A stretch of DNA of 35,359 nt, from the NCBI GenBank assembly GCA_021772915.1, contig JAJFLB010000030.1:1-35359 (forward strand). Direction: 5' to 3'. The translations under genes and the position numbers were made by a program. Positions 1 to 35,359 of the stretch are shown one piece after another; the stretch's first letter is position 1; each line of letters begins with the position of its first letter. The DNA comes from Gammaproteobacteria bacterium (GTDB taxonomy: Bacteria > Pseudomonadota > Gammaproteobacteria > Xanthomonadales > SZUA-36). The notes beneath the pieces are model-generated. The model worked only from the letters and a program-made list of their open reading frames with translations. It was not told where the DNA came from and ran no database searches.

Positions 1-375
1 CATGGCTGGTCAGTTCGGCCTGAAACTCAGGCCAGTACTCACGAACGATTTGGTAGAGTAAGGTCGTCTCTGGCCTGTGGCGTACATATACTGCGGATGA
101 ATTTGGCCGGATCTGGCAGGTTTGGTGTGATGGCAATCCCAGTGTGTCCGTTCTGATCACCATTGGGGAGCTTTCGCGCTGCCCCAAACCCCATCGACCA
201 GAAGGGAGAAGTTAGCTCTCCCTTCATGGACTTCCCGTCAACCAAAAGGGCATTTCATAGCCCCTTGGAACCCTCGATAATTTCATTAAGACCAACCGTT
301 CGCCGTTTGGATGCCGTGAGCGTTTCGACGCTCAAACACGACCAAGGAAACGCCCTTGGATGCGATGATTAATAT
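1..375. other. Left-edge stretch without a supported gene
   Basis: I see no convincing coding sequence here. Short open frames exist on both strands, but none resembles a protein family I recognise, and they overlap each other. The one visible structure is a small hairpin at 317-334: arms TGAGCGT and ACGCTCA around a TTCG loop. It has no T-run on either side, so it is not a standard intrinsic terminator. The end of a gene lying to the left of the window cannot be excluded. Confidence 0.4.
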
Positions 376-388
376 CCAAATTAAGTGT

Positions 389-431
389 TTTGCAATCGGG
401 CTTTATCGGGTATAATCGGGTAGGAAATCGG
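389..431 (+). promoter_or_regulatory. fic promoter overlapped by 10-bp-phased ATCGGG repeats
   Basis: A sigma70-like promoter is visible: TTTGCA (389-394) or TTGCAA (390-395), then a 15-16 bp spacer and a perfect TATAAT at 411-416, 28 bp before the fic start. The hexamer ATCGGG occurs at 395-400, 405-410 and 415-420, exactly 10 bp apart, and an ATCGG follows at 427-431. The repeats cover the spacer and the -10 box on one helix face. That layout suits an operator for a repressor binding as a multimer. The winged-helix C-terminus of the Fic protein is the obvious candidate (inference). Confidence 0.6.
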
Positions 432-444
432 ATATGAGACTTTA

Positions 445-1491
445 ATGAAAGAACCTAAAATCACTGTTGGTCAAGACCTGCTACAGCTCATTTCGGAACT
501 CGATGAGTTTAAGGGAAAATGGCTTGCCCTCAAAACCATGTCACCGGAGCGTTTGCAACAATTACGCAAAGTGGCAACCATCGAAAGTGTTGGCTCTTCC
601 ACGCGAATAGAAGGGGCGAAGCTCAGTGATGCACAAGTCGAAACATTGCTGTCCAACCTGACATCTACATCTTTCAATACACGAGACGAGCAAGAGGTTG
701 CCGGTTATGCCGAGGCTATGGATTTGGTTTTTCAATCCCATGAAGATTTGCATTTAACCGAGAACCATATCCGCCAATTGCATCAGCAGTTGCTTCGTCA
801 TAGCCATAAAGATGAACGCCATCGCGGTGACTACAAGACGTTGCCAAACCATGTTGTTGCCAAGGACGCGGAAGGGAATGAAATCGGCGTTGTATTTGAG
901 ACAGCCACGCCTTTTGATACACCGCGAGAAATGGAAGAATTGGTCAAATGGACAGCCAAGGCAATTGATGAAACATCAATGCACCCTTTGCTGATCATTG
1001 CTGTATTTAATGTCGTGTTTTTGGCAATCCATCCCTTTCAGGATGGCAATGGAAGATTGTCGCGTATTTTAACCACGTTAATGCTATTGCGCGCAGGCTA
1101 CGACTATGTGCCTTATGCGTCTCTTGAAAGCGTTGTGGAGGAAAACAAGGATCTTTATTACAAGGCATTGCGCCGTACGCAAACAACCCTGAAACAGGAT
1201 TCTCCTGATTGGGAGCCTTGGTTAGGTTTTTTTCTGCGATGCCTAAAAAAGCAAAAAGCTAACTTGGCCGCTAAAGTTGAAAAAGGACAAGAGCAGGCTG
1301 AAACGGAATTGCCCACGCTGTCTTTGGAAATATTAAAGCTGCTGAAAGAAAATGAGCGTCTAACCATAGCGGAAATAGTTAAACAAACCGGTGCGAACCA
1401 AAATACGTTAAAAGTGCGTCTGCGCGAATTGGTTAATGAGGGGCGCGTGAAACGCCATGGTAAAGCGCGCGCAACGTGGTATAGCTTGTAG
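445..1491 (+). CDS. Fic family protein with C-terminal winged-helix domain
   Basis: Fic-domain enzymes usually transfer AMP from ATP to target hydroxyl groups. The 348-residue protein has an N-terminal Fic_N-type region, the Fic core and a C-terminal HTH. The canonical active-site loop HPFQDGNGRLSR is at residues 196-207, with catalytic His196. An inhibitory-helix motif, SSTRIEG, is at 51-57, matching the (S/T)xxxE(G/N) motif of class II Fic proteins, which carry their own inhibitory helix. Residues of about 290-348 look like a winged helix (LTIAEIVKQTGANQNTLKVR). The gene lies directly upstream of an hsdM fragment, an association seen at type I restriction loci. It has its own promoter with phased repeats, so autoregulation is likely. 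All key residues are intact; the target protein is unknown. Confidence 0.9.
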   Translation: MKEPKITVGQDLLQLISELDEFKGKWLALKTMSPERLQQLRKVATIESVGSSTRIEGAKLSDAQVETLLSNLTSTSFNTRDEQEVAGYAEAMDLVFQSHEDLHLTENHIRQLHQQLLRHSHKDERHRGDYKTLPNHVVAKDAEGNEIGVVFETATPFDTPREMEELVKWTAKAIDETSMHPLLIIAVFNVVFLAIHPFQDGNGRLSRILTTLMLLRAGYDYVPYASLESVVEENKDLYYKALRRTQTTLKQDSPDWEPWLGFFLRCLKKQKANLAAKVEKGQEQAETELPTLSLEILKLLKENERLTIAEIVKQTGANQNTLKVRLRELVNEGRVKRHGKARATWYSL

Positions 1492-1546
1492 CTATTTTTA
1501 TTGTAACGGTTGGGTGTTAATACAGATATTGGATAAAGAGAGTTTT

Positions 1547-1750
1547 ATGATTACAGGCGAAATTAAAAACAAAGTAGATCAAATCTGGAACGCATTTTGG
1601 TCGGGCGGTGTCTCTAACCCTCTATCCGTTATTGAGCAAATAACCTACCTACTTTTTGCCAAACGGCTGGATGAAATTCATACGGCCAAAGAAGTACAAG
1701 CAAACCTACTTGGTGAAGATATAAGAGATATTGTCAAAAGTGGTGTTTAG
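1547..1750 (+). pseudogene. hsdM: Truncated N-terminus of type I restriction-modification methylase HsdM
   Basis: Only about the first 65 codons survive. The start is ATG at 1547. The sequence (IKNKVDQIWNAFWSGGVSNP, then PLSVIEQITYLLFAKRLDE) is typical of the helical N-terminal domain of HsdM, the methyltransferase subunit, which is usually about 500 residues or more. The reading frame runs into the end of an IS256-family element at about 1741 and stops at a TAG inside it. The SAM-binding and NPPF catalytic parts are absent, and no remainder of hsdM appears on the far side of the element. The loss is therefore not a simple insertion; DNA was deleted or rearranged. The fragment cannot be functional as a methylase. 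Confidence 0.85.
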
Positions 1751-3093
1751 CCGTTTCATTCAAGCGGCGACCTGATCGACATCTGTTACCTCGATTCCGT
1801 CTTTAAATTTGATCCCAGTAATCACCTTGGCCAGGTAGTTAAAACCACGCAGCCGGCGCCAGTTCTTTTCAGCACACAAACCCAGTTTGAACATCATGTG
1901 CAGCATGCCATTGCGGGTAAGACAGCCCTTTGAGCGCTTGGTCCGATGGCGGATCGTGCCAAAGGTGGACTCAATCGGGTTGCTCGTACGTATGCTCTGC
2001 CAATGCTGTGCAGGAAAGTTGAAGAAAGCCATCAGTTCATCCCGATCTTTCTGCAAGCAAAGCGTCGCTTTCGGGTATTTTGGTTCGTATGTTTCAATAA
2101 ACAGATCGAAAGCCTTTTCCGCATGTTCCCGGGTTTCCGCCTGCCAGATGGCGTGTAGCGCCTGTTTTGCTTTTGCATGTGCCGACTTCGGCAAACAGTT
2201 GAGTACATTCATGGTTTTATGCATCCAACAGCGTTGCTGACCAGTCTCTGGATAAATTTCATCCAAAGCCGCCCAGAATCCCATAGCGCCGTCACCGACT
2301 GCCAGCTTCGGCGGATTCATACCGCGTGACTTCAGCCTCAGCAATACCTCGCGCCAGCTCTGTGTCGATTCCCGGACGCCATCCTCTATGGCCAGAAAAT
2401 GCTTTTCTCCACGCTCATTCACACCCATCACCACCAAGGCACATAACTTGTGCCTGTTCGGCCCTCAGGCCACTGTAGACGCCGTCTGCCCAGATATAAA
2501 CCCAGCGGTCTTTGTCCAGACGTTGCTCGCACCAACAGTGGTACTCATCCGCCCAAACTTGTTTCAAGCGCGACACCGTGCTCGCAGACAGGCCTTGTGC
2601 TTGCTGACCCACCAGGACTTTCAGGGCCGCATTCATTTCACCGCTGGAGATGCCTTTCAAATACAACCAGGGCAGCGCTGCTTCCAATGTTTTTGTTTTC
2701 CTCACATACGGCGGCACCAGTACAGACTGAAAGGTTACTGGCTCACCAGTCTTTGAACGGACCTTGGGAATCCTGACGGTTACCGGGCCCAAATTCGTCT
2801 GTAACTGGCGTGCTGGCAGGAAACCATTGCGCACAACACCGGCATTACCGGCCTCGGTGCGATGCTCAGAATGCTGCATCAGCAGGTCCTGCAGCTCAGC
2901 TTCTACCGCTTGGTAAATCAATTTCTCTGCGCCTGTCCTCAGTAAATCGGTCAATGGATCAACAATCGTATCTCGACCTGCAAGTTCAATAACGTTATTC
3001 TTTTCCATGGTGGCGTATCTCCTTTGGTTGCTTTAATGCTTGGTAACATCAAATCAACCAGATACGCCGCTCTTTTTCAACTACTCAAACACC
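1742..3093 (-). mobile_element. IS256-family insertion sequence, decayed
   Basis: The element encloses one leftward transposase gene. Its ends form imperfect terminal inverted repeats: the left end begins GGTGTTTAGCC (1742 on) and the right end, read inward on the minus strand, begins GGTGTTTGAGT (from 3093); both continue imperfectly to a shared GAGCGGCG/AAGCGGCG block. The 8 bp outside the two ends differ (TCAAAAGT and AGATTCAG), so no target duplication is visible. That fits the truncation of hsdM at the left end by a deletion or recombination. Exact ends are uncertain by one or two bases. Confidence 0.75.
1760..3008 (-). pseudogene. IS256-family (mutator type) transposase with frameshift
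   Basis: Two leftward open frames together give a full-length IS256-type transposase of about 415 residues. The N-terminal part (3008 to about 2450) has the first catalytic Asp in YIWADGVYSG (D175). The C-terminal part (about 2450 to 1760) has the second Asp in VGDGAMGFW and the Glu in SNPIESTFGTIRHRTKRSKG. The frames are out of register around 2445-2458: the first reads AEQAQVM where a continuous protein would read AEQ-x-KLCALVVMGV. One extra base, or two missing, explains this. The catalytic residues survive but the product would be split, so the gene is probably inactive unless the shift is a sequencing error. Confidence 0.85.
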
Positions 3094-3249
3094 AGATTCA
3101 GTTATAACTCTCCATTCCAGGATTAGGCGCAAGTCTGGAGTAATTGAGTAACCACCTTTTATACCCACCCCGAAATATTTTGAACAGGCGTCGCGCACTT
3201 TTATTGTTAAACTTGTGATACCGCCAACAAAGGGCAAAGACCCAATCAA

Positions 3250-4023
3250 ATGAAAACACGGCGTTCAAAAATTTTTGTGCGAAGTTTTATGTTTCTCGCT
3301 GTATTGCAACTTAGCACAGCCGCTCGCGCTAAAGACTTTTTCCAGTTCAGCGACACAAGTGTTTCTGTGTTGACTGGCTGGGGATACGAGTTGCCGGGCG
3401 ACCATCTCAGTGCATTTACCCTGGAAAACTCCAATGGCTGGATTGGCGGTGACTTCTATGGATTTGTTGATGTCCGTAAACAGCATGACCATCCGGTCAA
3501 TACCAACACATGGTATGGCGAGCTTTCCCCTCGTTTCAGCCTGGTAAAAATGGCCGACCTGGCGCTGCGCGGCGGCTTCGTGAAAGACCTGCTCATCGCC
3601 ACCACCTGGGAGCGTGGTGAAGATGGCAATGAGTCCTACCTGATCGGTGCCGGGGTGAGCGTGGATATTCCCAGCTTCCGTTTTTTCAAGGCCAACCTCT
3701 ATGCCCGTAAAGACAAGAGCAGGGGGGCGGGTTTTGATGATATGCAGTTTACCTTCGCCTGGCGTTACCCGTTTCAACTGGGTAACTACCAGCTCGTAAC
3801 CGGGGGCACCAGTGACTTTGTCTTCGGCTGGGGGCCCAGGGAACGTAATTTACACATAGTGCCGCAACTTTTACTCGATGTAGGTGAAATGCACGGCAAG
3901 CCCGGAAAATATTACCTGGGACTGGAGTTTGATTACTGGATAAACCAGTTCGGCGTGCCGAACTCACCCGCGCTGGATACCAACCAGCTTGGCGGCAGCC
4001 TGATATTCAGGGTGCATCTATAG
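3250..4023 (+). CDS. Tsx-like nucleoside-specific outer-membrane channel
   Basis: The 257-residue protein resembles the Tsx channel family (PF03502), small outer-membrane barrels that pass nucleosides. It starts with a positively charged, hydrophobic signal peptide (about residues 1-27, ending AARA before KDFFQFSDTS). The mature start DFFQFSDTSVSVLTGWGYEL matches the family's typical opening. Further family-like stretches are ARKDKSRGAGFDDMQFTFAW and the C-terminal SLIFRVHL strand, ending in the hydrophobic residue expected of outer-membrane barrels. It stands alone, with decayed insertion sequences on both sides and no linked nucleoside genes. Length and frame are intact. Nucleoside specificity is inferred from the family only. 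Confidence 0.85.
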   Translation: MKTRRSKIFVRSFMFLAVLQLSTAARAKDFFQFSDTSVSVLTGWGYELPGDHLSAFTLENSNGWIGGDFYGFVDVRKQHDHPVNTNTWYGELSPRFSLVKMADLALRGGFVKDLLIATTWERGEDGNESYLIGAGVSVDIPSFRFFKANLYARKDKSRGAGFDDMQFTFAWRYPFQLGNYQLVTGGTSDFVFGWGPRERNLHIVPQLLLDVGEMHGKPGKYYLGLEFDYWINQFGVPNSPALDTNQLGGSLIFRVHL

Positions 4024-4028
4024 CACCA

Positions 4029-4056
4029 ACCGCCCTCGGATTCATTCATTGGCGGT
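4029..4056 (+). terminator. Possible weak terminator after the Tsx-like gene
   Basis: ACCGCC at 4029-4034 can pair with GGCGGT at 4051-4056, and GTTTCC follows. The loop is long (16 nt) and the T-run short, so this is a weak candidate. Confidence 0.25.
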
Positions 4057-4092
4057 GTTTCCACATATCAACTAGACTAAATGGACCCGACT

Positions 4093-5088
4093 CGAATGGC
4101 ACTTACTTAACGTTTTTCGGGTGACCATGTTCAAGAACCTGTTGCCTGGCTAACTGCCGTGGCTGATTGAGCAAAGGGTAGGGTTTGGGTCTTCGTTTCA
4201 AAGCCCTTGGCTCAGTGCGCCCGGGGCGTTTCCCAACCCTTTGTTGTGCGATTAATACCAACAGAACTGAAGGGGCTTTGCCGTGTTTGGCGACAGTTCC
4301 CTGGCGATCCCAGGCAAGCCACAGCTGAAGGCTGTGCTTGAAGCTGAGTTCACGTGGTAGCTGCTGGGTGTGTATTGCCGCCTGCACCATGATCATACGG
4401 ATCAGATTGTAGGCCAGCAGGTATACCCATATTTCTTTTTCAGCCATCGACGGTGTCTTGCAACTCAGCACGCCCAAGCCAGGCTTTTGACTGCGTGATT
4501 GTGGATAAAATGCCTGGTTGGCCTGTGTGTCTGGCATTGATACTGTTGTGCCATCTACTAACCGCACCGGTCGCCCCCGCCAGTGCCACGCGTCTAACGC
4601 CGTTCCTGCCATCAGCTGACCCGATTGGCGTACCAGAGTAGATACCATCTCCACCGGTAACCGCTGCCGAGCCCGGCAATAGGCACCTGTATGGGTGCTG
4701 CAAGGCGTCAAGCCACCAGCCAAACGCTTAATAGCTGCGTCATTGACAGCGCGCTGGCAAGAACGATCTGTACTCAAAGCCTGGGCCAGGAACATCGACA
4801 GTGTCTCCGTCGGTGGATACAGTCTTTCTCTGTGATCGGGTAATAAAACCTCTACCTGATCCAGTAACTCAGGACTGGTGAGCATGTTGAAGAATTCGTA
4901 GGAATCACTGTTGCTGGCACGATTACGAATACGTCTTTGTTGATGAACTTGTACGCTGCGGGTAGGATGCATGAAGGCTGGTTCCTCTGGTGATGAGTGG
5001 TTGTTTCACACCACACACTTTATCACCTTGGACCAGCCGCTATTTTCTTTGGATCAAGGACTTTTATTCCTTAAGTAAGTGCCATTCG
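4093..5088 (-). mobile_element. Internally deleted IS4-family element with both ends and target duplication
   Basis: Perfect 17-bp inverted repeats bound the element: CGAATGGCACTTACTTA at 4093-4109 and its complement at 5072-5088. Directly outside them lies the same 8-bp sequence, GACCCGAC, at 4084-4091 and 5089-5096, which fits the target duplication sizes of IS4-type elements. The interior is one transposase frame lacking its central part. An element of about 1 kb with intact ends could still have been mobilised in trans by a full-length relative. It landed 20-30 bp before the start of the REC-PAS gene. Confidence 0.8.
4103..4972 (-). pseudogene. IS4-family transposase with in-frame internal deletion
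   Basis: The 289-residue product is much shorter than IS4 transposases, which are typically about 440 residues. The N-terminal part is normal and includes the first catalytic Asp in VRLVDGTTVSMPDTQ (D140). After QKPGLG (about residue 167) the sequence jumps to VLSCKTPSMAEKEIWVYLLAYNLIR, which in complete proteins lies near the C-terminus and holds the catalytic Glu (E180). The second Asp and the region between are gone, so roughly 150 residues are missing while the frame is kept. The protein cannot be an active DDE transposase. It could still bind the element's ends. Confidence 0.85.
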
Positions 5089-5115
5089 GACCCGACCCCT
5101 TTTTGGGAATCAATA

Positions 5116-6074
5116 ATGCCAACACCTTTGCGTGTATTAATCGTCGATGATTCAGAACAGGATGTAAATTTGATCGGCGAAACACTGCAGCAGTATCACC
5201 GGGCTTGGAGTTTGAATGGGTGGACAACGCGGCAGCCATGCGTAAGGCACTGATAGAGAACACTTGGGACTGTATTCTTTGTGACACGGACATACCCAAC
5301 TTCGACACATCTACGGAGGCTGCACCGGTAGCTCTGGAAATACTCAAGCAAAGCGGACTCAAGTGACCCCTTATTGTTATTTCGGGTGTTTTTGACGTGG
5401 AAGACGCGATCACATTGATCAAGGCTGGGGCTAACGATTTTATCTGCAAAGACGATCTTCTTCGGCTCACCGTGGTGCTGGAGCGGACCCTGCAAGAGGC
5501 CGATAACCTGCGCTTAAGTAATCAAGCTGAAGACCAAATAAAGCTGGGTGAGGAACAATACAAGGGACTATTTGAGAATTCAGAAGTCTGCATTTGGGTC
5601 CATGACTTTTCGGAAGTTTTGGCGGTATTCAGCGGGCTCCGCGATGATGGCATCAAAAATATCCGCAACTACCTGGAGTCAGATGACAGACGGGCAGCTC
5701 GGGAATGTGCAATCAAGGTCAGGGTTGTTGACTTCATCCGGGCGACACTCAGACTGTTTAACGCAAAGAGCAAAAATGAATTAATTGGCCAGATTGCCAA
5801 AACCTTTGGACTGGGTTCGCTAGCTGTGTTCATTGATGAGCTATGTGCCATCTGGGATGGCAAGAAGCGCTTTCGAGCGGAAGTCGCTTATCGGACTCTC
5901 GAAGGAAGAGAAGGAGTTGAGCCGCAAGTCGCGCTTGGGCCTGCCTTCACTTTTCGCCAATACCGAAGACCGTCTCATGCAAATAACGCTGTTTCAGATG
6001 GGTCTTTAAAGCCTCAGTCCCCAACGGATTTCCACTCGCGCGAGCGATCAATTCATTGGTGTCATACCGACTGA
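5116..6074 (+). pseudogene. Broken response-regulator receiver (REC) plus PAS protein
   Basis: The start ATG at 5116 opens a receiver domain (PLRVLIVDDSEQDVNLIGETL). Near 5200 the frame shifts; the continuing frame reads GLEFEWVDNAAAMRKALIE, then WDCILCDTDIPNF with the expected phosphoacceptor Asp. A TGA at 5364-5366 interrupts it. Past that stop come PLIVISGVFDVEDAI and the conserved Lys of GANDFICKDDLLRL. A PAS-like region follows from about 5560 (QYKGLFENSEVCIWVHDF). The frame then loses resemblance to anything and overlaps the convergent M32 gene. One frameshift plus one stop make it a pseudogene. The ancestor may have continued into a kinase or GGDEF/EAL output, which is not present. The IS4-type element sits just before its start and may have removed its promoter. 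Confidence 0.75.
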
Positions 6075-7473
6075 CCTGCTTGTGGATATTTTTCCGCACC
6101 CATGAGGTGAGCGGCGAAAAATCGCCACAGGACAGCTTCAATTGAATGTCCGGACTTGATGCACAGGCTGCCTGATATAATTGCGCCGCCGTCAATGCCC
6201 CAAGTGCATAAACTGGAAAATAGCCAAACAGGCCACGCGACCAGTGAACATCCTGAAGACAACCTTGTGCGTCGGAATCCGGGGCTACACCCAACAGTTC
6301 CACCATACCATCGTTCCAGGCCCCCGGGAGATCACATACTGATAAGTCTCCGTTAAGTAAAGCCTGTTCAAGGCGGTAACGTAATATAACGTGAAGTGGG
6401 TAGCTGATTTCGTCCGCATTGACACGAATCAGAGATGGCTTTACCTGTAAAAAACTACGGGCAATATTCGGTAACTCCCATGCCGGGCCAGCACCACCAA
6501 AAGCTTCAATAACCAGAGGAGCGAGATAGGAAATGAACTCCCTGCTGCGCCCGGCAATCATTGCATACATCAGGGCCTGGCTTTCATGGATTGAGCCCCC
6601 CCGGCTTCGACCTACCGGTTGGTGGTACCACCTGGCAGGACGCCCCAACTCATAAATTGCATGACCTGTCTCATGGATTGCCGCGGTAATCGAACACGAG
6701 AAATCGTCTTCACAGAATCGAACCGCAATGCGAACATCGTCTCTTAGTCCGACAAGCGTAAACGCCTGATCCGACTGGTCAAGACGGCCACGATCAAAGT
6801 CGTAGCCAATCTCACGAACAAGTTGTGTGCAGAATTTGATCTGGCTGGAAATATCGAACGGCCCTCTGACCGGTGTGTTCCCGGCGCACCCCGAGTTACG
6901 CTCTGCTACGCGGTTTAGCAAATCGGGAAGATAAGCAGCAAGCTCATCAAACAATACATCAATTTGTGAGCATCGTGCACCCGGTTCATAGGCATCCATT
7001 AGTGCTTCATAGGGTGTGACCCCCAGGTAATCTGCTTTGGCTTCGGCGATCTCTCGCTGGAGGGTAACCATAATTTCCATGCCAGGGAGGAAAACCAAGA
7101 AGTTGTTGTCTTTTCGAGCCTGCTTCCAATCGGCTACAAGTTTCCCGGATAGCTTCACTATTGCCCTTGCCAGTTCAGGGTCTACAGCACTGTCATGCAT
7201 CCACAGACGGCGCATTTCCTTCAGGTTGGCACGCTGCCAACTGTTAAGTTGTTCGGACCTGGATTCTGCCTCGGCCAACAAGCAGGCATGTTCCTGGTTG
7301 CTGCCCAGGTGGTGGCGGATAGTCTCCAGTGCAACTAGATCATCCGATCTGTCAACAGTGGCTCCTGGAGGCATAAAAATGGCAGAGTCCCACCTCAGTA
7401 ACGCCGCCATACTGCTCAGTCGTGAAAGTACCTCATAACGACTCTCAAGCTCTTCATAGGCTGACCTGGCCAT
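5947..7473 (-). CDS. M32-family metallocarboxypeptidase (thermostable carboxypeptidase 1 type)
   Basis: M32 enzymes remove C-terminal amino acids from peptides with one metal ion. The zinc motif HETGH (residues 267-271 from the chosen start) and the downstream HESQALMYAM (third ligand Glu) are both intact. The family blocks IRVNADEISYPLHVILRY and LQDVHWSRGLFGYFPVY are also clear. Length (508) is normal for the family, and there is no signal peptide, so the enzyme acts in the cytoplasm. I chose the ATG at 7473 because it overlaps the stop of the upstream ligase (TAATG) and has GGGG just before it; an ATG four codons earlier (7485) is possible. The gene is the last of a BKACE-ligase-M32 operon. 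Its 3' end overlaps the dead REC-PAS gene on the other strand. Confidence 0.92.
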   Translation of the reverse strand: MARSAYEELESRYEVLSRLSSMAALLRWDSAIFMPPGATVDRSDDLVALETIRHHLGSNQEHACLLAEAESRSEQLNSWQRANLKEMRRLWMHDSAVDPELARAIVKLSGKLVADWKQARKDNNFLVFLPGMEIMVTLQREIAEAKADYLGVTPYEALMDAYEPGARCSQIDVLFDELAAYLPDLLNRVAERNSGCAGNTPVRGPFDISSQIKFCTQLVREIGYDFDRGRLDQSDQAFTLVGLRDDVRIAVRFCEDDFSCSITAAIHETGHAIYELGRPARWYHQPVGRSRGGSIHESQALMYAMIAGRSREFISYLAPLVIEAFGGAGPAWELPNIARSFLQVKPSLIRVNADEISYPLHVILRYRLEQALLNGDLSVCDLPGAWNDGMVELLGVAPDSDAQGCLQDVHWSRGLFGYFPVYALGALTAAQLYQAACASSPDIQLKLSCGDFSPLTSWVRKNIHKQVSRYDTNELIARASGNPLGTEALKTHLKQRYLHETVFGIGEK

Positions 7474-9032
7474 TAAATTCCCCACTCGTGGCCAGCCCAG
7501 TATTTCTCTCGCAGTTCACGCTTTACGATTTTCCCAAAATTATTTTTTGGCAACGTTTTAACAAATTCGACAGAGCTGGGTTTTTTATAAGCAGCCAAGC
7601 GCTGCTTACAATAAGATTGAAATTCAGATGCTTCGACAATTGCCCCGGTTCGCAACGCAATGACTGCATGCACTGCCTCACCCCACTTCTTGTGCGGGAT
7701 GCCAATGACTGCTACCTCTTGCACCAACGGATGGCCTGCCAACACGTCCTCGACCTCCCTTGAATAAATATTTTCCCCGCCAGAGATAATCATGTCCTTG
7801 GCTCGGTCCAGTAGAAAAAGATAGTCATCAGTATCAATAAACCCCCTGTCACCGGTGTACAGCCAGCCTTCCTGTATTGCCTCGCGCGTGGCAGTTGGAT
7901 CGCGCCAATATCCTCTCATCACAACATCTGATCTTGTTACAATTTCGCCAACATTGCGCCGGGGAAGTTCTTTACCAGCATCATCTACGACACGAATACG
8001 AACGCCCGAACGAGCAATTCCGGCTGAGGCAAGCCGCTTGATTTGCTTCGATGATCCGTTGACCACGTGATCCCGATGGGGAAGATAGCTGATGGTCATT
8101 GGCGCCTCACCCAGGCCGTACAACTGGGTAAGGGAAGGTCCCAGAATTGCAATTGCCTGCTTGAGATCAGCGACGTGAATCGGTCCGCCGCCGTAAATCA
8201 AATGTCTTAGAGAAGAGAGATCAAAGTTTTCCCTGGCCTGGACGTCAACCAGCATCTTCACCATTGTCGGTGCCGCAAACATACTGGATACTCCATATTT
8301 TTCGATTGCCGTAAGCACGCTTTTGGGGTTGAACGATCGCTCCGTTGTGATCAAATTGGTGCTTCCACCTGCAAAATGAGGAAGCGAATATAGGCCGCTG
8401 CCATGGGACAGTGGAGCGGCATGTAAGATCGTGTCTTCGATGCCGGGTCGACTAAAATCTTTGAAATAGGCAGCAACCATCGCCAAAAGATTGCCATGTG
8501 TCAGCATTGCACCCTTGGGTTGCCCCGTTGTACCTGAGGTATAAAACAGCCAGGCCAATTCTTCAGGAGCGACTGTGGCGTTACTAAACCGCCGCTTTCC
8601 CCTATCCAGTAGCGATTCATAATCAAGCAGGCCTTCCATACTACAGCCGGCAGTAATCCAATTCCTAACCCTGGGCAGACGGCGGCGGAGTTCACCACTG
8701 GCAGCCACAAATTCAGGGGAAAGGATCACCGCTTTAGCGGAGCAATGACCAATAATATAAGCGATCTCTCTTGGGTGTAGCCTGAAATTGATGGGAACTG
8801 CGACCATGCCGGCCTTGAAGCATGCGAACAGGCCTTCAAGAAATTCCGGGCGATTGTATTGCAACAATGCAACCCTGTTGCCCTGGTGGATACCAAGTCC
8901 CTGGAGTCCGATAGCCAATCGAGTGGTCCGATCGTCAAATTCCCGGTATGTCCGGCATAAATCACCATAGACCAACGCCTTCCGTTCGGGATGGAGTTTG
9001 GCTGCATCGGTCAGTAAAACACCGATGTTCAT
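7473..9032 (-). CDS. Acyl-CoA synthetase (AMP-forming, ANL superfamily)
   Basis: The 519-residue enzyme activates a carboxylic acid to its AMP ester and then to the CoA thioester. The phosphate-binding loop YTSGTTGQPKG is at residues 164-174. YGLGEAPMTIS follows as the A5 region and YTGDRGFIDTDDYLFLLDR as A7-A8. IISGGENIYSREVEDVL marks the hinge. The C-terminal catalytic Lys is K501 in PKNNFGKIVKREL. The start at 9032 has AAGGG about 8 nt upstream. The gene follows the BKACE gene by 14 nt and overlaps the M32 gene by one base, so the three are co-transcribed. The acid substrate is not predictable; general similarity is to medium-chain or aryl acid ligases. A second ligase at 28125 is broken, leaving this as the island's only intact one. 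Confidence 0.92.
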   Translation of the reverse strand: MNIGVLLTDAAKLHPERKALVYGDLCRTYREFDDRTTRLAIGLQGLGIHQGNRVALLQYNRPEFLEGLFACFKAGMVAVPINFRLHPREIAYIIGHCSAKAVILSPEFVAASGELRRRLPRVRNWITAGCSMEGLLDYESLLDRGKRRFSNATVAPEELAWLFYTSGTTGQPKGAMLTHGNLLAMVAAYFKDFSRPGIEDTILHAAPLSHGSGLYSLPHFAGGSTNLITTERSFNPKSVLTAIEKYGVSSMFAAPTMVKMLVDVQARENFDLSSLRHLIYGGGPIHVADLKQAIAILGPSLTQLYGLGEAPMTISYLPHRDHVVNGSSKQIKRLASAGIARSGVRIRVVDDAGKELPRRNVGEIVTRSDVVMRGYWRDPTATREAIQEGWLYTGDRGFIDTDDYLFLLDRAKDMIISGGENIYSREVEDVLAGHPLVQEVAVIGIPHKKWGEAVHAVIALRTGAIVEASEFQSYCKQRLAAYKKPSSVEFVKTLPKNNFGKIVKRELREKYWAGHEWGI

Positions 9033-9046
9033 CTGACAGCCCTTAT

Positions 9047-9997
9047 TCAGAAATCGACATGATTTGGACCTTTCAAATCCAACATTTCGCGCGCCTCATC
9101 AGGTGTCGCCAGTTCACGCCCGAATATCTCCGCGATCGTCTTAATGTCGTTCACCATCTCGACATTGCTCTTACATAACACGCCTTTGCGCACATAGATG
9201 TTGTCTTCCATTCCCACACGGACGTGTCCGAACATGGCCATCGCCAGTGCGCCCAAAGTGTATTGCCGGGGATAACCCACGCCAATAACCGACCAGTGAA
9301 AGTCATCAGGTCCAAAAATGCGCAGTGCTTCAGTTTGCATATGAAGAACTTCTGCCGGCGTTGCCCCGGTTCCACCTCGTACACCAAGAACGAATTGCAT
9401 CCAGATCGGACCTTTTAGAACACCATCCCGGATCATGTTGCGTGTATTGTAAAGCCCGCTCATGCTGAAGCACTCGCACTCCGGTCGGGTACCATTTTCC
9501 CGCATGACTTTGACAAAATATTCGAATTGCTCAGTCGAATTTGAAAATGTGCCGCTGTATGTAGACGACAGATAAGGTTTTTCCCAGTCATAGCGCCACT
9601 GTTTGACTCGAGGTACTACATGGTGAAGCGTATTGCTCACACTTTCAGGAGTCAAAGATGCCACTTCGGGTTTAAACCGCGTTACGGTACTCAGTCGTTC
9701 ATCCGGCGTTTGCCCGTATGCTCCTCCGGTTGTCACCCCGATGATCAGATCAGGGCACCGCGTTTTTACTTTGATCAGCATTTCTTCCCACCGGTCAATA
9801 TCCGATGTTGGACTGCCATCCTCGGGGTTTCGCACATGCAAATGCACAGCCGCAGCACCGGCTTTCCAGCAGGCATAACAATCATCAGCAATTTCGTCCG
9901 GTGTGATCTTGATGAAAGGGCTTTGCGAAGGCGTTGTATCAGTGCCTGTAATGGCAACTGAAAGTATCATCTTTGGCCTTTTCTCAGGTGGTAGCAT
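9047..9997 (-). CDS. Beta-keto acid cleavage enzyme (BKACE, DUF849; 3-keto-5-aminohexanoate cleavage type)
   Basis: BKACE enzymes condense a beta-keto acid with acetyl-CoA and split it into acetoacetate and a new acyl-CoA. Family marks are clear: AVHLHVRNPEDGSPT holds the two zinc-binding His of the HxH motif, and VGMEDNIYVRKG holds the third ligand Glu. TTGGAYGQTPDERL and VLGVRGGTGATPAEVLHM are other typical blocks. The frame is open as far as a GTG at 10120, but the protein family begins just before MILSVAITGTD. I prefer the ATG at 9997; 10036 and 9970 are alternatives, and 10036 would leave no room for a ribosome site because a 14-bp palindrome abuts it. The gene heads the leftward operon. 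The beta-keto acid substrate, set by a few active-site residues, is unknown. Confidence 0.9.
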   Translation of the reverse strand: MLPPEKRPKMILSVAITGTDTTPSQSPFIKITPDEIADDCYACWKAGAAAVHLHVRNPEDGSPTSDIDRWEEMLIKVKTRCPDLIIGVTTGGAYGQTPDERLSTVTRFKPEVASLTPESVSNTLHHVVPRVKQWRYDWEKPYLSSTYSGTFSNSTEQFEYFVKVMRENGTRPECECFSMSGLYNTRNMIRDGVLKGPIWMQFVLGVRGGTGATPAEVLHMQTEALRIFGPDDFHWSVIGVGYPRQYTLGALAMAMFGHVRVGMEDNIYVRKGVLCKSNVEMVNDIKTIAEIFGRELATPDEAREMLDLKGPNHVDF

Positions 9998-10036
9998 TGA
10001 ACCTATCCCATCGTTTCCTTTTAAAAGTTTATCCAT

Positions 10037-10070
10037 TATTTGATCAAATATCAAGATTATGTGATCAAAT
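10037..10070. promoter_or_regulatory. Composite TGATCA operator, copy A (BKACE / class V divergent region)
   Basis: A perfect 14-bp palindrome TATTTGATCAAATA (10037-10050) is followed by ATCAAG (10050-10055) and by TGATCAAAT (10062-10070). The two TGATCA centres are 21 bp apart, two helical turns. A copy in the opposite orientation at 22729-22761 matches at 26 of 33 positions. GntR-family FCD regulators typically bind short palindromes, and the only one encoded here sits beside the other copy, so it is the likely binder (inference). The site lies between divergent genes and could control both. Confidence 0.75.
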
Positions 10071-10131
10071 AAGTTGAATCCTCCTTGTCCGGAATGTAAC
10101 ATGCCACGATAAAGCCTCACCGACTTCCGAA

Positions 10132-11367
10132 ATGAAAGAAAATATCAAACTCGATCTTCCTTACGTGAGGAACCAATTTACCGCCCTATCCAACGAGTTG
10201 GCGTTTTTCGATAGTGCCGGAGGGTCGTATGTTGCCGAGAGCGTAATAGACTCCGCTTGTAGTTTCATGCGGGAAACGCCGGTTCAGCCCTACTCGCGAT
10301 TTGAACAATCCACCCAGGCAAACAGACAGTTATCCCGTGCCATAGAACAAACTGCAGCATTTATAAATGCCGAGCCAAGCGAGCTGATATTCGGACCTTC
10401 AACAACTTTGAATATGTATGTTTTAGCGCATGCCTTGAGCCCATTGTTTGCGCGGGGTGATGAAATCATCGTCACCAACCAGGATCATGAGGCGAACTCG
10501 GGTGTCTGGCGCAAGATGGCCGAGCACGGCGTTGTGGTTCGTGAATGGAAAATCGATCCTTCGACTGGAGAACTGGATCCGACTGACTTTGAAAACCTTC
10601 TGACGGAACAGTCGAAACTCGTTTGCCTGCCGCACTGTTCGAACATAGTCGGCTCAATTAACGATGTAGCCAGTGTGACGCGAAAAGCGCATGCGGCAGG
10701 AGCGCTTGTCTGTGTTGACGGTGTAGCTTTTGCTCCTCATCGCCGCATTGATGTCAAGCAGTTAGATGTGGATTTTTATTTGTTCAGCTTCTACAAGTTA
10801 TTCGGGCCCCACATCGCTCTGATGTTCATACGCCAGGAACATTTGGCTCAGTTGCACAATCAAAACCACTATTTCCTGCAAGATGATTTGTCGAAGAAAC
10901 TCAATCCCGGAGGCATGAACTACGAGGCGGTCGCTTCGTTACAAGGGATCTACCGATATTTTCAGGATCTTAGCCGGCATCACTTCGGAAGTGGCCGCGA
11001 AAGTGTCGGTGAGAGTGTGGAGCGCACCTACCCGTTGATCGCCCGACATGAGCAAAATATGGCTGGCCAATTGCTGGAGTACCTCAACTCCCACTCTCGC
11101 ATTCGACTCATTGGCCTCTCCGTGCCTGACGCTTCCCGCCGCGTTCCAACATTCTCGTTCACAGTCCGTGACAGGTCTTCACAAGATATCGTTGACGGGA
11201 TCATTCGCCACGGAGTAGGTGTCAACAATCATAATTTTTATGCTCGGCGCTGTCTGGAGGCTTTAGGAATAGATCCCCGTGATGGCGTTGTGCGGGCGAG
11301 CATGGTGCATTACAACAGTAGAAAAGAAGTCGACCGGCTGATTGCGGCGATTGATGCCACTGTCTAG
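10132..11367 (+). CDS. Class V PLP-dependent aminotransferase / cysteine desulfurase-like protein
   Basis: The 411-residue protein is a fold-type I PLP enzyme of class V, closest by eye to the cysteine desulfurase-like group (VC1184 type), and more distantly to isopenicillin N epimerases. The PLP Lys is K222 in FSFYKLFGPH, and the Asp that pairs with the pyridine nitrogen is D196 in VCVDGVAFAPH. The N-terminus VRNQFTALSNELAFFDSAGG is typical. A His in NQDHEANSG is in the usual cofactor-stacking position. No partner scaffold (SufE, IscU) is nearby, so a role in amino acid breakdown is likelier than cluster assembly. The gene is divergent from the BKACE operon across operator A and ends inside a perfect palindrome shared with the convergent hydrolase gene. 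Confidence 0.85.
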   Translation: MKENIKLDLPYVRNQFTALSNELAFFDSAGGSYVAESVIDSACSFMRETPVQPYSRFEQSTQANRQLSRAIEQTAAFINAEPSELIFGPSTTLNMYVLAHALSPLFARGDEIIVTNQDHEANSGVWRKMAEHGVVVREWKIDPSTGELDPTDFENLLTEQSKLVCLPHCSNIVGSINDVASVTRKAHAAGALVCVDGVAFAPHRRIDVKQLDVDFYLFSFYKLFGPHIALMFIRQEHLAQLHNQNHYFLQDDLSKKLNPGGMNYEAVASLQGIYRYFQDLSRHHFGSGRESVGESVERTYPLIARHEQNMAGQLLEYLNSHSRIRLIGLSVPDASRRVPTFSFTVRDRSSQDIVDGIIRHGVGVNNHNFYARRCLEALGIDPRDGVVRASMVHYNSRKEVDRLIAAIDATV

Positions 11368-11397
11368 CCCGGACTATTCATGAATAGTCCGGGCTAG
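11364..11397. terminator. Perfect 34-bp palindrome holding the stop codons of two convergent genes
   Basis: The arm CTAGCCCGGACTATTCA (11364-11380) is followed at once by its exact complement (11381-11397). The TAG stop of the class V gene (11365-11367) and the TAG of the leftward hydrolase (11394-11396) occupy mirror positions in the two arms. The long GC-containing stem suits a bidirectional terminator, but no T-run follows on either strand, so rho-independent function is not certain. Confidence 0.65.
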
Positions 11398-12557
11398 TGT
11401 ACTGCATCAGCACCGGTGGGCGTCAAACGTTTGATCATGCTGTGGATAATGTTGAGGGTAAATGCGGGGTCCTCATAGGGGAACATGTGCCCGGTGTTTT
11501 TTGGCGCCAAAACAACCTCACCCTGGGACGACAGCGAGGTCAACCGCCTTGAAGCATCGTCACTACCCTGGCAAATGTTTTTTAACTGAATATCCGTGAA
11601 GTCATACCGGGCGCGGAGATATTCCCGGGTCTGCTGGTGGTCGCTCGCTGGCAGGACGTTTGCAATCGGAACATTCCCGAGAGTACCTGTGCCGTCTGCC
11701 AGGTCGAAGGGATTCCTGCAAGCACTCCAGAGCGCGGATCCCATCGCACAGATTGCTTTCGGCAAGGCACTTAAGAATCGGATTTCGTCCAGAGGCGCCC
11801 CAATGATTTGATAGGGGGACTCGATGCCAAAACGCTTTTGCTTTATCCAATTCTCGAGCCCCAGATTCACGGCTATTGCATTCTTGATGGAGATCCGGGA
11901 CAAGGTGCCGAAAGATATCTTGCCCGCTGTCGTCATGTTCCACGGCGATGTCGCATCGAGCAAAACCAGTCCTGATACGAGCTCAGGAAAAGCATGGGCG
12001 AAGTTGACTGCAAGCAAACCGCCAAAGGAATGACCGACCAATAAAAACGGACCTTTCTCACCGGCACTGGAAAGAAGTCGGCCCAACTCATCTACTTCAC
12101 TGGCAACCGATCGCGGAAACGGGCCAGGGTCGCTCCAGCCGCTACCGGCGCGATCAAAAAGAATGGAACGAGTCTCGGTCGCGATGTCTTTGTGCAGGTG
12201 CTGCATTACCATACCCTGGTCGTGTGATCCGGGAAACCAGAGCACAACAGGGCCGTCTGATCTCACACCTTCTGCAAAAAGGTGCAATCTGAATCCACCA
12301 ATATCGACGAGCTTGCCTTGTGGCCGGTTATTTTTCATAAAGCTTCGAACCCGCAAGGCTTGCCAGCTCGCACTGGCCAACAGGGCGATAACCAGAATAG
12401 TCACCGTGCCTTGTACTATCCACATGACTGTTTTCAAGGCAGAAGGATCTTGCCCGCTTGCGAACGCACCAATGAGAATTGCCAGCATACCGAAGCAGGT
12501 CGAGATGGCCAGTCCCGCCCATTGCTTGCTCAAGAACACGTAAATTATGTCAGTCAT
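11394..12557 (-). CDS. Alpha/beta hydrolase with N-terminal membrane segments
   Basis: The 387-residue protein has the nucleophile elbow LLVGHSFGGLL (Ser177), an oxyanion-type motif in VVLWFPGSHDQG, and the catalytic His357 in NTGHMFPYEDP. Two hydrophobic stretches at about residues 13-33 and 43-63 should anchor it in the inner membrane, with the catalytic domain after residue 80. The substrate is open; esterases, amidases and epoxide hydrolases share this fold. It lies 9 nt after the serine hydrolase gene in the leftward TonB receptor operon. A truncated, frameshifted relative lies at 32484-33199 with long matching stretches (for example RFLSALPKAICAMGSALW), so the family was duplicated in this region. 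Confidence 0.88.
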   Translation of the reverse strand: MTDIIYVFLSKQWAGLAISTCFGMLAILIGAFASGQDPSALKTVMWIVQGTVTILVIALLASASWQALRVRSFMKNNRPQGKLVDIGGFRLHLFAEGVRSDGPVVLWFPGSHDQGMVMQHLHKDIATETRSILFDRAGSGWSDPGPFPRSVASEVDELGRLLSSAGEKGPFLLVGHSFGGLLAVNFAHAFPELVSGLVLLDATSPWNMTTAGKISFGTLSRISIKNAIAVNLGLENWIKQKRFGIESPYQIIGAPLDEIRFLSALPKAICAMGSALWSACRNPFDLADGTGTLGNVPIANVLPASDHQQTREYLRARYDFTDIQLKNICQGSDDASRRLTSLSSQGEVVLAPKNTGHMFPYEDPAFTLNIIHSMIKRLTPTGADAVH

Positions 12558-12566
12558 TTCAGCCTG

Positions 12567-14117
12567 TTATGCGACCCGCCGGTAGGCACGGTCGCCCAGC
12601 CAGGCGAAGGGAGAAGCTCGCTCCAAACGATCCAATTCAAATTGCAGGCGAGTAACTCCCGGACTGCCTGGCAAATCCACCAAGAACAGGCCGGCTCCAT
12701 AATGCTCCAGGGTGGTAGGTTTTTGCGTCATCGGATCTTCACCGGAGTCCGGAAGAGCAACGATTGAAGCTACCAGTCTGCACGCCTCCAGCTTGATCTC
12801 AATTCTTGTGTTCATGTTTTGGTAAATTCCAACGTATCTCGACACGTCAATGTCGGTCAATTGCCGCTTCTGTTGGGGATCCGACGAGTTAAGCCCCGAA
12901 AGTTCGGACAGAATACCCTCCACGATGTCTTTGAAAACACCTGTGCCACCATAACTATTTGTCAACAACACGACCGCAAGGTCGTCCTCCGGAACCACTC
13001 GAAGAAAGGACAACTGCCCGTACGTTCCTCCATCGTGGCCCAGGACAATTTTGCCTTGGCTGTCATCCACGGTCCAGCCCAGACCCTGTGCGGTAGGCAC
13101 AGCTCCGGATGGCCTTTGGATATGTACACATTGCATTTCCTGGGTGGAACGAGCCGTAAGCACCGCCGTACCCGTATGCGCATTGCCACCTGTCAGGTGG
13201 GGCCTCGTAAAAGCCACGACATCTCTGGCACTGGCCGATGTTGTTGATCCTGCAGCCATCATGCAATAGGGCATGAGTTGTTGTTGCAAAATAGAGATAT
13301 CCCCGGTTTCACTGTCGATTTTGTGGTTGACCGCAACCCTGTACCTAACACTATCTTCCGGTAATAATACAGTATGGTTCAGCTCAAGCGGGTGGATCAG
13401 TCCGCTGGTCACCGCACTGGCCCAGTTGTGACCGGTAACTGCTTGAACCAGTACCGCTAGTATGGCGTAGCCGGCATTGCAATATGAAAACCTGGTTCCA
13501 GGCGTAAAGAGTTGCGGAAGGTCGGCACACAACTCGAGATAGTTTTCATGTGCGTCCGAACCACGCCCGGTGTCTCTCACAAAATCGCCATCTATTCCAC
13601 TGCTGTGGCTTAATATCTGACGGACCGTTACGGCTTCCGATGCCGAACGATCATTTACTGCAAATTTCGGTAAATATCGCTTCATTGGCTGATCAAGGTC
13701 GATCAGCCCCTCATCAACCAACTGCATCACTATCGTTGCCGTGTAGAGCTTGGTTATCGATCCGACCTGGAACAGGGAATCAGCCGTCGTTTTAACTTTG
13801 GTGTCAACGTTTAATATACCGGCCGCCGCTTCGCTAATTCGACCACGATGATAGACCGCTATCGTTGCCCCGGGCACACGGTGCTTCTCGATGCTCGCTC
13901 CCAATTTCTCCTGGACGCCACTCAACACAAATTTTCTACTCGAATACCATTGCTGTTGCAAGTGAGTACTAGCCCGCATATTGCACAAGTTTCGCTGGGC
14001 TTTACTTGATTTCTTGAATGTTTCAATGGCATACAAACGTAATACAAGTTCGGTAAGAAATATAAAATGTGTCACTGCCGGTTTGTCGCCACATCCCGGC
14101 TGATTCCCCTTAAACAT
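12567..14117 (-). CDS. Serine hydrolase of the class C beta-lactamase / D-aminopeptidase family
   Basis: The protein belongs to the penicillin-binding-like serine hydrolases, which include class C beta-lactamases, DD-peptidases, D-aminopeptidases and esterases. The nucleophile motif SITK is at residues 120-123, YCN at 212-214, and HDG at 361-363 stands where KTG or HxG occurs. After about residue 410 a small beta-rich C-terminal domain follows (DVSRYVGIYQNMNTRIEIKL), common in the D-aminopeptidase/esterase members. The longest frame starts at 14117, giving 516 residues with an atypical N-terminus. The ATG at 13979 (residue 47) leaves a 470-residue protein and is a real alternative. The hydrophobic stretch FIFLTELVLRLY is weak as a signal peptide. 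The gene lies between the TonB receptor and the alpha/beta hydrolase, suggesting periplasmic or membrane-side processing of the imported compound. Confidence 0.82.
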   Translation of the reverse strand: MFKGNQPGCGDKPAVTHFIFLTELVLRLYAIETFKKSSKAQRNLCNMRASTHLQQQWYSSRKFVLSGVQEKLGASIEKHRVPGATIAVYHRGRISEAAAGILNVDTKVKTTADSLFQVGSITKLYTATIVMQLVDEGLIDLDQPMKRYLPKFAVNDRSASEAVTVRQILSHSSGIDGDFVRDTGRGSDAHENYLELCADLPQLFTPGTRFSYCNAGYAILAVLVQAVTGHNWASAVTSGLIHPLELNHTVLLPEDSVRYRVAVNHKIDSETGDISILQQQLMPYCMMAAGSTTSASARDVVAFTRPHLTGGNAHTGTAVLTARSTQEMQCVHIQRPSGAVPTAQGLGWTVDDSQGKIVLGHDGGTYGQLSFLRVVPEDDLAVVLLTNSYGGTGVFKDIVEGILSELSGLNSSDPQQKRQLTDIDVSRYVGIYQNMNTRIEIKLEACRLVASIVALPDSGEDPMTQKPTTLEHYGAGLFLVDLPGSPGVTRLQFELDRLERASPFAWLGDRAYRRVA

Positions 14118-14228
14118 GGCAATAGTGCCTTTAAGGAGTACTAGCTGAAGATATGACTCTGCACGCGATTAACCAGGTTACACTCGTGAAATCAACCGAC
14201 AATTCCGGCAACTCGTGCAATATGTGGG

Positions 14229-16322
14229 CTAGTATTGCACTGCGAAAAACACACCCAGAGTTCGTGGGCGCTGGTAGAACAATTCGCTAAGCTGCAGGAC
14301 AACTTTACGGTTATCGAACAAATTATCGGCGAATAATCCTATTTGCCAACGAGGCGATTGAAGAGTCAGCCGCAGATTTACAATGTCCAGTTCGTCGGAC
14401 GGCAAGGTCTCATCAACCCGTCCGAACGATTTTCCTGTATGGGTGTAGTCAGCCCTGAAAACACCATTAAACTTTTCGAAGACAGGACGCGAGTATTGCG
14501 CGGAAGCATTGAAAGTGAATTCAGGAACCGTAGGTAAACGGCTACCTGCTGGTGCGATCCCGGTAGGATTTTCAAGACTCGGTGTAGCTAGTGCCGGTTC
14601 GTCGATCTCTGCTTCAACGAATCCACCACCCGCTGTAAGCAGTAAACTCGGCGTAAGCTGCGCCATCATTTCCAGCTCAATACCAAAGGTATGGGCATCA
14701 CCAGCATTAGTCGTCCAAGCAATGGCCTGGTTTGCTGGGTCGCCTGACATCTGCACGTCTTTCCAGTCGACGTAATAAATCGCACCGTTAAAAATCAAGC
14801 GGCCATCGCTCCAGACCGATTTGAACCCCCCCTCGTAGCTCCAGGCTTTATCCTCTTTGTATTCGGCGACAAACAATGGGCTCGGATTGGGGATTTGGTT
14901 AATGCCGCCTGAGCGGAAACCCTGAGCTGCGGTCAAATAGACCAAAGCGTCATCACTGGTGTCGTAGGTAATATTCCACTTGGTCGTAATTGCGTCGTTG
15001 TCTGATTCGGCAAAAAATCCGACTATTCCAAATGGTGGAATATCGGTAAGAGAGTCCTTATTTTCCTCAAAATACCGGACGCCTGCCGTTACGTGCAACC
15101 GATCACTGATGTCATAGGTCAGTTCACCGAAAAATGCGAGTTGCTTCACGTCTTGTTCAAAAACGATACTATCGAACGGACTACCCTCAGCCACCGTTAC
15201 CGGTTCACTCCGGTCCTTGTAAAACGCACCACCGAGCCAGTGCAGAGGACCGTCTCCCGTCGAAGCCAACCGGATTTCCTGGCTGAAAATCTCAAAGTCA
15301 TTAATTAGTATGCCGAAAGGAAAGGAGTTTAACCCGATGCTACGATCGGTATACCCCGTAATCGAAACCAATTCGCTCCCACCCAAACTGTAATTAATAT
15401 CAAGTTCCAGAGTTGAATTTTCATCGTCCATGAATTCTGGACCGAAACCGGGAATGCTGGCAGTCTCGTCGATAGTGGAGCCAATTCCAGGGACTACACC
15501 GTAGGAGGAACCCAATGAAGCGTCCTGGTAATTGAACATCGCTCGCACCGTTAAATTATCCGAGACGTTTAGCTGGGCTGACACTCGCGCTACAATGGTT
15601 TCCTCGTCGTTAATTCCGCTTTCCCCGGTGGTCAAATCATCGATCCAGCCACCCTTGCTGCGATAAGAAACGACCGCTCGAATGGCTAGTTTGTCTTCTA
15701 CCAGGGGTATGTTAATCATTGCGTTGGCCAGGTAGTTGACAGCACTACTTCCTTCAGTCTTCGACCCCGTGCCTTCGAATTCGGCTTCCATCCTGTTGGA
15801 AGGCCTCTTGCTAAGAATCCGAATGGTTCCACCCATCGATCCCTCGCCAAACAACGTACCCTGTGGCCCTCGCAATACTTCAATACGCTCAACATCGAAG
15901 AGTTTGTAATCCGGCTCCTGAAAAGCGGCGTTAACGGAAAGTCCGTCAATATAGACCCCCACGGTTCCGACCCCGGCCAGCGGCGCCATACCACGTATTA
16001 CGATCCTGCTCCGGCCTGGCCCTCTCTCGGCAAAGGCAAGACTAGGCACAGTGCGAGCAAAATCGCGCATATCATCAGCACCCATGTCCTTCAACATTGC
16101 GCTTGAAAGTACTGCAACGCTCATCGCTAAATCCTGTAACCTTTCCTCTCTTTTTGTCGCAGTTACAATAATTTCTTCGATGACGAGATTCTCTTTCTCA
16201 AGACCATCCTCGTCGGTCGTTTGGGCAAACACCAACCCGCTACCCACTGCCAACGCGACAGTTAGTCCAAGCTTTGTTGCACCAGGCAACGTTTTTAATA
16301 TCTGTAGAATCGAAGGCGTCAT
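14229..16322 (-). CDS. TonB-dependent outer-membrane receptor
   Basis: The 697-residue protein starts with a signal peptide (about residues 1-33, hydrophobic LGLTVALAVGSGLVFA before QTTDEDG). A TonB-box-like stretch EEIIVTATKREERLQDL follows. The plug domain contains RIVIRGMAPLAGVGTVGVYIDG and VERIEVLRGPQGTLFGEGS. The barrel ends in a C-terminal aromatic strand (TLGVFFAVQY). Such receptors use the proton gradient through TonB to bring compounds across the outer membrane. The sequence style (IVTATKREERLQD, GPQGTLFGEGSMGGTIR) is that of receptors common in marine and sphingomonad-like bacteria, often linked to catabolic rather than iron genes. No iron or cobalamin genes are nearby, so the ligand is probably the island's growth substrate (inference). 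It leads the receptor-hydrolase-hydrolase operon. Confidence 0.93.
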   Translation of the reverse strand: MTPSILQILKTLPGATKLGLTVALAVGSGLVFAQTTDEDGLEKENLVIEEIIVTATKREERLQDLAMSVAVLSSAMLKDMGADDMRDFARTVPSLAFAERGPGRSRIVIRGMAPLAGVGTVGVYIDGLSVNAAFQEPDYKLFDVERIEVLRGPQGTLFGEGSMGGTIRILSKRPSNRMEAEFEGTGSKTEGSSAVNYLANAMINIPLVEDKLAIRAVVSYRSKGGWIDDLTTGESGINDEETIVARVSAQLNVSDNLTVRAMFNYQDASLGSSYGVVPGIGSTIDETASIPGFGPEFMDDENSTLELDINYSLGGSELVSITGYTDRSIGLNSFPFGILINDFEIFSQEIRLASTGDGPLHWLGGAFYKDRSEPVTVAEGSPFDSIVFEQDVKQLAFFGELTYDISDRLHVTAGVRYFEENKDSLTDIPPFGIVGFFAESDNDAITTKWNITYDTSDDALVYLTAAQGFRSGGINQIPNPSPLFVAEYKEDKAWSYEGGFKSVWSDGRLIFNGAIYYVDWKDVQMSGDPANQAIAWTTNAGDAHTFGIELEMMAQLTPSLLLTAGGGFVEAEIDEPALATPSLENPTGIAPAGSRLPTVPEFTFNASAQYSRPVFEKFNGVFRADYTHTGKSFGRVDETLPSDELDIVNLRLTLQSPRWQIGLFADNLFDNRKVVLQLSELFYQRPRTLGVFFAVQY

Positions 16323-16520
16323 TTGTTTGAATCTCTTTCAAATAATTTACATTAAAATTAGGCGTGCACTCGCACGACCAGCCTAATATGTAGCTTAGTT
16401 GGTTTGAATAATGGCCTAGTCCCGAACAATATTGATAACGTCAATTTCTGTGACATCGGTAGGAGCCCAATGTTAAAGGGTGATAAGTTACGGAGCATGA
16501 ACTATATTTTTTAAACGAGC

Positions 16521-17543
16521 ATGATGCCTGCACAACCAGAAAATCCGGTTCTCGTCGAGATAACCCGTGCTGACCAGGTGGAAAGCCAACACCGTGGCGC
16601 CATTGCCGTAGTCGGTGTTGATGGCAAACTTGTCAGGTCCTGGGGCGACATTGATCGTTTTGCGCATCCGCGATCATCTCTCAAGCCATTTCAGGCAATT
16701 CCCCTGATCGAGAGCGGTGCTTTTCAAGCCTATGGGCTGAGTATGCCCGATTTAGCGCTCTGCTGTGGCTCACACAACGCTGAACCCAAACACCTCAAAC
16801 GCCTGGCGGAATGGCTCGAACGCCTCGGCCTGGGGGAACAACATCTATTTTGTGGGCCACAACGTCCAGCCTGGTCATTGTTGGATGTATCTGGGGCTAA
16901 AGAGGCCCCAGGTGCCTCATTACTGGCTAATAACTGTTCGGGTAAACATATAGGGTTTCTGACCACAGCGATACATTTAGGCATCAGCACAGCCGACTAT
17001 TGTGATCTTGATCACCCGGTTCAACGGCTGGTCAAAGAAGTGGTTACGGAGTTCACAGACCATGTACCGAGCGAGTCTCAGACCTCTGTTGATGGATGTG
17101 GTGCACCAGCCTATTCGTTCCCCCTGCGGTCTTTTGCGCTGGCAATGGCACGGCTGGGGCGCCCCGAAAAAACAGGTGGTCAACGGACAGCAGCAGCGCA
17201 GTTAGTGGTCTCGGCAATGACCGCCCATCCATGGTATGTGGCAGGCACAGGAAGACCAGATACCACGCTAATGCAAGATTCAGGCTTTCCCGGCATTGCG
17301 AAGGGCGGTGCCGAGGGGTTCTTTGCGCTTTCAATTCCCGGCAAGGGTCTTGGAATTGCCATAAAGATCGACGACGGAGCGTACCGGGCGACTTCAGTTG
17401 CCGCGTCTGCTGTGCTAGGCCAACTTGGAGTTCTGGATCGCGAAGCCATGAGCCGACTAAAAGCCATTGCAAATCCCAGAATCCGGAGTCTGGGCGGAAT
17501 TCAAGTAGGCGAGATCAGACCATGCCTACAAACTTTTTCATAG
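16521..17543 (+). CDS. Class 3 L-asparaginase (Rhizobium etli type, Asparaginase_II family)
   Basis: The 340-residue protein belongs to the PF06089 family, serine-lysine amidohydrolases unrelated to the E. coli enzymes. The residues described for the R. etli ReAV enzyme are all present at a constant offset of 4: Ser52 and Lys55 (RSSLKPFQ), Ser84 (CCGSHNAE), and the metal-binding Cys139 and Lys142 (NNCSGKH) with Cys193 (DGCGAPAYSF). It has no signal peptide, so it acts in the cytoplasm. Two ATG codons open the frame; either could start. The gene stands alone, divergent from the TonB receptor and convergent with the M19 pair. It is intact and probably hydrolyses asparagine or a related amide released by the neighbouring peptidases. 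Confidence 0.88.
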   Translation: MMPAQPENPVLVEITRADQVESQHRGAIAVVGVDGKLVRSWGDIDRFAHPRSSLKPFQAIPLIESGAFQAYGLSMPDLALCCGSHNAEPKHLKRLAEWLERLGLGEQHLFCGPQRPAWSLLDVSGAKEAPGASLLANNCSGKHIGFLTTAIHLGISTADYCDLDHPVQRLVKEVVTEFTDHVPSESQTSVDGCGAPAYSFPLRSFALAMARLGRPEKTGGQRTAAAQLVVSAMTAHPWYVAGTGRPDTTLMQDSGFPGIAKGGAEGFFALSIPGKGLGIAIKIDDGAYRATSVAASAVLGQLGVLDREAMSRLKAIANPRIRSLGGIQVGEIRPCLQTFS

Positions 17544-17577
17544 CAATATGCTGCTGAATCGGTTACCTGAAGGACTT

Positions 17578-18579
17578 TTATTTCCACACATTTTCAGCTA
17601 CACGCAGCAAATTCTTGCCCAGAATCTTAAGCACATCGTATTCTGCGTAACCAAGACCCAAAAGACCTTCGGTAATTCGCGGCAGGCACTCCGGTGACGC
17701 AATTTTAATACTGCCCCCATATCCGAAGCCAGGAGGAAATGTCTCGGATTGAGTTGCTACGTCCGTGTCCAACTCCGAGGGATCGAAAACAAAATCCAGG
17801 CCGATGCCGACATGATCCGAACCTACTAGTTGGACCACATAATCGATATGGCGAACAAGATTAGACACGCTGGGATCATCGTCGGCCAGAAACAATCCAA
17901 TTCCGGTGATACCCACCACACCGCCAGTCCGTGCGCAAGCCAGGATTAACTCATCGGGTACATTTCTCGGGTGGTCTTTCAGGACTTTAGGGTTCGAATG
18001 CGAGAGAAGAACGGGATTGGTTGAATAATTGAATACGTCTCTTGTCGTGCGATAACCTGTATGGGAACAGCAGGCAACCATCCCAACTTTTGCCATTTCA
18101 TCAAGCACTTCGCGACCGAAGTCGGTCAAACCGGTGTCAATGTCATGGCAACCACCGCCGAGCTTGTTATTCAGATTATAAGCCATTAGCATCCAGCGGA
18201 CTCCAAGGTCATAAAACATCTGGATGAGGCTGATTTCATGCTCGATCGCTGCTCCGCCTTCGATGTCAAACGCCACCGCCAGTTTTCCATCAGCTTTGGC
18301 CTGATGGATATCATCAACTGACGTCACCAACGCGTAATCATCAGTGTGTTTAATCAACCATCGCCGCATAAACGCAAGTGTCAACACATGTTGCTGCCAC
18401 GGAATTTCGCCGTAGCCCACATTGACACAAGCCACGTTGACCCCGGCTGCGGCCCAGCGCTGAAGTTCCGGCAAGAACTTATCGTTAGTTTCGATCGGCA
18501 TACAGCCGTGATTGTCCCAGACCAGAGCCTCGCTATGCAGACGCGCCGCCTGGGGTCCAATATCCCAGTCATTCTTCAT
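17578..18579 (-). CDS. M19-family (renal dipeptidase-like) metallohydrolase, copy 1
   Basis: M19 enzymes are TIM-barrel amidohydrolases that cleave dipeptides, often with a D residue, and some open beta-lactam-type rings. In this 333-residue copy Glu107 (FDIEGG), His173 (CSHTGYRT), His194 (LSHSN) and the late Asp (GIGLDFVFDP) match the family. The first metal motif, normally HxD, reads H24-G-C26 (WDNHGCMP), so the usual Asp is a Cys. The start ATG at 18579 overlaps the stop of the upstream paralogue by 4 nt (ATGA), so translation is probably coupled. No signal peptide is visible; the protein is cytoplasmic, unlike lipid-anchored mammalian relatives. This is the last gene of the GntR operon. 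Confidence 0.87.
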   Translation of the reverse strand: MKNDWDIGPQAARLHSEALVWDNHGCMPIETNDKFLPELQRWAAAGVNVACVNVGYGEIPWQQHVLTLAFMRRWLIKHTDDYALVTSVDDIHQAKADGKLAVAFDIEGGAAIEHEISLIQMFYDLGVRWMLMAYNLNNKLGGGCHDIDTGLTDFGREVLDEMAKVGMVACCSHTGYRTTRDVFNYSTNPVLLSHSNPKVLKDHPRNVPDELILACARTGGVVGITGIGLFLADDDPSVSNLVRHIDYVVQLVGSDHVGIGLDFVFDPSELDTDVATQSETFPPGFGYGGSIKIASPECLPRITEGLLGLGYAEYDVLKILGKNLLRVAENVWK

Positions 18580-19577
18580 CGCCAGGCCTGTTTTGCAATG
18601 CGCAAGTAATTTTCCCCGAGTACCGCTCTGATCACTGCCTTGCTGTAACCTCTTTCAAGCATCATCTCAGTCAGTGCAGGAATTTGACCTGGTTTGGCGT
18701 AACTGAAACCGGGCCAGCCTGATTCGGTTGCCCCCGGCCACTCATCGGGCCTTGATCGAATAAAAGCATTGAGCTTATCCTTGCCAAAAACCACATCGAG
18801 TCCTAGCCCCACATGCTCCGGACCGACCAAGTCAACGATGTAGTCTATATGACGAAAAATTGTCTCGTTCCGGCATTGGGGATCTCCAAGGTAGTCGCTG
18901 GATCCGGAGATTCCGACCAATCCTCCGGTCTCTGCGCACGCCTTGATCTGATCATCCCTCAGGTTCCTGTAATGGGGGGCTATCGCGGTTGCGTTCGAAT
19001 GAGTAAACAGGACGGGTCTGGTTGCCTGTTCCAGCGCATCCATTGTCGTGCGATAACCAGTGTGACTGAGGTCAAGCAGCATACCGACACGCTCCATTTC
19101 GGCTATCAGGCGTGAGCCGAAACGGGTCAAACCACCATCGCAACGCTCAGCACACCCACTGCCAGTCGAGTTGCTCTGATTGAAAGCCAACAGATTATGG
19201 CGAACACCCAAATCGTAAAATATTTGAACCATGTCTACGTTGCGCTCAAGGCAACGCGTTCCCTCAAAGTGTAAGGTAACAGCCAGCTTGCCAGCTTGCT
19301 TTGCAGTCTCTATATCATTGACGGTTTCAACAAAAACAAGATTTACTGCATCCTGCTTTACACGGCGCCGGATTTCGGCAACCCGTTGTACAGCTTGGCT
19401 GATATTGTGGTTATCACCGGCAATGGTCAGAGACACTACATTGAATCCGGAGGCTGCAAATCGCGCCAGTTGGCCCAGATCATTGTTCATACTGGGTTCG
19501 AGCGGAAACACGTTGTCCCACACCAGCGCGTCCCGGTGTAGGGTGGCCGCGGCGTCACTGATATTCCAATCTTGCAT
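18576..19577 (-). CDS. M19-family dipeptidase-like protein, copy 2, with altered metal site
   Basis: This tandem paralogue has the same length (333 residues) and layout as copy 1. It keeps the Glu in LHFEGTRCLE, the His in DLSHTGYRTT and FTHSNAT, and the Asp in GLGLDVVFGK. The HxD metal motif near the N-terminus is gone: the aligned stretch reads VWDNVFPLEP, with Val23 and Pro25 where His and Asp or Cys should be. A two-metal site of the ordinary kind seems impossible. The protein might use one metal, act on a different substrate, or pair with copy 1. It starts 30 nt after the SDR gene and overlaps copy 1 by 4 nt. Confidence 0.85.
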   Translation of the reverse strand: MQDWNISDAAATLHRDALVWDNVFPLEPSMNNDLGQLARFAASGFNVVSLTIAGDNHNISQAVQRVAEIRRRVKQDAVNLVFVETVNDIETAKQAGKLAVTLHFEGTRCLERNVDMVQIFYDLGVRHNLLAFNQSNSTGSGCAERCDGGLTRFGSRLIAEMERVGMLLDLSHTGYRTTMDALEQATRPVLFTHSNATAIAPHYRNLRDDQIKACAETGGLVGISGSSDYLGDPQCRNETIFRHIDYIVDLVGPEHVGLGLDVVFGKDKLNAFIRSRPDEWPGATESGWPGFSYAKPGQIPALTEMMLERGYSKAVIRAVLGENYLRIAKQAWR

Positions 19578-19607
19578 GGTTGAGGTGATCCTTTAGTTTG
19601 GTACGCT

Positions 19608-20432
19608 TTAGGCCTGCTGGCAGATCAAACCACCGTCGACAGGCAGCACAACACCATTGATGTATCGGGATTCATCCAGCGCCAGGAAAACCGCAGCGTT
19701 TGCCACGTCCCAGGGCTCACCCATTTTCCCGGTCGGTGATGCCTGGTTCCTCTGCTTGATCAAGGCCTTCCTTCCGCCGTGACTCGCGGCGATATCAGGA
19801 TTGGCAAATAGTAACGGCGAGTTGATCAGTCCTGGCAAGATGGCATTGGCACGAATTCCCTGCTTGGCGTATTTGACGGCAACCGCCCGGGTCAGATGAT
19901 CTACTCCAGCCTTCGATGCGTAGTAAGCAATCTGATCGTATTGCGAAACACGAATACTTAAAATCGAAGAGATATTTGTAATAACCCCACCGCCCTGTTT
20001 CAACATCTGGGGGATGACATATTTACAACTCAGGAAAACACTTTTCAAATTACAGTCCAGGGAACGGTTCCAGTCCTCTTCACTTAGCTCCACCGGGCCT
20101 CCGAAGCAACTGATACCAACGTTATTATGTAAAATATCTAACTGCCCACACTCAGAAACAACAGTGCGAACAAGCTCGAGTACCTGTTGAGCTGAGGTCA
20201 CATCGACCGCCCTGTTTTCACACCATCCGCCTTCCTGTTCGATGATATGCCTGGTCTCCGCAGACCGTTCAGAATTGATATCAATAGCCCAGACCCTGGC
20301 GCCCTCTCGGGCATAGGCGATTGCCGATGCTCTACCGTTGCCAATTCCCGGACTGTCTCCCGATTCCGCCTCAGCGGACCCGGCGCCAAGAACTAGCGCA
20401 ACCCTGTTTTCCAACCGTTTTTCCATCGGCAA
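19608..20432 (-). CDS. Short-chain dehydrogenase/reductase (SDR) with enlarged glycine loop
   Basis: The 274-residue protein is a classical SDR oxidoreductase. The catalytic Tyr170 and Lys174 (YYASKAG), the Ser of NISSIL and the NNVG motif (103-106) are present. Asp51 (WAIDIN) after the second strand suggests NAD(H) over NADP(H). The cofactor loop, normally TGxxxGIG, reads GAGSAEAESGDSPGIG, about nine residues longer than usual; related SDRs with a GAG-S...GIGNGRA loop exist. It sits 5 nt after the ceramidase-like gene and 30 nt before the M19 pair, so it is in the same operon. It probably oxidises a hydroxyl group to a ketone in the pathway, which could supply a beta-keto acid for BKACE (inference). 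Confidence 0.9.
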   Translation of the reverse strand: MPMEKRLENRVALVLGAGSAEAESGDSPGIGNGRASAIAYAREGARVWAIDINSERSAETRHIIEQEGGWCENRAVDVTSAQQVLELVRTVVSECGQLDILHNNVGISCFGGPVELSEEDWNRSLDCNLKSVFLSCKYVIPQMLKQGGGVITNISSILSIRVSQYDQIAYYASKAGVDHLTRAVAVKYAKQGIRANAILPGLINSPLLFANPDIAASHGGRKALIKQRNQASPTGKMGEPWDVANAAVFLALDESRYINGVVLPVDGGLICQQA

Positions 20433-20437
20433 AGCCT

Positions 20438-21883
20438 CTATTCTGGTCCAGTGCCCTGGAGGGTGGAAAATTCGTCATCGTAAAAAAGACTATTCAGTAG
20501 ATCTATGGTCTCTGATATTAAAATTTCGGCCGCATCAGGTGCGAAGGGTGATCGCGCAATCTCGTATCCAGGTTGGTCTGTGTGGTACTTCTCAGGGCCC
20601 AGATAGGGCCCGGTTTTATCGAGGTAGGCCGCAAATATCGTATCGGCAAATGGCGAGCCATCCTTTATCGCTTTACCAATCTCGGCGAAGATTTCGCCTT
20701 CCGTTGCTACCAGCACTCGTTGGTTAATCCTCAGGGCCTTTATGGCCAAGGTAAAGCTCTGGTCTTCAATAATCTTGTCCAATGCAGACAGCGTATTTTG
20801 CGCACGCATTCGCTCGATGTCGGCCTGATTTGCTTCCACCGTATCCATTGATTGATTGCTCTTTTCAAGGTTTTTGATACGGGCTGAAATTTCAGACAAT
20901 TCTGCCAAAAGTGGTGCACGCATTTCTGTTAGAGAATTCTTGATAGGTAAACGGACAAAGCGTGCCGCTGTTCGAAATTTCATCGCAGGTTCTGGGTACC
21001 TGATGGTTTTCATGATTCCCAGAGGTGCCGCCGATTCGATCACATGATCCAGGACATCTTCTGTGTCGCCTGTTTGAATTTCCAGCAAAATTTTGGTCGC
21101 CTCACACCCCAGGATCCGGCCGAGTCGCTCGCTTTCCGAAACATCTTTTTGGAATGTTGAAACCGGGCAAACGTTGCCGCCGGCCGCTTGCAAGAAAATG
21201 CAGGTTGCCCCGCTTAACTCTTCTACTACGGCGCGAACTGTCCCCGGATAGTCGGGGCTGATCAGAGTGTTCTCTGGACCCAGAACATGGGGGTGACAGC
21301 CATAACTGACTATGCAGCCATAAGGAGTACCATCGTCATGATCGATACGGATTACACCCACGTCCGGGTCCATAAAGCCTGACCGATTGGGGGCGACGAT
21401 GGTTCGACCGTCATTCGTCACATAATTCCGGTTGGCGCCAATGTAGCTGGCGCCATGCCCAAATCCTACTGAAGCCGGAGCCAGACTATTGCGTGCCGCC
21501 CAAACCGCCTCGACCGCTTTCCCAGACAATTCGCCAACATAGGCCTTCACTTCATCTGCTCCGGGACCTTGATAGCTCGCCATGGTTAACGGTGGCGCAT
21601 GGGTATGGGTCGAAAACAGAAATATCTGCGTTTCAGACAACCCCGTTGAGCTGGCTATCGCTGACGCGATTTCTGAGGCCTGAGCAGCGGAAAGAAAACA
21701 AAGATCAAAGCTCAATATGGCGGCGTCATGGCCCTCGCAACTAAGCCAAAGGCAGGTAATGGAAAGCGGCAAGTGAATGCCTTCAGCTCTAATATGTCTC
21801 TGAGTTTTCCAAATTCCGCTCGGTGCATTGGCCGTAGGTGTGATGTCGCTGCGTCCGATACCTGCCTCAAGTCTCATCGCCAT
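20438..21883 (-). CDS. Neutral/alkaline ceramidase-like hydrolase (N-terminal domain type)
   Basis: The 481-residue protein resembles the neutral/alkaline non-lysosomal ceramidase N-terminal domain family (PF04734), zinc amidases. Visible marks are the opening GIGRSDITP, FSTHTHAPP (His-rich metal loop), VSYGCHPHVLG, SPDYPGTVR and FLQAAGGNVCP. True neutral ceramidases are secreted and larger, with an extra C-terminal domain; this one has no signal peptide and no such domain, so it probably works inside the cell on a smaller amide. Residues of about 310-350 are highly charged and may form a helix insert (LSEISARIKNLEKSNQ). It begins 21 nt after the GntR gene and leads into the SDR gene. Ceramide as substrate is not implied by the family assignment alone. 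Confidence 0.8.
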   Translation of the reverse strand: MAMRLEAGIGRSDITPTANAPSGIWKTQRHIRAEGIHLPLSITCLWLSCEGHDAAILSFDLCFLSAAQASEIASAIASSTGLSETQIFLFSTHTHAPPLTMASYQGPGADEVKAYVGELSGKAVEAVWAARNSLAPASVGFGHGASYIGANRNYVTNDGRTIVAPNRSGFMDPDVGVIRIDHDDGTPYGCIVSYGCHPHVLGPENTLISPDYPGTVRAVVEELSGATCIFLQAAGGNVCPVSTFQKDVSESERLGRILGCEATKILLEIQTGDTEDVLDHVIESAAPLGIMKTIRYPEPAMKFRTAARFVRLPIKNSLTEMRAPLLAELSEISARIKNLEKSNQSMDTVEANQADIERMRAQNTLSALDKIIEDQSFTLAIKALRINQRVLVATEGEIFAEIGKAIKDGSPFADTIFAAYLDKTGPYLGPEKYHTDQPGYEIARSPFAPDAAEILISETIDLLNSLFYDDEFSTLQGTGPE

Positions 21884-21904
21884 GCTGAAGTTCCCGGATT
21901 GTCG

Positions 21905-22627
21905 TTATCTTAATTCGTTGAGTTTTTTTGTTAGGAAGGCGATGGCGAATTTAATATCTTTAACGATGGCATTCCTTGCAGCCATGGGTTTTTTTTCCTT
22001 GAGAGCTTCGAGAACCGGGGTGTGATTGGCAAGGGATTCTCTGGCACGCTCTGGATCTTCGGAAACAAAGTAAAGTACCGGCCCGATCTGCAGCCATAGC
22101 GTTTGGATAAGCTGCATCAGAGTTTCCGAGTCCGCCAAACCATAAAGCATCATGTGGAAACGGCGATTTTCAGCCAGGTAGGCATCGTGTTTCTCAGCCT
22201 TGGCGGCCTCTATCTGGGCGGTGTTGATTGCATGGAGTTGGGCAATATCATCGGCTGTTGCCCTGGGAACAGCCTGCGCTGCGGCCAAACCTTCCAACGC
22301 ATAACGTACGGTGGCAATTTCGTGCAAACGCCCAGCAGTCATCAGCGGCACCACGATTGAGCGGTTAGGGCGCACTTCCAGCGCGCGCTCACCTACCAGA
22401 CGGTTCAATGCTTCGCGCACCGGCATGGCACTGGTACCCAGGGCATGCGCCAAGGGTCGCACGGTAATCGTTTGGTTCGGGTGGAAGCGGCCAGCTATTA
22501 AAGCCTCGCGGATTTGTTCATAGACATGCACGTGCAGAGGTTGACGAGCGATGGGAGCCAGAAACTCGGGACCGGGACCGGGACCATTTTCATCCTTACT
22601 TTGAGTTATTTCAGCTGTCAGGATCAT
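21905..22627 (-). CDS. GntR-family transcriptional regulator with FCD domain
   Basis: The 240-residue protein has an N-terminal winged helix (PLHVHVYEQIREALIAGRF, then LAHALGTSAMPVREALNRL) at about residues 28-95 and a C-terminal helical FCD ligand-binding domain at about 105-230 (ENRRFHMMLYGLADSETL, NHTPVLEALKEKK). FCD domains usually bind a metal with Asp and His residues; here the His of RRFH and NHT remain, but the residue four before the first His is Asn rather than Asp. The family mostly represses catabolic operons until an organic acid or amino acid ligand binds. It is the first gene of its operon, next to operator copy B, with a good promoter. It is therefore the likely regulator of both composite operators. 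Confidence 0.9.
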   Translation of the reverse strand: MILTAEITQSKDENGPGPGPEFLAPIARQPLHVHVYEQIREALIAGRFHPNQTITVRPLAHALGTSAMPVREALNRLVGERALEVRPNRSIVVPLMTAGRLHEIATVRYALEGLAAAQAVPRATADDIAQLHAINTAQIEAAKAEKHDAYLAENRRFHMMLYGLADSETLMQLIQTLWLQIGPVLYFVSEDPERARESLANHTPVLEALKEKKPMAARNAIVKDIKFAIAFLTKKLNELR

Positions 22628-22696
22628 CTGTTTAACTTAACTTAACTTTCCTTTCCTGCCCATGTGCCATTGCCTCACATGCCAAATCATTCCGTC

Positions 22697-22725
22697 ATAT
22701 TACACATGGCTATGCGTAAATTCAA
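22697..22725 (-). promoter_or_regulatory. Promoter of the GntR operon
   Basis: On the minus strand, TTGAAT (22725-22720) and TAATAT (22702-22697) are separated by exactly 17 bp, a near-consensus sigma70 promoter about 70 bp before the gntR start. Operator copy B ends 3 bp upstream of the -35 box, so a bound regulator would touch RNA polymerase. Confidence 0.6.
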
Positions 22726-22728
22726 TTA

Positions 22729-22761
22729 GTTTGATCATTCATGCTTGATTTTTGATCAAAT
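22729..22761. promoter_or_regulatory. Composite TGATCA operator, copy B (gntR / MFS divergent region)
   Basis: Two TGATCA cores at 22732-22737 and 22753-22758 have centres 21 bp apart, with CTTGAT (the complement of ATCAAG) between them at 22744-22749. The right core extends to the 10-bp palindrome TTTGATCAAA (22751-22760). Read on the minus strand, the 33 bp match copy A (10038-10070) at 26 positions, including the cores and the middle ATCAAG. It lies between gntR and the MFS gene and probably serves autoregulation and transporter control. Confidence 0.75.
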
Positions 22762-22892
22762 AGAGCACATCCTAATGGACAGAAATCCTGTGGCTGGTTC
22801 CAGTGCCTCAATATGCATCAATGACTGGCCCTGGGGCCTACAGCACCGGAAAAACAGGATCAAATAATCGTTTTGAGTTGGAGATCACATAA

Positions 22893-24296
22893 GTGAATCA
22901 AACCGAGAGCACCGTATCCAATCACAGATTGCCGCGGTCTCAGCTTATTGCGTTCGCCCTGCCAGGTTTCGTCGGTTCATTCATATTTGGCCCTCTTGGC
23001 GGGATACTGCCCACTTTATACGCCAAGAATTTTGGCATTGACCTGGCGTTCATCGGACTCATCCTGTTTGCTTCTCGATTTTTTGATATGGCGACAGACC
23101 CAATCATCGGACACTTGTCCGACAAGACAAAGACACGGATCGGACGGCGTAAACCGTGGATTATTGCTGGCTCTTTAATCTCCTTACTTTGTGTCTACAG
23201 ACTGTTCATCCCAGGTGAAGATCCTGATGGCTGGTATTACCTTCTATGGTTCATGTTGCTCTACCTGGCCTGGACGATGTCAGAAATTCCGTACAACGCC
23301 TGGGTCACTGAGTTGACCCGCGATTACAACGAACGCACAAGGATTATCACCTTCCGTAACGTATCAGGGGCTATTGGCGCCATCGGCTTCGCTGCGGCTC
23401 CGCTATTGCCGGTTTTTTCGAGTGGCGAAATGACGTTTGATGTTCTCAAATACGTCGCCTGGTTCGTAATGATTGTATTTCCCCTGGCTGTGATCATCGC
23501 CATGGTTTGGGCACCACAAGGCAAACATGTCGCGGTAACAGAAAAAGTCAGCCTGTCTGGGCTCTATGATTCAGTCAGGTCGAACCGGCCTTTCTGGGCT
23601 TTTGCCTTAGTATTTATCTCATTTGGACTGGGGACCGGTATGTATGGCGCTCTTAAATTCATGTTTCTCGATACTTACCTTCTGATCGGTAACAAGGTGT
23701 CTTACTTTCTTATCGCAAATTACGCCATGGCCCTTGCCAGTATGCCGATTTGGCTCAAACTCATTTACACCTTTGGCAAACACAGGGCCTGGGCTGCCAG
23801 CTGTGTTGGAATAGCCTTATTCACCATACCAATGTTGGCAATCCCGCCAGGGCCGGGAGCATTTATCCCGTTCCTGATTTTGAGTCTGCTGGTCGGACTT
23901 GCGATGGGTGGTGGGATGGTTGCGCCAATGGCAATGTTGGCCGACCTGATAGACTACGATATTCTAAAGACCGGTACGAACCGGGCGGGTAGTTATTTTG
24001 CCATTTCTACAATGATGGTGAAGGCAAACGCAGCGTTTGGGGCAGCAATGGGATTTTGGATCATCGGCTGGTTTAACTACGACGCTCAGAGCAAGGCACA
24101 TGCGCTTGACGAACGAATCGGCCTGTTTCTCGCCTTCGTCATTTTGCCAGCGGTCTTTTTTCTTATTACGGGCCTGATCGCCTGGCGCTTTCCCATTAAT
24201 GCAAAAAGACAAGCGATCATAGCAAGGCGCATTCAGCAACGAGCTGAACGTGCCGCGCGCACCAATCCAACTCAAGAACACGCTCCAGCCAGTTAG
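22893..24296 (+). CDS. MFS transporter of the glycoside-pentoside-hexuronide (GPH, MelB-like) family
   Basis: The 467-residue protein is a 12-helix inner-membrane carrier. The GPH signature is clear near the N-terminus: FFDMATDPIIGHLSDKTKTR followed by IGRRKPWI. GPH carriers usually move sugars or other small solutes with Na+ or H+. Members of this branch are also common in catabolic islands beside TonB receptors, where the cargo is not a sugar. The start is a GTG at 22893 with GGAG about 9 nt upstream; no better start is in frame. It is divergent from gntR across operator B and is followed by the AraC gene 69 nt later. It probably carries the compound from periplasm to cytoplasm. Confidence 0.88.
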   Translation: MNQTESTVSNHRLPRSQLIAFALPGFVGSFIFGPLGGILPTLYAKNFGIDLAFIGLILFASRFFDMATDPIIGHLSDKTKTRIGRRKPWIIAGSLISLLCVYRLFIPGEDPDGWYYLLWFMLLYLAWTMSEIPYNAWVTELTRDYNERTRIITFRNVSGAIGAIGFAAAPLLPVFSSGEMTFDVLKYVAWFVMIVFPLAVIIAMVWAPQGKHVAVTEKVSLSGLYDSVRSNRPFWAFALVFISFGLGTGMYGALKFMFLDTYLLIGNKVSYFLIANYAMALASMPIWLKLIYTFGKHRAWAASCVGIALFTIPMLAIPPGPGAFIPFLILSLLVGLAMGGGMVAPMAMLADLIDYDILKTGTNRAGSYFAISTMMVKANAAFGAAMGFWIIGWFNYDAQSKAHALDERIGLFLAFVILPAVFFLITGLIAWRFPINAKRQAIIARRIQQRAERAARTNPTQEHAPAS

Positions 24297-24365
24297 CAAT
24301 AATCATGCCGTGCAGATCTTTACACAAATGAAAAATTACATTGCCGGATTTAGAGAGTACAGGAA

Positions 24366-25439
24366 ATGAATTTGCTGCAAAAACCTTCATTCAAGATGCC
24401 CGGCGGCCCCGGCCAAAAGCTTGGGGAGATTTTTTCTTTTGTCGATGCAGTCGCAGCTAACGCCACCGATCCCGTTTGCAAGGCACAACCTTACGCTGCG
24501 GGCACTGGTCTGAGGCTGTCCAAGAATCAATATAACGGAGTCGGCTTCGCCGAAGTGGTGCGACTGGACACCGATTGCTACGCCATCATGCTTCAGTCGA
24601 AGCTCGCCAAAGATGCCACTGACAAGTTAGTCGGTGACGACTGGATAACGTTCGCATTCGAAATTCAAGACAGCACAGCAACGGTATTCGGAGAGATATG
24701 TGGTTTCTCACATGTGGATTCGGTTTGCACTATTTTATCCACACCACAGGGATTCGAATGGGCCCACCGGGGACGCAAGGGCGAGAGTCAGGTTTCCCTG
24801 TCAGTGTCATGTAAGCCCCGGTTCCTGACCAAAAAAATGAGGCTTCATCCCGATCAAATGCTGCGTCCCCTCTCACGCCTGCTCCGGGGCGACCCTCCCG
24901 AGTTCTTTTTCCGCGCGATCCCCATGACAGCTGAAATGACACGGGCGACGCTGGAAGCGATGAATACAGACTTCACCCGGGAAATGCGACGTGCCTACCT
25001 GAAAGCCAAAGTGTGTGAATTACTATGCCTGGCATGCAGCCGCTTTAATGAAGCGGAACACAAACCGGTACGGGAAATTAGACTCAACGCTCGCGATGTC
25101 AAGAACGTGAATCACGCACGGGAGATTTTGGACGAGAGTTATGTCTACCCGCGAAACGTGACTGATTTAGCGCGAACAGTGGGCCTCAACCGAACCAAAT
25201 TGTTTTATGGTTTTAAGGAAGTGTATGGCGTGACCATGTCCGAGTATTGCTTTGAGCGGCGCATGGAACATGCGTTGGATCTTCTGTTCAACAAACAGCT
25301 TCAGATAGCACAGGTTGCCTATGCCGTAGGCTATGCACACCCAACGAATTTTACGGTGGCTTTCAAGAATTATTTTGGCGCGCTGCCGAGATCATTTCTG
25401 GGCAGGCGGCAAGCAGAAGGCCCTGTAAAGGAAAAGTGA
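24366..25439 (+). CDS. AraC-family transcriptional regulator
   Basis: The 357-residue protein ends in the typical double helix-turn-helix (about residues 255-350): DLARTVGLNRTKLFYGFKEV, then IAQVAYAVGYAHPTNFTVAF and KNYFGALPRSF. The N-terminal 240 residues have no motif I can name and probably sense a ligand. The domain order resembles AraC proteins of the PchR or siderophore/catabolic type with a long N-terminal region. The AGGA just before the ATG at 24366 is close to the start. It lies between the transporter and the C45-family gene, transcribed in the same direction. It probably activates the downstream genes; an interrupted dyad at 25453-25480 is a candidate site. Confidence 0.88.
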   Translation: MNLLQKPSFKMPGGPGQKLGEIFSFVDAVAANATDPVCKAQPYAAGTGLRLSKNQYNGVGFAEVVRLDTDCYAIMLQSKLAKDATDKLVGDDWITFAFEIQDSTATVFGEICGFSHVDSVCTILSTPQGFEWAHRGRKGESQVSLSVSCKPRFLTKKMRLHPDQMLRPLSRLLRGDPPEFFFRAIPMTAEMTRATLEAMNTDFTREMRRAYLKAKVCELLCLACSRFNEAEHKPVREIRLNARDVKNVNHAREILDESYVYPRNVTDLARTVGLNRTKLFYGFKEVYGVTMSEYCFERRMEHALDLLFNKQLQIAQVAYAVGYAHPTNFTVAFKNYFGALPRSFLGRRQAEGPVKEK

Positions 25440-25452
25440 CGATTTCAATATA

Positions 25453-25480
25453 GAAACGAACTCTACCAATAGTCGGTTTC
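25453..25480. promoter_or_regulatory. Interrupted dyad upstream of the C45-family gene
   Basis: GAAACGAACT (25453-25462) and AGTCGGTTTC (25471-25480) form an imperfect inverted repeat, 8 of 10 pairs, around 8 bp. It lies between the AraC gene and the C45-family gene, where an AraC operator could be. AraC sites are more often direct repeats, so the assignment is weak. Confidence 0.3.
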
Positions 25481-25565
25481 GCTAATATTACTTGAAGCGT
25501 TTTGCGAACCCTCCCCAGCCGAAGGTTTTCCTCACCGGATTTTGATTTCATTGCAGGAGGTTGTC

Positions 25566-26708
25566 TTGAAAACCCCTTTTCGAATGAACGTTCTTGAACT
25601 CAAGGGAACCCCCCGAGAGATCGGCCGTGGACATGGTGAAGCCTTGCGGGACGAGATAGCCCGGAGACTGGATATTCAACGAGCAGGTCTTTTTAGGAGG
25701 AATGGCCTCAAAGAAGAAGACTTGTTGAACACCGTATTCAATGAAACCGGGCTGCTACAGACTGCCAGAAAATGGGCCCCGGAGCTTGTGGAAGAAATTG
25801 AGGGGTTGGCCGAAGGTGCCCGACTCGACTTTCGTCTGGCTTTTGCGATCCAATTGTTGGATGAGTTGGGTTGGCTAATGGCGCTCAAGCAACTCGATTA
25901 CTCGAGCCTGGATGAAAGCAACTGTAGCACCATTGGAGTGCCGGGCAACCGCAATGGTGTGACGGTTCTTGCCCAAAACGCTGATATGGGCAAGGCGGTA
26001 GATGGTTTCGGAACCATTTTGAAAATCACGAATACGCAAAGTGGGTGCAGAAGCATAATAGTGACCGTTCCGGGTGTAATTGGAATTTACGGATTGAATG
26101 ACTGTGCGGTCGGGGTTTGCCTGAATGCGATGTCATTGCGTCTGAAAAAGTCTACAACGGGACTTGGCACGATATTTGTTTCGCGTAAAATTCTGGACCA
26201 GAAATCACTTAGTGAGGCGTCGAAATTCTTATCGAGGGTGCCACACGCATCCGGTGAGACTTATACCGTAGGAGGGCCTGGCGAAATTGCTGCGTTTGAA
26301 TGTTCTCCCAATTCCGTGCGGCGTTTTTTTCCTTTTGGCGATATGGGGCCTGTTTATCATACCAACCACCCACTCGTTAATGATGATACCGAGCAAATCG
26401 AGGAGAAGTTCACAAACCTGCCCGAGGAAATAGTCTGGCAAATCAGAAACGGCGATCAAAACACCAGAATCAGGGCTGAATCTCTGGCCCAGCGGCTGGG
26501 CGATCTATCGTCCGGTTTTGGCGTCGAGACTGCGAAACAGGTCTTGAGTGCTCACGATTCGACCAAACACCCTGTGTGCCGGCACAAACGACGGGATATC
26601 GATGCAATGACTAATTTTTGCATCATTATGGAACTGGGACGCTATCCCTGTATGCACGTTTCCTCAGGACCACCCTGTTCGAGTACGTTTGAAACCTTTA
26701 CTTTTTAA
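25566..26708 (+). CDS. C45-family Ntn-type amidase/acyltransferase (acyl-CoA:6-APA acyltransferase-like)
   Basis: The protein resembles peptidase family C45, self-processing N-terminal-nucleophile enzymes that hydrolyse or transfer acyl groups on amides. It has the opening ELKGTPREIGRGHGEALRDE, the putative nucleophile Cys in DESNCSTIGV (residue 120), LAQNADM, IGIYGLNDCAVGVCLNAM, and the late VYHTNHPL block, in the order expected. Chain cleavage would occur before the Cys. The reading frame is open from a TTG at 25542. I place the start at the TTG at 25566 because a perfect AGGAGG (25555-25560) ends 5 nt before it; the ATG at 25584 has no ribosome site. The length of 380 is normal, and no signal peptide is visible. 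It is the first of the post-AraC genes; the next two are broken. Confidence 0.82.
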   Translation: MKTPFRMNVLELKGTPREIGRGHGEALRDEIARRLDIQRAGLFRRNGLKEEDLLNTVFNETGLLQTARKWAPELVEEIEGLAEGARLDFRLAFAIQLLDELGWLMALKQLDYSSLDESNCSTIGVPGNRNGVTVLAQNADMGKAVDGFGTILKITNTQSGCRSIIVTVPGVIGIYGLNDCAVGVCLNAMSLRLKKSTTGLGTIFVSRKILDQKSLSEASKFLSRVPHASGETYTVGGPGEIAAFECSPNSVRRFFPFGDMGPVYHTNHPLVNDDTEQIEEKFTNLPEEIVWQIRNGDQNTRIRAESLAQRLGDLSSGFGVETAKQVLSAHDSTKHPVCRHKRRDIDAMTNFCIIMELGRYPCMHVSSGPPCSSTFETFTF

Positions 26709-26811
26709 TTCCTGTCAGCACTTGCCGGGGCGGTAATAAGGGAACCATTTTGCTCAATGCAAGTAATAACGTGACAGTCACCGAAGTCACAAATTGACGG
26801 GGACATGACGG

Positions 26812-28076
26812 ATGCCCACAACAGAAGACATCTCCCTGGCCGAGGCAGATCGCCGAGCTCTGATTCACCCCTTCACGGCATTGAAGCAGTACGCCTCCGG
26901 CGAACTGGGCGATCCAAGAATCGTCAGGAACGGAGATGGCATTTACATTTTCGATGGTCGAACGAGGCAGCCATTCATCTAGCTACCCGAATTCTGGATT
27001 GGGCCAGTCCCGGTATGAGTCGCGTATTTTTCGGCCTTTCCGGCTCGGATGCCAACGAAACCCAGGTCAAAATTGCCTGGTGCTACAACAATGTCCTGGG
27101 GCGCCCTAACAAAAAGAAAATCATTTCAAGGCAACGGGGCTATCACGGTTGTACCGTCATTGCCGGCAGCTTAACCGGCTTACCCTTTTACCATAAGGCC
27201 TTCGACCTGCCGCAGGGCCCAGTGCTGCATACGACCAATCCCCACCATTACTTTGAGGCCAGTGAAGGGATAAGTGAGGAGGATTTCTCACGGAAATGCG
27301 CCGTCGATCTTGAACAGCTGATCGTGTCCGAAGGACCAGAGACTGTCGCAGCATTCATCGGTGAGCCCGTTCTTGGAACGGGTGGAATCATTCCACCCCC
27401 TGAGGGGTATTGGGTAGAAATCCAGCGCGTACTGAAGAAATACGATGTCCTACTTATCGCCGATGAAGTAGTTACGGGATTCGGGCGCCTCGGCGAGAAA
27501 TTTGGCTCTCACCTCTATGCAATGCAGCCTGATTTGATCACGATAGCCAAGGGACTTACCAGTGGTTATATTCCGTTGTCGGGAGTGATCGTAGGCGAGC
27601 GTGTTTGGGGAGTTCTGAAAGACGGTTCTGATCAGTTTGGGCCCTTCAGTCATGGTTACACCTCTTCGGCACACCCAATTGCTGCAGCTGCGGGTCTTGC
27701 CAATCTGGACGTACTGGAGCGTGAAGATCTGACCACAAATGCAAAGTTAACCGGCGCCTACTTTCAGGGACAGATGCAAAAGGCATTTGGCGATCATCCA
27801 ATCGTAGGCGAAGTCAGGGGTCGTGGGTTACTGTGCGCTATCGAATGCATTGCTGACAAAAAGCAAAAGACGCACTTCAATCCCGAACTGAAAGTCGGCA
27901 CCCGATTATCGGCAGCCTGCCTCGAACAAGGTCTGATTGCACGTGCGATGCCTCACGGGGATATCCTTGGCTTCGCACCTCCACTGATTATTACGCCTGA
28001 ACAGGTGGACGACGTTGTCGCCCGCACGCAGCGGGCTTTTGACACGGTCCTCGCAACTCTGGATTTATCTGGTTGA
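26812..28076 (+). pseudogene. Class III aminotransferase with internal frame-breaking deletion
   Basis: The original N-terminus starts at ATG 26812 and reads ADRRALIHPFTALKQYASG, then GDGIYIFDGR, and hits a stop at about 26978. From about 26958 a different frame continues as SNEAAIHLATRILDWASPGM through to 28076, with LSGSDANETQVKIAW, the PLP-binding IADEVVTGFGR, the PLP Lys in ITIAKGLTSGY, and the C-terminal domain. In intact relatives about 40-50 residues lie between FDGR and the NEAAIHLA segment. A deletion of roughly 120-150 bp not divisible by three therefore joined the two parts around 26955-26962. The enzyme family (omega-amino acid, polyamine or putrescine-pyruvate type) removes a terminal amino group. 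An internal start might give a shortened protein, but it would lack the N-terminal substrate segment. Confidence 0.85.
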
Positions 28077-28124
28077 GGTATAAATACGGGATGCCAGTAT
28101 GCGGTTGAAGGGAGTAACCGTCGC

Positions 28125-29651
28125 GTGATTATTAGCGGACAACGAACTCTTGCACACGAAGATTTGCAGGTCCGGGGTGCCATGGTCGCTTCGGGCTTTC
28201 GGCAACTCGGTGTTGGTGAAGGGAATGCTATCGCGCTTTTATTGCGAAACGATTTCACATTCTTCGAAGCCGCAATTGGAGCGGCCATTAACGGCGCATA
28301 CGCAGTACCCATCAACTGGCATTTCAAGTCGATAGAGGTGGCGCATATCCTCAATGACTGCAATGCTGGAATCCTCGTCGTTCACGCCGACTTACTGCCA
28401 GGTATTGAGAATTCAATTCCCGTAGGCACTGAGGTTCTGGTCGTTCCCACTCCACCTGAAATAATCGATGCCTATGGATTGTCACCCTTTTTCAGCCAGG
28501 TACAAGGCGGGCTCGTCAACTGGAATACCTGGCTAGAGGAGCAGGAACCCTGGAACGAGGCACCTTGCCGGCCCAGGTCAAATATAATCTACACCTCGGG
28601 GACTACAGGTGCCGCAAAAGGCGTTGTGCGACACGCACAAACGCCATTAGAGTCGATAAGATTTGCCGAGATACTGTGAACTGTCTTTGACATCGAAGAG
28701 CACAGGCCGGTACGAACCGTCATTACCGGTCCGGTCTATCATTCGGCTCCCAATGCCTATGCTTTGCTTGCCGCAAAATATGGGGGCACAGTTGTCTTAC
28801 AACCGCGTTTCGACGCCAGGGAGCTACTTGAGCTCATAGAATGCCACCAGATTACTCACCTGCACATGGTGCCCACTATGTTTGTACGTCTTCTCGCCTT
28901 ACCGGCGAATATAAAGTCTGCGTATAACTTGTCATCCCTAAAATTTGTAGTCCACGCAGCGGCACCCTGTGCTCCACAGGTTAAGAAGCAGATGATCGAT
29001 TGGTGGGGACCAATAATAAATGAATACTACGGCTCTACTGAGGCTGGTCCGGCGGTTTTTCACACGTCTGAGGAGGCCATAAGGAAACCCGGCACCGTCG
29101 GCCGGCCAATCGATGGAGCAACGGTCAGGATATTGAATAAGAAAGGGCAGGAAAACTGCCCTTGCGAAGCTGGAGACATATATGTATGGATCAGTGGTTA
29201 CAGTGACTTTAGCTATAATAATCAAGATGATAAAAGGCGATCGATTGAACGCGACGGATTGATTACGGTGGGTGATATAGGTTACCTGGACGAGGACGGT
29301 TATCTGTTCATCTGTGACCGGGCAACTGATATGGTGATCTCGGGTGGGGTCAATATTTATCCGGCCGAAATCGAGGCCGCACTAATCACGATGCCAGGTG
29401 TCAGGGACTGTGCTGTGTTCGGGATTCCGGACGATGAGTACGGAGAGTCTCTTGTCGCACATATCGAGGCTGCAATTGATGGCATACTCGATGTGGCTGC
29501 TATCCGCTCATGGTTGAGTGTTCGTCTTGCTGGATACAAGGTCTCCAGGCACATTGTCTTTAGCAACGCTCTACCAAGAGAAGACTCCGGAAAGATTCTC
29601 AAGCGTGTGTTGCGCGACACTTATTGGCGAAACGCCAAGCGCAAAGTATGA
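28125..29651 (+). pseudogene. Second AMP-forming acyl-CoA ligase, interrupted by an in-frame TGA
   Basis: One frame runs from GTG 28125 (GGGAG about 10 nt upstream) to 29651 and is interrupted only by a TGA at 28677-28679. Before it are NDFTFFEAAIGAAINGAYAV, PINWHFKSIEVAHIL and the phosphate loop YTSGTTGAAKGV. After it are TGPVYHSAPNAYALLAAKYG, YYGSTEAGP, DRATDMVISGGVNIYPAEIE and the catalytic Lys in REDSGKILKR. Everything else is intact, so this is a recent nonsense mutation, a sequencing error, or less likely a recoded codon. The protein is somewhat shorter at the N-terminus than most ligases. It lies 48 nt after the class III aminotransferase, forming a pair often seen together in catabolic operons. 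Confidence 0.85.
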
Positions 29652-29965
29652 CCAATTGCGTACTGGCAATTTAGCGCTATGACCAAAGCCAGGGCGACAG
29701 CATTGTCGTACTCAGGCCAGATCGTTTTCACGGCTCCACCTTATACCGCGAACACGGTTCGTGTTGCAGGCGAAACCTGAGAGCATAGATACCGTCTTCA
29801 GTTGCAAGCAAGTTTTTTTCTTTGTGACAATGGTGGGTGAATACGGGGTGAAAGCCACTATGGCAAACGTCCAAAGATTGACACAGAATTAATGTTGCTC
29901 ACGAAGTTATAGGAAAAAGGATGTTTTTCGCAAAAATCATGAGGCGGTGCGTTAAAGGTAAATCA
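29652..29965. other. Intergenic stretch of about 310 bp
   Basis: No open frame with family resemblance is present. Small hairpins occur at 29654-29671 (AATTGC/GCAATT) and 29695-29708 (CGACA/TGTCG), and a T-run lies near 29815. None forms a convincing terminator. It separates the broken rightward ligase from the convergent end of the Lrp gene. Confidence 0.4.
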
Positions 29966-30427
29966 TTAATCCAGTGGTAGAGCCAAACTGACTTTGGTCC
30001 TGTCCATCACTACCGATGTTTTGTAGCGCCTGACATTACTGTCATCAAAAAACATGTTTTGGGTAAATGCATCAAAACTTTCTATATCTTTGGCGGTTAC
30101 AATCATGATGAAATCAGCTTCTCCTGTTACGTAATAACATTGCTGAATACGTGATTCTTTTTTGATTTTAGTTTTAAAGCGAGAGAGGTAATCAAGATTA
30201 TCTCTCTCTAATTCTACCGATACTACAAATGTCATTGCTTGCCCCACAGCTTTGGGGGAGACAATGGCAACTTCGGCTGAAATAACATGGTTATCTCTAA
30301 GGCGTTTTAGTCGGCGGTGGACGCTGACTGAAGACAGCCCCACTTCTTCGGCAATACGATCCAGGCTTGTTCGCGTATCTAATTGCAGAATTTTCAGTAA
30401 CTTCAGATCTTGATTATCTATTTTCAT
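29966..30427 (-). CDS. Lrp/AsnC-family transcriptional regulator
   Basis: The 153-residue protein is a complete Lrp/AsnC regulator. Residues of about 1-60 form the DNA-binding winged helix (LDRIAEEVGLSSVSVHRRLK) and about 70-145 the RAM ligand-binding domain (MTFVVSVELERDNLDYLSRF, CYYVTGEADFIMIVTAKDIE). These proteins bind as dimers and octamers and usually respond to an amino acid. The gene is divergent from a set of decayed and intact amino acid genes (homoserine dehydrogenase remnant, trans-sulfuration enzyme). A 23-bp palindrome sits 40 bp upstream of its start and is the likely operator. Local Lrp-type regulators usually control the adjacent divergent gene. Confidence 0.92.
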   Translation of the reverse strand: MKIDNQDLKLLKILQLDTRTSLDRIAEEVGLSSVSVHRRLKRLRDNHVISAEVAIVSPKAVGQAMTFVVSVELERDNLDYLSRFKTKIKKESRIQQCYYVTGEADFIMIVTAKDIESFDAFTQNMFFDDSNVRRYKTSVVMDRTKVSLALPLD

Positions 30428-30466
30428 GTTCGTTCAGAACCACTATTAATGAAATGATCGAATTAA

Positions 30467-30489
30467 GTCATATATTCATAATATATGAC
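30467..30489. promoter_or_regulatory. 23-bp palindrome upstream of the Lrp gene, probable operator
   Basis: GTCATATATT (30467-30476) and AATATATGAC (30480-30489) are perfect 10-bp arms around CAT. The site is AT-rich and lies in the divergent region between the Lrp gene and the genes to the right, as expected for an Lrp/AsnC-type autoregulatory operator. Confidence 0.6.
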
Positions 30490-30637
30490 AGATTATTAAT
30501 GCAAGCCAACGAATATAGGTGATATTACATTACAAAATATTGGTATTGTACTTAAATCATTGGTTGCCAAGAGAAGCTGGGTCTGTGCCGGTTCTTTTGC
30601 AATACTGTTTGGGGTTCAAATTGTTGAGGTTTAATAA

Positions 30638-30924
30638 ATGACAGTTGAGACTGAATCTATCCATAACAAGTCGATTATTATTGTGGTTGACCCTGAGGGT
30701 GAGGCATGGGTTGGCGAAGTGGCAACTGTCAGTGAGTCCGATGTTCGCCCGATAATTGGTATTGCCTTGCAACCGAGGCTTTTGAGAAAGCCAAATCCCA
30801 CCCCGTGCATGTCAGAGTAAAGGTGCTCAATCAGGTGGCCGATGCCCTGAATGAACCCGGTATCAGCCAGCTGACGGCAGCAGATATCGATTTGGCAAGA
30901 GCAGAAACCGTTATTGCAAGTTGA
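30638..30924 (+). pseudogene. Unrecognised small gene remnant with frameshift
   Basis: An ATG at 30638 opens a frame reading SIIIVVDPEGEAWVGEVATV. Around 30765-30775 the sensible reading moves to another frame (TEAFEKAKSHPVHVRVKVLN, then QVADALNEPGISQLTAADID) that stops at 30924. Together they would make about 95 residues. The second half faintly recalls aldehyde dehydrogenase-like or other dehydrogenase N-terminal helices, but I cannot assign a family. The neighbouring homoserine dehydrogenase remnant suggests this is part of a decayed dehydrogenase or amino acid gene pair. Confidence 0.4.
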
Positions 30925-30965
30925 TCGGAACCGTTGAAAAGGCGGCGTAAAATTATACCGCCGCC

Positions 30966-31151
30966 GTTAAGCTGGTGATGCTCGCCAATGACCACCCGCT
31001 AGCGGCGATATACGGTGCGACCAATAGCATTACCTATACCACCGACCTGCTGGGAGATGTCACCCTGGTTGGATCCGGTGCTGGTCGGATGGAGACCGCT
31101 TACGCTGTAATTGAAGATATTCTGGTAATTCACAAGGGCAGCCAGCGCTAA
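30966..31151 (+). pseudogene. C-terminal remnant of a homoserine dehydrogenase-like protein
   Basis: The frame reads VKLVMLANDHPLAAIYGATN, then SITYTTDLLGDVTLVGSGAG and RMETAYAVIEDIL, ending at 31151. This matches the C-terminal end of homoserine dehydrogenases and related oxidoreductases, in which a loss-of-function fragment would keep the LGDVTLVGxGAG stretch. Only about 60 residues remain. The cofactor-binding N-terminus and the catalytic Lys/Asp region are absent. It precedes the trans-sulfuration gene, a sensible partner in homoserine metabolism, so an ancestral operon probably included both. Confidence 0.65.
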
Positions 31152-31205
31152 GTGGATTGAAAACAAAATCAATTATAAGGCAACTTTCGTCGAGAATTAG
31201 TGCAA

Positions 31206-32405
31206 ATGACTCAAACAAAACAACCCAGTAAGTCCACCATCAGTATCTGGGGCGGTGAAACTAAACACGCACATTATGAACGTTCTACTCAAGTACCGGT
31301 AGTGCATAGTATTGCCTTTGGTTACAAGGATATCGATACCTGGCGGGCAGTGGCATTGGAGCAGGAAGAGGGGCACATATACTCTCGCAATACCAACCCT
31401 ACGGTGCGGGCGTTCGAAGACAAGGTAAAAGAGCTTGAAGGCGCAGCGGCCGCTACCAGTTTCTCCTGTGGTATGGCGGCAATCAGTAATACCTTTGGGA
31501 CTTTCCTCCGACCTGGAAATAGAGTCGTATCAATTAAGGATAGCTATGGGGGTACCAATAGGCTGTTCACAGAATTTTTACCGCAGATGGGTATCGATGT
31601 TTGTCTTTGTAATACCAACGATCATGCAGAACTTGAAGCTGAGGTAGCAAAGGGTTGCACCATGCTCTACTTAGAGACCCCGACTAATCCCACTGTTAAA
31701 ATCACGGATATAAGACGTTTAGCAAATGCAGCGCAGGTTGTTGACGCGCTGACAGTCGTGGACAATACCTTTGCCACACCTATCAATCAGAACCCGCTTG
31801 AGCTAGGGGCAGATATCGTTATTCAAAGCGCATCTAAATTTCTCGGTGGTCATGCTGACGCCCTGGGTGGTGTGGCCTGCGGCAGCAAGGAGTTGATTAA
31901 AAAGATTTATCACTTTCGTGAAATAAATGGATCTTGTTTGTCTCCCACGGATGCCTACAGTCTATTGCGTGGTATGAAGACGCTGAGCTTGCGAGTAGCG
32001 CAGCAAAACCGGAGTGCCATGACCATTGCTAAGTGGTTGTTACAGCACCCGGTTGTGGAGGGGGTGAATTATCCGGGTCTCGAAACTCACGTAAATCATG
32101 CTATCGCTAAAACCCAAATGCGTGGTTTTGGCGGCATGCTGAGTTTTAGTGTAAAAGGAGGCCTTGACGCGATTAAAACCTTCCTTCCAAAACTGCAATA
32201 CGCGCACATGGCAGCCAATCTGGGTTGTGTCGAAACGGTTGTTGGCCCACCTCTCGTAACCAGTCATGTTGAATGTACCGATGAGGAACGTGCTACCGTC
32301 GGAATTCCGGAGGGTCTGGTTCGCTATTCAACTGGGATTGAAAATGTGGAAGACCTAATTGCAGACTTGGAGCAGGCCTTGGCCTATATTGCTAACCCGG
32401 CCTAA
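31206..32405 (+). CDS. Trans-sulfuration-family PLP enzyme (cystathionine gamma-synthase / methionine gamma-lyase type)
   Basis: The protein of about 399 residues is a complete member of the Cys/Met-metabolism PLP family. Marks are YSRNTNPTVRAFEDKVKELE, the cofactor Asp in VVDNTFATPINQNPLELGAD, and the PLP Lys (about residue 211) in QSASKFLGGHADALGG. The family includes gamma-synthases, gamma- and beta-lyases and O-acyl-homoserine sulfhydrylases, which cannot be separated by eye. The frame opens with GTG at 31200, but the ATG at 31206 is preferred. The neighbouring homoserine dehydrogenase remnant and Lrp regulator support a role in sulfur amino acid or homoserine metabolism. The C-terminus is intact. 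Confidence 0.9.
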   Translation: MTQTKQPSKSTISIWGGETKHAHYERSTQVPVVHSIAFGYKDIDTWRAVALEQEEGHIYSRNTNPTVRAFEDKVKELEGAAAATSFSCGMAAISNTFGTFLRPGNRVVSIKDSYGGTNRLFTEFLPQMGIDVCLCNTNDHAELEAEVAKGCTMLYLETPTNPTVKITDIRRLANAAQVVDALTVVDNTFATPINQNPLELGADIVIQSASKFLGGHADALGGVACGSKELIKKIYHFREINGSCLSPTDAYSLLRGMKTLSLRVAQQNRSAMTIAKWLLQHPVVEGVNYPGLETHVNHAIAKTQMRGFGGMLSFSVKGGLDAIKTFLPKLQYAHMAANLGCVETVVGPPLVTSHVECTDEERATVGIPEGLVRYSTGIENVEDLIADLEQALAYIANPA

Positions 32406-32483
32406 ATGTATTTGTTTAGGATTGGGGATCTGTGTTATAGCAATATTTCCAAAGCTTTAAATATAATATTGAATACAGCCAGG

Positions 32484-33199
32484 TGCGAGGTGGATGAACT
32501 GCAGCGGCTACTTTTTGCGTCTGAGAGGAAGGCCCGTTCATTCTGGTGGGTCATTCCTTCGGTGGCTTACTCGCTTGCAATTTTCCCAATGCATATCCCG
32601 CATTGGTGTCAGGATTGGTTTTGTTGGATGCATCGGCGCTTTGGAACATGAACACTGCGGGTAGGTTTTCGTTTGGGGCTGTGACTGGGGCGTCCATCAA
32701 GACTGCGCTGGCGGCGAATCTGGGACTCGGATGGCTGATAAAGAAAAAGCGCTTTGGCGCTGGATCCAAATACAGCTCCGTTGGTACGCCAATGGCCGAA
32801 GTCCGGTTTCTAAGCGCTTTGCCCAAGGCAATCTGCGCGATGGGGTCGGCCCTCTGGCATCCATGCGAGAATCCGTTTGACCTTGTTGAGGCAGCAAGCG
32901 CGTTAGGGAGTATGCCTGTTATGGCCGTTTTGCCCGAGAGTAATGACTCCGGGCTTCGGGAGTATCTTCGGAAACATCATAATTTTACAGAGATCCAGAT
33001 GAAAAATATGTTAGAGAGCAGCGAGGATGCCTCAAAACGGTTAGCGCTTTTGTCATCACAGAACAAGATTATTCTTGCACCTAAGGGAACAGGACATATG
33101 TTTCCTTATGATGATCCCGATTCCACCCTGGATGTTGTCCGTAACATGATTAATAAAATTACCCTTGCGACAAGTGCTATCAAACGACTGTCTTGTTAA
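32484..33199 (+). pseudogene. Truncated, frameshifted copy of the alpha/beta hydrolase
   Basis: The fragment aligns with the second half of the hydrolase at 11394-12557. It begins with EVDELQRLL in one frame; a shift near 32535 puts LVGHSFGGLLACNF in another, which continues to 33199. It keeps the nucleophile Ser, RFLSALPKAICAMGSALW and the catalytic His in GTGHMFPYDDP. The N-terminal membrane anchors and the first third of the hydrolase domain are missing. It lies between the trans-sulfuration gene and the M20 gene, more than 19 kb from the intact copy, which suggests an older duplication or a second acquisition of the same gene type. Confidence 0.8.
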
Positions 33200-33236
33200 G
33201 CCGAGGCATCGCCCATGTTCAGCCAGCTGGATTATT

Positions 33237-34406
33237 ATGAAACTTTACCCTGAACTAGTCGAGAATCATGCCGAATTAAGTCAATGGCGAAGAGGGATAC
33301 ATGCGCACCCGGAGCTAGGCTTTGAAGAAATCCGCACCGCAGAATTTGTTATTGACAAACTTAACGAAGTGGGGATCGAAGTACATTCAGGTTTAGGTAA
33401 AACAGGTGTTGTGGGGACATTGACAAAAGGTAATGAGGGTAAAATTATTGGGCTGCGTGCGGATATGGACGCCTTGCCCATGCAGGAATTGAACAATTTT
33501 GATCACAAATCCGTCTTTGATGGCAAGTTTCATGGTTGTGGCCATGACGGGCATACCATTATGTTACTTGCAGCAGCACGTCATCTCTCACAACACGCTG
33601 AATTTAACGGTACAGTGAACTTCATATTCCAGCCTGCTGAGGAAGGTAAAGCAGGCGCTTATGAAATGATCAAAGAGGGCTTGTTCGAAAAGTTTTCCGT
33701 CGCAGAGGTCTATTCCATGCACAACCACCCTGGCATGAAGGTTGGCAGTTTTGCCACGCGTAAAGGACCCATGATGGCGGCAATAGATAGATTTGATGTC
33801 ACCATTACTGGGGTAGGGGGGCACGGCGCTTTGCCCCAGCATTGCGTTGATCCCATCATTATTGCGGCGCAGGTAGTGCAGGCGTTGCAAACTATTGTGA
33901 GTCGATCCTTGGACACAATTCAACCCGCTGTTGTGAGTGTGACCGCTATTCATGCGGGTGATTCCCATTCTGTGATTCCAGCTAAAGTTAAAATGTCGGG
34001 TGCCATTCGCTATTTGTTGCCGGACGTAGGTGTATTGATAAAACGCAGGATGACAGAAATCATTAAGTCATCAGCTGAGGCATTTGGCGGGGTGGGTGAG
34101 CTGGCTTTTCGTGATCTGGGTTATCCACCCTTAATAAATGATGGAGCTTGCGTTGAGAAAGCTGTTCGTGTTGCAAAAAAAATAGTGGAAGACAGCAACG
34201 TCTCTTTCGACATCGAACCCATTATGGGATCAGAAGATTTTTCCTTTATGCTAAAGGAAAAGCCTGGATGTTATATCTGTATTGGTAGCGGAAAGGCTAA
34301 CCAGAGAAATTTTATGCCGCATCACCCAGAATATGACTTTAATGATGACATCATTCCACTAGGAGCTAGTTATTGGGTAAAGCTGGTCGAAAGTGAGTTA
34401 ATTTAG
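33237..34406 (+). CDS. M20-family amidohydrolase (hippurate hydrolase / N-acyl amino acid hydrolase type)
   Basis: The 389-residue protein is a complete M20 peptidase-type amidohydrolase, a dinuclear zinc enzyme that releases an amino acid from N-acyl amino acids or aryl conjugates. Motifs in order are GIHAHPELGFEE, GLRADMDALPM, FHGCGHDGHTIMLLAAAR, FIFQPAEEGKAGA, SMHNHPG and MGSEDFSFML. The frame is open from 33165, but the family begins near MKLYPELVENHAEL, so the ATG at 33237 is chosen. There is no signal peptide, so it is cytoplasmic. It follows the hydrolase remnant and may have been its operon partner. With the C45 and M19 proteins it adds to the amide-hydrolase theme of the region. Confidence 0.92.
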   Translation: MKLYPELVENHAELSQWRRGIHAHPELGFEEIRTAEFVIDKLNEVGIEVHSGLGKTGVVGTLTKGNEGKIIGLRADMDALPMQELNNFDHKSVFDGKFHGCGHDGHTIMLLAAARHLSQHAEFNGTVNFIFQPAEEGKAGAYEMIKEGLFEKFSVAEVYSMHNHPGMKVGSFATRKGPMMAAIDRFDVTITGVGGHGALPQHCVDPIIIAAQVVQALQTIVSRSLDTIQPAVVSVTAIHAGDSHSVIPAKVKMSGAIRYLLPDVGVLIKRRMTEIIKSSAEAFGGVGELAFRDLGYPPLINDGACVEKAVRVAKKIVEDSNVSFDIEPIMGSEDFSFMLKEKPGCYICIGSGKANQRNFMPHHPEYDFNDDIIPLGASYWVKLVESELI

Positions 34407-34651
34407 ATGGCAAGGCGACATCATAGGTATAGGCAGCATTAATGCTATATTGCCAGAAACCCGCATGTATTGAACTACCCGTGACTCAGGGTTTTCAGTC
34501 TTCTCGGCGTGAAACTGTCGTTGATTTGAGTGCCAGAGGCCGGATTTTACCCTGCTACCCTCTATTTCAGGTCAATTCCTAAGCACGGCGCGAAATCCTC
34601 CATACCGCTCCCCGATTGGGAGTAGCAGAAGGATTGATTAGGCTTGTTACT

Positions 34652-35359
34652 TCAGTCAAATAGTCTCGATGCCGGTGGTGCCCGGCATCCCGGCAAAAGT
34701 CTTGTTGTAGCTAAAACCGCTTTGTCATCCAAATGAGCCAGTATCTTCCTGATCACCACCGGGTCTTCAATGCTGGCAATAATCCTGACTTCACCACCAC
34801 ACTCACTACAGGTTTCAATGTCTATATTAAATACACGCTTTAGTCTTTGTGCCCAAGTCATTGCTGCGTGACGCTCGGCCGGGGTCTGGTCTTGTTGATC
34901 ATTTACTTTGGTCTTTTTACCTTTACCCCGTTTAGCCGGTGTCACCCTTGCCCGGTGGTGGCTGTTGGGTGCAAATACACCATGGAAGCGAGTGAGGTTA
35001 ACTACCCCAGGGTACCTTCTCACCCCGTTCCGGGGCTCACCTTGTCTGGGCTTGGGTATCAGAGCAACCAGTCTGGATATGGCCGTTCCTGCGCATCCCT
35101 GCGCCCACGGCATACCGTACGTCCTGTACATAATATCCAACGGTTCGAATATGACATGGGTAGTGCCATTGGCATAGGGTGTTTTTAACTCATAGCGTAC
35201 CTGAGCGTTGCGGGTCATTGATAAGCGTTTTGTCGACACCGCCGGTCTTGCGATATACCGGCACAAGCGTTCCAGCTTGTACCCCAGGGCAGCCTCTCGG
35301 GCCTTGCAGGCCCTCACCTTCTCGCGTTCCTGTGCGCTGGCCGCAACGCCTGCATGCAG
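34652..35359 (-). CDS. IS91-family transposase, C-terminal part (runs off the window)
   Basis: The frame is open from the right edge of the window to a stop at 34652. It matches the C-terminal half of IS91-type HUH transposases: KLERLCRYIARPAVSTKRLS, GTTHVIFEPLD, VNLTRFHGVFAPNSHHRARV, WAQRLKRVFNIDIETCSECG and IASIEDPVVIRKILAHLD. The catalytic HUH and tyrosine part lies beyond 35359. Two stretches are unusual: about 18 residues (MYRTYGMPWAQGCAGTA) between FEPLD and SRLVALIPKPR, and about 14 residues (QGEPRNGVRRYPGV) before VNLTRF, which ordinary relatives lack. A small hairpin at 34608-34622 (CTCCC/GGGAG) lies downstream, and the 34407-34651 stretch holds no gene. IS91 elements move by rolling-circle transfer and can carry flanking DNA. 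Confidence 0.8.
   Translation of the reverse strand: MHAGVAASAQEREKVRACKAREAALGYKLERLCRYIARPAVSTKRLSMTRNAQVRYELKTPYANGTTHVIFEPLDIMYRTYGMPWAQGCAGTAISRLVALIPKPRQGEPRNGVRRYPGVVNLTRFHGVFAPNSHHRARVTPAKRGKGKKTKVNDQQDQTPAERHAAMTWAQRLKRVFNIDIETCSECGGEVRIIASIEDPVVIRKILAHLDDKAVLATTRLLPGCRAPPASRLFD

Follow-up and report, generated by a model that had tools for sequence, protein, structure and literature searches.

Two direct-repeat sites found at only two places in a gammaproteobacterial genome are candidate AraC/XylS-type activator sites of a small local regulon

The window, by which we mean the whole stretch of 35,359 nucleotides analyzed here, carries two related intergenic sites, A and B, each lying between divergent genes, as an earlier sequence-only reading had claimed (Table 1). 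On one side of A is a gene for a class-V aminotransferase or cysteine desulfurase-like protein, which scores 333.1 bits against TIGR01976, under the cut-off of 352.35; its homologues reach about 44% identity at best, and no footprint was obtained from them. On the other side is the BKACE ORF, whose true start, judged by eye, is probably downstream of the ORF start, near 9998. B faces an operon that opens with a GntR-FCD gene and includes a ceramidase-like gene, the product of which scores 25.9 bits in NCBIfam against a cut-off of 1200. Judged from the promoter-like elements beside the sites, A would point to the class-V gene and B to the GntR/ceramidase-like/SDR/M19 operon; BKACE and the GPH transporter, across from these, are possibly under the same control. 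The TonB/asparaginase region of the window holds no clear repeat site (125/500 shuffles).

Table 1. Features at and around sites A and B (positions in the window)
Feature	Coordinates	Strand	Remarks
BKACE ORF, divergent from A	9047-10120	-	Pfam domain from ORF residue 50
Operator A, distal repeat	10041-10055	+	TGATCAAATATCAAG; box 1 TGATCAAA, box 2 ATCAAG
Operator A, proximal repeat	10062-10076	+	TGATCAAATAAGTTG; 21 bp from distal repeat; 3-bp overlap with -35-like box
Putative promoter pair facing class-V gene	10074-10102	+	TTGAAT-N17-TAACAT; 4/6 and 4/6 to consensus
Class-V aminotransferase/cysteine desulfurase-like, predicted A target	10132-11367	+	TIGR01976, E 2.9e-99
Remainder of predicted B operon	17578-21883	-	
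M19 dipeptidase (B operon)	17578-18579	-	
M19 dipeptidase (B operon)	18576-19577	-	tblastn only
SDR (B operon)	19608-20432	-	
Ceramidase-like (B operon)	20438-21883	-	
GntR-FCD regulator, predicted target	21905-22627	-	First gene of operon downstream of B
Putative promoter pair facing GntR operon	22697-22725	-	TTGAAT-N17-TAATAT
Operator B, proximal repeat	22723-22737	-	TGATCAAACTAATTG
Operator B, distal repeat	22744-22758	-	TGATCAAAAATCAAG
GPH/MFS_2 transporter, divergent from B	22893-24296	+	
AraC-family regulator, candidate binder of A and B	24366-25439	+	HTH_18 (PF12833), E 4.8e-20

The sequence-only reading described A and B as two 33-mers, at 10038-10070 and 22729-22761, in opposite orientation, with 26 of 33 bases in common, TGATCA cores whose centers are 21 bp apart and a middle ATCAAG, and all of this is borne out. 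With a shift of one base (10037-10069 against 22730-22762), the count reaches its best value, 27/33, and the agreement runs past the reported 33 bp, through TTGAAT and then TGTAAYATG in the same register. Each site contains a polar direct repeat, TGATCAAA-N13-TGATCAAA, with a period of 21 bp. The earlier proposal had two dimers bind a pair of palindromes cooperatively; however, only the distal repeat is palindromic (TTTGATCAAA, a perfect palindrome), while the proximal repeats, TGTGATCAAA and AATGATCAAA, are not, in either copy. The promoter-side AAA arm is kept in all four repeats and the TTT arm in two of the four. Therefore, A and B are better read as direct repeats. Taking a repeat length of 15 bp, borrowed by analogy with XylS and SphR, the repeats of operator A agree at 14/15 at 21 bp, which none of 500 shuffles equaled; operator B also has TGATCAAA twice at 21 bp, but its 15-mers agree at 9/15, and an unguided test is nonsignificant (150/500 shuffles).

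Following the repeats, in the same register at both sites, is a weak promoter-like pair, TTGAAT-N17-TAAYAT. In both A and B, TTGAAT starts 12 bp past the proximal TGA, overlapping the repeat by 3 bp, and the -10-like hexamer lies 35 bp past that TGA. A promoter scanner called neither the A nor the B boxes, A's pair falling below its cut-off, and we treat the promoters as putative.

The similarity of A and B is by itself not decisive. Matches of 27/33 arose somewhere in the 35 kb in 5 of 40 dinucleotide shuffles of the window (self-inverted hairpins counted in), and A/B is only the third-best match in the real window, behind a hairpin and a paralogous gene pair. Outside this genome, the composite was found in 0/150 relatives at up to 3 mismatches; a control pattern with the spacer one base longer gave none in the genome itself and 2 matches in 151 genomes. 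An 18-base core retrieved 38 stretches from genome_contigs, none exceeding 26/33 to the full consensus, with 18 of those bases fixed by the search; these look like chance (ORFs were read at one, L081). No conserved TGATCAAA sites were found in the 150 relatives or in genome_contigs, and in the bacterial-regulation literature opened, the motif string is present in primers only. Plasmid searches with the GntR, AraC, and ceramidase-like proteins returned only matches below 60% identity (up to 42% for GntR). The shuffles, the empty relatives, and the chance-like core stretches speak for two AT-rich intergenic stretches that simply match by coincidence.

Within the genome, however, the evidence runs against coincidence. 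The scan covered 4,679,591 bases in 71 contigs (97.96% complete), and a 31-bp composite pattern matches A and B only, at up to 3 mismatches, so that the lack of a third copy, previously noted by eye in the window, holds genome-wide. TGATCAAA-N13-TGATCAAA occurs exactly twice, the next best having 2 mismatches (reverse readings of A and B aside); bare TGATCA-N15-TGATCA is not rare, with 5 exact matches among the 57 places that fit with no more than 1 mismatch. The proximal repeat plus promoter-like pair, a pattern derived from A and B themselves, matches these two perfectly and nothing else, even with 3 mismatches allowed. Given this uniqueness, the two promoter-region positions, and the conservation beyond 33 bp, with -35 and -10 in register, A and B stand above chance, and we consider coincidence very improbable.

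That leaves the identity of the binder. The GntR-FCD protein had been named as the likely one, its dimers binding palindromes, autoregulating from B and controlling A. B does sit in the promoter region of that protein's own gene, the distal repeat is perfectly palindromic, and a GGATCC core is possible in VanR-type FCD operators. An account of the GntR family (PMC4494728) describes unusual motifs in some FadR-subfamily proteins and extra half-sites 7 to 12 nt from site centers; ATCAAG is 9 bp from the distal center. The same paper gives the FadR-subfamily consensus as TKGT/ACMA, with exceptions named, yet exact TKGT-N2/3-ACMA is found neither in A or B nor in any region counted as intergenic. 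The twofold symmetry expected for such a dimer is present in the distal repeats and missing from the proximal ones, in both copies. TTGATCAA is absent from about 3.5 kb at 27/29 loci of GntR homologues (at most 39% identical). On consensus, symmetry, and homologue loci, GntR is thus not our first choice, and we think it unlikely to be the binder; in three other genomes, a like repeat geometry lies beside homologues of an AraC-family protein.

Another possible binder is a protein encoded outside the window, for example one of the LysR type, for which TTGAT-N5-ATCAA would be the distal box, with a second half lying 21 bp closer to the promoter. A T-N11-A box is found in TTGATCAAATATCAA and TTGATCAAAAATCAA, and spacing of two turns upstream of -35 suits LysR activators. 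A Pfam scan of 20 window ORFs gave no LysR match, and the genome's only two copies share a single 35-kb contig, a distribution that favors a local regulator; we regard a distant one as doubtful.

The AraC-family protein of the window has a C-terminal double-HTH domain, matched by Foldseek to the DNA-binding domain of E. coli AraC (2k9s; E 1.1e-4, TMt 0.79). No N-terminal Pfam domain was found in it; where a beta-barrel and dimer helices would be expected in this family, a structure model has strands and a long helix, but its mean pLDDT is 60.4. Homologues in three genomes, G042 (39% over 219 aa), G053 (31% over 251 aa), and G069 (31% over 296 aa), are encoded together with M19, TonB, GPH, and hydrolase genes. 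Over the full length, identity to these relatives is 27 to 31%; the first HTH helix is alike (NRTKLFYGFK and NRNKLAVGFK). Among the genomes of the order, 19/398 had a match at E 1e-25, and among those of the class, 1/369 had one at E 1e-45, namely this genome; the gene is present in 3/4 genomes of G042's family.

We inspected the AraC loci of G042, G053, G069, G026, G011, and G268 and that of the genome's own paralogue for repeats. Repeats at 21 bp with a shuffle count of at most 8/500 occur in 4 of 12 promoter regions tested: window A, the G053 TonB promoter (12/15; 0/500), the G053 hydrolase operon promoter (11/15; 2/500), and the G042 TonB promoter (11/15; 8/500). The G042 hydrolase site is weak (9/15; 79/500). 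In all, six sites with 21-bp-spaced repeats lie across G042, G053, and G069, of which two are weak when taken singly; the six form orthologous sets and do not count as six separate events. A consensus of the G042 and G053 sites, written by eye with G069 left out, recovers both G069 sites, at 24/26 and 23/26, with a threshold of 18 at which controls averaged 0.35 hits per 20 kb. Elsewhere, it matched L133 once (score 19) and L194 twice (score 18), which we take as chance.

The -10 register is shared as well: a box NA...T is present in all eight promoters, window and relatives together, 35 bp past the proximal repeat in six and 36 bp in two, and other nonoverlapping positions from +20 to +47 have NA...T in at most 4/8. 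This register was spotted post hoc. At the matching place in the relatives, no -35-like hexamer was found (GAACCA, GACTCA, CAGAAA, and GAACGG). A strict layout scan (repeats of at least 10/15 plus NA...T) recovered 5/8 sites, the exceptions being B and the hydrolase sites of G042 and G069; off these promoters, there was a single match in each of the window, L138, and L194, and there were two in L136. No 21-bp repeat was found at the AraC promoters of G026, G011, and G268; G026 has good repeats at other spacings (12/15 at 28 bp and 11/15 at 20 bp). Upstream of the paralogue (contig C31; 32% identity, M19 neighbor), there is no 21-bp repeat (7/15; 466/500 shuffles). The relatives' box, TGACGN..GCMCRA, is unlike TGATCAAA, so that assigning the A/B specificity to this protein is an extrapolation across 27 to 31% identity. 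These loci suggest that related AraC clusters hold the 21-bp geometry while the box sequence changes.

We think it probable that A and B are two AraC/XylS-type activator sites of a small local regulon in which GntR is a target and not the binder. Each activator site would consist of two direct TGATCAAA repeats with a period of exactly 21 bp, of which the proximal one reaches into the -35 hexamer. Most likely, the AraC-family protein would bind both on sensing the island's substrate and, once bound, would recruit RNA polymerase, with the class-V PLP enzyme gene transcribed from A and the GntR/ceramidase-like/SDR/M19/M19 operon from B. We infer the protein-DNA pairing, the direction of control, the inducer, and the promoter activity. 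Of the proposal that one regulon spans several operons, one part stands, in that one regulator probably links both promoters; what remains of the several operons is two promoters sharing -35 and -10. This joins, across 12.7 kb, a PLP enzyme gene with a GntR/ceramidase-like/M19 operon in one predicted regulon with a named candidate regulator. One can envision more: a transferable catabolic island with a private activator-operator pair (twice TGATCAAA) and a cascade from AraC to GntR-FCD plus the degradative operon. At A, where the distal repeat shares bases with the -35 of a possible promoter for the divergent BKACE gene, one binding event might turn on the class-V gene and silence BKACE. We hold this fuller picture to be speculative and rather unlikely.

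Several known systems bear comparison. GntR regulators of the FadR/FCD type (McbR/YncC-like) resemble the locus in that the GntR-FCD gene adjoins B, its best solved relative being mcbR (4p9f); they differ in that A and B are without the TKGT/ACMA motif known for the FadR subfamily. The AraC-type SphR of Pseudomonas aeruginosa, with two 15-bp direct repeats separated by 6 to 8 bp, has very few sites per genome and a neutral ceramidase among its targets (PMC3900636); its site is TGNCCSNNRNNSNCC, however, and the ceramidase of the window's B operon is only distantly similar. CdhR of P. aeruginosa, whose relatives are GbdR, SouR, and ArgR, uses GGTCGC half-sites with a 15-bp spacer in a 34-bp contact region (PMC5806209), and this spacer gives the same 21 bp center to center as in A and B. 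The CdhR site is far upstream (class I), and the protein belongs to the GATR subfamily, whereas the window's AraC-family protein has no N-terminal Pfam domain. At XylS/Pm, two direct repeats lie upstream of -35 with the proximal one overlapping the -35 box (PMC4225500), by 2 bp compared with 3 bp in A and B; the repeat is TGCAN6GGNTA and not TGATCAAA, and regulator and genes are others. By analogy, then, we read the layout of A and B as XylS/CdhR-like geometry, a site apparently ordinary in kind and new in specificity, with no conserved match elsewhere in the searches made.

The sequence-only reading had described two copies of an operator, sites A and B, sharing 26 of 33 bases; reading the sequence confirmed both positions and that count (27 of 33 at the best one-base shift). 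As described, each lies between divergent genes, A between those for BKACE and a class-V enzyme, B between those for GntR-FCD and a GPH transporter, and the whole genome (4.68 Mb) holds no third copy at up to three mismatches. Similarity alone is insufficient for the claim, since a match of at least 27/33 arose somewhere in the window in 5 of 40 dinucleotide shuffles. The looser TGATCA-N15-TGATCA, with 57 places at up to one mismatch (5 exact), is not rare, and therefore the longer element is what matters. Three facts carry the claim: as a direct repeat, TGATCAAA-N13-TGATCAAA is present at exactly two places in 4.68 Mb, the next best places having two mismatches, reverse readings of A and B aside; both sites are in promoter regions of a single 35-kb contig; and past the reported 33 bp the conservation continues in register (TTGAAT, 17 bases, TAACAT or TAATAT). 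As a pattern, the proximal repeat plus this promoter-like pair has two perfect genome matches and zero more at up to three mismatches.

Sites and other features of the window
Feature	Sequence	Coordinates	Strand
Site A	TTTGATCAAATATCAAGATTATGTGATCAAA	10039-10069	+
Site B	TTTGATCAAAAATCAAGCATGAATGATCAAA	22760-22730	-
BKACE-direction pair	TTGATA/TAAACT	10054-10026	
Weak extra pair	GGATCAAATAATC and AGATCACATAAGTGAATC, 25 bp apart	22857-22899	
Inverted 26/33 match		13958-13990 and 14211-14243	
Inverted repeat	TCATATATT-CAT-AATATATGA	30468-30488	
Transposase-like ORFs		1760-3008, 4103-4972, 34652-35317	
Second AMP-binding ligase		28125-29651 (gap 28679-28764)	
Alpha/beta hydrolases		11394-12557 and 32546-33199	

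A and B look like direct repeats 21 bp apart, not pairs of palindromes, because the four repeats (A, TTTGATCAAA and TGTGATCAAA; B, TTTGATCAAA and AATGATCAAA) are all oriented the same way with respect to the promoter-like pair and the promoter-side arm AAA is present in all four, whereas the opposite arm TTT is present only in the two distal to that pair. The middle ATCAAG occupies the place expected for the distal repeat's second box; in the proximal repeat this place is occupied by the -35-like TTGAAT. The pair at A is directed to the class-V gene (10132), and the one at B faces the GntR operon (from 22627 downstream); both are weak, 8/12 to consensus, and were uncalled in a promoter scan. 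That scan gave a BKACE-direction pair with its -35 inside operator A, at a frequency also reached in shuffles (1 found, 0.8 expected). The weak extra pair, over the GPH gene start, is by eye similar to the proximal half of the operator. The inverted match falls near the start of the beta-lactamase-fold gene and the end of the TonB gene.

Among 20 window ORFs scanned with Pfam, the regulators include one GntR-FCD, one AraC-family and one Lrp/AsnC protein, with no LysR. The FadR/FCD consensus TKGT/ACMA is absent from A and B, and no region counted as intergenic has an exact box. The AraC protein (24366-25439) has a double HTH; its C-terminal domain, as modelled, matches the E. coli AraC DNA-binding domain, and its N-terminal half is poorly modelled. 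Clusters around its homologues in three other genomes (G042, G053, and G069) include M19 dipeptidase, TonB receptor, GPH transporter, and alpha/beta hydrolase genes, the same kinds as in the window; 398 genomes of the order, 369 of the class, and 4 of G042's family gave no further AraC homologue in the score range of these three. The inverted repeat upstream of the Lrp/AsnC gene is possibly that gene's own operator.

We read A and B as probable AraC-type activator sites, with this protein as the predicted binder; we infer binding, inducer, and direction of control alike. Our confidence is somewhat better than even, marginally reduced because a stricter layout scan misses three of eight sites and the relatives have no -35 match, with a very slight gain for each of three rival readings. 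The AraC protein would bind both sites as an activator, and GntR would be a target within the B operon, perhaps forming a second layer of regulation. Control of the divergent BKACE and GPH genes by the same sites is possible.

A consensus, TGACGNCRGCMCRA twice, was written by eye from the G042 and G053 sites, leaving out G069 (same genus as G053); at a threshold of 18 (control mean, 0.35 hits per 20 kb), it recovers both corresponding G069 sites, at 24/26 and 23/26. Aligned on the proximal TGA, every one of the eight promoters (two from the window, six from relatives) carries an NA...T hexamer, starting at +35 in six and +36 in two, namely TAACAT, TAATAT, CAAACT, CAGACT, CAGACT, CACACT, CAGACT, and CAAACT, a register spotted post hoc among sites that include non-independent orthologues; other non-overlapping positions from +20 to +47 reach at most 4/8. 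The relatives' sites show no conservation at the -35 position. The whole-layout scan recovers 5/8 sites, with five extra matches elsewhere (one in the window, two in L136, and one each in L194 and L138, stretches taken in by pattern scans) and zero at the AraC promoters of G026, G011, G268, and C31, an own-genome contig with a paralogue.

Spacings of 19 to 24 bp were looked at first; then, for each of 12 promoter regions (4 from the window, 1 from C31, and 7 from other genomes), the top-scoring direct repeat of 15-mers spaced 21 bp apart was set against 500 mononucleotide shuffles. At other spacings, the G026 regions gave 12/15 (28 bp) and 11/15 (20 bp). The paralogous AraC/hydrolase-like/M19 cluster of C31 (L139; 10152-13682) has no upstream 21-bp repeat.

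Direct repeats at 21 bp ("hydrolase operon" is a tentative label from the ORFs as read)
Region	Best match	Shuffles	Outcome
Window A	14/15	0/500	strong
G053 TonB	12/15	0/500	strong
G053 hydrolase operon	11/15	2/500	strong
G042 TonB	11/15	8/500	strong
Window GPH-AraC	9/15	31/500	weak or absent
G042 hydrolase	9/15	79/500	weak or absent
Window TonB/asparaginase	9/15	125/500	weak or absent
G026 AraC-TonB	9/15	141/500	weak or absent
Window B	9/15	150/500	weak or absent; first 8 bases of the two repeats identical
G026 AraC/M20	9/15	196/500	weak or absent
G042 M19-AraC	6/15	454/500	weak or absent
C31 (own genome)	7/15	466/500	weak or absent

None of the nine congeners sampled carries a close orthologue of AraC or GntR, and ORFs that by eye are transposase-like lie near both contig ends; the region therefore resembles an acquired island. 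The gene for the second AMP-binding ligase is divided between two ORFs and thus looks frame-broken; two alpha/beta hydrolases have a 28/33 stretch in common, the second apparently shortened.

The published FadR/FCD consensus, TKGT/ACMA, has named exceptions, and some groups have additional half-sites 7 to 12 nt away (PMC4494728); a paper on HypR, of the GntR family, gives the same GT/AC expectation (PMC6608401). XylS recognises a pair of direct repeats, of which the second overlaps the -35 by two bases (PMC4225500). SphR, which controls a ceramidase gene, binds two 15-bp repeats with 6 to 8 bp between them (PMC3900636). CdhR has GGTCGC half-sites with a 15-bp spacer in a 34-bp contact region, and this half-site spacing is that of A and B (PMC5806209).
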